Positions 1 through 64,000 of a stretch of DNA of 64,000 nucleotides are shown here, piece by piece. Numbering within the stretch: position 1 is the first letter of the stretch; the number at the start of each line of letters is the position of its first letter. This DNA comes from Agaricus subrufescens (taxonomy: Eukaryota; Basidiomycota; Agaricomycetes; Agaricales; Agaricaceae), in the NCBI GenBank assembly GCA_029945375.1, contig CM057067.1, forward strand, positions 868,001 through 932,000, read 5' to 3'. Below the pieces are notes generated by a model. The model saw only the letters and a list, made by a program, of their open reading frames with translations. It had not been told where the DNA came from and ran no database searches. A program made the position numbers and the translations under genes.

Positions 1-104
1 AGAAGTAACCACGAACAGGTGGTGAAATCTTTTGTCCTTTATTGCTTCGTTTCTGTTTCATGTTATTTGTCTGTAAAAACCCTGCCCGAATACAGTGGCT
101 CGGC

Positions 105-253
105 AAGGGAGGACCTCGGCTGCTCCCGTCACGAACCTACGATTATTTTCTCATGTGACGCTGGATGTTGGACTACATAAAAACTGTCGGGTTGGTACTT
201 CAACGGCCCCCTCACGCGTTGCTTCTCGCCCGTTCTGCTATAATTCGTTCAAA
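105..253 (+). repeat. Conserved upstream block of the small-protein family
   Basis: This stretch precedes copy 1 of the local gene family. It recurs, diverged, before the other copies at about 1330-1510, 7160-7323 and 9790-9987, and before the fragment at 2780-2870. Shared words include a GGCTCGGCAAG-like run, GTGACGAACCTACGATTATT and TTTCTCATGTG. Each duplication therefore carried its own putative promoter and 5' UTR. No TATA or other named element is certain. Confidence 0.6.
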
Positions 254-875
254 ATGGGCCGGCGATCTCGTGGACCTCGAATGGCTTGGTTTAGTGGCTA
301 TCGCATTTCATACGAGACGTGGTGCCAATGGGTTGAAACTTTTCCAAAACATGAACTACCGCCCGGAGCTTTGCTGCCTGATCCTCAATACCTCGACTTT
401 GTCAGTCGGGATGAATCATATTACCTTCACAGATATATATACTGGAAAGAAGGATTTCCACGGAGATATAGAAGGAAGATGCCGAGACCTCGATGTACGT
501 TCACTACTTTATCTTATTTTATTTGGGCTCACTCTCTTGTTCTCGAAGACGAAAAACTTGAGATAAATACTACTCCTATCACTGTTTTCCTTCCGGTTCG
601 ATGGGTTGCATATAGCAGCGAGGATCAAGTTATACCCAGCAAACCAGGTTACGACGCGCAGATTTGTCAAGAAATTGAGAGTGATAGAGTGCAATTCCAG
701 CACTTCATGAATTTTGTCACAGAGCAAGGAGCTCCATTGAGCGAAGATAAGGTTGAGTTTGGCTGGCAGAAGGAACTTGACCCCCACGATGACTGGAGAC
801 CCGTATGTTTTCCGCTGTGCCTGGCCTGCCTGAATACAGCTACTCATACAAGTTTATGTGTTGTTCCAGTGGTGA
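254..875 (+). CDS. Hypothetical protein, copy 1 of a local four-member family
   Basis: I do not recognise this family. The three-exon model is 254-494, 549-802 and 870-875, with GT-AG introns of 54 and 67 nt, giving 166 aa. The protein opens MGRRSRGPRMAWFSGY. It has a Tyr/Trp-rich middle (YIYWKEG), a basic RRKMPRPR stretch just before the first intron, and a conserved C-terminus ending FGWQKELDPHDDW. The last exon is only TGG-TGA, adding one Trp and the stop; the donor GTATGTT and acceptor AG|TGGTGA are kept in all four intact copies. Without the second splice the frame would run to 892 with a tail that is not conserved between copies. There is no signal peptide or membrane segment. Four copies with an open frame suggest a working protein of unknown role. 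Confidence 0.6.
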
Positions 876-1510
876 AGCAATTCAGGGTGTAACGCTATAT
901 ACATATATTGAGAACAGAATGTAGCTTTAACTCGAATTTCTTTCTCCTTTCCTTCTGGACCTGTTGAACTAAAGGATCTCATTTCCTGATCAGCTTTGAC
1001 AAAGATTATCATTGGAACGACCGGGCGTTGGTTGTGATGACCCGAAAATGCCAAGTCGATAGGTATAGCAACTTTACTCATAAGGACCGTTGGTTATAAT
1101 GGGCCCGGGTAGCAAACTATGTCTCGAACGACTCTTTTACAAAAGAGACCAGATACCGGCACCAGAAATTTTGTTTTAGCAGGAGTAATCACGAACGGAT
1201 GGTGAAATTCTTTGTCCTTTATTGCTTTGTTTCTGTTCTATCTACTTTACGTTATTTTAGTTAATATACTCCCCCTCCTTTTTTATGGAGAACCCTGTCA
1301 TTTGTCTGTAAAAACCTGGTAAAAACTCCGCCCGAACACAGTGGCTCGGCAAGGGAGGACCTTGGCTGCCATTGTGACAATCCTTCGATTATTTTCTCAT
1401 GTGACGCTGGATATTCATTGGACTACATATAAACCCTAGGAGTTAGCCACTCATACTTCAACGTTCCCCCCACACATTGCTTCTCGTCCTTTCTGCTATA
1501 ATTCTCGCAA
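876..1510. other. Intergenic, 3' flank of copy 1 and promoter block of copy 2
   Basis: No gene is seen. About 900-1200 is a 3' flank repeated at about 2160-2480, with shared words such as AAGGATCTCAT, ATCATTGGAACGAC and ACTCTTTTACAAAAGAGACC. The second half repeats the upstream block of the gene family. The arrangement is a head-to-tail tandem duplication of about 1.26 kb. Confidence 0.55.
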
Positions 1511-2131
1511 ATGGGCCGGCGATCTCGTGAACCTCGAATGGCTTGGTTTAGTGGCTATCGCATCTCATACGAAACGTGGTGCCAATGGATTGAGACTCTT
1601 CCGGAACACGAACTACCGCCCGGAGCTCCTCAGCTAGATCCTCGATACGTCGATACCGTCAGTCGCGGTGAATCATACTACCTCCACATATATATCTACT
1701 GGAAAGAAGGACTTCCACGGAAATATAGAAGGAAGATGCCGAGACCTCGATGTACGTTCGCTCTACTTTATCTTATTTTATTTTGGCTCACTCTCTTGTT
1801 GTCGAAGACGAAAAACTGGAAACGAATACTACTCCTATCACCGTTTTCCTTCCGGTTCGATGGGTTGAATACAGTAGCGAGGATCAAGTTGTACCAGGTC
1901 AACCAGGTTATGATGAGAACATTTGTCGAGAAATTGAGAGTGATAGGGTGCAATTCCAGTACTTCTTGAAATTCGTCGAGGAGCAAGGAGCTCCGTTGAG
2001 CGAAGATAAGGTTGAGTTTGGGTGGCAGAAGGAGCTTGATCCTCATGATGATTGGAGAACCGTATGTTTTCCATGTCTGGCCTGCCTGCGTATAGCTGCT
2101 CATTTGGGTTCATGCCTCCTTCCAGTGGTGA
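1511..2131 (+). CDS. Hypothetical protein, copy 2 of the local family
   Basis: Exons are 1511-1751, 1808-2061 and 2126-2131, giving 166 aa with the same intron positions and phases as copy 1. Differences are scattered substitutions, such as ETLPEHELPPGAPQLD for ETFPKHELPPGALLPD. There is no frameshift, which suggests selection on the protein. The start is the ATG of MGRRSREPRMAWFSGY, aligned in all copies. Function unknown. It lies head to tail behind copy 1. Confidence 0.6.
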
Positions 2132-2479
2132 AGCAACTCCAGGTATAATATATGTTACTATATACATTGGGAACAGAATGTAGATCTAACTCGAAAACAA
2201 CGTAAAAAGTGTTAATTCGCTTTCTCCTTCCCTTCTGGACCGCTATTGAGCTAAAGGATCTCATCCTCTGATCAGTTTTGACAAAGATAATCATTGGAAC
2301 GACTTTCAATTCCCGGGCGTTGGTTATGATGACCCGATAGGTATAACAACTTTACCCATATGGACCGCTCGTTATAATCGGTCCCGGTAGCAAACTGTTG
2401 GCTCGAACGACTCTTTTACAAAAGAGACCAGATACTGACATCAGAAATTTTGTTTCAGCAGAAGTAATCACGAACAGAT

Positions 2480-2975
2480 GGTGAAATCCTTAGGTTGAAC
2501 AAAGACAAGGTTGAGTTTGGCCGGCAGAAGGAGCTTGACCCTCACGATGACCCGAGACCCGTGTGTTTTCCACTACCAGCTCACTACCTCCATACTGATG
2601 CTTATGATTGCTCGTATTTCGTTCGTAGTGGTGAAACACACCTTGAGCATCTCCGCTCCACACTCTACCCCCGTCATAAAGCTTTTCGCCCTTTCTAATC
2701 TTACTCGTTGAAAAAATGGGCTGGCAATCCCGTGGTCCTCGATATTGATAGCCCTCTTCTTTACCTGTAAAAATCATACCTGAATACATCAGCTAGGCAT
2801 TGAAGTACGGGGAAATGCCCCGGCAATCCCCGTGACGAACCTACGATTAATTTTTCTCATGTGCAGGGCATTTGTCGGACAAAGAAGTGTACGTTTTCCA
2901 GGTCTAACCTGCGCACATACTATCGCTCATATATACTCATTTCAGTGGTGAAACAATTTCCGGTATAACTAGCTC
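2480..2975 (+). pseudogene. Broken fragments of the local small-protein family
   Basis: Positions 2486-2640 carry only the 3' part of the family gene (the EDKVEFG and QKELDPHDD region, the GT donor and the CGTAG|TGGTGA acceptor). At 2716 an isolated start, ATGGGCTGGCAATCCCG, runs straight into unrelated sequence. A further loose acceptor and stop occur near 2945. No complete frame can be built. Confidence 0.6.
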
Positions 2976-2998
2976 GTTGTAAATGAATTTGTCAACGC

Positions 2999-4277
2999 TC
3001 ATATACTACCTTCATCTTCATCATCGGTACACTCTTCGTAGTCTAGATCTTCTTCCTTATCCTCATCCTCATCCTCATCCTCATCCTCATCCTCTCCGTA
3101 GGTATGTTCTTCGTAGTCAGCCTCTTCTTCCCCTTCCGCACCATATGTATAATCTTCGTGGGTTTCCGCTTCCTTTTCCGCTTCCCCCTCGTCATTACCA
3201 GTATGCTCTTGGTATTCCAGATCATTATTGTCCTCCTCGTCATCAACATCCATGGGTGCTGGAGCGTCGTGAACAACTTGAGATTGAGCATTTTGAGTTT
3301 GAACCTCTGAAGCCTTCCTCTCCACATCCTTTGAGTCCGAGTCCGAGTCCTCATCATCCGAGTCCGAGTCCGAGTCCTCATCTCCCTCGTCTTCGGCTGG
3401 TACTAAATGCATATATGAAAGGAAATGATCCTCATCCACAGAAGTTAGTCGATCGGTTTGACAGAATATCAACATTTCATCCAAAGCTTGAACCAACCTA
3501 GGATCGAAGAGTGAAAACCACACATTCTCGTCTGGTCCCAAGCCTATTGTATCACGTTTCATCCAGCCGTCGGTTCTGACCGATACCACAGAAGCTGTGT
3601 CAGCTACAATGCCTATTCCGAGAAGGAAACGGTGGGCACGATTGCCAACTGCCCTGAGGTACTTGAACAGATTTTTTTGAGTCGCGGATTGCACCGTAGC
3701 CAAGTCTCGTAGTGTGGTGCCTTCCAGGAGGGATCCCACCTCTATGACTACCCGAATGACGTCGCATGTGAGCCCTTGGTGTTCGTAACACTGATCGATG
3801 TCAAAATCTGGATAAAACCTTTTGCCCGTGACTAAGTCATCTAAGAAGTAACAAGTCAGCGGGAGCATGGAACATGATGCATGAAGCTTGTCGTCCCACT
3901 TACTATGAGAATCAAGGGAAACACGTGGCCGCCTTTTTTTCTTCTCATCGTCTTCACTGCTGTTAAAATAAGCATCTGCTTCTGCCCCTGTGCTCCCGTT
4001 AGCGAGGCAGAACATTTGGATGCAGTCACTTACGGGTAGCTAACCGGCGCAAGAGCGCTTGAGGCTTGACAAGGAACGATTCCGTTGAAAATTTATGGCC
4101 TTGTAGATAAGCGTTGAGCGGCCCATACTGTTGAAACTGGCTCTTTGGTGGATATTCCTTCCATGAATCAAGACGAGCTTGCAACTTGGCAGGTAGGCCC
4201 ATATCGGGGTCGAAGTAAACCTCCGGACCAGCGGTTGAATGGTTTTCGCTTTCGCTTTCGGTGACTGACGAGGACAT
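2999..4277 (-). CDS. Hypothetical protein with acidic C-terminal tail
   Basis: Two exons, 4277-4034 and 3987-2999, are joined across a 46 nt intron with donor GTAAGTGA and a perfect GCTAACG branch site; phase 1 matches on both sides. The product is about 410 aa. The N-terminus is Ser/Glu-rich, then a conserved-looking body holds YFDPDMGLP, SQFQQYGPLNAYLQG and SVRTDGWMKRD. The last ~130 residues are a DS/DE-rich low-complexity tail with two KR-rich patches upstream. I recognise no domain. The start is the Met of MSSSVTESESEN; a longer frame opens at 4343. The acidic tail would suit a nuclear or chromatin protein, but that is inference. Confidence 0.55.
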
Positions 4278-4343
4278 TTCAATGACTCGAGCAGACGTAC
4301 TACACATTATATATACCGTATCTGGGGCCTTGTGGACCCACAT

Positions 4344-5181
4344 AACCTGATGAGTAAAACATCTGCAACAGAAAAATCAGGCCTATTGTGTCACTGGCCA
4401 TCCCCATGCAAGGATTGTATTGAAAAAAGTGTGGCGAACAACACAATATTCGTTAAGACGCCACAGAGAAGTCGTGATAACGCCACAGAGAAGCAACAGA
4501 GAACAAATGGGTATGTCAGGAATCTCAAAGAAGCCTGACCCTGTTCTAACCTAATTAGACACTTTCAGGAATAAGGCAGAATCATGCGGTCTGATCAGTA
4601 TGGATCAAGTCAGGCCACTTTGGTTTTCCGACATCAATTGATCATCTCTAGCATCGGTGCGAAAATGAAAAACTTGTCCACATTTGTATGTATCCAGTTT
4701 GTATACAACTTGCTCAATGCCTGAAAACTATCACTAAGCGGAGGTGTAGGAATTAAGCAGCGGGTAGTAAGCATTTTTGGCTCAGGATCCTTAAGGTAAA
4801 GGAACAGAATAGGATAGGTCACAATAAAATCTACATTTATCAGGTGTGAGAATAGATTTTCGGAGGATTTAAAGCAGTGTTGATGTGTGGACGATTTTTG
4901 TAGAAGCTATTGATGAGAATTCTTCACGTCTTGGACCGGTCCACATGGATTCTACACACAGTTGTTTGCACCTGATCATGACGTACCATTAAAGCTATAA
5001 CGCAATGGGAAGTTTTTCCGTCAAGTGCCCTCTCGTGTTACGTGATCACGCGACCGAAAGTTCAACGTTCAACGTTCAACATTGATCGGCATTTTGCGTT
5101 AACAACCCATATAAACCGTAGGGTTGCCCTCCTCGTCCAACGCTCCTCCTCACACATAACACTTGTCCTTTCTGTTATAAA
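4344..5181. other. Intergenic region with no recognised gene
   Basis: Short frames only, none with family features or good splice context. The last ~100 bp before 5182 resemble the promoter block of the neighbouring gene family only weakly, so copy 3 may have a partly different upstream region. Confidence 0.4.
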
Positions 5182-5802
5182 ATGGGCCGGCGACCTCGTG
5201 GACCGCGAATGGCTTGGTTTAGTGGCTATCGTATTTCATACGAAACGTGGTGCCAATGGGTTGAGACTTTTCCAAAACATGAACCACTGCCCGGAGCTCC
5301 GCAGCTTGATCCTCGATACATCGATACTGTCAGTCGCGGTGAATCACACTACCTCCACAGATATATATACTGGAAAGAAGGCTTCCCACGGAAATATAGA
5401 AGGAAGATGCCGAGACCTCGATGTACGTTCATTCTACTTTATCTTATTTTTGGCTCACTCTCTTGTTCTCGAAGACGAAAAACTTGAGATAAATACTACT
5501 CCTATCACTGTTTTCCTTCCGGTTCGATGGGTTGCGTATAGCAGCGAGGACCAAGTTATACCCGGCAAACCAGGTTACGACGCGCAGATTTGTCAAGAAA
5601 TTGAGAGTGACAGAGTGCAATTCCAGCACTTCATGAATTTTGTCAAAGAGCAAGGAGCTCCATTGAGCGAAGATAAGGTTGAGTTTGGCTGGCAGAAGGA
5701 ACTCGACCCCCACGATGACTGGAGACCCGTATGTTTTCCACTACCAACTCACTACCTCCATACTAATGATTTTGCTTGCTCGTATCCCATTTGCAGTGGT
5801 GA
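5182..5802 (+). CDS. Hypothetical protein, copy 3 of the local family
   Basis: Exons are 5182-5422, 5475-5728 and 5797-5802, giving 166 aa. It is very close to copy 1 in the second exon (the run from INTTPITVF to DPHDDWRP is almost unchanged) but closer to copy 2 in parts of the first exon. That mosaic pattern suggests gene conversion or unequal exchange within the family. The terminal Trp-stop micro-exon is kept. Function unknown. Confidence 0.6.
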
Positions 5803-5929
5803 AACAAATCCAGAAGTCACGATCGTTCTTCAAAAGACGCACATTATTCAAAGTTTTGTGTAGATTTTCTAGTACGAATATTGTAAAGGTACAATCGTTC
5901 CTTGTGAGATGACCCATCGATGAAGTGAT

Positions 5930-6880
5930 TCTGTGTCGAGTACTTCATGTATTCCAGAATTTTAAATAATCAGTAACATTTTCGCCACACACGGCTTCAA
6001 GTGATGACGAATCTTCTGTTCACAGGGCGCTTGCCTGAATTCATCAGAATGACGTTTTGTTATACAACCGCTTAAGACTTAAGCCCCCATGTGTTGCTGG
6101 GACCAGGGGAAAGATCGTCGATCATCGTTCACTGGGATACTAGCCTCCCAATTGACAGCCAATATAGTCTTCAGTCGAGGAATTTATGGTTGTTACTAAC
6201 CTGAGGTAATACATGGTCAGTGTATATTTAGTGTGTCGGATGTGGGTCAACTTGCCGCATGACTTTGGCTAGAGTAAGTTCGACGGACATGTCCACCCGC
6301 GTCCAACCATGCCACAGCCACAACAATAACCTTAAGTGTGCCTGAATTGTCTCTGCGCTCAGCAACCTGCCGCCGTACTGCTTCATCAAAACATAAAAAC
6401 CACTGAGGTGGGTATCTCCCAGGGTCTGCTTTCAAAGTTCTCTGCCACTAACTATCAGCCTGTCTTATGGAGATACAAGGTCACGTAAAATAAATTCCTT
6501 CTCCAAGTGTATTGTCTGGATTGCAGTTTTGCACCAGCTCAGCCGACACATCCCTCCTCAAAAACAAGGAAATTTTGAATTGAAGCTCTGAAAGCCGCTT
6601 CAAGAAGACAGAGGAAGCTGAGAGAGAGTCACGTTTAACAATTATTGATGTCGTGACTGTCTTCGTCCAATCTTTGGGTTCTCTTCGTGAGGAGAAATAT
6701 GTCTCCGAAGTGTAGGTATCTCAGGACTATGCCCACAGGACTTGCGAAGATGCCGGTATCGCACAGGGGGCAAGAATCTAATTTTGGGAAGAGACTTGAG
6801 AAGCGTTGTCAAGCGAATAACGGGTATGGTGAATGGTGGTGAGCTCTGTATTTTCGACGTCTTTGTGTATGATTAAGATC
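5930..6880. repeat. 3' flanking block, first copy of a ~0.9 kb duplication
   Basis: This non-coding flank behind copy 3 is repeated, diverged with small indels, behind copy 4 at about 8085-8790. Shared runs include AACATTTTCGCCACACAC, CACTGCTTCATCA and ATGTCTCCGAAGTGTAGGTA. With the genes it forms a tandem unit of about 2.1 kb. The short open stretch after ATGTCTCCGAAG is not preserved in the same frame in both copies, so I do not call it a gene. Confidence 0.6.
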
Positions 6881-7323
6881 CACTATCTTAAAGCACAAAC
6901 GGGGAAGGTTGCGCAATGTAACTTCATTCTTTATCTAACTGGTCGGAAGTAAGTTTGTCGGTGATTGTATACCACCTGCTGCCTCTTCATCAACCATTCT
7001 TTGCAGGGTAGATCATAATTGTTCACATCATTACAGACGCATGGTGAAACCTTTCGTCCTATATGGCTTCGTTTCTGTTCCATCTACTTTACATCAGTTT
7101 AATTATTCACCCTCACCCCCAGCCCTTTCTATCGAGGACCCTGTTAATTGTCTGTAAAAAACACGCTGGGCCGAATACGGTGTCTCGGCAAGAGAGGGCC
7201 TCGGTTGCCCCCGTGACGAACCTGCGATTATTTTTCATTCACTGCCACGGGGTTGCCCACTCCTCGTTCAACGCCTCCCCTTAACACATAGCACTTCGTC
7301 CTTTCTGTCATAATTCGTTGAAA

Positions 7324-7957
7324 ATGGGCCGGCAATCTCGTGAACGAATGGCATGGTTTAGTGGCTATCGCATTACATACGAAACGTGGTGTCAGTGGAC
7401 TGAGACTCTTCCGGACCATGAACCACCGCCCGGAACTTTGCAGCCTGACCCTCGATACCTCGACCTTGTCAGTCGCGGTGAAGCATACTACCTCCACTTG
7501 TATATATACTGGAAAGAAGCACTTCCACGGAAATATAGGAGGAAGATGCCGAGACCTCGATGTACGTTCGCTCTACTCTATCTTGATATTTTATTTGGCG
7601 CCCTTAATTCAGCTGTCTTGTTCTCGAAGACGAAAAGGTTGAGATCAATACTACTCCTATCACTGTTTTCCTTCCGGTTCGATGGGTTGAATATAGCGGT
7701 GAGGATCAAGTTATACCAGGCACCCCAGGCTACGACCAGAATATATGCCGAGAACTCGAGAGTGATAGGATGCAATTTCAGTACTTCATGAATTTTGTCA
7801 AAGAGCAAGGAGCTCCGTTGAACGAAGACAAGGTTGAGTTTGGCTGGCAGAAGGAGCTTGACCCTCACGATGACTGGAGACCCGTATGTTTTTTGCTACC
7901 AGCTCACTACCTTCATAGTAATGCTTATCGTTGCTCGTATCTCGTTTGCAGTGGTGA
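7324..7957 (+). CDS. Hypothetical protein, copy 4 of the local family
   Basis: Exons are 7324-7561, 7630-7883 and 7952-7957, giving 165 aa. It lacks one codon in the N-terminal basic stretch relative to the other copies (MGRQSRERMAWFSGYR). Its first intron is longer (68 nt) because of an insertion that leaves donor, acceptor and phase intact. The C-terminal exon is highly conserved (NEDKVEFGWQKELDPHDDW). Function unknown. Confidence 0.6.
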
Positions 7958-8084
7958 AACAAACATAGAAGTCACGATTGTTCTTCGAAAGACGCACACT
8001 ATTCAAAACTTGTGTAAACTTTCTAGTATGGATACTGCGAAGACTCAATTGTTCCCTGTGAGATGACCCGTCGATGATATGATT

Positions 8085-8990
8085 CTGTGTCAAGTACTTC
8101 CAAATTTTGAAGAATCAGTAACATTTTCGCCACACACGACACGGCCTCTTACTCTGACGAGACCTCTGCTAGCAGAGAACTTGTGTGAAATCATCAGAGT
8201 GACGTTTCGTTTGATGCAACCACTTAGGACTTAGGCCCCGCCACAATAATAATCTTAAGTGTCCCTGAAAGTGTTGCTACACTTAATAACCTGCCGCCAC
8301 ACTGCTTCATCAGAACCACTGAAGCGAGTCTCTCCCAAGGTTTCACTTTCAAAATTGTCTGTGCGCCATAAGCAGACCATCTTCTAGCTATCAGCCCGGC
8401 TAACGGATATACGAGATCGCGTGAAATAAATTATTCCTCCAAGTGTATTGTCTGAATTGCAGTTTTACGCCAGCTCAGCCCACACATCCCTCTTCAAGAA
8501 GAAAGAAAATTTGGATAGAGGTTCTCAAAGCCGCTGCAAGAAGACTGAGGAATTTGCGAGAGACCACGTGTAGCATTTTTTAATGTCATGACTGTCTTCG
8601 TCCGATCTTTGGGTTCTCTCCGTGAAGAAAAATATGTCTCCGAAGTGTAGGTATCTCAGGACTATGCCCATAGAGTTTGAGAATATTCCAGTATCGCACA
8701 GGAAGCAGAATTTAATTTTGGGAAGAGAGTTGAGAAGTGGTTTCAAGCGAATCACAGGTATGGTGAATGGTGGTGAGCCCCGTATTTTCGACGTCTGTGT
8801 ATCCCAGTGGACATATGTTACGTGTAAGTGACAAAGAAACGTCATCATACAGCACCGAGAGCAACCTAGGTGTATTAGAGATCGTCATCGCTGTTGAAGA
8901 ATGCGGACCCGGAGCACTGTTGAAAGAATTTCGCGATGAGTCTTTGGATGCACAGCATTCAATGGTGAGTCTCAAATAGTGCAAGAGGAA
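8085..8990. repeat. 3' flanking block, second copy of the ~0.9 kb duplication
   Basis: Homologous to 5930-6880. This copy has a longer open stretch on the plus strand, 8622-8831, followed by a GTAAGTGA donor-like site and an open run to 8979. The first copy is interrupted in this stretch, so it may be a decayed coding remnant. I would not call a gene without transcripts. Confidence 0.4.
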
Positions 8991-9149
8991 TGACTCGCAT
9001 TTAAGGAAATTCCAGATCGCCTTAAAATGAGATCAGAAGTTCTTATGGATCGAGTGCGAAAGGGTTCACAGTACTTGAAACTTGAAGTGACACCACAGCG
9101 GCGACCATGCAAAGTTCAATCGTGTTAGTTCGGAAATAGGGCTACAGCA

Positions 9150-9760
9150 AAGGTAAGGAATCCGCGCGCGGACGCGGATTGATGCGTGTGTGATGTAGAC
9201 TTGATACGGAATAATAGTGATAAGAGGTGGACATGGACTACGTATTGGAAGGGGGTATGATTGTGTAGAATGGATATTGTTATGGGTAGAAAAAGTGCAA
9301 TGGTATTGAAATTTTCAACGCACAAGGTGGCTTGTGGTAATGCAGAATCTCAGGTATTAAGGCATGATGCGGCTGGACGCGGGCTAGTGCGGACCAATGA
9401 GGGCCGACGCGGACATCATGCGGACACTACATACACGGACACCTCCTTCTAATCTTCTTGACACTAATAGAACAAAAACATCATAACTAATGTAACAAGT
9501 ATTATGATATGTCTAAAAAAAAAATTAACAAATCGGAAGAGATACAAAGTATCGTATGGCTATATAGAGGCGGGTTGGACGCATTGAAGGGGCCTGATGC
9601 AGACCCAACGCACACTGGATGATGTAGAAAGCATCCGCGTGGGTGCCCGCATTCTTCTGCGAGCCCTTCGGCATTCCATACAAAAACTGCATACAAACAC
9701 CGTACTTGAGCATCTTCGTCCGACACTCTACCTCCAGCACAAAGCTCTCCGCGCTTTCTG
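9150..9760. repeat. Cluster of GCGGA / TGCGGAC motifs
   Basis: Short GCGGA-type words and their complement TCCGC occur many times in ~500 bp, for example in 9165-9185, 9365-9440 and 9570-9640, in otherwise AT-rich non-coding sequence. Dense short subterminal motifs are typical of non-autonomous DNA transposons, but I found no convincing terminal inverted repeats or target duplication. Confidence 0.35.
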
Positions 9761-9987
9761 ATCTAAGTGGTTAAAAAAGCGCTGTTCTTCGCCTGTAGAA
9801 CTCACTTCCAAATACATTAGCTAGGTAAGTGTGGGGAAAGGTCTCGGCTGCCCTGTGACGAAACTACGATAATCTTTTCCCGCATGCAGGTCATTCGTTG
9901 GATAACATATGGGCTGGGCCCCCCTTTAGTAGCTCAACGCACCCCCTCACACATAGCTCTTCGCCCTGTTTGCTAAAATTCTTTAAC

Positions 9988-10520
9988 ATGGAATGGCGAT
10001 CTCATGGACCTCAAATAATCTGGTTTAGAGGCTATCGCGTCTCGTACGAAGCATGGTGCTAGTGGACTGCAACTCTTCTGGTATATGAACCACCACCCGA
10101 ACATTTGCAGCCTGATTATCAACACTTCGACTTTGACACTCGTGGTGAGAAGCACTTCCTCTGTTCATATATAGACTGGGAAGAAAGACTTCCGCGGAGA
10201 TACAGAGGAAGATGCCGAGACCTCGATGTACGGGGTTTGCTCTATCTTATTTTCTTTGGTCCCCTTAGCTCTACCCTCTTGTTTTCGAAGATGAAAAGGT
10301 TGGAAATTAATACTACTCCTATCTCCGTCTTCCCTATGTTCGATAGATAGACTATAACAGGGAGGATCAAGTCATACCAGGCCAATCAGGTTACAGCGAG
10401 AAGAAGATCTGTCAAGGAACCGAGAATGATGGGACGCAATTCTAGTACTTCTTGAAATTTGACGAGGAGCAAGGAACTCCACCCTCACGATGACTGGAGG
10501 AGCATACATTTCTACTACCA
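9988..10520 (+). pseudogene. Decayed copy 5 of the local small-protein family
   Basis: The start (ATGGAATGGCGATCTCATGG), the SYEAW region and the RGRCRDLDV/intron region are recognisable. An in-frame TAG interrupts at about 10050, where the other copies have CQW. The second exon carries further stops and a deletion, and the C-terminal HDDW region survives only near 10485-10500. The upstream promoter-like block is still present. Confidence 0.65.
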
Positions 10521-11060
10521 ACTCAATACCTCTATACTGCCGCTTATAATCACTCGAACTCTTAAGTCACGATCGTTCCTCGAAAGACGCTTATCATACG
10601 AGAAACAGTTTATCCTTCCTAGTACGAGTCTATAGAGCCACGGTTGTTCCGTGTGAAGGGATCCATTGTCGCATTGTTCATGTATCATGTACCCGGTGTT
10701 GTCCTGCACTTCAAAAAATAAATTATGTTTTTCGCCATTCTTGGTTTCCTACCCCGACGAGCTCCGTTGCCTTATGAGCCTACGACAAATCATCAGCCTG
10801 ATGTTGATTGTTGCTCCAAGTGGGAACAGACCCTCAGGTCCTAAGATCTGTTCCTAATGATTTCCGTGTATTCGGAGCTAACTATCATTAGCCTGGCAAA
10901 GGTGAGTACCCCTTGACATGTTATTCTGCATGCCGCTAGATCGCCACACACTGCTCATAACACATCATTCGTACAGAAGATAACAATACAACGTTAATAA
11001 AGATAGTCACGTTCAAAAGTGCTGTGGGCCCAATTCGAGGACCGAATTCAAGGAACATAA
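10521..11060. other. Intergenic, no gene recognised
   Basis: This is the degenerate 3' flank of pseudogene copy 5, followed by AT-rich sequence leading to the convergent Con-6 gene. I see no supported feature. Confidence 0.4.
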
Positions 11061-11434
11061 TTAGAATTTATTCGGGTCAATGCCTCGCTCCTGTAATTCT
11101 TTTTCGGCGTGTCGCTTAGCAGAATCAGACACATGGGGATCTAGTAAATATTAGTTTATTCGGAATTAATCATATAAAGGGAAGCTCGTACTCTTCAAAG
11201 TAGCCTTGTATCCTCCAATCACATTGCCCTGATTTTTGGCTTCGTTGTAAATGCCGTGGGAAGCATGTTCAGTTTGTTGTGGGACTTCATGAATGACAGA
11301 CTCGAGGTCATGAATGCCCATTTTTTGCAACTCTTTCCATGCGTGGTCCTTTGCTTCCTGTGAGACATTTGGGTTGTGGATTGTCGCCTTGTAACCCGCG
11401 GCGACGTGTTCTGGATCTTTTGCCAGGTGAATAT
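11061..11434 (-). CDS. Con-6 family protein (conidiation-specific protein 6 like), 5' end unresolved
   Basis: Two Con-6 repeats are clear. The first is AAGYKATIHNPNVSQEAKDHA. The second is split by a 51 nt intron (11191-11141, donor GTACGA, ACTAAT branch site, acceptor TAG) and reads GGYKATLK + NPHVSDSAKRHAEKEL. The protein ends RGIDPNKF at 11061. Exons given are from about 11434 to 11192 and 11140 to 11061. The 5' exon and true Met are not resolved: the frame stays open upstream to 11597 through a hydrophobic, intron-like stretch. Con-6 proteins are small, hydrophilic proteins linked to spore formation and stress in fungi; their molecular role is not well defined. Confidence 0.8.
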
Positions 11435-11619
11435 CTACAAAAACGAATGAGAATGTTTTGAGAATCAATGAGACCACAGTGATAACTTTCCAGACATGAT
11501 ATGAAGCAACAATATACGATATAATGAGTCCTAATTGCATTGAGAGTCCCATTGTTATATATGGTCGTTGCACGCCGCACGTCATTATGACGCCCAAAAA
11601 GTCTGACTACCTATGGCTA

Positions 11620-12060
11620 CCTATGTAAGTCGCCCCACCGTAACTGAAACTCTACCGACTCGCGATCGAGAATTCGCGGTCTGAGGACCTGGCAAGTCTT
11701 GAGTAACATGCACAACTATGGTGGGTGAACTTTCGACTCGGGAAGAACCCTCGGACCTGTGGCAACTCACCTGAAACGGTGTCCGTCTTCTCTCACACTT
11801 GCGCTGGTACTGCGGGGTCGAGTCAAAACTCTGATCGGTGGACTCGGCCCGTGAGTCAGTCCATGGACTTTGAGCAGACAGATAAGAGCCTATCTGAGCC
11901 GCTAGTAATATTATGATACGCATGACGTCTCCCTATAACCCTTGAAGATAAACAATACTTGGAAGCGGGCGGCGGTTGTGTCAGGTAAAAAAACTTCCCA
12001 GACCCCAGGCTCGAGGCCTCAGGTTTCGGGATGTTCCATGATTTAATTTAAGTGAGGATG
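11620..12060. other. Non-coding stretch with repeated GACTCG words
   Basis: At least five GACTCG/CGAGTC words lie in 11660-11860, next to the 3' side of the hAT gene. They may be subterminal motifs of the hAT element or part of the Con-6 promoter. No matching inverted terminus was found beyond 15191, so element borders are not assigned. Confidence 0.3.
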
Positions 12061-12300
12061 GTATGGGCTGTTGCTCAAGCGCTCATATCTTAGAGAGAGA
12101 TCGGTGTGGCTCAGATTTCATTGAGATCCGTACCCACACACGCCAGGTTCCTGAACTCTTCCCTATTATTGATACAAGTTTTAAGGTATCGGACTTGTCC
12201 ATATAAGGTATATATATCACAGCTCGAGAAATCTGACAGAAACATTTATCTGCCAGGCCTAAGGTGTACTTGAAGATGCAGATGTCCAAATAGATAGATG

Positions 12301-15191
12301 TTAGTCGTAAAATAAAGTACCCAAATCCTCATCCTCATACTCGCACTCGTTCCCATCCTCGTCCTTGAAATCCTCCATCATGAGAATTCTAAGCATATCT
12401 GACTCCTTAATAAATCCAGACATACTCCATTCTCCAAGGCACATCAAAGCGCGTGTTGATTTTGGAGTAAGCCGACTCCGAGTATGTGACAACAGGTTAC
12501 GTCCTTCACGAAGAATGCGTTCAACCTCGGTTGACGTAGCTATACAAAAATATCAGAAAGACAAATAAACTTGAGTGGAAATACGGCAACGAACCGGGAA
12601 TTGTGAGGTAATCGATTGCCATCCGCGAAAGTCTTGGGAAGGTCCGCTCTTTGCTATTCCACCATTCGATAGGATTATTTACCGGCTCGATATCAGTGGA
12701 AAGGTATCGTTTAAGCTCGTCGTCGTCGCTTCTTGTTTCGGAAACAAGAGCGCTAGTAAATGAATTAAAATCAAACATATTTTGATCCTGAGTATCTCGT
12801 TGCCTTTGAGCGCTTGATACAGTCTGATCCACAGAGATGCTAAGTTGGCTTCATGACAGTAAAAGGAAGATACGTACTTGTGGGTGCTTTACAGCTTGAA
12901 TAGGTGTAGATTTAGTGGAAAGAGGAGTATGGGCATAAGAAGTTTCCCACTGATTCTCGAGCATTGCTCTTGACCCTTCAATCCATCTTTCGTCGCTGCC
13001 TGTCTGTTTGAAGTATCTGAGTTTATGGCGTGGGTTCAGAACTACCCAAAATGTTATTTTCGTTGTAGGCTAGAAGGTATCACTCACTGGTGGAAATTCT
13101 GTAAACCTTGGATGCATTAGCTTTGTTCTGATACCACTCGAGGGTCTTCATTCCGGGTCTCAGAGCCGTGAGAATGATGTCGGAAAATCTGCAAGTTGAA
13201 TTCTGGGCCGAAAGAAGATTGTGTATGCGGTCCATAGTCGGAATTACATCTGCAACACTAGTAGTATTACGAGAGGCATAGACAGTGGCCTCTTTGAAGA
13301 TCTTTCCATACGATTAAGCATTTCGAGACTCCGACAGAGAAATTGATGGCTTACGCACCTTGAGAACATCACACAGTTCCTCAGCCAATTTCCATTCCAT
13401 ATCACTCAACTGAAAGCCGTTTAACTCGACTTCATTATTTAGCATAACCGTGAGGGCAGGTCTGTATTCGATAGCCAAGCGTAGCATGTCATAGGTGGAG
13501 TTCCACCGGGTCGCCAAGTCACAGGGTATCGTTCTGACCGGTAAGCCTTGACTCGATACAACTTTATTCCATCGTTGTCGAAGACTAGTTGATTTCTTAA
13601 TAGAACACACAGCGTTACGAAGCTGCGTGATGGGTCAAGCTCTGCATCTGGGAAGAGAATGATGGTAACTACCTTAACCAACATCAAGCGGACAGGCTCG
13701 ATTTTCGTTCTTGCTCCCACTCCCGTGGGCTCTTCGATCCATCCCTCGATGTTGTCACTTTCTGTGTCGACGATTTCGGCTCCATTTATCCCTTTCCCTG
13801 GCCGTTGACTGTCAAATTGATTCAAAATGCTTTTGACGACAAGATTGATGATTTGCGCTAGACAGTAAACTCGCGCTTGCTTGCCGTGGTACCCTTTGAT
13901 CCAGTCGTCCAGTTCCGCCACCATAGTATCTTTATCATCCGCATTATCGCAAGTGATTGTGCTCAGCTGTCAAGCGGTGAGTAATACAGGGCGAGAAAAG
14001 TAGATCTCGTGCCCACTTTCTCTTCCACGCCGAAGTTCCTCAATATTTGCAGAAATTCGAATGCAAGATTCAAACCGTTATGTGATTTGGATACTTCGGT
14101 GAAGTCGAGAAACAACGAGGCGGGCTTTCCGCCCTCTTCGAGATGGACCGACACTGCCATGTACGGTACATTGTTTGGGGATGTCCATGCGCTGGTAGCG
14201 AAGCTAAGACGGCCAGGGTATTTCTGGAAATTGTGGGCGTTAATGCGGAGGGAAACATCTATCCTGTGACTCACTTGAAGAACTGCTGCGATCCGTTGCT
14301 GGCAGCTTACAAAAACTCTTTGAACATCACGAGCGATAGTCATTGGAGAAGGGATCCACATATGAGGTCGACCAGTCTTCATCAGCCCCAGAAAGCCGTG
14401 GTCCTGCACGATATTGAAAGGATGCTTCGAATGAGACACCCAACGGACTGCTTCAAGTCTGGGTAGATGTAAGTAAGGTGTCAAAATGCCGATAGAGCAT
14501 TCCTCACCGTATTTTAGCTGTATTATCAGGGCGGCTTGAATACGTTGATTTTCTTGCACCGTCAGTACCAACCCAATCCATGGCTGTACCAACTTGCCCC
14601 CCAGTCCCGTTTCCCTTTGAATCAGAAAGCGTCATGGGAACCCTTTTTGCAGACGCTGACCGGGCCCTCTTGACAGCCTGCTCTCCCCAGCACACTACAG
14701 CATGTTTGTGCAGGTTACCAGTGGATCGAGCGTCCTGTGTATCAAGATAGCGCCTGACCCGTCGGGGATTCTGCCCCCTTCCGAGGCATATCGGGGCTGA
14801 ACAGATGAATTCGTGACAACGACGGCCATTGACCACAGATATGATGGGTTTTTGTTGGAAAAAAGCATAGATTGGTGCACTCCAGTCCTTTTGCAGCCGT
14901 TCTGTTGTATATACACGTCCAGGTTAGTCGCTCCGTCTGGCAAGCCCGATTGAGGTACTTACCAAGCTCTTCTTCTGCCGTTTCGACTCCGGTAGCATCG
15001 GCATCGGCATCCAGTTCATCCTCTTCAACTTCCATAGCCCCCGTAGTTTCACTTTCAGAATCATATACCCCAGCACTATACCAAATGTTGGGTTTGGTTA
15101 TGCCGGGATACCCATTAAGTGACTGAGTCTTGTGTTTTTTCGGAGCAGGGTCTGTGCAAAGTCCTTCTTCTCGCAGGTGGAGGCGTTTCAT
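12301..15191 (-). CDS. hAT-family transposase, ten exons
   Basis: The gene joins in frame over ten exons: 15191-14963, 14901-14508, 14458-14275, 14223-14017, 13966-13673, 13622-13359, 13301-13088, 13041-12878, 12823-12595 and 12539-12301. All nine introns are 46-61 nt, and the product is 805 aa. In order it shows an acidic N-terminus, a BED-type zinc finger (GRRCHEFIC, then GNLHKHAVVCWG), the RNase H-like core (PGRLSFATSAWTSPN, then TCDNADDKDTM) and the hAT C-terminal dimerisation region (PIEWWNSKE, then IDYLTIPATSTEVERI). The first catalytic Asp of the usual ATDAWTS motif is Ser here (codon 14193-14191). The protein may therefore be inactive, despite an intact frame. Terminal inverted repeats were not located. 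Confidence 0.88.
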
Positions 15192-18100
15192 GAGAGTGCT
15201 AGGTTCGTGAGGGGAGGGTAAGAAAGTGAGGGCTTTTTGGGGCTATCGCGAGTTTCATTGCTTTCAATAAATCTCCTGTTTCTATTATCATTGACATGAG
15301 TATTTCATATGTCATTGTCGGCATCAATATCGACCATCAGTATCTTCATCGACTACCCGTTTGCGCACTGCTAAATAAGTCTAGTCGTCTAAACCGGAGT
15401 GACGGATACGAGACCTTGATCCGTACCCGCACACTTAATATGAATGTTAATATCTGTACACCCGCGGGTCTGACTATCGCCCGCCGATAGCTAATGGGGT
15501 TGTACCGCAATGTGTTCACATGAGGTGAAAACGCAGTGGCGCTCCTTAGGGGGCCGGTCATGGGTAGGATTCATTTCCGGTCACACGAGGGTGGTGGTAT
15601 CAGTGGAGTTGTGTTCATTTTTAGTGCTTTGCTGGAACTTCGGTCCTGTTCACAGCTGTCTAACTGACAATCATTTCCCTGACAGATACGTGTGCTATGC
15701 TAGATTAGGCAAGATCGACACCCAAAAAGGACATTTGGCTCGGTACGCTATCTGTTCTAACTTAAATACGATTACAAAGGGTCAGAATCGGGTCGTCGTA
15801 GCTTCCTTGATCAGATCTAGTTTCATTCAGGCTCACACCTATTCATCCGGTGGTCCTCTTTCTTTGTTCTGCTGTTCCACAGTTGATAACTACTTATAGG
15901 ATTTTTCAGCGGCTTTATGGCGTCGAGACTCGGTATTTCCTCCGGTTTAATTTCCGTTGGCAACATTGGGTTACGGGCGACCAGTGACAGATTGACCACC
16001 AAGTCACGGCGCGTAGATTGCCGAGGGGGATGCAGTCTAAAATTTCGTCATCTACTAACCATACATGGTTTGTGAGAGCTTGGCAACACCTTGTGACTTT
16101 CCAGTGACTGGCTGTGATTGCAACTTATTTATGTTCTTCGGGACCTCGGCGCTCGTTGGACGGAATCTGCATACCAGTCTCTACTCCACCCGTCATTACA
16201 CTGATAGAGTGCTTTCGTCGGTACAGCAGACTCGCCACTTTACACCTACACAAATACACAAGATGCTTGATTACCTTTGGGCTTGAATCACATGTGCGAT
16301 CAGGGCGGGCAAGTTAGCTTGTCATCTGCGATTAGGATCTCCTCGTATATAAATCTCATTCCATTTGTCGATTACCTGCTCGACAGTCTGTCATTCTGTC
16401 GTTTGTTGGGACACAAATTTCACGAAACGAAGGGCAATAAGGGTGCAGTTCTTCGTCAGCCGCCCTATCTTCTGGTCATCACTTTCCTACCGTAGGTCGC
16501 TTAACGAGCCTGATTCACAAAGGCCGAAGGTGAACCTGTGTTGAGAACGCCGCATTATTCTATCTCGTTCCAGGGTGCCACTTCAAACCGATCGATGTGT
16601 CCTGTGGCGCTCGGCTCTTGTTCGCGATGTGCCTGAGGAACATCCACGGGCGTTTGTCGTCGGTTCGCCACTGACTTCACGGGCTCGGGCTGACTGGAAA
16701 ACGAGCTAATCTATTGTGGCACGCATTCTATACCATCCAACAAGCTTTGAAATTTTCTCGGCTCATGTCGGCCAAATAGCGCTGTTAAAATCTAGGAAAT
16801 GCCAAGAAAATGCACTCGGGCTGTGACCCCGAAGAGTTGGCGATGATGGCGCTTAACTCGTGTACCTCCAAGGTACGTTGTAACCTTAAAATGAGAACCG
16901 AACGCCATCAAAATTTACTCGATCTCCTTTTTCTTGACAGGATGTTTGACCTTGCCTGAGGAATCCTGGTTGTCAACGACTGAGGTAGGTAGACATGATT
17001 ATACAGATTTTTTATTCCGAAAGGCCCTGGCCCAGAGTATATTTTTAATCGTCATTGCATACTGTAAGGCACCCGAATAGAGTTTTCTTGGGACACTGAA
17101 CGTTTTGGCTCATTCAATGCAGAAAATCGCCTGAAATTTAATCTTGGCCTGATCAATACTATTTGCCAAGAAAGAAATAGTCCAATTTCCGTAACGCTCT
17201 GGTTTGGAGAGCCTACTGCCCAGAGTCAGTATTGTCTCTTAGTGCACTCTTAGTGCGCTCGGGTGCGCCCCCCGGGCATGCTCGGTAGGTAAAAATCTTT
17301 GTGACCCTTTGTCTAGCAATATCTTCTCAGACCAAATATCCTGCATCAGCTTCTGCACCACACTAATGTTCGTCAGCCTTGTCTCCAAAAGTCCTATGAT
17401 CCGATGAGATTGGCGAATGAAAAATAGCAATACAAGAATAACATCATGTTTGTCACGGTCGAGTAAACATCTCGAACACTGACAATTGAGAGTGAATCGC
17501 AAATACGATCGAACGATCTCTAGTGCATGCGTCATGCCGCACATCAGACGAGCAATACATATATAAATGATACAGGCGTGCAGTGAAACAGAATGGAGAA
17601 GTCAAAATGCGGATGTGGGGGCCCATATAGAATTCTCATATCACTCATTCGTCCGGGCGCTTTTGTCACAGTCCGGTTATCCGTCCAATCGGATCCACGA
17701 GGATCATCACTATTCATAACATTTGTCAAGCAAGTCAAAAACGCATCATCATTTATTAAAACCAAGTGGTCGTATATTGAAAGGGTGGGAAACTTCATCT
17801 AAAACAGAAATAGGAACACTAAAGTGTCAGCGCAACGACAGGGAACCAAATCACCGACGGTTCCATGATGGATATTAAAACAGAACTCCGAGGAAAGTAT
17901 TCTGCCACCAGAGGCGGTGAATTCATACCATGAATGATGAAATAGTCAAGATCCCAGGCGATCTAAACAGAGCGGAAGACAAAACTAGCCGCTCTGAATT
18001 ACGCGACACCCCCCCTTTACGGTGATGCGACTTAGCGATTAATTAAACCATAAGTGGCCTAGACAAGCCAGCCAGTCAGATGGTTGGATAAATGGAGGGT

Positions 18101-18929
18101 GGGAGAGGGAAGCAGTCAGAAGGGCAAGTGATGACAGATGCCGATGAAGTGGCATCATTCAGACGAGGTGAAGAAGACCTTCGAAGCTCGACGTGACTCT
18201 CGGGATTCACGACCTCCAGCATGAAACAGTGATGCAATGTTCGTGAACTTGACTAGGGCCTTGCTAGTGCCCATGCGCTCAGGAAGCGGGGATACCCGAT
18301 TAACAGCAGTGTATATAAATATAGACTAACCATTTAGGCTATTGCGGTAAAGAGATCAGCGACTCGGTCATCTTGTGATCTTATACCCCACTTATACCCC
18401 AAGCTCAACAGTTTCGGGTTTTCAAGGGCTTGACATGAGTGAATTTATGGAGGGTTTTAAAATAAGATAGACACTGGAGATTATCTTCAGTGCGAGGTAG
18501 ACGGTCATCGTATCCCTTTCCATGAACTGCCCTCGTAATCCCTTCACGTCACCTCCGACTCGCCAACATTGTGATATCCTCTTGGATAGCCTACAAGCTC
18601 ATAATTATCTTTCTCTGGCCGGAGATACATCCCCGCCCCATTGATCTCAACATTCACTGGATGACTCGCCGCAGCTCTGGATTTCTAAAATCGTAACACT
18701 TTACAGGAAATGTTTCGTACGACGGAACAATCCGTTCCCCAAAATAAGCGACGTCATCAGCTGATCTTGAAACCGCAACTTACTAAACCTTAAACCTGCA
18801 GAGGGTCCTCCCTCCTCCCTCGTGGAATTCTAAACACTATAGACTAACTGTAGAATTCGGCTAGTTGAGAGCTGCATCACCTTTACGGTATATTGGTTGA
18901 ATGACCGGGCCATTTCAGTTCAATTCGCC
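15192..18929. other. Long stretch without a recognised gene
   Basis: Only short frames occur. The longest compact one, minus 17544-17239 (101 aa), has no recognisable motif or splice partners. A CAGTGGCG word at 15534 and CGCCACTG at 16666 do not share flanking duplications. I see no RNA gene. Sequence at 15340-15490 is rich in ACCCGC/CGGGTC words, which could be the 5' subterminal part of the hAT element. Confidence 0.4.
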
Positions 18930-19460
18930 TCAATCCGGATTGGGAAAGGACAAATGGCGCCTAAGTCGATCTATGTTTACATTTAGAAAGTAGTCTGTGG
19001 TTTCACGTAATTCAAGTCAGCGCACAGAGTCCGCAATTCTAAACTCTGTGGCAGGGCATCCTTTTAGCACATGGTTTGCGCATATTTCGCGTGAACGCAG
19101 TAGGCAGTTCGAACCTTATTGAGGTTTACAGCACAGTATGCATATCTGAGTCCCAGGGCGGGCCATCCATTTAGAGCATGATCTGTGGTTTCACATATTT
19201 CAAGTGAACGCAGTTCAAAACTGAGTGAAATTTACAACTAATTTAGGATTTAGGCTAAATACTATGGCCAGTCATCCATATATGCCAGCGAGCTGCGTCT
19301 GGAACTCAAGATGAGGATTTAGAAGGGAAATCTGAATCACGCGGTAAGTCAACTGGTCACAAATTTAGAAATGAACAGTGGCCTACGGTTTAACATAACA
19401 TACGTGGGTAAGCCTAAGCCCGAGACCCACTAGGTTTGAAACGAATTCGATGTCGAAAGG
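18930..19460. repeat. Degenerate tandem repeat
   Basis: Three to four diverged copies of a ~110-150 bp unit share a core of the type ATTTAGARNATGRTCTGTGGTT followed by TTTCA and GTGAACGCAG. Cores lie near 18985, 19065, 19175 and 19370. They are non-coding and there is no open frame across units. Confidence 0.45.
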
Positions 19461-20039
19461 TCATCAATTCACTACCCCTTCCACTTTATTGTCTCCAATC
19501 TCAAAAATTAGTCCCACTTTGGTATTCGACCCCACTAGCGTTATCTTTGTACCTATGACCGCATGACCTCGGCTCAGCCCCTTCTTCCACATGCCTCACA
19601 TCTCTGCCGAAGGTCTCCGGCCTCACCCCCGGATTGAATGACATGGGGATTTTTTTGGCCTTTGCCCCTTCTATCAGTTCTTTTCTTATTGCTACGTTTT
19701 TGTTAATATACTTGTTATATATAGTATACGGCAGATTAAATCCCGGTTTAAAAAAAAAAAAACCGTCAAACGTAGTCATGACGACGGTATGACCTCCAGG
19801 TGAATCTCTTTCTTTTGCGTGAGGCTCTTGGACTATCTCATCGACACGAAAAATCCCTCGGTTACACTCTACGCCATTCTTTGTCCTTATCAGTTGTATG
19901 CTATTCTACACCATCATCATTCTTTCTTGACCGGATCATCATCCGAGTCACCAATAATATTACCGTTCAATTCCTCCTTCACCTCACCTTCCACCCGACG
20001 TCAAATACTGTTGCCATATCGATGATTTACGGATGATTT

Positions 20040-21865
20040 ACCCATGTCAGTCTGATTGTGTGAGGTTTCTCAATTTATTCATCTTGTATACCGAGTGGCT
20101 CGGGTATGTACTCTTCATGTCCATCCCCGACGACCCCACTTTCAGGCTTGTAATGTTTTCACCGCTGGTATCACCACATACCTCCATCTTCATTTCACTG
20201 TCCCCGAAGTCAACTACAGTTGCCATGTAGATTTTTTTACTCATGTCAATCTAACTTGATAAGTATCTTCAATGTTCTCTCATCTGCACAACAAGTCGTT
20301 GTGTGATGTATCCCCCACCCTCAATTTCAAAATACACCTTTTAACAATATCTTCGCTACTGATATCACACCTACCCTAACTCCCACTTTACCACCCTCGG
20401 CATTCGATACAGCTTCCATGCCAACATTTGGCTCATGTCGGTCTAATGTGGTTAGGATTCTGAGTATTCTCATCTGCACGCCGAGTCGCTTAGGTACTTC
20501 TACTAGCATAATTTCCTCGTTGCTGATATCACAACCACCCTAACCTCCACTTCACCATCCTCGACGTTCGATACAGCTTCCATGTCAATGTTTTACTCAT
20601 GTCAATCTAATGTGATAGAGATCCCCAGTATTCTAGTCTGCACGCCAATTTGCTGAAGCGTGACCTATTCTTCATCTTCAAAATCTATCTTCGACGACAC
20701 CTTCCTCGTCACTGTTATTACCACCTACCCTAACCTCTACTTCACAGTGCTCGACAGTCGATACAGCTTCCGTGCCAATATTTTACTCATGTCAGTCTAA
20801 TGTGGTGAGATGTTGAATATTCTCATCTACACGCCGAGTCGCTTAAGTGTGACCTATTCTTCATCTTCAACATCTATCTTCGACGACAAGTTCCTCGGCA
20901 CTGATATCACCACTTACCCTGACCTCCACTTCACTATCCTCGACATTCGATACAGCTTCCGTGCCAATGTTTTTACCCATGTCAATCTAATGTGGTAAGG
21001 ATCCTCGGTATTCTCGTCTGCATGCTGATTCGCTCAGGTGTGACCTATTCTTCATCTTCAACATCTATCTTCGATGACAAGTTCCTCGGCACTGGTATCA
21101 CCACCTACCCTACCCTCTACTTCACCTCCCTCGACATTCGATACAGCTTCCGTGCCAGTGTTTTACTCATGTCAATCTAATGTGGCTCGGTAGTATTCTC
21201 GTCTGCACCCCAATTCGCTTAGGTGTGACCTATTCTTCATCTTCAAATCCATCTTCTACTACTACAACTTCCTTGGCACTGTCATCACCACCTACCCAGA
21301 TCTCTACTTCACAGTCCTCGACACTCAATAAGTTTAAATGTCGATATTTTACTCATGTCAATCGCAAGGTGTGAGGATCCTCGATAGTATTCTCACCTGT
21401 ACACCAAGTCGCTTGGGTGATCTACTCCTCATCATCATTCATGTTCAAAATCTATCTTCTCTACTCAAGGTCCTAGCCACTGATATCACCACCTACCCTT
21501 ACTCTCCACTTGACCGTCCCCGACATCAAATACAGTTGTCATGTCGATAGGTTTACCCATGTCAGATCTAATAGTGTGAAATTACGGGATTATCTCATGT
21601 GCACAGTGAGTCGCTCTGGGATCGATTTCTCGTAACTCCATTCTCAGCAAGTTCATCTTCTCCAATATTATCATCTTTCTCAACGTCGTCATCGTCATCC
21701 TGCGACCCAGTTTACTCATATCGAGTCACTAAGAGCTATTTCTCATCTTCATCGTCTCCATTCTCAACAAATCCATCTTCTCCAATATCATCATCATCAT
21801 CATCGTCATCTTCAACGTCGTCATCGCCATCTTACAACCCAATTTGCTCATTGAGTCATTAGGAT
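20040..21865. repeat. ~190 bp tandem array derived from the ORC3 3' end
   Basis: Nine plus-strand anchors of the form CATGTCARTCTAATGTG lie at 20043, 20242, 20434, 20598, 20788, 20978, 21168, 21354 and 21558, a period mostly of 186-204 bp. Each unit contains CTTCATCTTCAACATCTATC-like and CACTGATATCACCACC-like text. On the minus strand this matches the acidic C-terminus and stop of ORC3 (DDIGDDKLVENEDEEEEE). Units at 21700-21850 are closest to the gene and most similar to it. The array is not open across units on either strand. Confidence 0.75.
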
Positions 21866-24376
21866 CTATTCCTCTTCTTCTTCATCTTCATTCTCAACAA
21901 GTTTATCGTCTCCAATATCATCATCTTCCTGTCCGTCATCGTCAATATCAACATCCACATCGTCATCAACAATCCCCAACCCAAATTCATCTCCACCATC
22001 ACCCCCGGCTTCTTCCACCTCCACTTCATCGTCTACAATATCAAAAACAGTCCTGACAACATGCTCTTTCCTCCTCCCAGTATGTTTCAAGAAACCTAGA
22101 TAATCCAGTTCATGTAATGAACGAATAAATCGTGCTTGAATTTCTTGTTGATACGATTCATCGTCTATTATCGGTTCTTCTTTACGTTCTTCCTCGTCTT
22201 CGGAGGAGGCGGAGTCGATTTGGTGCTGTTCTTTTTCTTTACCTTTACCTTTCTTCGTCGGAGAGCTTTTCGACTTGGCTTTCCCTTTTCTTGACCCTTT
22301 CCTTTTAGGCGTTTTGCCTTTTGTTTTCTTCTTCTGTCGCGCTTCGGTCTCGGCTTTTCGTTTGACCTCTTCTTCACTTCTTTGAGTCTCTAAAACGATT
22401 TTGAAACTTTGATACCAGTCGTAGATGTTTATCAATTTTCCGGCTCCGTTCATGTATCGATTGAATAGGATTGATGTGTCAGGGAGTTCGTGAATTGCTG
22501 TTGGTGTTGTGTCCTGGTCTTGGTTATTAGTGTTGTCGAAGGTGTGCTTGGGTGAAGAGGATGCGAGTTGAACGTGAGTAGATTCGAGTTGCGCTTGGAT
22601 TTCGGATACGGTGGGTGATAGTGTACCGTCGATGTGCTCTGTGGTATCTTCGTCCTCGTCGGTCTGAGAGTATCTAGTGGGTATTGGAATAGGTAGAGTG
22701 AAATCGTGAGGGTGGAGGAGACCGTTGATTATTGATGCTCGGATGGAAGGGTTTAGAAGCTGTATCGTGGAAAAATGTTATTTGGATTGTCAGATAGAGA
22801 GGGGAGGGAGACAGACTTCGGTTGGGAATGGCGTTGAACCTGTGTACCATATATCCCATAGAGGTGAACGATCGAGTGGTTGTAATAGGTTCCTAGAAAT
22901 ATTTCTATCAGGATAAAGTATCAACGGAGAAAAGAAGGATGCCCTACGTCAATTGTTGCACCAACCAATCTGCAAATTCACCCGTATTCAACTCTTCATC
23001 ACCCTCCATTTCCACTTTCTGAACAATGTCACCAATAAAACTCATCGCATCTCCCTGACTTTTTTGGATCTCTCGTGGAAGTGAAAGATAGATATCGTTT
23101 ACTGAAATTACCAATTCTTGGAATGTTTCTTGTCGAAGTTTGCTGACGTACATCGCTATGATATTGATCTCTCTGCTAATCTGGCCACGCAGAGCGTTGA
23201 TCATGGGTTTTGTCAGTCCTTGGACTTCCCAAAGTCGTATAGGTTTATATCCCTTTTTTACGAGAAAGGTGTATACTTCGATGAGTAATGTGAACCCCAA
23301 ACGAAAATTTTGATAATTTTGTGAAAAGGTTGAATGATGTTGGGTGAGGAGCGAGATTAAGGTTTTTTTTGATGAGAGGGAGGTAGAGAAGGGGAGATTT
23401 AATCGGGACGATAAGGATGAGAAAATTGGATTGTACGTCGCAGATTTGGTCGAAAGTGTTGTGGGGCTGTTGAGTATACTGAGAGGTTCGACGAGAAAAT
23501 GTTTCAGATAGGCAAGTTGAAGTGTTGTCAGAAGTGTGTCAATAGATGAATGGTGTCGTAAGAAGATGTCGATCAAGGATTCCAGTATTGTCGGTCCTAA
23601 GACTAAACCCGGTGCGAAAGAGGGATCGAAGAATGTTTTGAGTAGGAGATGTTCGATGAGGCGATTTGAATTGAGCTGGAGGGACGAGAATGGTTGGACA
23701 CGAAGTCGGCGTAGGGTGCTTCGCGAGTAAGTGTTGTGGATGAAGGAAGGTGTCGGTGGGGAACTGAGGAAGAGGAGAAAGACAAATGAGAGGGTGGGGA
23801 TTTTTGTACTGCAGATGTGTAATATATCTTGCATTAGAGCAACGTCGATTTGTTCAAAGTCGTGCAGAATAACGAGGAGGGGATCATCGGGAGTGAAAGA
23901 GTCTTCGAGTAGGTTAATATCGTAGGCGGCCAAGCGGCTCTTGGTAGGTTTATCACCAAGGAAGCCAGATATAAGGTTTCTCATGCCGACAGTGAGGCTG
24001 GGTATATCGGAAGGGTGGAGGGGTGAGGTGGCCACATTGTCGGGTAAGCTGTCAAGGACAGTGCCGATGAAGAGCGGTGACGCATTGTGGACGGCGATGG
24101 TCGGAAGCTCAAGGTACGGCAGGCCAGGAAGAACATTATCATAGGCAGTGGTAATGCCCCGGATGACTGAGGCAACGGCAGGAGCGTAGAGGCTGTCTAT
24201 TTCTGACCTGAGGCGAGCAGAACACTTGTCCCACGCAGCTCTGTACGCGTCCACGCAGGTATTTTCCTCGTCTTCGTCCTGAGGAGCATAAGGGATATAA
24301 AAGGCTGTCTGTGGATAATTGAGCTGCGAGACAGAGCACGCAAAAGACTTCACTGCACCTGGGAGGGATCATTCAT
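21866..24376 (-). CDS. ORC3: Origin recognition complex subunit 3
   Basis: Exons are 24376-24359, 24308-22948, 22892-22817 and 22759-21866, with introns of 50, 55 and 57 nt and all phases matching; the product is 782 aa. It starts MNDPSQ + TAFYIPYAPQDEDEE, the usual ORC3 opening. ORC3_N-like sequence follows, with FEQIDVALMQDILHICS in the region equivalent to an ATPase fold. A conserved IWYTGSTPFPTELLNPSIRA block comes next, and QARFIRSLHELDYLGFLKHT forms the C-terminal winged-helix part. A lysine-rich linker precedes it, and the end is strongly acidic. ORC3 is a core subunit of the nuclear complex that marks replication origins and helps load MCM2-7. It shares a 90 bp promoter with MCM4, and its 3' end has been amplified into a tandem array. 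Confidence 0.88.
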
Positions 24377-24466
24377 GAGAAGACTGCGGGAGTTGCCGAG
24401 GCCGGGCACGCGTCGCGACGCGCTCATTTTGTTTTGTTTTTGTTTTGTCTTTATTTTATCTCTGCC
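24377..24466. promoter_or_regulatory. Bidirectional ORC3/MCM4 promoter with MCB-like sites
   Basis: Only 90 bp separate the two start codons. They contain ACGCGT (24408-24413), the MluI cell-cycle box bound by MBF-type factors in yeasts, and a second ACGCG at 24418-24422. Together these form the 12 bp palindrome GCGTCGCGACGC (24410-24421). A T-rich tract follows on the MCM4 side. This suits G1/S co-expression of two licensing genes; factor binding is inferred. Confidence 0.65.
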
Positions 24467-27400
24467 ATGCACTCGGACGACACCGACATGCAGGACGAGC
24501 AGTCCGTGCCCGTTGCCCCCGCCGCAAACCCTCTCTTCCTCGCCAGCACGCCCTCTGCTGCTGGCTCGCCCGCCCGCGCTCCCCCAGAGACGCCCCTGCG
24601 CGGTGTTACAGCCCGCAGAGCCCTGGGCATGAAAACGCCGAAGAGGACTCCTTTGTTTGCTCGTACGTGCCGGGTTTCTTGATCGTCAGCGGATGGCAGA
24701 CCATCGTTCTAGCCGGCAGCTCGTCGCCACTCGCGTACCCTTCTTCCTCGCCCGCCAAGACTCCCCGGCCAGGCGGCCCCCAACAGGACTCTGATCCTCT
24801 CGACTTTCCGTCGTGCGCCGTCCTTCTATTCTTACCGTATTCTTCTTTCTCAAACCAGATCAAGGAGCCCAATCAAGCCGACTACTCCTCGCAACAGGCG
24901 AGGCGATATCCACTCTTCTGTATCCCTTACTCCTCGTCCTTCCGCTTCCAGATCCGTCGCTCGTCGCGATCGCGGTGATGTAAACCAAAACTCAGATGCC
25001 CTCGATATACCCATGTCCTCGGCCCAGCCGAGCCTCTCTGCTGCTCCCGTACCGACCTCAGATGAGCCGGATGAAATCCGTGCGATCTGGGGTACCACCG
25101 TCAATCTTGGCGATACCATGAAGTCATTCCGCGAATTTCTCAGGGGATTCAAACCAAAATATAGATTGGCTTATAATCGTCAACTCGGTCTCCGCACCCA
25201 GCCTCTGGCTTCTCCAGAACAGGGAGAAACTATTCTTTATGAAGGCTATTTCCGAAGAATGCGACAGACGGGAGAGACGAATCTCAATCTCGATGTCGCC
25301 AACCTTCAAGCATACCCACCGGCGAAAAAGTTATTCAGCCAACTCGTCAAGTACCCGCAAGAAGTCATACCCGCCATGGATCAGGTTGTCAAGGACCTTA
25401 TGTTAGATGTCGCCGATATGGATCAGCAGGAGGGAGCTGAAGGTATGGTCGGTGCAGAAGGTGATGCTGAGATCGCCGAGATTATGGGAAGGATCTACAA
25501 GGTCAGGCCCTTCGGCCTCACGTCCGTCAATATGCGCGACCTGAACCCTACCGGCAAGTCCTCTTCTCTCTTTATATGCACCCATTGACCATTGTTCAAT
25601 ACAGATACCGACAAACTTGTATGCATCAAGGGTCTCGTCATCAGAACAACCCCAATCATACCCGACATGAAAGTTGCCTTCTTCCGTTGTCAGACCTGTT
25701 CCCACACCCTTCAAATTGAAATCGACAGAGGGAAAATCGAAGAACCTGCTCGCTGCCCTAGGGATGTCTGTAACTCTGTCGGTTCTCTGACTCTCGTTCA
25801 CAACCGATGTGAATTTGCCGACCGTCAAGTCATACGTCTTCAAGAAACACCTGATTCGGTCCCTGACGGTCAAACACCGCACACAGTCTCATTGAGTGTT
25901 TACGATGAACTCGTAGACGTCTGCAAGCCTGGTGATAGAGTTGTCGTTGCCGGTATCTTCAGGAGCGTACCGGTTCGAGTCAATCCGAGGCAAAGAGCGG
26001 TTAAGAGTTTGTTTAAAACATATCTGGATGTCGTTCATGTGAGATTGGGGAAGGATAGAGCTGGAGAAGCGTTAGGTTTGGATAAAAGTACCAGACCCGC
26101 GGGCGGTGATCTTGTTCCGGGTGTTGGAAATGACGAAGAACTTGGCAATGCTGATGGTGAGGAAGCAGATGACGACGACATCACTGGCCATCGCAAATCG
26201 ACCAGAGCCGAACTGGAAGCAAAATTGCGTTCATTATCTCAACGGCAAGATATATATGATCTTCTTGCTCGTTCGCTAGCGCCTTCTATTTGGGAAATGG
26301 AAGATGTAAAGAAGGGAATTTTGTTGCAGTTGTTTGGAGGCACGAATAAGAGTGTTGCGAGGGGCGGTGGCGGTGGAGGCCCGAGGTATAGAGGTGATAT
26401 CAACGTTTTGTTGGTTGGTGACCCAGGTGTCAGTAAAAGTCAGATCTTACAGGTACGCCCCATTACTGCTAATTAATGAGCGCTGAGGTATACTAATAAT
26501 TTGATTAGTATGTGCATAAGATCGCACCGAGAGGAGTATATACGTCTGGGAAAGGATCGTCAGCAGTTGGCTTGACAGCGTATGTGACAAGAGATCCTGA
26601 TTCGAAGCAGCTTGTTCTCGAAAGGCGAGTACAGACATCTTCTCAACTGTACTTTGGACTAATTTGTACCCAGTGGTGCCCTCGTGCTCTCCGACGGTGG
26701 TATATGTTGTATCGACGAATTCGACAAAATGTCCGACGCGACTCGTAGCGTCCTACATGAAGTAATGGAACAACAAACCGTATCTATAGCCAAAGCAGGA
26801 ATCATAACAACTTTAAACGCCCGGACGTCGATCCTTGCTGCGGCTAACCCTGTAGGATCAAAATATGATACTGAGTTACCAATAACGAGGAACATTGATT
26901 TGCCGCCTACGTTGATTTCGAGATTTGATTTATTGTATCTTGTGTTGGATAGAGTTGATGAGGGTTTGGATAGGAAATTGGCTGGGTTCTTGGTTGGGTT
27001 GTATTTAGAGGATGTGCCGAGGAACGAGGAGCTGGATATATTGGTAAGTCATGGGTGTTTTTTTCAACGAAGAGTGCAGTTTGAGCTAATAGTTCAATGC
27101 AGCCATTACATGAATTATCGGCCTACATTTCATATGCCCGATCAAGTATTCACCCCATCATAACTGAAGCGGCATCTACAATACTAGTGACATCCTATGT
27201 CGAAATGCGTAATCTCGGCTCCGACCCTCGATCGTCCGAAAAGCGGATAACAGCGACAACTCGACAGCTTGAATCATTAATTCGTCTTTCGGAGGGTCAT
27301 GCACGAATGCGATTCTCTCCATTCGTCGAGGAAATCGACGTGGTGGAGGCGTACAGATTAATGCGTGAAGCTATCAAAACCTCAGCTATGGATCCACGTA

Positions 27401-27708
27401 CTGGGAAGATTGATATGGCGCTTCTTACGACGGGGACATCGTCTGGTGCGAGGAAGTTGCATGAGGATATGCGGAAGGCGATTGTGCAGCTTTTGGATAG
27501 GGACGATTCAGATGTGGGGAAGAATGCGAGGTCGAGTAGGGGGGTTAGGTATATGGATTTGGTTAAGGCGTTTGGAGAGCAGAGTTCGATTAAGGTTGAT
27601 TTGGTTGAGGTTGCGGAGGTGTTGAGGGAGTTGGAGGGAGAGGGAGTTGTTAGGGTTAGTGGTGGGTTTGGGGAGAGAGGTTTTGTTAGGAGGATTGTTG
27701 AGGGGTAG
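24467..27708 (+). CDS. MCM4: DNA replication licensing factor MCM4
   Basis: Seven exons join in frame: 24467-24662, 24713-24812, 24859-25553, 25605-26452, 26509-26624, 26674-27043 and 27103-27708, giving 976 aa. The Ser/Pro/Thr-rich N-terminus ([19 protein letters not shown]) is typical of MCM4. Then come the N-terminal OB domain with a zinc motif (FFRCQTC, then CPRDVC), [19 protein letters not shown], Walker [10 protein letters not shown], Walker [10 protein letters not shown], the arginine finger SRFDLLY and a C-terminal winged helix. It is one of six subunits of the MCM2-7 replicative helicase and works in the nucleus. Introns 3 (25554-25604) and 5 (26625-26673) use GC donors (GCAAGT, GCGAGT); only these keep the conserved protein frame. 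Pieces of this gene recur downstream as pseudogenes. Confidence 0.95.
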
Positions 27709-27869
27709 ATGGGGAGGTTATTTCTGTTTGTATGTACTAATTATATGTGTCTTTTTTGTAAATCGTGCTATAGTTGGATCAATTCATTGATGCTTCTTGA
27801 TACTACCGATCTTTATTAGTGGAGAGTCAGTAGTGACGTTTAGATGGTAATGATTACCATCCAGGAAAT

Positions 27870-28130
27870 AGGGCGCTGAACGGTCAACGGACAGACTGTC
27901 CATGTCAGCACCTACTACCGTCTGATAGGGAAAACTGTACAATGATGGTGGGGCCCGCAACCCGGTGCATAACGGATAAACAATCTGATTCTTTCATTCA
28001 CGTATAGATAAACGGACGGGCTGTCCATATCAGTAGCTACCGTCTGATAAGGAAAACAGTTCAGTAATGGTGGAACCCGCAGCCTGGTGCATAGCGGATA
28101 AACAATTAACTCTTTCATTTACGTAGAGAT
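27870..28130. repeat. Two-copy direct repeat, ~127 bp
   Basis: Two adjacent copies share GGACRGRCTGTCCAT, CTACCGTCTGATA and GGTGCATARCGGATAAACAA, beginning near 27888 and 28014. They are non-coding. Each copy contains a small palindrome around GGACAGACTGTCC. Confidence 0.6.
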
Positions 28131-30315
28131 ATCACCTACCGCCGATACTGAGTAGATAAACGCTGTAGATTCATCGAATCTCGGTTCGTAACAACCCTCA
28201 TTGTCTCTGTACGCGTGCAAATCGGTGGTTAATTCATTTATACGTATGCCAAGAGTATTTTACGAAACGATGCGGTGACAATGCAAATTATATGTTGACT
28301 CCGAGTCAGAGTGAATTGACTGAGGGTTTCTGGAAGCGGCAGTGAATTTTGGCTCCATTGAAGGGTTTCTTTCTCACCGAAACTGAGTTGAACTTTGATC
28401 AAAACAAAAAACCCTGAGCGATTTTTTCTGGGGATCTCGGCAGGCTGGGATCTCGTTAGGTTTTGAGTGTTGGCCCACGTAATTCTACTAGATGGTATAT
28501 GCTAGATCCGAAAAAAAATGGAGTTCCCTGAGGGGGTGGTGGTGGAGTGGGTTCCTTATTTCAGGGGGTGGTGCACCGACGGTATTGGATGGTATACTGG
28601 GTGTATTGAATGCTGGCATCACCGATTTCATTGGTAGGCCGGTTTTGATGGCCATAAACTTTCCATTTCAGATTGAACATTTTTTCAGTATACACGATAA
28701 ACCTTCAGCCCGTATTGAGATTTACTGATGAAACTTGATATGCAGGGGGCTGCTAGCGAGATTTGGACGATCCGAGCTTGTACCATCGTACAAGGTTTTC
28801 GGCAAGTCTGGGCCCGCCGTACTGTTGAGTATTGGGAAAATTCACACTCAACGGTCAAGCTGAGAGTATTCCACTTTAATGGATCTGTTTTGATTGTCTG
28901 GCCACTTTGCCGCGGTGAGAAGTGTATAGGGCCGGGCTACTTGGAGTATTGATACCTCTCAAGCAACAACAGGGTGTGCAAGAACCATTAATCATTGAAT
29001 TAATCAAAGCTGCGACGCTGAGAGCTGAGCGCTGAGCTGCCATCAAAAGCTGCCAGCTACTGCCAACTGCTGTGTATGACATCCAGCGGCTTTAGTTGAT
29101 ATGCAGCTTTGCATAACATGGAACTCTTCAGTGATTTATCAGAATGTAAACCGCGTCGTTGTGCTTCATGGGAGACAATTAAATCTGCGTATTCTTCGGA
29201 GGTTATCCGTGTGAAATTGGCAAACGGACGACTGTTGGTATGATCATTGATCAACCACGGCTTTGTTCTTGTTTAGTAACCCCTTTCATTGTTATCACCT
29301 GGATATATTCAACGTAACCATCGTGTAGCTCCCTTCAAAACCGCCTGACTGTAACCTGGAGGATTGAAAGCACAAGTGAATGGTACATCTTATAGCCTGA
29401 TGGCGTTTTATACTCGTCTGAAACTGCCTGAATACCTGTAACTTGACCACACACACAGCACTTCGCTCCCAGAACTCTCCCGCTTTCAAATTTACCTCCG
29501 GGCTCGCGGAACATCATTACTGCATTATATGCATAGTAGTATATAGCTGATGGTGAAGCCGACGAAGCCTAAGTGACTTAGCCCTAGATATGATTATCTC
29601 CGCCTGAAGAGGAATACAAGAGGCATCGAACTACAGGCAGGGCTATACCCGGTTTATCCTAGGTGCTCAAGTAGCGTGTGTGGGCTTGATATCGGCGGCT
29701 TCTGATCTTCTAGGCATTTCGATCTGCTCCTCCAATTCTTACCCTACATCAAGTAACCAAATCGAGCCACCCGGCAACACTGTACAATAGACGGTGCCAC
29801 ATTCTTTCGTTTCTTTCATCATCCCTCCGGTTTCTGATTCGCCTTTTATCGTGATCACAAGTGGTGTTAACCAAACTTGTTTCGACGTCTCAGACATAAC
29901 CATGCTCACAGCCTCATCAATTCTCTCTATTGTGTCAGTACCAACTTCGGAGAGGTCGGACGCGTTTCGCATTTATCTAAAGGATATACTACTAGGTCGG
30001 GTCATCATTACATCTTTTCAGTGGTGTGCGACCATACCCGGTGTGAAAATTGTTCTTACATCCCCTTGGGGTGGAGGGGTAGGATTGAATGCAGTAAGAT
30101 ACTTGGGTTTGGAGTTGGTTGTTCTGGTTTGTTCGGGGGGCCATAACCGACACATGCAACCAACAATGATACTGAACTAATCGCGGATATCGAGAGAGTA
30201 TCTAGGACAGTCGAGTCTAACTTGGTCAGTCTTAGTAGGTTTCGTACTCAGGGATTTAACCTTGTGTCATGGCCTATGGATGATTACCCCCTCTCTTTCT
30301 TTTTCCCTGGTAAAA
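28131..30315. other. Intergenic before the DUF6533 array
   Basis: No confident gene. From about 29200, and clearly from 29545 to 29760, the sequence matches the spacer blocks at 32850-33110 and 41600-41880, with words such as GGTGAAGCCG, AAGCCTAAGTG and ACCCTACATCAA. It is the oldest or most diverged copy of the recurring spacer. A minus frame at 29972-29739 (77 aa, ending GGSIWLLDVG) is protein-like but unrecognised. Confidence 0.4.
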
Positions 30316-31996
30316 ATGTCTGCAATGGAAGGGCTAGTCGCGGTTGGAGACTCGTTCCTGCCAGTGGGTAATGAGTTCTTGACGATCATTACTCATATCA
30401 TTGTTGGTAAGGTGAGTTTCATAATAGTATGTTATCGATTCTCCGAGGTGCTACTTTTCTGTCATAGTGGATCAATAGTAAGTACTTTATCCTCAGTCGC
30501 AGGAGGATGAAAACCGAAATTTTTGATATAGTGGCTGCAGCCGTTGTGGTCGTTAGTCACTATGCACAGTCTCGCAATTTATGTTTGAATCTTATATATT
30601 ATAGGTTTATGAGTGGTTTATCACCTTGGACATGGAGATCCAATACATTTGGTATAATAATACAACTCAAAAGCCCGGAATTTCAACCAAAGTCTTCTTC
30701 CTTTTGAATCGATATGGTATGGTTATAGATTTGGTTTTTGATTTTCTTCGTAGGTTGATATCCTCTTTGTGAGCGGCATGAGTGTTAAATTATGATCAAG
30801 GTGACCATAGTGTGGACGTTGAGTTGTGTTCAACTATCCTTCAAGTTTCGGGCGGTAGGTCCTACCGTACTTCTCTTCTATGAAAGACTAGAGAAAAACA
30901 ATAGCTGCTACGGTATTTGGCACCTATGCCTCTGAATGTGAGTTCTTCCTTTACCTGATAAATTACCATTCAGTATCTATGCCTCTCATATTTTACTCTA
31001 CGGGATCTAGATATACTGGCTCTCCGTGTCTGCGCCATATGGAAAATGAACAGGATCGTTATTTTCTGTCTCGCGATAACTTACATCGGGAAGGTTACAT
31101 ACACGTTGATGGCTTTTTATTCCATGCTACGTGCTGTGAAATGTGTGTACTTGGTCTCTACTTGTGCCCGCGCTCTTCATTCATGAGTTTTTCTGTAGTT
31201 TTTACGCTTTTGCCACTCGGAGGCTGCTTAGCCAATACACATGGTTCGACAATGTGGATACTGTATACGTTGCTATCAATTTATGATACAGGTTTGTTTT
31301 CTTGCTGTCTTTTTTTAATCTCCTACCGACATTTGACTCTTGCTTCTCTTGCCAGCAATGGTTATTTTGATGGTATACCCAACAATTCGAAATTGTAAGT
31401 GGACAAAACGAGACCCTCCACTCGTAACTTAGATAAGATTGCAATTTTAAAAGATAAATCTTTCTATGGAAGAACCAAACTAGTGCGACATGTTTATGAT
31501 GAGGGTGCGAGATTGTCTCTCCTTACATATCATTGGCGCATTGCTCTTACTGATGTTGGGTAAGGTGTTATCTTTTACGTGTTTCTCCTTCGTGAGTCTT
31601 TCTTTTCTTTTTTTTTGAGATGATTTAGTCGTTCATTGTGTTCAGTGGTCGATATCGTCTCCGTAGCCTTGCAAGAAACCGTGGTATGACATACTTCAGT
31701 GAAACTGCTTTTCGCCAATTGATTGATTTGATTATTGTGATTTCTTTGTCTGCGGCCTAGCGCGATAACATATTTTTCTTTCCAAGGTATAACCCAATCG
31801 CTACTCATTTTCGCACCATTTCACCTATTTAAATGCTTCTTTCTGTAGCCCCGCACGCCTGTTGCGATCGATACTCGCCACTAGAACGATATTACATCTC
31901 CGTGAAATTTCTTCACAAGAAGTACGTGTACGCAGTACCGTAGTCATGAGCAATCTCAGGTTCCACAGATCAGCTGGTGAGGAGACTGAAGTATGA
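30316..31996 (+). CDS. DUF6533-type multi-pass membrane protein, paralogue A
   Basis: A fourteen-exon model of about 310 aa. Exon 1 is 30316-30411 (MSAMEGLVAVGDSF), followed by micro-exons 30468-30477 (10 nt) and 30532-30551 (20 nt) and exon 4 at 30605-30749. Exon 4 carries the family hallmark VYEWFITLDMEIQYIW and NRYGMVIDLVF. Further exons give LALRVCAIWKMNRIVIFC, FFTLLPLGGCLANTHGST, AMVILMVYPTIRN, LVRHVYDEG and VIFYVFLL. The last exon ends SPARLLRSILATRTILHLRE and stops at 31996. Several hydrophobic segments predict a membrane protein. DUF6533 proteins are expanded in Agaricomycetes and have no settled function. Intron 3 uses a GTTAGT donor where the paralogues have GTAAGT-like sites. Confidence 0.8.
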
Positions 31997-32159
31997 ACAT
32001 AGAGTAGATTAAGCTGTGTGTGCGCTTTGTTATCTCCGAGCAGCTAATGATTCCGTTCTGAGGGAATTGCTAGCCTGAATAGAAGTGAAATTGTTGATTG
32101 ACCCCTACACCTCAGAACCCATGATCGTGTCAAAGCGTCCACAGATTCACCAGCTAGAA

Positions 32160-32525
32160 TATTGGCGATACGATTTACTACCCTTTTTTCCAAACGACTC
32201 AGAGGTCAGACCGGTTATCGCAGGAATGGGCGTTTAGATGACAGACTAGGAAATAGTAGGGCTACCGAAACCCCGCTTATGGATCTACGTACTCGAAAAG
32301 TTGCCACGGCGCTTCTCACGACGAGATGGTTTGGATGTAGGGAGTAATCTTGGACCGAATAGAATATTCAGGTTATGGATTTGGTCCAGACTTTCCTGGA
32401 CAGACTTCTACGCTCATGTTTAAGATTGCCTTAGTGGAGGTGACGGAAGTGTCAAAGGAGCTAGAGAAGAATTGGTTTGTAAGCGAAATTCACAGTGAAA
32501 TGATGATTCGGCGAGTCATTGGAGC
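32160..32525 (+). pseudogene. MCM4 3'-end fragment
   Basis: Decayed copy of the MCM4 C-terminus. MDLRTRKVATALLTT (near 32281) corresponds to [15 protein letters not shown]. The stretch near 32423-32470 (KIALVEVTEVSKELE) corresponds to [16 protein letters not shown] stop and frame changes separate the two. Confidence 0.7.
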
Positions 32526-32989
32526 ACCGAGCATGTCCAACGACTCACGCCGTGTGTCTCGGGAAGTTATCTAAAAGGTATCCGTGTGACAAAGCTAAGC
32601 AGACTGAGGCCCGAACAACGGCAGCTTTGTTCTCGTTTCCTCTCTCCTTCCCATTATCATCGTCACCTATGTCACGTAACCCTCGCCACCTTCTTATTCC
32701 TCCAGAACAGCCCTCGCTAGCGTTCGCATCCCGGGGCATCGATGAGCCGGACTGTGGGAGTGGAATTCCCGCTTCGAGGTACCTTTGGTCTCTCGGCATA
32801 TGGTAAATCCATTATACTACGTTATATATCCAGTGGCATGAAACCAATGACTGATGGTGCAACCGACTAAAGCCTAGGTGGCATAGCCTCAATATAACTA
32901 TGTGCACCGTCGTAAGGCATTGATGCTAGAGGCAGAGTCTATGCCAGATTTGTCTGCTGGCCTCATTCATCGGCGCCTCGTGAGGGCTC

Positions 32990-33450
32990 AAGGGCTTTGG
33001 TACTTGCATTATCACGCCTAGTCCTGGTAGCTACAGATTTCTGTTGCTCTCAACTTTCCGCCAGTGGGTCGCCTTTCTGCTCTCCGTTCTTTCTGCTTTC
33101 TCACCCTACATCAAATCAAGCTAGATGCCTTCACAAGGTAGGCAATATGAATCTAATACCTGATGCTCGGTCGCGATTACGGTGATACAGACCAGAATTC
33201 CAACATCCTTAGCATGCACGTGTACTCAGCCGAAGTTTCACTGCCATGCCTTTTGTCAGTTTGGGTGGCGTCGTAAAGTCATTCTTGGTAGCCGAGGAAT
33301 TGGCAGGAAGGTGTTGGAAGTATAATGAATGCAGCGGGTGCTGGTGAAGTTGTAGAAATCCTGGAAGGAATCTGTGAGGTCAGGCTATTTGACCCTATAC
33401 GTCTGAATATCCATTGCTTGAGTCCCGCCGGCAGTCCCTTGATTCTGCTC
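32990..33450 (+). pseudogene. MCM4 5'-part fragment, first copy
   Basis: The order matches MCM4 from exon 2 to the end of exon 3. CTCTCAACTTTCCGCC and following match the exon 2/intron 2 text. GGTCGCGATTACGGTGATAC matches the ARRDRGDV region. GTCGTAAAGTCATTC matches the MKSF region. GCGGGTGCTGGTGAAGTTGT to GTGAGGTCAGGC matches the [14 protein letters not shown] region. Intron-derived sequence is retained, so this arose by DNA duplication. Many frame breaks. Confidence 0.7.
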
Positions 33451-33828
33451 TTCATTGTTCTCCCATCCGTCGGCCATTACTCAACCTGGGCAGCTTCGTG
33501 TCCACAAAAGATCTCGCTATTTCGATTAGGCTGATCTTAATTGTTTTGATTTCCCACTAGAAGCATGCAGACGTACAATCGAATTCAGTGAGGCACTTCT
33601 TGTGGTGAGTCAGTTCTTGTACTTTGTTCGCGAGTATAACTGATACATGCCATAAAACAAGGACCGGATGAACCGTGGATATTGGGAAAGTATACTAAAA
33701 TTAGATGGGCCTTAGTAGGCATCATGCCCGTGGATTTAATGTCTTATCATGGAGCAGAAGAGTCCTCCACTTCTCCGCTTCTTTCTCCCTTGTCTACTTC
33801 TTGTCTAGAGCACTATAACTCGGGATTA

Positions 33829-35520
33829 ATGGAGATTCCAAGCTCATCTCAACCAGGGAGTGAGGAGGCATTGACGACTGTTTCGTATGCCGTTATTGCG
33901 AACGTGAGTTTTTTAGATAATATATTATCAAATTCTGAAGATGCCACTCCCTACCCTAGTGGATGAAAGGTCAGTATCTTCTTGCAATTACAGGAGGATG
34001 CTAAAACATTGAACTGACGGTTTTGATGTAGCAGCAGCAGCAGCTGTTGCCGTAAGACACTATACACATCCTCATAGTCTAAGGTCACACGTATAACAGG
34101 TCTATGAGTGGTTGATCACTTCCGACATGGAGGTCCGGTTGATGTGGTGTAACAATACAAGTTGGAAACCAAAAATTTCGACGAAACTGTTGTATTTTGT
34201 GAATCGATATGGTGTGGTTGTGGATCTGATTTTGACTATGCTCCGTGAGTTGAGAAAAACATTTTTCCTAGTTCAGTGAGAGATAGAACTAATAATTCGG
34301 CTTGAAGACTCTTCTCCCACGAATCTGAAGGTCGAGTTTTGTAGCGTTATGATTTATACAGTTGGGGGTGCGTTCTCACCGTACATTTGAAAATCTCAAA
34401 AAGCAAACACACTTCTGAATGATAGCCACCACTATACTGGGTTCAGTTCTCTCTGAATGTAGGTTCTTCCTTCACAAATGGAACTGCTTCTCATCATCTT
34501 CTCTATTTGACCCAGACATACTCATATTACGCGTTTGCGTTGCATGGAAGATGAACAAGATCGTTATCGTCTTTCTCGCAACAAGTTGTATTGGCATGAT
34601 TGCTTATGCCCTGACGTATTATTATTTGGGATTGCGTTCCGTGAAAAGTGTGTTAATTTTCCCTGGGCCTGCATTTTACACTCATATTTTTTGTTGCCCC
34701 TTTCAGTCTATACACTTCCACCGCTTGGAGGGTGCTTTGTCGATACTCACGGAGGGTCAGTATGGACAACGTATATGATAATTCTTCTTTATGATACAGG
34801 TCTATCATTACTTATTTATTTTTGGATCTCACTCCTCACGCTGACGTTCAATTGTTGTTAGCGATGGTCACCTTGATGGGATATCCGACAATAAAGGAGT
34901 GTAAGTTTCTGACATCAAAATGTAGACTCATGACTCATACAGGTTTGCCTTTTTCACAGATAGATCTACTTATGGCAAAACAGAACTAATGAGACGTGTT
35001 TATGATGAAGGTAAAAGGCTTTCTTTTCATCAACGTATACTATTGGCATATGATACTGACTAATTCTATTTAAGGAGTCGTCTTCTATGTGTTCCTGGTC
35101 TGTGAGTGGTACGCCTTTCTGAAGCTACATGAGATGACTTTGGTTCACCCTAGTGATTGAGACTGCGTCCTTGGCTTTACAATTGGTGTGATATATCTCA
35201 TTACAACTACTTCTAGTCCTTTCCAGCTGACTGATCTCACGAAATTGATTTCTTTGCTTTTTTTGTACGACAGTCGAATATCATCGATGCCTTCCCAATG
35301 TGAGTCTCCCCGATAACTCGTTTCCCCACCAATTTATCCTATCTGACTCTTATCATTTCGTAGTCCTTCTCGCATTTTACGATCAATATTAGCTTCCCGA
35401 ACTATGCTACACATGCGTGATTATGCTTCTCGAGAAGCTGCCATAGGGAGCACTACCAAGAGTATGAGCAATATCAGATTCAGGTCAGAGAATGAGTGGG
35501 AGAGCAAAGTAGAGGCATAG
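33829..35520 (+). CDS. DUF6533-type multi-pass membrane protein, paralogue B
   Basis: Same 14-exon plan, about 300 aa. Exon 1 is 33829-33903 (MEIPSSSQPGSEEALTT), with micro-exons 33960-33969 (TGGATGAAAG) and 34032-34051. The signature reads VYEWLITSDMEVRLMW and FVNRYGVVVDLILTMLR. Downstream pieces are LRVCVAWKMNKIVIVFLATS, TLPPLGGCFVDTHGGS, AMVTLMGYPTIKE, LMRRVYDEG and VVFYVFLV. The terminal exon ends ENEWESKVEA at 35520. Every exon junction I checked keeps phase, so the gene looks intact. It is closest to paralogue C, with which it shares intron sequence, indicating a recent duplication. Function unknown; a membrane location is inferred from the hydrophobic segments. Confidence 0.8.
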
Positions 35521-36985
35521 AGTAGACGATGGGTTTTATGAGTTTTGAGAAGTCCGTGTTTGTTGAGGTAAAACATCCTTGTCGTACTTTCCACTTTTGA
35601 CAGCCACAGAGGTACTGTAGAATTCGTGGAATGTTATTAGGCCGAGCGAAAAAGTTCCATTGGAAAAACAGATATAATTTGCGTTGGGTAGGCTCTGGTC
35701 AATCCACATTTGTAAGTGAGGCTTTGTTGTCTGGCTGCTTCGTGCTGCCAAAATTATGATTGAAGCAATAGTTCGAGGCCCAGAGCGAGGGAAACATGCT
35801 GCCAGCGACATCCTGAAAACCATAGCCGCCACTCACTGATCCGGCAGAGGGTATGTAAGACAGGAACATATAGCGGAGCCATCGTGTAGTCGTGTAGGAT
35901 CTGAAGTCCTGGTGACTCAATTTCTATGGATTGAAATAAGGCAGTATGCAGTGAAAGCTAGGTGAACTTCTCTTACAACCTTGCTATGTCGCTACTCAAC
36001 CCTAGGTGGCCCTCCTCTGCCGCCACTACCTCCACATCTACCACCAAGACTAGGTTGAGTACTCGTTACTTCCTCTTGATTGCGAAAGCAAAGAGCTTGA
36101 GCCGGCTGTGCCTGTAACAAAGCGGCAGTGGTTTTTGGCAGTCATTCTCCGCAATGACGGATCTTCCCGGGACTGCGAGGAGACACAGTTACCAGCACTA
36201 GTTGGCCTGGAGTATTGAGCCCTTAGACAGATATAGCTGCTCTTATTCGCTCCTTCCCCTTTCTTGACGCCTTCAACATGTAGATCGGTCTCCGAATATC
36301 TTGAACATAGACTACAAGCTGGCCTTTCACGTTGTAGTCATACTGTAGCAATAGGCACGGGCAATGATGGTTGCGTTATCAGCCTGGCCTTCATCGTTTG
36401 GCGATCCCCGGGGAAACAGAAGCAGAGGAAAGTCTAATGCCATCTGGAAAAAATGATGGTTTGGAGGTATGATGACACCGGAGTAGGTTTGTCGACTGTG
36501 TCTACGCTGTGAACCTGGATCTGTTTTGGCAGTGCTTCATAAGGGATTCCCACCGTCCTGTACTGAGAGTTCCTAGGTTTCATAACGTTCTGTGAAGTAT
36601 CTTGAGTCCACATAGCGTTTTTCCGGTAGTGCTTTCATTCATTATCACGTCCAGAAGGGTGAAAGGTGATGTAGGTATGAGCAGAACAAAGGGCTTGTAT
36701 AAGCTGGGTTAGGGCTTAGCTGATCCGAAACTTGATATCGTTTATTTGTGCTCCCGAGCTATGAGAGTCTCTACTGTTTTTCTGCATATTTCTTCGAACA
36801 CCCCCAATATCTCATACTCTCTGTGAGATAAACTATACAGGTAGACGATGGGTCGTCCATACTGGGTGACCCGACAACACCCCAACCCCGTCCTTACTGC
36901 CTAGAAACCTGGAGGTCTCAAATATCCGGGTTTTTCCGCTCTCTCCCACTCACAATGCCCGAGATCGCAGTGTAGTATTCTCATT
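35521..36985. other. Spacer, no recognised gene
   Basis: The part at about 35530-36100 is homologous to 44310-44960 behind paralogue C, so it was copied with the gene. Neither copy has a preserved frame. The rest (36100-36985) shows no supported feature. Confidence 0.4.
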
Positions 36986-36989
36986 GCAT

Positions 36990-37260
36990 ATCTTCGTCTA
37001 CCCGGCATCCTGTGGAGGTCACACCCGACATGAGAGTCGTTTTCTTCCGCTGTCGTGGCTGTTTGCATACCCATCCTGATACCGTAAATTTTCATCGGCC
37101 TTGCAGAAGCTCATGCACAAATGCAATGCTCTTCGTTCATCAAATAAATCGAAGTAATCGAAGCACACAGATTAATGCGCGGAGCTATCAAAACCTCGGT
37201 CACTATGGATCGATGTACTGCAAAAATTGATATGGTACCTTCTATGAAGGGACCCAAGTG
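36990..37260 (+). pseudogene. Internally deleted MCM4 fragment (zinc motif fused to C-terminus)
   Basis: TPDMRVVFFRCRGCLHTH (near 37023) matches MCM4 [18 protein letters not shown]. About 90 bp later the sequence jumps to GATTAATGCGCGGAGC and on to CTATGGATCGATGTACTGC, which match the [19 protein letters not shown] region. All the ATPase-coding sequence between is missing. Confidence 0.7.
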
Positions 37261-37625
37261 TGTTTGGGGACAGAGATTTCGCTAGGACGACTGCTGAAAG
37301 ATAGATGAGTTCGCTATTTCGGTCTGCTATATGTACTAATTCTAATCTTGTCCTTTGTTGTGCTATCCTTGGACCGATACTCTCAGTGACATTCGAGAAC
37401 GTGCTCAAATATACGGGATGGTAAACGTCGAGAGTGCGTTGATTGTTTCATGAATGGCCTTCGTTGATCATCGTGGGCATCTCCCTCCGCCTGCCCTCCC
37501 GCCCACGCTCACCGAACTCACTTTCAATCATACACCAACAATCACGCATGGCTGTGGCCTTCCACTTCCCGTTTCGAAGTACCTCTGGTCTTTCGCCATA
37601 TGGTAAATCCATTATACTACGGTAC

Positions 37626-37640
37626 ACATCCAGTGTCATC
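37626..37640. repeat. LINE target site duplication, left
   Basis: ACATCCAGTGTCATC, identical to 41588-41602. It is followed directly by 12 T residues, the poly(A) tail of the minus-strand LINE. Confidence 0.9.
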
Positions 37641-40600
37641 TTTTTTTTTTTTATAAATCAAATGATTTATATACCGGCGCCCGATCGCAGTCCGGTCCTA
37701 CTACAAACATGCAATAGAATTATTTAAGGAGAAAGAGAGAAATCCCTAAACCCAAGACGTCATGCCGCCTTCCAGCTCAAGCTATGCATCCTCCATGGCA
37801 GGGCTCCAGCAGGTCGCAAGGAAAATGAGGTCGGTATACCTTCCCCAGATCGAGACAGAGACACGCCCATCAGGACTTAAACACCAGACCAGGCCTCCTT
37901 CCAGGCGAGGTCTCGTCCCTTCGCCCACCCTCTAAGACCACTAAGGGAATATCATCCCGGAGTCCCGGGGTTTCACCCCCCATAAGTGTCAGTCGTTCTA
38001 TCCACCAGAAGCCCGGTGGGGAGTACCCGGCTTAACCTGGCAGCATCGACGAGACACCGCCCCCAGACCCCAGTCACCCGTCGAGACCCCAGAGACAGCA
38101 GAACCCGGAACTACAACACTCACCCTTTAAGAGGGGCCCCAACCCAGTGTGCCCCGAAAAGCCACTCTCTTACTCAGGTGAAAACCACGCATGAATCTCT
38201 TCCGGCGGCTCCTCGAACGAATAAATCCAAGGATTATCCTCAAGGTAGACAAGGACCTCCGTGAGGGTCATAAACCGCTCTTGACGTCTGGCCTGCGTGA
38301 GCGCCTCGCACTCGTTAAGCAAATGATCACGGGTCTGGTTTGCACCGGACCGGCAATAGTGGCAGTAGGCGGTGATAGAATTGCCCACATTAAAGCGAAT
38401 CCTGTACTCGGCAGTAGGCCCGTGGTTCAGGATGAGTCTCGTGGCCCTCGCACACATGCGGGGCTCGTTGATCAAGATGTTTGACAGCCAGCTCCCACCA
38501 CCAACGTAGGAGGGGGCCATCAGTCCTTTTCTGGGATTCACAGCACTCTTGTGAAACTCCATAAATTGATTTCCGCGGAAATCTGGAGAGCGGAACAGGC
38601 GGTGCCACTCATCCATGCACGCCTTCTGAACCCGGCGGCGTTCAGAGGCTAAGGTAGTCCAAGGCGTACCATGCTTGCCGAAGCGGTAGTAAGCCTGGTG
38701 ATTCTTGAGGTCCTTGGCAGAGACCCCGGGAAGACCCCATCCCAGGTGATTCCTGGCATGGACAAAAGTGACCCTGGCCTCCGCAAAGGTGGAAAGCCAA
38801 GGCCGAAGTCGACGGGCAGCGAACAAAGATAGCTGCTGACCCGAGTGTGGTTTCGGATCCATCAGGACTCTCGCCATGGTTATGGCGCCTGTGAATATGA
38901 CAATGTTGCGCACCCACGGGACCTTAAGGCCCAAGTCGATGGCACGTGTGAGACTATCCAATTCAGCATCCTGCTGAGTGGAGTGCCCCAGTGGGAAGGA
39001 GAAGTCTTGTTTAAAGCCCTCGCCGCCTTCTCCCCAGTCCCATTGAGCCGAAGCGGCCGAAGCCGCCTCAAGCTCGCCCTTGGGGTCCACCGAAGCGGCA
39101 GTCCCCAAAATGACAGTTTGTGGGACTTCCTCATAGGAAGTCCTAAGACGAGTGAGGCGTAAGATGTCAGCATCATCTTTAATCGCCCCAGATGGCGGAG
39201 AGTCGACGAACGAGATCCGATCGCCAAAATCATCCAAAATGCGGTATCCAGGTCGGGCCTCCACGCAGTCAGCCTCGAATGGTTCCTGGACACTCGGAAC
39301 AGCACAACCCAAGTCTGAAATAAAGGACTTGACCTTCTCCCTAACCTTCAACTGAAGGTGGGCGTTATGGAACCGGTGGGCCAGCTCCTCCTGACCAGAC
39401 CCAGTAAAGCGTCTGATCGGGTGGTTGGGAGAGAGAGTTTGCACCCGGAATATAGCCCTGGTGCGCAACTTCTTCAAATGCAAATGAATCGGAATGAGAC
39501 CTGCTATGGCCTCAACTCCGCCCGTGGGGGAGGTACGAAACGCTCCCGTGATCCAAAGAGCAGCTCTACGCTGCATCTTGCGAAAAGAGTCCAAAAGGCC
39601 CTTAATCCGGCCCTTTGGACTGTACCACAAAAGGAAACCATATGTTGCAACAGGCAACACACACGTCCTGTACAGAAGCCTCTTGTCCGTGGGACGAAGT
39701 CCCCGAACAGAGTTGCCAAGCATGCCCAAAGCCTTCACAGAAGTAAAGGCCTTGGTCGTATAATGTCTCACATGCTCCTTAAAAGTGAGCTCACGATCAA
39801 AAAAGAAGCCAAGGTACCGCCAGGTAGTCTTGGCTCGAAGTGGGTTGTCCTTCCCATAAGGGCCCACCGGGAGGGCCACCTCAGGGAGCGTAGGATTACA
39901 CTTGCGCGTAAAGTGAAACAATTCGGTCTTCGAATGCTCCATGGAGAGACCAAACGAACCGAGAGTACGAAACATAACATCATACGCCTTAGCAAGGCGC
40001 GGGACATTGTCGGAAAGCTCACGGGACTGACAGACTAGCATGCCGTCATCCACATAAGAAAGCAGATTGCACTCAAGGCGATGTGAATACGCAAAGAATA
40101 CCTGCATAATCTTCGCAAAGTACAAGGCCGAGAGGACAGGAGACAAAGCAGAGCCTTGCCCCACCCCCACATCAGCCTTGAAAAAAGGTGACTTGTTTCC
40201 GCCCCAAAGATATGAGGTCTTCCGGTCAACAAGATAAGACGAGAAGAAGGCCCCCACGTTGGGTGGGAATCCTTGCTTCGCCAATATCTGAATCAGAGCT
40301 TCGTGATTCAGTGAGGGAAAAAACTGTGCCACGTCAAACGCAATGACACTAGTTTGTAAACCCTTAGCCCACCCCACTCTTATGAGGTTGGTAAGGTAAT
40401 GGCCCGCGTCATCAGTGGATCTCTGCCGGATACCACCGAACTGGCCGTCATCAAAGATTCCATATTTGACTGCATCAAACTGGAGTCTAGTCGAGAGCAT
40501 CTTCTCTATAAGTTTCCCGACGGTGTTCAGGAGCGCTATCGGTCTGAACAATCGTGGGGTGTCGTAAGATGCCTTGTTCGGCTTTGGAATAATAACCGAC

Positions 40601-41587
40601 GAGGACATCTTAAAATAATCTGGCCAATACCCAACTCTAAGGCAGGCGTTGGCCAGGGGAACCAGAACCCCCAGACACTGAGGGACAATGGCTTTGAGGT
40701 GCTGCCACTTAACATGGTCAGGCCCCGGGGCAGAACGGGATGAGCACGCCTTTAGCGCGTCCAACATCTCGTGGTCAGAAAAGTCCTTCCACTCCCTCTC
40801 ATCGAGGCTAGGGGATGACTCAATGATATCGAAGTCCACAGCATTGGTAGCCGCGCTGTTGTACACTTCGTGTAGTGCCTCCCACAACTGTGGTAATTCG
40901 ACACAAGCTTCTCCATTATGCCTAATGGATGTAAAAGAGGGAAGCTTACGTGGGCCCGTCCACTCCATCAAGTCCCACGTTCGCTTGTTAGTCTGAGAGA
41001 TCTCCTCGATCTTATGATTGAAAAAAGCCCGCTTGGCAGCCCTAGTGGCTCGCTGGAAAGCACGCCAGTTATCCTTGGACTTGTCCAACGAATACTGACG
41101 CTTGGTGTCACTACACTCCTGGTTCCACCAAGACTTGGAGTGCGTGGTGATAACCCTGTCCACAGCGTGGGACTTCCACGCGTTGGCAAAGGCATCAGAC
41201 ACAAGTCTCGCGACCCTGTCTATATCCTCAGGGGTCCTCATATGGCCTAACCCATCCATAGGGATGCTGTTAAGGGCCTGGACTGCCGATGTGATGAAAC
41301 GAGTTTCCTCATCCGACTCATCGGGTATAGTTTGGATCTCGATGCGAACATCAAAGTCCATAAGCGGGACGCTCACTGATATCGGATAATGATCCGACGG
41401 ACCAGTGAGCTCGTGAACAATGACGGGGGGAACCCGTCGAAGATCTTGGCTGCCAAAGACCAGGTCAATGACAGATCCGTTAAGCCGCCTATCGTGCGGC
41501 CGGTGAGTAATTCCATGGTTACTCGGCTGACACCAAGTAAGGCCCAAGGATGACATGCAGTCCACTAAGGACTCGGCGACATTCGAA
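37641..41587 (-). mobile_element. 5'-truncated Tad-like non-LTR retrotransposon
   Basis: A 3,947 bp insertion on the minus strand, ending in poly(A) (plus-strand T12 at 37641-37652) and bounded by a perfect 15 bp target duplication. The 3' UTR is 37653-38169. The 5' end is lost inside the endonuclease domain, so the copy is dead on arrival, as is usual for LINEs. It sits inside the spacer that precedes paralogue C; removing it and one duplication restores the sequence seen at 32770-32870. Confidence 0.9.
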
Positions 41588-41604
41588 ACATCCAGTGTCA
41601 TCAA
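38170..41604 (-). CDS. LINE reverse transcriptase ORF (5' truncated)
   Basis: A 1,144-residue open frame. Residues 1-5 come from the target duplication, which supplies the ATG. Residues ~43-80 are the tail of an AP-like endonuclease (SVIDLVFGS, GPSDHYPISV). Reverse transcriptase spans ~335-600, with FRPIALLN, FDVAQFFPSLNH, GQGSALSPVLS and the catalytic YVDD (517-520). An RNase H-like region follows (~815-960); there the usual Asp in the IFTDS-type motif is Gly (IFTG). A zinc-knuckle-like CHYC...H...C lies near 1087-1105. The uninterrupted frame implies a fairly recent insertion. It is unlikely to move by itself. Confidence 0.9.
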   Translation of the reverse strand: MMTLDVSNVAESLVDCMSSLGLTWCQPSNHGITHRPHDRRLNGSVIDLVFGSQDLRRVPPVIVHELTGPSDHYPISVSVPLMDFDVRIEIQTIPDESDEETRFITSAVQALNSIPMDGLGHMRTPEDIDRVARLVSDAFANAWKSHAVDRVITTHSKSWWNQECSDTKRQYSLDKSKDNWRAFQRATRAAKRAFFNHKIEEISQTNKRTWDLMEWTGPRKLPSFTSIRHNGEACVELPQLWEALHEVYNSAATNAVDFDIIESSPSLDEREWKDFSDHEMLDALKACSSRSAPGPDHVKWQHLKAIVPQCLGVLVPLANACLRVGYWPDYFKMSSSVIIPKPNKASYDTPRLFRPIALLNTVGKLIEKMLSTRLQFDAVKYGIFDDGQFGGIRQRSTDDAGHYLTNLIRVGWAKGLQTSVIAFDVAQFFPSLNHEALIQILAKQGFPPNVGAFFSSYLVDRKTSYLWGGNKSPFFKADVGVGQGSALSPVLSALYFAKIMQVFFAYSHRLECNLLSYVDDGMLVCQSRELSDNVPRLAKAYDVMFRTLGSFGLSMEHSKTELFHFTRKCNPTLPEVALPVGPYGKDNPLRAKTTWRYLGFFFDRELTFKEHVRHYTTKAFTSVKALGMLGNSVRGLRPTDKRLLYRTCVLPVATYGFLLWYSPKGRIKGLLDSFRKMQRRAALWITGAFRTSPTGGVEAIAGLIPIHLHLKKLRTRAIFRVQTLSPNHPIRRFTGSGQEELAHRFHNAHLQLKVREKVKSFISDLGCAVPSVQEPFEADCVEARPGYRILDDFGDRISFVDSPPSGAIKDDADILRLTRLRTSYEEVPQTVILGTAASVDPKGELEAASAASAQWDWGEGGEGFKQDFSFPLGHSTQQDAELDSLTRAIDLGLKVPWVRNIVIFTGAITMARVLMDPKPHSGQQLSLFAARRLRPWLSTFAEARVTFVHARNHLGWGLPGVSAKDLKNHQAYYRFGKHGTPWTTLASERRRVQKACMDEWHRLFRSPDFRGNQFMEFHKSAVNPRKGLMAPSYVGGGSWLSNILINEPRMCARATRLILNHGPTAEYRIRFNVGNSITAYCHYCRSGANQTRDHLLNECEALTQARRQERFMTLTEVLVYLEDNPWIYSFEEPPEEIHAWFSPE
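41588..41602. repeat. LINE target site duplication, right
   Basis: Second copy of ACATCCAGTGTCATC, at the 5' junction of the LINE. Confidence 0.9.
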
Positions 41605-41769
41605 AACGATGACTAACGGTGAAGCCGTCTAGAGCTTAAGTGGTATAGCCTCAATATGACTATGTGCGCCGCCATGTAGCATTGATGGAGGCAGGGTCTA
41701 TGCCTGATTTGTCTGCTAGCCTCGTTCATTGGCGCCTTGTGAGGGCTCAAGAACTTTGGTACATACATT

Positions 41770-42240
41770 AATTATCACGCCCAGTCCTGGTAGCTACAGA
41801 TTTCTGTTGCTCTCAACTTTCCGCCAGTGGGTCGCCTTCCGTTTTTTTCTCCTTTCTCACCCTATATCGAATCAAGCTAGATGCCTCCACATGGCAGACA
41901 ATGTGAACATGATACTAATGCTCGGTCACGATCACGGTAATACAAACCAAGATTCCGGCATCCTTAGCATGCACGTGTACTCAGCCAGAAGTTTCACTGC
42001 CATGCTTGTACTAACCTCGAATAAGTTGTTTGTTAGATTTTTGTCAGTTTGTGTGGTGTCGTAAAGTCCTTCTGAATACCTGAGGAATTGGCAGGAAGGT
42101 GTTTCAAGTATAATGAATGCAGCGGGTGCTGGTGAAGTCGCAGAAATCCTGGAAGGCATCTGCTAGGTCAGGCCATTTGACCCTATCCGTCTGAACATCC
42201 GTGGCTTGAGTCCCGCCGGCAGTTCCTTGATTCTCCTCTT
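41770..42240 (+). pseudogene. MCM4 5'-part fragment, second copy
   Basis: Near-duplicate of 32990-33450, with the same order of MCM4 blocks: exon 2 end, intron 2, the RRDRGDV region, the MKSF region and the [14 protein letters not shown] region at about 42115-42180. Both copies share indels relative to the parent gene, so one was copied from the other or from a shared decayed ancestor. Confidence 0.7.
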
Positions 42241-42620
42241 CATTGTTCTCCCATCTGTCGGCCATTACTCAACCGGGCAGCTCCGTGTCCACAAAAGATC
42301 TCGTTAGTTCGATTAGGCTGATCTTAATTGTTTTGAAAATTGTTTTGATTTCCCACTAGAAGCGTACAGGCGTACAATCGAATGCAGTGAAGCACTTCTT
42401 GTGGTGAGTCAGTTCTTGTCATTTGTTCGCGAGTATAACTGATACATGCCATAAAGCAAGGACCGGATGAACCGTGGATACTGGGAAAGTATACTAAAAT
42501 TAGATGGGCCTTAATAGGCATCATGCCCGTGGATTTAATGTCTTATCATGGAGCAGAAGGGTCCTCCACGTTCTGCTTCTTTCTCCCTTGTCTGGTCATT
42601 GTCTAGATCCTAGGGAATTA

Positions 42621-44310
42621 ATGAAGGTTCCAAGCTCATTTCTACCAGAGGGTGAGGAGCTATCAACGACTGTTGCTTATGCCGTTGTTGGGAACGTGAG
42701 TTTTTTGGATAACATACTATCAAATTTTGAAGATGCTACTCCCTGCTTTAGTGGATGAAAGGTCAGTATCTTCTTGCAATTACAGGAAGATGCAAAAATA
42801 TTGAACTGACGGTTTGTGATGTAGCGGCTGCTGCTGCTGCTGTCGTAAGACACTATACACATCCTCATGGTCTAAGTTCACACATATAACAGGTCTATGA
42901 GTGGTTTATCACTTCCGACATGGAGGTCCGATCGATATGGTGTAACCATACAAGTTGGAGACCAAAAATTTCTACGAAACTGTTGTATCTTGTGAATCGA
43001 TACGGTGTGGTTGCGGATCTGATTTTGACTATGCTCCGTGAGTTGGGAAAAACATTTTTCTTAGTTCAGTGAGAGATAGAATTAATAATTCGTCTTGAAG
43101 ACTCTTATCCCATGAATCTGGAGGTCGAGGCTTGTAAAGTTATGTTCTATACAATTGGGGGTGCGTTCTCACTGTACATTTGAAAACCCCAAAAAAGCAA
43201 ACACGCTTCCGAATGGTAGCCACCACTATACTGGGTTCACTTCTCTCTGAATGTAGGTCCTTCCTCCGCAAGCGGAACTGCTTCTCATCGTCTTCTCTAT
43301 TTGACCCAGACATACTCATATTACGCGTTTGCGTTGCATGGAAGATGAACAAGATCGTTATTGTTTTTCTCGCAACAACTTGTATTGGCATGATTGCTTA
43401 TGCCCTGACGTATTATTATTGGGCATTACGCTCCGTGAAATGTATGTTTATTCCCCCTAAGCCTGCATTTTACACTTATAATTTTTGTTGCCCCTTTCAG
43501 TCTATACACTTCGACCGTTTGGAGGGTGCTTTATCGATACTCAAGGAGTGTCATTATGGACATCATATATGGTACTTCTTCTCTATGATACAGGTCATTA
43601 CTTGTTTATCTTTGGGCCTCACTTCTCGTGCTGACGTTCAATTGTTGTTAGCGATGGTCACCTTGATGGGATATCCGACAATAAAGGAGTGTAAGTTTCT
43701 GACATCAAAATGTAGACTCATGACTCATTCAGGTCTGCCTTTTTCACAGATAGATCTACTTATAACAAAACAGAACTAATGAGACGTGTTTATGATGAAG
43801 GTAAAAGGCTTTCGTTGCATCAACGTATACTATTGGCATATGATACTGACTAATTCTATTTAAGGAGTCATCTTCTATGTGTTCCTCGTCTGTGAGTGGT
43901 ACACCTTTCTGAAGCTACACGAAATGACTTTGGTTCACCCTAGTGATTGATATTACCTCCGTAGCTTTACAATTGGTGTGATATATCTTTTTAAAACTAC
44001 TTTCAATCCTTTCCAGTTGACTGATCTCATGAAATTGATTTCTTTGCTTTTTTTGTACGACAGTCGAACATCGTCGATGCCTTCCCAGTGTGGGTCTCCC
44101 CGATAACTCGCTTCCTCGCCAATTTATCCTATCTGACTCTTATCATCTCGTAGTCCTTCTCGCATTTTACGATCAATGTTAGCTGCCCGAACTGTGCTAC
44201 ACATGCGTGATTATGTTTCTCGAGAAGCCGCCATAGGGAGCACTACCAAGAGTATGAGCAATATTATATTCAAGTCGTGGGATGAGTCGGGGAGCGAAGT
44301 AGAGGCGTAG
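42621..44310 (+). CDS. DUF6533-type multi-pass membrane protein, paralogue C
   Basis: Fourteen exons, about 300 aa. Exon 1 is 42621-42695 (MKVPSSFLPEGEELSTTV), with micro-exons 42752-42761 and 42825-42844; the second encodes a run of alanines (AAAAAAV) from GCT repeats. Then come VYEWLITSDMEV, YLVNRYGVVADLILTMLR, LRVCVAWKMNKIVIVFLATT, TLRPFGGCFIDTQGVS, AMVTLMGYPTIKE and ELMRRVYDEG. The final exon runs PSRILRSMLAARTVLHMRDY to the stop at 44310. Frame and splice phases are intact. It is very similar to B, including the introns. Function unknown. Confidence 0.8.
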
Positions 44311-45829
44311 AGTAGATGATGCGTTTTGTGAATTCTGAGAAGTCCGTGTTTGTTGGGATAGAATATTCTTGTCGTGCTTCCCACTTTGTAGAGCCAGAGG
44401 CACTACAGATTCCGTAGTATGATATGAGAGCGAGCGAAAAAATTGTATTGGAAAAAAAAAACCTAATTTGCGTTGGGTAGGCTCTGGTCAATCCCCAGTT
44501 GCATCGAGACTTTGTCGCCTAGCTGCTTCTTTGTTTGTCTCAGCCCAGCGATGACAAACAGATGTAAGCCTTAGCATGCACATTTGCTATCGGTATGTCA
44601 TGCTGGGTTTACTTGTATCATATGCGTCCCGCAGAGCTGGTAATGTGGTAATGGACAGTGGAGACAATCTCGCCAGCGATTTGACATGTCCCCGCAAACG
44701 GTAAAGTGACCAGCAGACACAGACCCACTCAGGAGAGTGTAGGTTAGACAGACGTCTATAGCACGGTGATCGCGTATAAACAAAATCAAGCAAGAGCTCG
44801 TGAGAGCGTGACTTGTTGCCCCCTCGAGCCTCGCCTCCACGCTGACCACCATGACTGGCGTGAAGGTTGGTATGAGCACTCGTAACTTGTCGCGTGGCGA
44901 AAGTACTCTGTGCTGTTCGTGCCCAAAATAACCGAAGAAGCAGGTAGTCCGTCCTCCTTCAATAATATGAACATCTTGAAACATGGATACAAAGACTCAG
45001 CTTGTCGAAGGCACTGGACTATTGCATTGCTGCAGTCGTAGTAGACCTGCTTTTTCTTCGCACTTTTGTTCACCGTTGATTCCGACACTGTCCAGAGCAA
45101 CTTCATAATGTCTAGAATCGAGACAGACTTCAATCTGAGTTCGCTTTCTGCGTTACAAGACGCTGCAGCACCGTGTACGAGAGGTAACCATTGGGGAGGT
45201 TAAGTATCAGCTATGGCTGTGGTCGTGGCCTTTCGGGGTAACGGAGGTAAAGGGTGACGCTGTAGCCTCGGCAGGCTGAATCCGACTTGGACGGTGTGAT
45301 GGCCTAGGAAATGATACTTACTGAAGCCGGTTTTTCGGCCAAAACTCCGCAAATGTGAATTTGCATCTGTTTTGATGGTCCTTGTCAAGGGGGGCTTCCT
45401 TTCGTCTGGCTGGTGATGCCGAAAGAACTTTGGACCTCATGAGAACCGTTGATCATGGTGAGGCGAGCTATCCTTTGATATCCCCAACTCATCAGCTAAG
45501 ACAGCCATCGGCAATTTGCGCCAATTCTGAGGACCGATGACTTCCCACTCACCTATGTCTCTTTGACAGTTACGGGGGTGTATTGTTGCATTGACCAATG
45601 TGACAATGACCTGCGGATCCCGCATTGGTTCAAGAGAAGCACAACTGGGCTTCGGATGGGGAACTGCCTAAGATTTGGTAGGACTGTTCAAGTTTGAAAG
45701 ATGTGTCTAGGAATGAAGCTCGAAGAGTTGGTCGTACCGGTAACATGGTTTTGTTCTATAAAGTTTGAGCTTATAATGATCAGCTACTGTTGCATTGAAT
45801 ATTAACATACATGCAGAACGTATGCTCGT
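44311..45829. other. Spacer with possible minus-strand gene remnants
   Basis: Three minus-strand frames look protein-like: 45625-45437 (contains VIVTLVNATIHP and QNWRKLPMAVLADEL), 45133-44786 (contains MKLLWTVSESTV and VYYDCSNAIVQCLR) and 44984-44598. I could not join them with consistent splice phases and do not recognise a family. They may be a decayed gene carried in the duplicated block. Confidence 0.3.
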
Positions 45830-46060
45830 CCCAATCATCACCTAATCACAATTGGAATGGCATTCACAACAGCTGTGGCAACCTGTGTCAAAATGCCTAA
45901 TCCTGACTCCTCGGATACTCAATCGTCAGAAAAAAGGACGACAGAAAACGACTTCTCGACAACCCGGATCCTTCACCTGTCTTTCAGTTGAAGGTAATTC
46001 TTTTCGTTTGTTGAAGAAATTACGTGTATCAGGATTGAAGCTTGAAGCCTTGTGCGGATC
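45830..46060 (+). pseudogene. MCM4 C-terminal-region fragment
   Basis: CCCAATCATCACCTAATC through AAATGCCTAATCCTGACTCC and CAGAAAAAAGGACGACAG match, in order, MCM4 27147-27350 ([32 protein letters not shown]). It has several frame breaks. It ends just before paralogue D. Confidence 0.65.
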
Positions 46061-46235
46061 AGTGACATAACACGGGTATCGGACTGTCGCGGTTACTGGG
46101 AAAGTACCAAAAGCAAGGAATCTAACTTAAAGCGATTTAGTATGTTTCGAGCCTTCGGATTTAAATCCTCGTCTTGACAGACGGACAGCCATCACCATTT
46201 TGTCCTTTCTCCTTCTTACTGTCTCCTTTAACTGA

Positions 46236-47945
46236 ATGATAACTGCCGCGACCGAGGAACCAGGTTTAGCGGGAAAGTTGTTTCTGGGTAGTCAGTCCTT
46301 GGAAGTTGCAAACGATGTTGTCATTGGCCAAGTGAGTTCGATAGTGTACTTTCATCTTTTCATGATACTAATTCTGTATTTCAGTGGATCAACAGTAGGT
46401 TTCTTCGCTACAGGAGAGGTAATATTAATCTTTTTTTTTTTTGATATGTTTTTGGTATAGCGGCATGTACCATTCTAATCGTAGGTCACATATACACATT
46501 CACACATAATAACTTATGATAACCTATATTACAGGTATATGAGTGGTTAATCACTCTGGGCATGGAGGTCCAGTTCGTTTGGTGTCACGATACCTGTCAG
46601 AATCCCAAAATCCTAACAAAAGTTTTATACGTTGCGAGTCGATATGGTGTGGCCGTAGATTTGGTTTTCAACTATCTTCGTAAGTTGAAGACAACGTTTT
46701 TCTCTCAGGCACCAAGTGTTGACCCGCGCCGAAGGTGATCATAGTGTGAACGTTGGTATTTGTAAAACTGTACTTGCACTGTCAGGCGGTACGTGTTCAC
46801 TCTGCTTTTTGTTACGGAAGACTAAAATATATTTGTCTGCACGATAGTCACTGTCATGATTGGTACCTCCGCCTCTGAATGTAAGTGAACCTCCCCAAAA
46901 ACCACACTACACCACAAAATCACCTTTCTCTCTACTTGATCTAGACATTCTCGCGTTGCGCGTTTGCGCTGTATGGAAAATGAAGAAAATCGTAATCTTC
47001 TCGCTCACAGCAATCTTTATCGGCAAAAATGCCTATTCATGGACGGAATACTATCGAACACTACAGCTTGCTCGATGTGTGTACTTCGCTTCTCTTTGAG
47101 CTTTTGTTTTACGCTCAATCCGTCTGCTTCTCGCCAGTTTCTACACTCTTGCCATTCGGAGGATGCTTAAGTCGTTCGCAAGGATCAAAGTTATGGATTT
47201 TTTACGTGCCGCTGGCATTTTACGATCTAGGTCCCTGTTTTTCGTTGGTTCGGTGTTTCCCCGCTGGCATTTAGCTGATGTCATATCCTTTCTTTACCAG
47301 TAATGTTATCTTTGATGGCGTATCCAACAATAAAAGAATGTGAGTGGATAGAATGAGCCCGTAATTCATGTACGCCTGATTTTTTAAAGATAAATTCGTT
47401 CGCGAAAGAACAGACCTAGTGAGACATGTCTTTAATGAAGGTATTGGTCTTTTTCTCCTTATAACAGCAGACCATTATACTCATTTTTATTTTTTAAGGT
47501 GTCATCTTTTATGTCTTCCTCCTCCGTAAGCCTTTAAAACTTCCCAGGAGTCGGATGAGATGACTGAGTGGTTTATTGCTCCAGTGGTTGATATTGCCTG
47601 TGTGGCTTTACAACTTACAGTGGTGCGATATCAAATACTCTGATCATCTCTCGTTTCTTCAACTAGTTTGTTCCACGACAGCTCGACAAAATATATCTCT
47701 TGCCAACGTAAGTAGTGGCCATGATGTTCTCCACCACTCCACTCTTTTCATTTTACACTTATTTTTGTAGTCCTACACGACTTTCACGATCCATACTGGC
47801 TACTAGGACCATGCTACACCTCCGTGAACTTTCTTCGCGAGATATTTGTGTAACCACTGTCACTACTACTGGTACTACGATGGCTATGAGTGATATCAGA
47901 TTTAGGTCGGGGGCTGACGTGGAGAGTGGTATAGAGGAAGCGTAG
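46236..47945 (+). CDS. DUF6533-type multi-pass membrane protein, paralogue D
   Basis: Exon 1 is 46236-46331 (MITAATEEPGLAGKLFLGSQ), with micro-exons 46384-46393 (TGGATCAACA) and 46461-46480. The signature is VYEWLITLGMEVQFVW followed by YVASRYGVAVDLVFNYLR. Later exons give ALRVCAVWKMKKIVIFSLTA, STLPFGGCLSRSQGSK, LVRHVFNEG, VIFYVFLL and VVDIACVALQLTV. The last ends SGADVESGIEEA at 47945. It is more diverged than the B/C pair and nearer to A. All junction phases agree. Function unknown. Confidence 0.8.
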
Positions 47946-48594
47946 AATCAATTTACGTTTTATGATCTTCTGGTGTTTCCCGTAATTCTGGTGGAGGTGG
48001 GGGGATTTTTTTTGTGTTACTTACTCTCGAAAACCCCGACCGCATCTCAACTAGTAATGCTCTTCCGGACGAATGAGATGGTAGTATAGAAATAATTAAC
48101 ATAATTTTACTGTTAGGTTGCCCGTGTCAACCGGCAAGGTTCCGTTCTCCTTTGCACATCCGTTGATCATCGCTTAAAACAAATACCAATAGACCTGTAT
48201 GCATCAAAATTGTCATAATCCGAATATTCCAAATGAAACACGGTGTATTTCTCGGGTGGGCGGGTGTTCGTGTGACGACACTGCGACGGCTACGTACAAA
48301 TGCCAACCATACATCCAAATTAGTATTCTTCTTATCCCTTCACGTGTTTGAGCCTACGAGTGCTCATTGATTCTCTGCGTATTTTTTGGATCACCTTCCA
48401 TATTCCTTACTGTGTATGGAATTAATGCCACAGGGAGAAGATGCGCGTACGGGGTAAACCCATTGCGTTCTAACCTTGTCATCACTGTCTGGAGTCCTGA
48501 AGACCTCAAGACTCCGGGACTTTCCACTCTCCAACACCACTCGTAATGCCCGAGATCGCAGTCCAGTATTCCCATTGCATATCTTTACCCTGTA

Positions 48595-48850
48595 CCGGCG
48601 CCGTAAGGAAATCACGCCCAACGTGAGAGCTACTTTCCTCCGTTGTCAGGCCTATTTGCATACTAACCTTGACAACGCAACTCATGCGCAAATGCAATGC
48701 CCTTCATTCATCGAATGAATGATCGAAGCGTACGGACTGAAGCGCGGATCTATCAAAACCCTGGCTACTTCGAGTTGATGTACTGCAAGTATTGATTTAG
48801 TACCTTCTATGACGGGAATTGAGTTAGTTTGGGGACAGATGTTTCGCTAG
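48595..48850 (+). pseudogene. Internally deleted MCM4 fragment, second copy
   Basis: Homologous to 36990-37260, with the same zinc-motif-to-C-terminus jump: AACGTGAGAGCTACTTTCCT, then GTACGGACTGAAGCGCGG and on. The shared deletion shows that the deletion came before the duplication. Flanks before and after (48360-49100) also match 36780-37500. Confidence 0.7.
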
Positions 48851-49489
48851 CTTAACAGTTGAAGGATATATGAGTTCGCTAATTTTGCCTGCTATATGTA
48901 CTAATTCTAATCTTGTCCTTTGTTGTGCTATACTTGGATTAATACCCTCGGCGGCATCCGAAGCCGTGCTCGAATATACGGGATAGTAAACGTCGAGAGT
49001 GGGTTCAGTGTTTGATGAACGGCCTTTGTTGATCATCGTGAGCATCTCTCTCCACCTGCCCTTTCACTAACACTCGCTGAACTCACTTTCAAACACATGT
49101 ATAGAGACTCGTATTCACATCAATACAATGAAAATAAATTGTACTTAACACGGGCGCGGTGGCCCAACGTTACTTGATACAGGTTCTCACAGTCTGGAGA
49201 CCTGAAGGCCATGAAGATCAAGGCCACTCCTTCCTTCCTTGGGCCTCGGAATAGCGCCGAGCCCTCGTAGAGAAGGTGATTGATGGTGAGGCAGGCTAAA
49301 GCCATATTGACCTAACCCTTCGTAGCAAGCTCGTCGGTTACTCGCGCGCCATGAGAGACTCACGAAGCTATGAGTATCAATGACCTGGTTCTTCCTAGAT
49401 CCTTCACTATCGGCCTCACCGATGGCACCTCATGAGAATTTATGCGCTTTGGCTGCGGATATTAACATGCTCAGTCCTCGCTACAATAA

Positions 49490-49745
49490 TACCTCGATCC
49501 TCTCAACTTTCCGCCCTGCGTCACCTTCCTGCTCTTTGTTGTCCTCTCCTCACCTACTTGCATCCATCCGTTTTCTGATCCACTGCTTCTTAGTCTCGGT
49601 TAGTTCCGGAAATTGATCTGGCAACAGAGGAAGTGTCCTAGCTGATGCAAGTGAAGAAGCCGCCACTGAGATTGCGGAAATCATGGGAAGCAGCTACGTC
49701 AGGAAATTTGAGATTCCATTCGTCAGTATGTAGGACTTGAGCCCG
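49490..49745 (+). pseudogene. MCM4 5'-part fragment, third copy
   Basis: CTCTCAACTTTCCGCC near 49498, and GAGATTGCGGAAATCATGGG to GTCAGTATGTAGGACTTGAG near 49670-49740, match MCM4 exon 2 and the [19 protein letters not shown] region. An in-frame TAG replaces the Arg codon of NMRDLNP. Confidence 0.7.
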
Positions 49746-49959
49746 TCAGCTCTCTCTCTAGGCTCTCTCTTTTGCTCTCTGCTGATACCTTCAAGCGACA
49801 CCTGACACAGGGACTGGTGAGCTCCGGTCTCATTCTTGTTTTGTCTGTGATATGCACCGGCTGGTTATGTTTTTTGTTTTTTGAGACGTGGCTATAGTTG
49901 AACCGATACGCTTCGAAAATTCCAAGAGAAAGGTTGAACTCGCGACTACAGCCCGATCC

Positions 49960-50510
49960 CACCGGTACGATCAGGTACGTCAGCACCAAGCTAAGAATGG
50001 TTACACACTGTATAGGTCATACACAGAACAGGGATGCCGCCGAGGCAAAGTGACTGCCTCTCCTGCTCCTGCTCTACTGTGCGGAGAATTTCATTTCATT
50101 ACCATCTGAGGCTTGCAGTCATTCACTATAGCAACGTTCAACCTTGTATGTGGCACTGCTTGTACGCGAGGTTGATTGACTTTCAAGATGAGAATAAATA
50201 GTCTCCGAACACATTTTCGTTACTAGGACCCCCGCAATGCAAGGGGATTCCATCAGTGATCGGATAATGTGAGGAGAGTATAGGATAATGTGGTGAGTAA
50301 GGAAAGAGCTGCGATTGGGGTGGGTAACGCATTTGAGTCGCACCGTGCGTTCGATTTGTTCACCTGTGTGATTTACCTTACGCTAATGCTCCCTATCATA
50401 GGATTGCGGGGAGCGATAATTCAGAAAATAAGAAAAATCGGAGAACGCTGAGTGTGTGGGACCGATAGGAGATAAGAGTGTGGGGGTCAGTACGTAATTT
50501 TGGTTACGAT
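49960..50510. repeat. Segmental repeat upstream of paralogue E
   Basis: Homologous to 52955-53509 behind paralogue E. Shared runs include GGATGCCGCNGNGGCAAAG, GTGAGTAAGGAAAGAGCTG and GGGACCGATAGGAGATAAGA. The two copies bracket paralogue E, and the second is where the CACTA element inserted. Confidence 0.8.
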
Positions 50511-50853
50511 GTAAACACAAGCACACACACACACGATCTCCCTTTCGAGAGCGGACCACCACTCAATCTTAACTTTGCCTCGTTTGGGCAAGCTTGAGAG
50601 CAAGCAACAGTGCAGAGACCGGGCTTGACGCGTCTACTGGGAAAATCCCGGTGATGAAGCTCCATAGAATCCCCATAGGTTTCAAGTTCATGGATATAAC
50701 CCCCTCGCCACGATACATGGACAACCATCACTCTCCGGTCTCTCTGTTCTTTCCGTCTCTCTTTGTCGCTCTCTGTCTCCATCAATATCTCCTTCAGTCT
50801 TTCCGACCCCCACTGCCCTTCTTTCTTTCTTTTTCTTTCTGTCGCTTGTTTAA

Positions 50854-52630
50854 ATGATTAGCACCCTGACCAAGGAATTGAATTCTGTTGGAAAATCGTT
50901 TCTGAGTGACGAAATACTGTCAACTTTTACTCATATTATTGTTAGTCGGGTGAGTTCCGTTATACCGTGCAATCAAACTCTCGAGTAATTACTCCTTTGT
51001 CTTCAGTGGATTCACGGTATGTGTTTCATTTATTTCCAGTGCGAAAGGATATCAAATATCAAATTGGAATTTTTATGAAGGGGCCGCAGCGACCATTGTC
51101 GTAAGTAACCTTACCACCCATCACAAGATACGATCATGCATATACATATATGTAATACAGGTCTATGAGTGGTTAATCACTCTGGACATGGAGATCTCAT
51201 TGATCTGGCGTAATGACACAACTCGGGAACAAAAAGCATTCATGAAAGTGTTCTATCTTGTCAACCGATATGGTGTGGTTGCGGATGCGATTCTCAGTAC
51301 TTTACGTAGGTCAAGCACAACGTTTACCTATCTGACCGTTACAAAGCTGATCATTGATTTATATTCAAGATTCCTATGGCACAGATGTCGAGTCTTGTAA
51401 GACTAAGCTTCAAGTATTGGGAGGTACGTTCTTTTAATTCTTTCGTTCTTGAAAGGTCCACAAATAGTTCTTCTTTTCAATCGTAGCCACCACAATACTT
51501 GGTTCGTTTCTTTCTGAATGTAAGTTCTGACTTGGCAAAAAATTGCCTCTCACAACTTTCCCATCTCATCTTCTCCTCTGAATCTAGATATACTTGCTTT
51601 ACGTGTTTGCGTTGTATGGAAGATGAACAAGGTTGTGGTTTTCTGCCTTGCAACAGCTTTTATTAGTGGAACGACTTTTGCGTTGACAGATTTTTATTTG
51701 GTGCTACAACCCCTCAAATGTGTGTGCTTGTTTTTCCTCGTGTTTTGTGTTCTGTTCTCACTTTCTCTGTTTTTGTTTTGGTACCAGTTTTTACTATCTT
51801 GCCATTTGGAGGCTGTTTAGCTCATATCCAGGGATCAACGGTCTGGATAATATATATGGTGCTACTCATTTATGATACAGGTCTGTTTTTTTGTTGAAGT
51901 TTTACATTCTCTTCACTGACGCTGGACTCTCTTGTTCCTCCCTTTGTTAGTAATGGTTGCCTTGATGGCATATCCCACAATAAAGGAATGTAAGTCGGTA
52001 GAATAAAACTTTCACGCACCCTATTAAGGCTAACATTTTTAAAAAGATAAATACTCCCATGGGAAGACAGGACCAATGAGACGCATTTATGATGAGGGTA
52101 CAAAATTCTCTCTCCTTTTGAGTGAGCATACTATTGGTACATTTTACTTATTCATGGTGGTTTTTTTCAGGCATTATCTTCTATGTGTTCCTCGTCGGTA
52201 AGTGATTCAATTTTTTTTCAGTAAGACGAGGTGACTTAGTATAATTTACCGCCCAGTGGTTGATGTGATCTCCTTGATTTTACAACAAGCAGTGGTGTGA
52301 TATATCTTGCTCAAATCATTCCTCGTTTCTTCTCTGACTCATTTCATGCTCTTAACTTCTTTCTGTCCCACAAGCAGCGCGAGAACCCTTTCATCTTCCC
52401 AACGTAGGCGTTTCTTGCAACATGTCTCCCACCACGTAACCTTCAGTAATTTCTCCCATCTTTATAGTCCTGCGCGCCTTTTGCGATCAATATTGGCTGC
52501 CCGAACTATATTGCATATCCGTGAAGTTTCTTCTCGAGGAGTCCACGTGTACAGTGATACGGAGGCCGTGAGCGGCATTAGGTTTCATAGTATGCCAAGG
52601 GCTGAGTGGGATAGTCAAGCGGAGGCCTAG
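50854..52630 (+). CDS. DUF6533-type multi-pass membrane protein, paralogue E
   Basis: Fully traced: exons 50854-50949, 51007-51016, 51081-51100, 51161-51305, 51370-51423, 51487-51519, 51588-51719, 51788-51880, 51951-51989, 52047-52097, 52171-52197, 52257-52294, 52378-52403 and 52468-52630. All 13 introns are GT-AG with matching phase, and the product is 308 aa. Landmarks are VYEWLITLDMEISLIW, YLVNRYGVVADAILSTLR, LRVCVVWKMNKVVVFCLATA, ILPFGGCLAHIQGSTVW, VMVALMAYPTIKE, RRIYDEG and SPARLLRSILAARTILHIRE. The hydrophobic segments predict a multi-pass membrane protein of unknown function. Half the exons are under 45 nt. Confidence 0.85.
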
Positions 52631-53506
52631 GGCAGAACGAGTAACGTATACATCATTAACCCAGAGCAACCAACAATCTCATTAAGATGTCTATCATAGG
52701 TCATCCCCGCTACATTACATACGAGGAGCCAGCGTGCGGACAACAGTTTCATGTAAAAGGGCCGGGGTAAACGCGGGGTGAACGTGGGATGGCTGCTTAT
52801 GTGCTGGACAGAAACAAGGAACGATTGAGAATCTGTGCTAACGGGTACCCGTTTTTCTGGTAGCTCCACTTGAGGAGAGGCGATAATCCAGCAGTGTAGA
52901 GAGAAGTGATTGCAGTTCAACATGATGCGACCCTACCTGGTTGATAACTGAGTGACGATGCCGGTTCGGCCTTTGTGCAAAAGTGAGATCTGAGAGCACT
53001 ACAATGTCATACATAGGACAGGAATGCCGCAGGGGCAAAGCAGTTTTGTTTCCTGTTCCTGCTCCACTGCCTGGAGGATTGTTTCAATCTACCACTACCA
53101 TCTACCATCCTCGACTTGCATTCACTGACAACATTCAGCCTTGTATTTGGCACAGCCTGTACGTGAGGTTGATTGACTTTCAGGATGAAGATAGTCTCCG
53201 AACACTTACTCGTTACCAGAACTCCCACCATCTGAGAATATTCCATCCATGATCGGATACTGTGAGGAGGATATCAGATAATGTGGTGAGTAAGGAAAGA
53301 GCTGTGCATAAGTTTTGAGAGTGCCAGGAGGTTGGAGCGGTCAACACAATCGGGTCGCCTCGCGTATTCGGTTCGCTTCACCTACATGATTTGCTATTTG
53401 TCTCTATCATAGGATTTAGAAGAGTGGTAATTCGGAAAATAAGAGAAATTCGGAGAACGCTGAGTATGTGGGACCGATAGGAGATAAGATTGTAGTACGT
53501 AACTTT

Positions 53507-53509
53507 GGG
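53507..53509. repeat. CACTA target site duplication, left (GGG)
   Basis: GGG directly before the CACTGTGAG terminus; the partner is 63010-63012. Three-base duplications are the rule for CACTA elements. Confidence 0.85.
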
Positions 53510-53535
53510 CACTGTGAGCCCCGGGGCTAGGGAAA
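53510..53535 (+). repeat. CACTA left terminal inverted repeat
   Basis: Pairs with 62984-63009 over about 25 bp with three mismatches. Its inner part (GGGCTAGG, 53524-53531) also pairs with CCTAGCCC at 53538-53545, so the terminus can fold on itself. Confidence 0.9.
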
Positions 53536-54462
53536 ATCCTAGCCCTAGATCGGGGTTAGCGTAATCTCCTAAATTTGTTCGGGCCATACATAATACACAT
53601 TTTTTAGAAACGTCTTAAGCACGTTTTTTCCTGACAAAAAATGTCAGGAAAAGGCGTACATATGTTAAGGCTTAAATATACATGTATGTCCGGGTAGTTT
53701 TACCGGACTTAAACTTGAGAAAATCATACTTTTTTTATTTTAATAAACTAAAGAGACAAACGACGAAACGCGACCATCGAGTGGTCGCGTTTCGTCCGGG
53801 TGGTCGCTAGACGACCCTGACAGTCGACGCGAACGTCGACTGCCAGAATCTGAAGAAAAAAAACGGACAAAAAAAATCCGGCTCTCCCTCAAGAGCCGGA
53901 TGATAAGAAGACTCAAATGCGACCACAAAGTGGTCGCGTTTCGTTGGAGTCGTTCGCAAACGACTTCAATGGTCGACGCGAACGTCGACCATCGACGTGA
54001 GCGCGGGTGCTCAGCGTGACCGACGTCGCGCGAGATCCCGCGCTCGTTTGGCCCTCCCATCACCTCCCATCACCTCCCCCCCCTCTCCCAACCGGTGTCC
54101 CCTTCCCAAGATGTCGCGCTTTTCGTATTATTTCGCACCCAGGGGCATTCAAGAACATCATAGAGCCCCTAATCTTGTCCCTGGGTGGTTTGAGAGGAGG
54201 GATGCTCTTGAAGCTTTGAAGGGAGCATTGAGGAGCCACAGGGGGCTCCTCATGCGGATTCTGCGAGGGAGGAGAGTTGAATGGATGCTGATGTGAGTAT
54301 TTTATGTTTTTTAAACATGATTGAGCACTTACCTTTGATTAGGGGACGAAACCACAAGTCCAGGTGTGCAGGGGGAGAACCTGCACACTGGACTATAAGG
54401 GGGTTTTTCGGGGGACATGCAGAGGTTACTCTGCATGTCTACGACGGGAACATCGGTTCCCG
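53524..54462. other. Array of about 17 stem-loops in the CACTA left subterminal region
   Basis: Stems (bp; loop nt): 53524-53545 (8;6), 53621-53657 (16 with two T-G; 5), 53688-53708 (6-8), 53762-53796 (15 perfect;5), 53802-53816 (5;5), 53817-53846 (9 perfect, 12 with one mismatch; CGAA), 53876-53901 (10;6), 53915-53941 (12 with one T-G;3), 53943-53970 (7 plus T-G extension; CGCA), 53969-53992 (10; CGAA), 53999-54045 (9), 54136-54187 (9), 54230-54251 (8;6), 54304-54318 (6;3), 54358-54393 (14, one bulge;7), 54414-54439 (11 perfect; GTTA) and 54445-54462 (7;4). Most stems have unrelated sequences, so this is not one repeated motif. Role unknown: transposase or TnpA-like binding, a structured RNA, or cruciform DNA. 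Confidence 0.8.
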
Positions 54463-54898
54463 ATTGTTTTTGAACGGGGGGAGATGGTCCCGCCGCGGTC
54501 GCAGTCGCTCTGAGTTCCGGGCGCGGGCATGGTGAGTTCGAGTATGCAAAAGGTCTACCAATGCTGTAAGCAAATCTTTTTTTCTTGTTGTTGTGTTTTC
54601 TTGCTTTGAGTGTCGTATTTGTCTTGAATTTGATCTGTAAATTTTTTTGAAGTATATTGTACAATATTAAGGCTCGCGCGCACTCACATTTGATATAATT
54701 CTTGAGATTGCTGTCCTTTGATCTCGCCTCGTCTTCGTACCTTCACTATTAGCATATTAAAGCCTGGTTTTCTGAATGATCATAACGGTGAAGTGTGGAT
54801 CCATTATTATCAAATGAAATAAATAAAAAAAAGTCAGTCAAAAAAAACTATCTGAACTGTTAGTGTGCACAATCGAGAGGAGGGCACGGGGCGCATAC

Positions 54899-57800
54899 CT
54901 AATCGTCATCTCCTCTCGAAATACCTGTCCTATCAACAATACTCCACCGGCCTCTATCGTGGACTCGTCCGACTACACATTGCACCGTGTTCAAATCTAC
55001 TACTTGTACGGTTCCAGTTTTTTGATATGTATAGAAGCCGTTCTTTTGAGTGATTTTGACAGTTTGCACCACGGCATATATGACGGTCGTTGATGAATTG
55101 AGACCTAATGGGGGTATACTAGGTAAGTCAATCACGAGCACCCGCTTCAGTTGTCCAAAGAACGACCGCTTCACGTAGACCGGTTGGCGGTTTCGTTGGT
55201 GTGTGCACTTGTCAACCATCTGAACATACTATTTGGTTGGTTCAATATGGGAATCTCACGAAAGACTACAAAGCACTCACTTTAATGAAGGAAGCGTCGC
55301 GCGAGTCCTCACCTCTTCGTACCAAGTCACAACCTACAATCGTATCTCCCCCAAATAGAATATGAATCCTGGCGTAGTGAAGAACGGGCCCATCGAGGCT
55401 GATGAGCGTTTTGACAGTTAGTTTTGGTTTTTCAAATCGTGTTGCCAAAGCCGCAAAAATTTTGTCTCGGAGATACATAGGCACAGATTCGCGTCGTCGT
55501 GGTGGAGAGAGCTTGTAGGACGAATCTGATACGACGTGGTTTGGAGTCTACACATTAAGGAACATGACAACGTACATGAGTTGGATATCAGATCGTTCAC
55601 CGATAGTTCTGCTTTAGGGGCTGTGAAGCTTAGTTCCGAATAAAGGTTATACTTCAACCGCACTTGATCAAGCTGAGCCATTGCATTGACGAAGGCGGCG
55701 ATGGCTGAATAAGGGTGTCGTCGACTTCTGATGGAGGGTAGGAGGGTATTGCAGTGCCGTTCCATCGGGAAAGCCCAGTAAGTCCAGACTGGACCCGCAA
55801 CCCGAATACCCCATGCAATATGAAGAAGAGCATGAACTGTTAGGGGGCAGGCTGAGAGACGACGGGGCTGATATAAATAGTAAAACCTGAAATGAGTCGA
55901 GGTGACGTGAAATTAGAAATACACGAGATTAGGTATGTATACGGAAACTCACTTTTCATAGTCCTCTACCCAAGTGCGAAAGCCAGTGTCTATTATATCC
56001 AACATCTCGTCATCAATCTCAAGCTCCAAACAAATTTTGAGCAGCTCGACGAGCTTCAGGAAATGTTGATAGTATTTTTTTTGCCGAAACCTTTCATTCA
56101 ACAGAATAGGCGCAACGAAAAGAGTCCAGTTCGAATACATTTCTGCCGTCATCTGAGATTGTTGCAAAGCGATATTGGGAAGGGGCTTCCCAAAAGACGA
56201 TGGTATGGATGCTGTAGCGGCAGCTGTGCCAACTCCAATCTGTCTCCAGGACTCGGGCGGGATAACATAGCCTTGATTTTCGTGGTCAAGGTTTTTGAAG
56301 GAGGCGGTCCAGAATAAGATGAGGTTAGGAATGAGGTTTTCCCAGATGAGGTGCATAAAATCGAACGGAAAAGATTCGGGAAAGGATACAGAGGACAGCG
56401 AGCTGAGGATGGGTACGCCTTTGATGCCATATTGCTTGGCGAGCCGGTTGGAGGTGGCTTGATTATGAGCACCTTGTACCTCCTTTGCCTGAGCCATCAA
56501 TTCAGCATGCGACCGAAGAGGAAGTTGTGACGGGTCTAGCGAACAATCGGAGTCCGGAACTCCATTTCGTCGTAAAGGAACGTAATACGTGTTGGAAGTA
56601 TTGCCACGGACGCCCATTATTTTGCACACTCGACAAGGGCTAATTCCATTGGCCCCCTTCATGCGCATGAGGAGCGCCACGGCAGGGATATCGCCAAAAA
56701 TCAGGAGGAGGTAAGCATGGAGTAAGAAAAGCCTTTGGCTAACGGCGTCGAAAGTCCGGACTCCAACCTCAAGTTGAATGAGTTCTTGGACAAGGGGCCA
56801 AAGAAAGGAGTCCATATCCCAGGGCTTTTTAGGCCCCGGGACGGTTCCGACGTTGATACAGTATTTCTTTTGAAAACGTATCTTGGGTGGGAGATTGTAA
56901 TTGAAGAGGATAATCGGCCAACATGTCTTGTCTCGTCGTTTGAATGGCGCAAAGCCGTCAGTGGAAAGACCAAGTGCAATATCACGAGGGTCCGAGAAAA
57001 AGAAGAATGGTTGATCGTCGTTACTGGATGGGACAATTTTGTTCAATAATGACCGGTAGTGAGAGCCATCGAAAACGTCTGTCGTTTGTCCATCCTGATG
57101 CTCAAAGTTGGCCCGATAGCGCATTTTTTCAGCAAATTGGCGATTGGCGGACATCGCTCGTAAGCGGGGGATCAAGGGAAGATAATCAAAGGTTTTGCGT
57201 GCTTTATTTTGATCACTGAACCGTGGCTCCTTGCAATTGGGACATTCAGTGAGGCCTTCATAGGGTCCTGTGAAACAGACACAGCTGTTCACGCAACAGC
57301 TATATCGTTTTGGTCGAAAATCTGACAGGAGTTCAACACGGTTCTTTGTCTTCTTGAGCGTGTGATGGTAAGATTCCGGAAAGACAAACTGGAACTTGGT
57401 GAAGGTACTTTCAGTAAGATGTTCTTCGACCTTCAAAGCATACTGGCGGAGCAGGCTCAGGTCAGACTCATCCAAAGAGTTATCTGGAGCGATAATCAGT
57501 ATGATAAACGATCATCAGAGAGAGACGCGTACCAGTCGTCATCAACCTGCACGCTAAATCATCACTGATACGATCCCAAAAAGCGATTGAGGCAATATCC
57601 GTTCTGGAAAGATTGGCGTCGGGGTTATCTGCTTCACGATCCTCCTCATAATCATCATCATCGTCATCATCATCCCTGGGTCCTTCATCATCCCCGCTCA
57701 GGTTTTGATCCTCGTTTTCGCTCCTACGGTCACTATCGTCATTATCGTTAAAAAGGGGTTCGCCGTTGTCGTCCTCGTTCCGTGGCTGTTCCAAATCCTC

Positions 57801-58247
57801 CTCTTCCTCGTCCTCATCATCAGTGCCATCTCCGTCCTCTTGAACCCCTGGTACAACTTGAGTGGGGGGATTAGTCCAACGTTGTTCAATAACCAGCCTG
57901 GTTTTTTCTGCGACCTGTAACGACCGAGACGATGGGTTACTAGAATGTGATTGTGGTGGAGAATCTATGTTTTCAATTTGAAGCGGGCCGGGACTAGGGG
58001 CATCGTCCCGCCTATCCTCCCAATCTTCACTGCGGTCTTCAGGGGAGTTTGAGCGCTGATGCTTCTTCCCCGCAACGAGGCTATCATTTTGAAGGGGCGG
58101 ACAGTCATCCGGGGACTCCGCGGTCGTAGCCACAGCCCTTTTTGCCGCTAAGTGCGCTCGCCTCGTGGGATAGGAAACGTACTTGTTGCAGCCGCAAGTA
58201 CATATGCAGGCTGACTTGTTTTGTACTCCGAGTCGGCTGGAATCCAT
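54899..58247 (-). CDS. CACTA transposase (Tnp2 family)
   Basis: Five exons: 58247-57533, 57483-55953, 55886-55576, 55525-55281 and 55219-54899, with introns of 49, 66, 50 and 61 nt and all phases matching; 1,040 aa with no interruption. N-terminal Cys cluster (CICTCGC, residues 14-20), then a long acidic low-complexity region. A second Cys cluster (CCVNSCVC...CPNC, ~301-322) precedes the Tnp2 core: ALGLSTDGFAPFKRR (likely catalytic Asp ~414), GPKKPWDMDSFLWPL, FGDIPAVALLMRMKG and SPCRVCKI. The C-terminal part has RLSACPLTVHALLHIAWGIR, GPVWTYWAFPMERHC and VVDLNTVQCVVGRV. It would cut and rejoin the element at its CACTG ends. The start chosen is MDSSRLGVQ; an in-frame Met lies 10 codons upstream. 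Confidence 0.92.
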
Positions 58248-58924
58248 AGGAAGGGCTAACAGGAGGTAGACAGTCAAGGGAACAAAATGATGACAGACGG
58301 TCCCAATGCATAGGTAGCGTGTTCACACACGTGCACAATGGCAGTGCGTGGATTATTGAGAAGTAGGGTGGTTGGGGGAGACCACGACGTGGCATTAGGA
58401 GCAGGTAAACCATCGAAAGGCGAGAAAATCGGTATGCTGAACATTCAGAAGAGATAAATCTCAGCCTAGGTGCTCACATGCGATTCTAACGATAAAACTC
58501 ACCAAAGTGAAGTACACATTTGAGGGCCAAATCGAAGGGTGAAAATAGCCAGCGACCAACAAGTGGAGACAATCAGGATCAAACGCCACTACATGTACGG
58601 AGGGTGAGCGCATCCTACAAGGTAAAATTTGAGATTGAGACAACGATGTTCAATCTCAACAGAAGGCACAGGTGCTAGGGTTGTGAAAGATAGAGAGAAT
58701 ATAGTTGAGGGGGATTCAAAGCAGAATCCAGGTAGAGATAGATCGCCGCCAGAGGCAAGTACCACGAGTCGCAGAGGGGAAGGACTGCATCAAGTCAGCG
58801 TTGTGAGGTGATCGTGGACAAACAGAGTCAAATAAGACTCCCCCAAATGCATTAAGTTCGAAACGACTATACATCAGATACGCGTAGAACAAACAAGGCA
58901 AAACAACCGCCTTGTCTTCGTGCC

Positions 58925-59574
58925 TCACTCAACATTGTCCCCAGCAAACTTTATAACCACCTTCACGGAACAAGCATCGGTTGGTATATCTACTGCGAGA
59001 TGTTTGAGCGTCTGGTTGACATGTTAGATTATACAGAAATCTATGGTCAGTGCACAACTCACTCTCTGTTTCTTGTGAGGTATGTCACCACCGGCACTCG
59101 TTTCCTTTACCCCATTTTCAATGGGATCCGTACCTATGTCCCTTTTCCTTTTAGGTACAGCGATCTCTGGCTGGACCTCCTTGGCTTTGCCTTTGCGCTC
59201 TTTACGTCTCCTGATACGCGCCATCATCTCCCGACTATAGATTCCTCTCGAACCGGAAGGTTTATCTTTTTCAACCGTGACTGAAGGGGAGCCTGGAGGT
59301 GAACTGCTAATAACAATTACTGGAAACATGATTAGTCTAATCATATTGCAGAATGAATGAATTTTGACCTACTTTCTCTTTTTTTTGCATCTTTCGCTTC
59401 TCGGAGTGCGCGTTCTTTCCTCCAGGCTGCGCGCTCTTCCTTCCAGGCTTCCTCGTCCAGCTGGCTCTGGAACGGCGGAGTAGCACCAGAATAATCAAAG
59501 TAATGAATTGACGAAGAATCTGGCTCAGTGAAACAATCAAAACCACTTCCAGAAGCGGGAAATTGAGAGCTCAT
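58925..59574 (-). CDS. Accessory protein of the CACTA element (unknown)
   Basis: Three exons, 59574-59373, 59319-59063 and 59011-58925, are joined by introns of 53 nt (donor GTAGGT, GACTAAT branch site) and 50 nt (donor GTGAGT) with matching phase; 181 aa. The N-terminal part is aromatic/Ser-rich and followed by a charged, probably helical stretch (EEAWKEERAAWRKERALREA). A basic middle (MMARIRRRKERKGKAKE, PKRKRD) could bind nucleic acid or be a nuclear signal. The C-terminus reads LKHLAVDIPTDACSVKVV. No family recognised. The frame upstream of the chosen Met stays open to a TAA at 59680-59682, beyond which it is open again to about 59970, so the 5' end is uncertain. Confidence 0.6.
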
Positions 59575-59682
59575 AGTCGATGCTCGTTGTAGCGAAGGAT
59601 AGGAGATGATGGCTTTTCGATCATAGTCTTCAACCTTTATATGTGGTCCCTCGGCGATACTCGTAAGGCTTTCTCGCAATTA

Positions 59683-59970
59683 CTTCATCTCTTTGCCCAT
59701 CAATGACCATTGCCACTGGGTACGGAATTCCAGGCATCCCCGCCTATCCATCTGGAGTCGTTTCCGATGGACAAGACCCGTATCGGTACCAGCACTTAGG
59801 CCTTGCGTATTGATGGTTGTCATGAACAACTCTTCGCTTCTCTTGTATCGGCGGACCTTTGCAAACATCTGTCTCGTCATCTCCCGGCCTTTGTTCGGTT
59901 CATTCCTCACTTTTGGATCCGGAACTTGGATTATCGGTCGTCGGAGTTCAGGTTCGTCGCTGCAAATGCT
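59683..59970 (-). other. Open frame upstream of the accessory gene
   Basis: The same frame as exon 1 of the accessory gene continues upstream of the TAA at 59680-59682 with protein-like sequence: EPELRRPIIQVPDPKVRNEP, MFAKVRRYKRSEELFMTTIN, FRTQWQWSLMGKEMK. An acceptor-like TTTGCAG precedes it. I found no intron that removes the stop and keeps frame. It may be a separate gene end, an exon lost to mutation, or an alternative 5' part. Confidence 0.4.
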
Positions 59971-60189
59971 ACTACATTAATTCTTTTATACTAGTCAGAG
60001 AAATCGTTCAACAGGCCGCACTCCTACTTCTTCCAATTTGTACATAGTAGGTCGGTCCTCTTTTCTCGAACCATCCAAAGTAGGACATTCACTATCTCTA
60101 GTGTAATCACAAACCTATGCGGTTTCCAAACATTTGTTTTGTCCTTGCCCGATCTCTATTCGGACCGGACATGATCAATTATTCCTCAT

Positions 60190-60312
60190 GAAGTCGTCGG
60201 AGCTTAGGTCGTCGGTCATCGGTCGTCGGTTACTGGTCGTCGGTCATCGGTCGTTGGTTACTGGTCGTCGGTCGTCGGTCGTCGGTCGTCGGATATTGGT
60301 CGTCGGTCATTG
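60190..60312. repeat. GTCGGT minisatellite
   Basis: Tandem GGTCGTCGGTCATC / GGTCGTCGGTTACT units and pure GTCGGTC runs, about a dozen GGTCGTCGG-type words. Non-coding and inside the CACTA element. Confidence 0.75.
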
Positions 60313-60767
60313 GGTTACTGTCTTTTGTTATCCAATATCATAGGTTCGCAATTGTTACAAGGTTCCGCTACAAGCGCCGTTGCATTTTCTATACGAGTTG
60401 GATTGATGTTTAAAGCGCCTTGCCCTTCCCTCCTCCCCCAAGTTCGTTTTATAGGTCAGTCTCCCTTCCAGAGCCATTCAAAATGGAGCATCAACGTTGA
60501 ATTTATTTATTAATGTTTTAATCTTCAGATTGCGTGTTGAAAAGCTGTATAATATTCCGATCACGATTGAATCTGGTGTTTCGGCATGGCGGTGAACGGC
60601 TTCGGTTGGATGGTGCGTAATGTTTCAACCGCCCTCCAGGAGAATGAGCTGATTACCAGATTCGTTCCTAATTCTTTCTTGGCTACCGATTCAGATCGTC
60701 AACCGCTTCACATATTTAAAGGCTCATGTAGTCGATTAATGTGAGTACTTAGAGCAACTCTCTGCCA
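60313..60767. other. Upstream region of the CACTA plus-strand gene
   Basis: No gene seen. Short frames only, ending at the ATG at 60768. It likely holds the promoter and 5' UTR of the following gene. Confidence 0.35.
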
Positions 60768-62733
60768 ATGGCGACTCAACGAAAAACTAGAAGCGCTACA
60801 AACGCCTCAACGCTATCATCCAATCCCAGTGGTCCGACTGTGCCGCCAAAGGCTGCAAAAGCCAAAGGCTCAAAGAGGTACCTGGTTCTTAATCAATGTA
60901 TACTAATCATCCGCCTCTGATGCCGCTCCAGGAAAGAAGCACAAAAATCTTGCCCTCCGAATGTCGACGAGAATGGTGTCTCATCCCTAGCCCCAACGAA
61001 GAGGAGTTCGAGGAAAAGGTTGGCTTTCATATCTCGCCATAAACGTCTTCTGACCCCCTTTGAGGAAAACCACACGTAGCGACGAGTCTATTCATGTAGA
61101 GGATGAGCCCTCGACGCCAATGGAAGTTGATACAGCTGCTGAGTTAATGGAGCCTACCGCTGAGGAAGAGCTATCTATCGAAGAGGTATATTCAGTTACA
61201 TATTTTCTTATTTTATTTTAATGACTACCGACAAATAGGCTTCAAAGACCACGAATTCCACCTTGACGAAGAAGTCTGCCTCGACGAGGAAGTCTGTATC
61301 GACGAAGAAGTCCGCCTCGACGAAGAAGTCTGCCTTGACGAAGTCTGCCTCGATGAAGAAGAAGAATTCCACCTCAAAGAAGTCCGCCCCGACAAAGTCA
61401 GCTGCGCCAATGGAGCAGGAGCTTACTGCCCCAGCTAAGGAAGCTACCGTCTCGGCGAAAAAGTCCAGTGCCTCAACGAAGGGGCCTTCTACTTTGACGA
61501 TAGCTCACACTTCAACAAACAAGCCGACTGTTTCGACGAATGGTTCTGCCTCTTCAAGGATAATGAAAGCTAGTAGTTTGCCGAAGAAGGCAATCCGACC
61601 TGCAGGTAATGATCGTTGTTCTGAATTTACTAACCATTGCTGACCAGTTCAGCAGTTTCTTCCTCCATGTTGCTAGCCACGAGCTCCGCTAGCTCCAGCC
61701 AGTCTGTTTCTGCCTCAAGCATTGACACGTCAGCGCCGAAGGAAGATGATTCCGGTGAAGACAAGTTTGAGGCCCTTCGTAAGACGGTCCATCTCCTCTC
61801 AGGTAAATTCAATTGGGTTGACCCTTTACTTTGCTCACTCGTCTTTAGCAAGATTGAATGGACAGGAGAAGGCTGACACTGCCCAACCGAAAGAGCAGTC
61901 AGAAGATCTTATTCCAAAGCCTGTAGGTTCTCGAATTTCAAAGGCGCAGCTACGAGCTGCTATGGGACTTAGTGGACGTGCAAACAACAAAATTTACAAT
62001 TCATGTCGAGTAAGTCTTGTGATATCTTGACCCTCTTAAGTATTGCTTCTGATAAACATGATTTACTAGACTGCTGTTCGAGATGCTATAATACAGTTAC
62101 AGTTTCCAGTCAACATTGACTGGCGCAAACAAGACCGCCAGCTTGCTTTTCAAGTGGTGGAGCTGGTAAGTTTCATATATGTCATATATTCCATTTACTT
62201 ATTTTCGGAAGGCGAAGTTGGGCCAGCCACTGCTGAAGAAATTCAAACAGAACTGGGCTGCAGAACAGATCCTCATATCAATCTGCCAGAACAAACGTAA
62301 TTACAAGAAGAAACAAGTCCGTGGATACAGCCGGAAAAAGGTTGAGCATAACGATAATCACGACAGCAATGAGGGTAGGGAGAATGAACCTGGAGATGAG
62401 GAGGGGTCTGAGAATGAGAATGACCAGGGAGATGAGGGGCCCGATAACGAGAATGACCCAGGAGATGAGAAGGGGTCCGAGAATGAGAGTGACCCAGGAG
62501 ATGAGGAGGGGTCCGAGAATGAGAGTGACCCGGGAGATGAGGAGGGGTCTGACAGTGACTTGGGAGATGAGGAGGGTTCTGAGAGTGGGGCTCAATCGAG
62601 TGGCGAGATGGACGATGAAGATGGTGTGGATGAAGAGGCTCGAAAGGAAACACGTAAGGGGCTGAAACGAAGGTATCAAGATGAGGATAATGGCAAAGAT
62701 GTAGGGAAGGGGAAAAAACCAAAGAAATGCTAG
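60768..62733 (+). CDS. CACTA-borne Lys/Ser-rich protein with acidic repeat tail
   Basis: Eight exons join in frame: 60768-60877, 60932-61018, 61080-61185, 61239-61605, 61653-61802, 61849-62009, 62070-62165 and 62212-62733; 532 aa. The N-terminus is basic. Residues ~101-160 are a tandem of STKKSA/LTKKSA-type repeats. A compact middle reads SRISKAQLRAAMGLSGR, VRDAIIQLQFPVNIDWRKQD and AKLGQPLLKKFKQNWAAEQIL, the most likely folded and perhaps DNA-binding part. After a KKKQVRGYSRKKVE basic patch come EGSENESDPGDE repeats. By analogy with the second protein of plant CACTA elements (TnpA type) it may bind the subterminal region, but I see no homology that proves it. Confidence 0.7.
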
Positions 62734-62983
62734 CTTTTTGTTGGGGCCTTTACCGAAATTTCATAGGATTATTCTTTTATTATTCTCCTAACTTAAACCC
62801 GGTTTAATTTTGACTATTTCACATATTAAGTAAGGAATTCCCCAATTATATAAGTCAGGGAAGTGAAAGTTAGTCTTGGAAATATCTCGCTTACAAGATA
62901 GGGTAAGCACAGATCAAAACTCTGGATTAGTCAAGTCCTAGTCAAGTCTATACCCTACATTCACACGTACATAAGCTCGGTGA
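62734..62983. other. CACTA right subterminal region
   Basis: AT-rich, non-coding, with a short direct repeat TAGTCAAGTC (62928 and 62939 area). It lacks the stem-loop density of the left end, so the two ends of the element are asymmetric. Confidence 0.5.
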
Positions 62984-63009
62984 TCTCCCTAACCCCGGGT
63001 CTCACAGTG
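62984..63009 (-). repeat. CACTA right terminal inverted repeat
   Basis: Reads outward as CACTGTGAGACCCGGGGTTA and ends at CAGTG (63009), followed by the GGG duplication at 63010-63012. Confidence 0.9.
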
Positions 63010-63346
63010 GGGTATGATGCAAACACAAGCACACATACACACGATCTCCCTTTCGAGAGCGGACTGTCACTCAAGAGTATAATTAAAGTATGCAACAATG
63101 TGGAGACCGGGCTGCGCGCGTCTACTGGGAAAATTTCGATGATGAATCTCAACAGAATCTCAATAGATTTTAACTTCATGGATATAAACCGCTCACCACG
63201 ATACATGGACAACCATCATTCTCTGGTCTCTCTGTTCTTTCTTCTTTCCGTCTCTCTTTGTCACTCGCTATCTCCATCGGTCTCTTCCTCAGTCTTTCAG
63301 ACTCCAACTGTCTCTCTTTCTTTCTGTCTTTCTGTCGCTTGTCTAG

Positions 63347-64000
63347 ATGATTAGCACCGTCACCAAGGAATTGAATTATGTGGCAAGATTGTTTCTGGAA
63401 GACAAACTCTTCCCAGCTTTTACTCATCTTGTTGTCAGTCACGTAAGTCCTGTACCGTGTGATCAGTTATTTGAGGCATTACTTCTTTGTTTGTAGTGGA
63501 TACTTGGTATGTGCTTCATTTACTTGCACTACAAGAGGATGTAAAATATCGAATTGGAAATTCTATTAAGCGGCCGCAATCATTATTACCGTAAGTCACG
63601 TACTACCCTCTCACAAATTACAATCATGAACATTTATATATGTAATACAGGTCTATGAGTGGTTAATCACTCTTGACATGGAAATCCGTTTGATCTGGTG
63701 TAATGAGACGAAACAGAGAAAAAAATCATTCATGAAAGCGCTATATCTTGTCAACCGATATGGTGTGATTGCAGATGTGATTTTAAGTACTGTATGTAGG
63801 TCGAGTGTGATATTTACCCATCTGACGTTACGAACTCAACTACTAATCTATGCTCAAGTTTTCCACGGTACAGATGCCGAGGTTTGTAAGACTCTGCTTC
63901 AAGTTTTGGGCGGTACACTCTTTTCGTTCTCTTGTTCCTGAAAGGCCTAAAGACTGATCTTTGTTTTGTCCAGTTACAACCATACTCGGTTCATTTCTTT
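63347..64000 (+). CDS. DUF6533-type membrane protein, paralogue F (runs off window)
   Basis: Exons visible are 63347-63442 (MISTVTKELNYVARLF), micro-exons 63497-63506 (TGGATACTTG) and 63571-63590, 63651-63795 (VYEWLITLDMEIRLIW and YLVNRYGVIADVILSTV), 63859-63912, and the start of exon 6 at 63974 (TTILGSF). It follows E's exon sizes exactly and is E's closest paralogue. The sequence before it (63010-63346) continues the unit interrupted by the CACTA element. The 3' part lies beyond 64000. Confidence 0.8.

Follow-up and report, generated by a model that had tools for sequence, protein, structure and literature searches.

A one-sided array of short inverted repeats with mostly unrelated arms at the left end of a CACTA element in Agaricus subrufescens

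The window analysed here, a 64-kb stretch of the Agaricus subrufescens genome (contig CM057067.1; the genome searched comprises 44.65 Mb in 44 contigs), contains at positions 53510-63009 one complete element of 9,500 bp that plainly belongs to the CACTA/EnSpm (Transposase_21) superfamily. Its boundaries were fixed by comparing eight copies with differing flanks, all eight of which are enclosed by a 3-bp target site duplication. The copies begin at CACTGTGAGCCCCGGGGC, and the terminal inverted repeats (TIRs), CACTGTGAG[C/A]CCCGGGG[C/T]TAGGG, are of the CAC...GTG type (CACTGTGAGCCCCGGGGC ... CCCCGGGTCTCACAGTG); the left TIR, placed by copy comparison, lies at 53510-53532 on the plus strand, and the right end with its TIR at 62740-63009. 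CAC..GTG ends and a 3-bp duplication are reported for some fungal EnSpm families (PMC12730594). The transposase core (Transposase_21/tnp2; PF02992, E 2e-26, 93 bits against a cut-off of 28.6) is encoded at 55949-57511 on the minus strand, and the organisms named among the best 120 of its 1039 relatives are Agaricus bisporus, Amanita muscaria and Hypsizygus marmoreus; identity among these relatives reaches 67% along almost the entire length. A further ORF of the element, at 62170-62733 on the plus strand, codes for an acidic repeat protein with a KGKKPKKC end and without a Pfam match. TIRs, duplications and transposase together confirm the view, put forward in an earlier note on this DNA, that the hairpins described below lie at one end of a CACTA transposon; they sit past the 3' end of the minus-strand transposase gene. 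Four of the eight copies are full-length and identical in sequence, and the element looks recent. Among the shorter copies, three measure 6,633 bp and one measures 6,669 bp; all four are missing the segments corresponding to window positions ~56190-57929 and ~61364-62438, and with them most of the transposase core. The first 600 bp are identical in seven copies, the eighth differing once, at the position matching 53998. The hairpin array is present at the left end of all eight copies, including the four without most of the transposase core; this retention is weak evidence because the copies are almost identical.

Elsewhere in the window, the segment 42000-43500 is repeated within the window as an 89% copy that lies some 8.8 kb upstream (33251-34706); there are weaker copies elsewhere on this contig and copies of 76-77% on contigs C1, C2 and C22, so that this part of the window belongs to a local repeat cluster. 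At 38170-41604 on the minus strand, an ORF of 1144 aa with an RVT_1 domain, and with Exo_endo_phos_2 just under the cut-off, is probably a LINE-type retrotransposon. The GC skew swings strongly within 20001-24000, from -0.42 (21-22 kb) to +0.35 (23-24 kb).

The array itself is dense. When hairpins with perfect arms and loops of 3-10 nt are counted without overlap, with 500 dinucleotide shuffles as control, the interval 53510-54462 contains 14 with arms of at least 6 bp (shuffle mean 1.6), 12 with at least 7 bp (mean 0.44; maximum of the 500 shuffles, 3), 10 with at least 8 bp (mean 0.14) and 5 with at least 10 bp (mean 0.006). The stem-loop array that the earlier note had reported is thus real, and its figure of about 17 repeats is a fair one, since the 14 perfect hairpins are joined by an interrupted long hairpin at 53999-54045 (GAGCGCGGG...CCCGCGCTC, with an inner stem, known from the folds) and by a hairpin of 5 bp at 53802-53816. 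The RNA fold of the same interval reaches -430.8 kcal/mol against -294.5 (sd 7.6) in 20 shuffles (z -17.9), far below shuffled controls of the kind that the note had proposed as a check, and the DNA fold, also against 20 shuffles, gives z -15.4. Moreover, the array is one-sided. The outer 953 bp hold 12 hairpins with arms of at least 7 bp at the left end and 1 at the right, where there is no hairpin excess and folding is no better than in shuffles (z +1.8); six equal-sized stretches inside or beside the element have only 0 or 1 such hairpin each; the fold of 54463-54909, just past the array, has z +1.0; and 12 of the 36 such hairpins in the whole window fall inside this 1 kb.

From the terminal repeat, the array extends across a noncoding stretch into a small plus-strand gene. 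Hairpin H1 (53524-53545, arms of 8 bp) lies just inside the terminus, at element bp 15-36, and is followed by H2 (53626-53652, arms of 11 bp, loop AAAAA) and H3 (53688-53708, arms of 6 bp). Module 1 (53762-53846) consists of a hairpin with a 15-bp stem (53762-53796), the short hairpin at 53802-53816 and a last hairpin, TCGACG-CGAA-CGTCGA, at 53821-53842; module 2 (53915-53992) has hairpins at 53915-53941, 53948-53965 and 53969-53992; H6 (53876-53901, arms of 10 bp, loop CCCTCA) lies between the two. The modules, 78% identical over 76 columns, are as real as had been proposed, and the 15-bp stem as well as an 11-bp stem at 54414-54439 are found exactly where they had been placed. The interval given for the array was 53524-54462; its true start is the terminus region (the element starts at 53510), and that the DNA is coding from 54111 on had been overlooked.

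The gene in question (54111-54535, plus strand; model made by eye) has two exons and a product of 124 aa that matched no Pfam family. Exon 1 spans 54111-54292, an intron of 50 nt (GTGAGT...TTAG) 54293-54342, and the stop codon lies at 54533-54535. Its exon-2 peptide is found at 11 places: the eight element copies (98-100%), a locus on C9 (71%), and C5:1059780 and C9:2455620 (48%); at the three loci outside the eight copies the matched stretches are free of stops. Four hairpins fall in the coding DNA, one in exon 1 (54229-54252, arms of 9 bp) and three in exon 2 (54364-54388, arms of 9 bp; 54414-54439, arms of 11 bp; 54445-54462, arms of 7 bp). None of 400 synonymous-codon shuffles was as stable as the gene in the sense (z -4.3) or in the antisense direction (z -5.7), and for exon 2 alone 2 of 400 were in sense (z -3.0) and 0 of 400 in antisense (z -4.0). 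Three control segments of the transposase gave sense z of -1.8, -2.5 and -0.8 and antisense z of +0.5, -1.1 and -0.5; sense scores therefore tend somewhat to negative values in this test, which leaves the antisense result as the cleaner of the two. The same test gave z -2.0 and -2.3 for the gene of the distant L038 element, and no signal for the small gene of the C9 relative, of which an early stop left only 45 nt for the test.

The relative that begins at C9:1375070 is 65-78% identical to the element, depending on the region, and 73% identical in the module. It is damaged, with two TGA codons in the transposase and, in the small gene, the early stop, which falls in exon 1. Its array is split by an insertion of about 9 kb (C9:1375468-1384757; L030/L031) whose direct repeats measure at least 132 bp and which looks like an LTR-type element; C1 has two copies of the repeat at a distance of 9.1 kb. 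The first 398 bp, before the insertion, nevertheless fold with z -12.8 (plus strand) and -12.4 (minus strand), a stability matched by none of 100 shuffles on either strand; a stretch of 500 bp that includes about 100 bp of the insertion gives z -9.8, and part of the small gene z -3.8. The C9 relative has a single module, which corresponds to module 2, where this element has two. When the two modules of this element and the one of C9 are aligned in three rows on the structure seen here, 92% of the 102 cells are paired, and both partners have changed in 8 of the 34 module pairs. Shuffles reached eight both-sided changes in 2 of 500 cases, a figure that is not a probability, since the three rows are related and the structure comes from this element; with the partners slid by 1-3 columns, 0 or 1 such changes remained. 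The count excludes three outer pairs overlapping with adjacent stems (two of stem 1, which pair in module 1 only, and one of stem 2, which pairs in all rows). The arms have thus changed while pairing was retained, as the earlier note had seen in the modules. Outside the modules, two pairs of H1 are compensated in C9 and one is broken, and at the site of H6 the C9 stem has 12 bp (TCCGGCTGCGCC) against 10 bp here (ATCCGGCTCT), with changed arms; C9 also has hairpins, such as GCTCGAGC-GTTGAA-GCTCGAGC, for which this element has no evident counterpart.

The hairpins of exon 2 can be compared in the same way. The hairpin at 54364 has the same arms in C9, with a changed loop; that at 54414 has a homologous hairpin in C9 and another, TGCAGTG-TTAA-CACTGCA, in L038, a distant element; that at 54445 is not retained in C9. 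For the first two, 2 of 40 arm sites differ from C9 against 38 of 117 other exon-2 sites (P 0.0003), and for all three, 5 of 54 against 35 of 103 (P 0.0005). At third codon positions the contrast between arms and the rest is suggestive at most (1 of 14 against 17 of 39 for two hairpins, P 0.02; 3 of 19 against 15 of 34 for three, P 0.07).

A different picture is given by the relative at C13:112812-113359 (L026), which is 77% identical, decayed at CpG sites and folds with z -6.2. Half of the CpG bases in the array of this element (53 of 106) appear as TpG or CpA there, which suggests that dead copies in this genome undergo methylation-linked or RIP-like decay. Of its stem pairs, 54 are as in this element and 6 have changed on both sides, while 13 are G-T, 8 are A-C, 2 are of other kinds and 1 has a gap; Watson-Crick pairing is thus lost in 23 of the 83 pairs that can be compared. 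Covariation in C13 was considered and rejected, because all six both-sided changes fall on the 22 stem pairs with a CpG on both sides, where independent decay predicts 5.5; the stem pattern of C13 is one of decay and not of maintenance. At non-CpG sites, 10 of 121 stem sites differ against 57 of 314 others (P 0.011). Only three lineages (this element, C13 and C9) enter these comparisons.

Beyond them, the sister elements L028 and L029 (C5:3250963 and C2:4025829) have in common with this element only the first 77 bp (94%), which include H1. In the same slot they carry, within 1.5 kb, 15 near-copies of the palindrome TAATCATGATTA (3 mismatches allowed), against a mean of 1.7 and a maximum of 7 in mononucleotide shuffles and a single match in the first 1.5 kb of this element. 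Their first 700 bp fold with z -5.6, so that structure is present there too. In the left arm of both, repeats of GCTACTTGAA build one perfect hairpin, with arms of 47 bp around a loop of 4 nt (L028:730-827 and L029:696-793, 0-based). No dense array was seen beside eight other Transposase_21 loci (62-71% identity; 83 matches in the genome), which have 1-5 hairpins per 4 kb; ten segments folded at six of them, with termini placed by eye from CACTG motifs, range from z -2.95 to +2.4, and the left ends of the remaining two (L034 and L036) may fall outside the stretch read. The array is thus not generally needed, and for the 8 loci sampled of the 83 matches we reject it as a general trait of the Transposase_21 elements of this genome. 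We likewise reject the view that the hairpins are dispersed mobile mini-elements, since, among the matches listed, array DNA matched only this family and its relatives.

The explanation that we favour, tentatively, is that the array is an asymmetric subterminal cis-region whose palindromes act at the DNA level as a loading platform and are kept by template switching and selection together. That the structure belongs to DNA is suggested by the two strands, which fold alike (noncoding part, z -12.0 plus and -11.6 minus; coding part, -5.9 plus and -7.3 minus). The first ~950 bp, in which some 15 short inverted repeats have mostly unrelated arms, would form the cis-region of one end, filling the slot that in other CACTA elements is held by short repeated motifs. 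A protein encoded by the element could load on the symmetric sites, either as paired inverted half-sites or as extruded hairpins, and this loading would capture the left end for transposition. Template switching between arms may keep the stems near perfect in an active element, and selection may retain those copies that remain palindromic. What we observe is the array, its one-sidedness, its persistence with paired changes in C9, the likeness of the two strands and the loop inversions described below; the platform function, the loading protein and the selection we infer. The low divergence of two exon-2 hairpins from C9, the codon shuffles, the palindromes that the sister elements have in the same slot and the one-sided systems of soybean (PMC2613891) and Hermes (PMC10368747) also speak for this reading. 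Against this reading, the right end has no array, whereas the word of soybean Tgmt* is reported at both ends (PMC2613891), none of the eight other Transposase_21 loci sampled has a dense array, and one of the three exon-2 hairpins is not retained in C9.

Template switching deserves particular attention. The loop at 53637-53641 reads AAAAA here and TTTTT in C13, and that at 53886-53891 reads CCCTCA here and TGAGAG in C13 (the inverted form being TGAGGG). Nine loops were compared with C13: two are inverted, six have the same orientation and one (53955-53958) is uninformative, and among 528 and 526 windows of 5 and 6 bases no others are inverted, save one-base shifts of the first loop. In inverted repeats of yeast genes and of rRNA, template switching is described as homogenising arms and inverting the spacer or loop (PMC8604942, PMC8794818), and stems can arise and be repaired in this manner (PMC8794818). 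The two inverted loops match this signature, and template switching therefore very likely acts on the stems of the array. Since it copies arm onto arm, selection on structure, which the earlier note had suggested, does not follow from compensatory change alone.

Template switching alone could explain both the perfect pairing and the paired changes, and an origin by mutation alone, on balance doubtful, competes strongly with the platform reading. The end of the element would then be a hot spot of template switching, for example in gap repair after excision; the hairpins would have no function, and compensatory changes and inverted loops would be mere footprints of switching. The inversions, in stems with arms of 11 and 10 bp, the near absence of mismatches from the stems, the continuation of the array into coding sequence and the reported capacity of template switching to create and fix stems (PMC8794818) all agree with such an origin. 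It leaves unexplained, however, why the array occurs at this end and in this lineage only, and not at the eight other loci, and why two of the three exon-2 hairpins stand in the same place in C9, one of them also in L038. Moreover, the stems of the dead C13 copy, with 23 of 83 pairs broken, have not been re-perfected, so that the mere presence of a copy in the genome does not suffice for this process. The restriction of the array to one end and one sampled lineage, together with the decay of C13, thus favours a role beyond mutation. It is also conceivable, if unlikely, that palindromy itself is recognised, in which case unrelated hairpins would be kept by selection and template switching, through the doubly constrained gene, and would be read as hairpins or cruciforms.

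We think it quite unlikely that the array consists of conventional subterminal sites, in which a TNPA-like protein would bind a core such as GGTCG or GTCGA and the inverted pairs would only resemble hairpins. The module stems do have GGTCG, GTCGA or AGTCG, the stem-loops of Tgmt* are reported to consist of a single repeated word (PMC2613891), and the sister element L028 has its 15 near-copies of TAATCATGATTA. With both modules included, 11 pairs of arms share a 5-mer, largely because of the GGTCG/GTCGA core of the module stems; when module copy 2 is left out, 4 pairs remain against 3.4 in 2,000 shuffles (P 0.43). Thus, with the duplicated module counted once, 5-mer sharing is at chance level and the claim of the earlier note that there is no common binding word holds. 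H1, H2, H3, H6 and the four hairpins of the gene have no GTCG-type core, and the right end is without an array.

A structured RNA, the least likely of these alternatives and in our view an improbable one, would be a plus-strand transcript (leader and small gene) or a noncoding RNA of the element end, folded into a chain of hairpins that regulates expression, serves as a substrate for Dicer or protects the element against silencing. The extreme folding energy (z -17.9) speaks for it, as does the extent of the array, which spans nearly all of the presumed plus-strand transcript and ends near the end of the gene, and miRNA-like structures are reported in maize genes and transposable elements (PMC10760457). 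This option is weakened, however, by the minus strand, which folds about as strongly as the plus strand in the noncoding (-11.6/-12.0) and coding parts (-7.3/-5.9), in C9 (-12.4/-12.8) and in the codon shuffles (-5.7/-4.3), and by the stems, in which G-T mismatches are almost absent. A structured RNA would be expected to tolerate G-U on one strand only; the stem mismatches have no strand bias (one G-T and one A-C in this element; two of each, plus a G-G, in C9), which points to DNA, although so few mismatches cannot decide the matter alone. Membership in a known Rfam family is rejected, as a search of 53300-63200 gave only two sub-threshold matches, the best with 22.5 bits against a gathering score of 36.

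If pairing is kept while the words change, a transposase system could find its DNA by symmetry or shape, whereas the subterminal regions of CACTA elements are usually viewed as arrays of a single binding word. The element would be, in addition, a natural test case for selection and template switching as sources of compensatory change, a general problem for claims of RNA or DNA structure that are based on covariation.

In the open-access literature searched, which is not all that is in print, no paper came up that describes such an array of hairpins for a CACTA element of fungi. Among known systems the Tgm elements of soybean are the closest. Tgmt*, Tgm1 and TgmR* share with this element CACTA TIRs, a 3-bp duplication, tnp2 and asymmetric subterminal stem-loops: Tgmt* is reported to have 12 stem-loops in its right border (732 bp) and 2 in its left (PMC2613891), TgmR* also has stem-loops (PMC4219821), and the 12 hairpins against 1 found here agree with many asymmetric stem-loops in a border. 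The 14 stem-loops of Tgmt*, however, have a common 7-bp word, TTGGCAG, at both ends (PMC2613891), whereas in this fungal element neither the 5-mer comparison nor the right end gives one repeated word at both ends, and the array enters a gene. The contrast that the earlier note drew with known CACTA repeats therefore stands as regards the shared word, and not as regards stem-loop ends, which soybean Tgmt* already provides (12 against 2; PMC2613891); the stem-loop border is known in kind, and new here are arms without a word shared beyond chance (the module counted once) and an array on one end only. The published cases of template switching concern host genes and rRNA stems, with the same arm homogenisation and loop inversion; here about 15 inverted repeats lie in 0.95 kb of a mobile element. 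In maize En-1 the subterminal word is present at both ends. It is a single word of 12 bp, and the CACTA region beside the TIR is thought to be the loading site of an element-encoded protein, with TNPA on the subterminal words (PMC2613891). The TNPA repeats of En/Spm are thus alike in position, beside the TIR, and in their presumed loading role, but they consist of a single word and not of hairpins of differing words. For Hermes, a hAT element, loading of the transposase via the left end is reported, with a quasi-palindrome formed from subterminal repeats at bp 11-27, a position comparable with that of H1 at bp 15-36; Hermes belongs to another superfamily and has short AAGT repeats at both ends, and the account available to us describes no hairpin array (PMC10368747). 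Dyad symmetry may then be the feature that the array has in common with the palindromes of the sister elements, the stem-loops of Tgmt* and the quasi-palindrome of Hermes.
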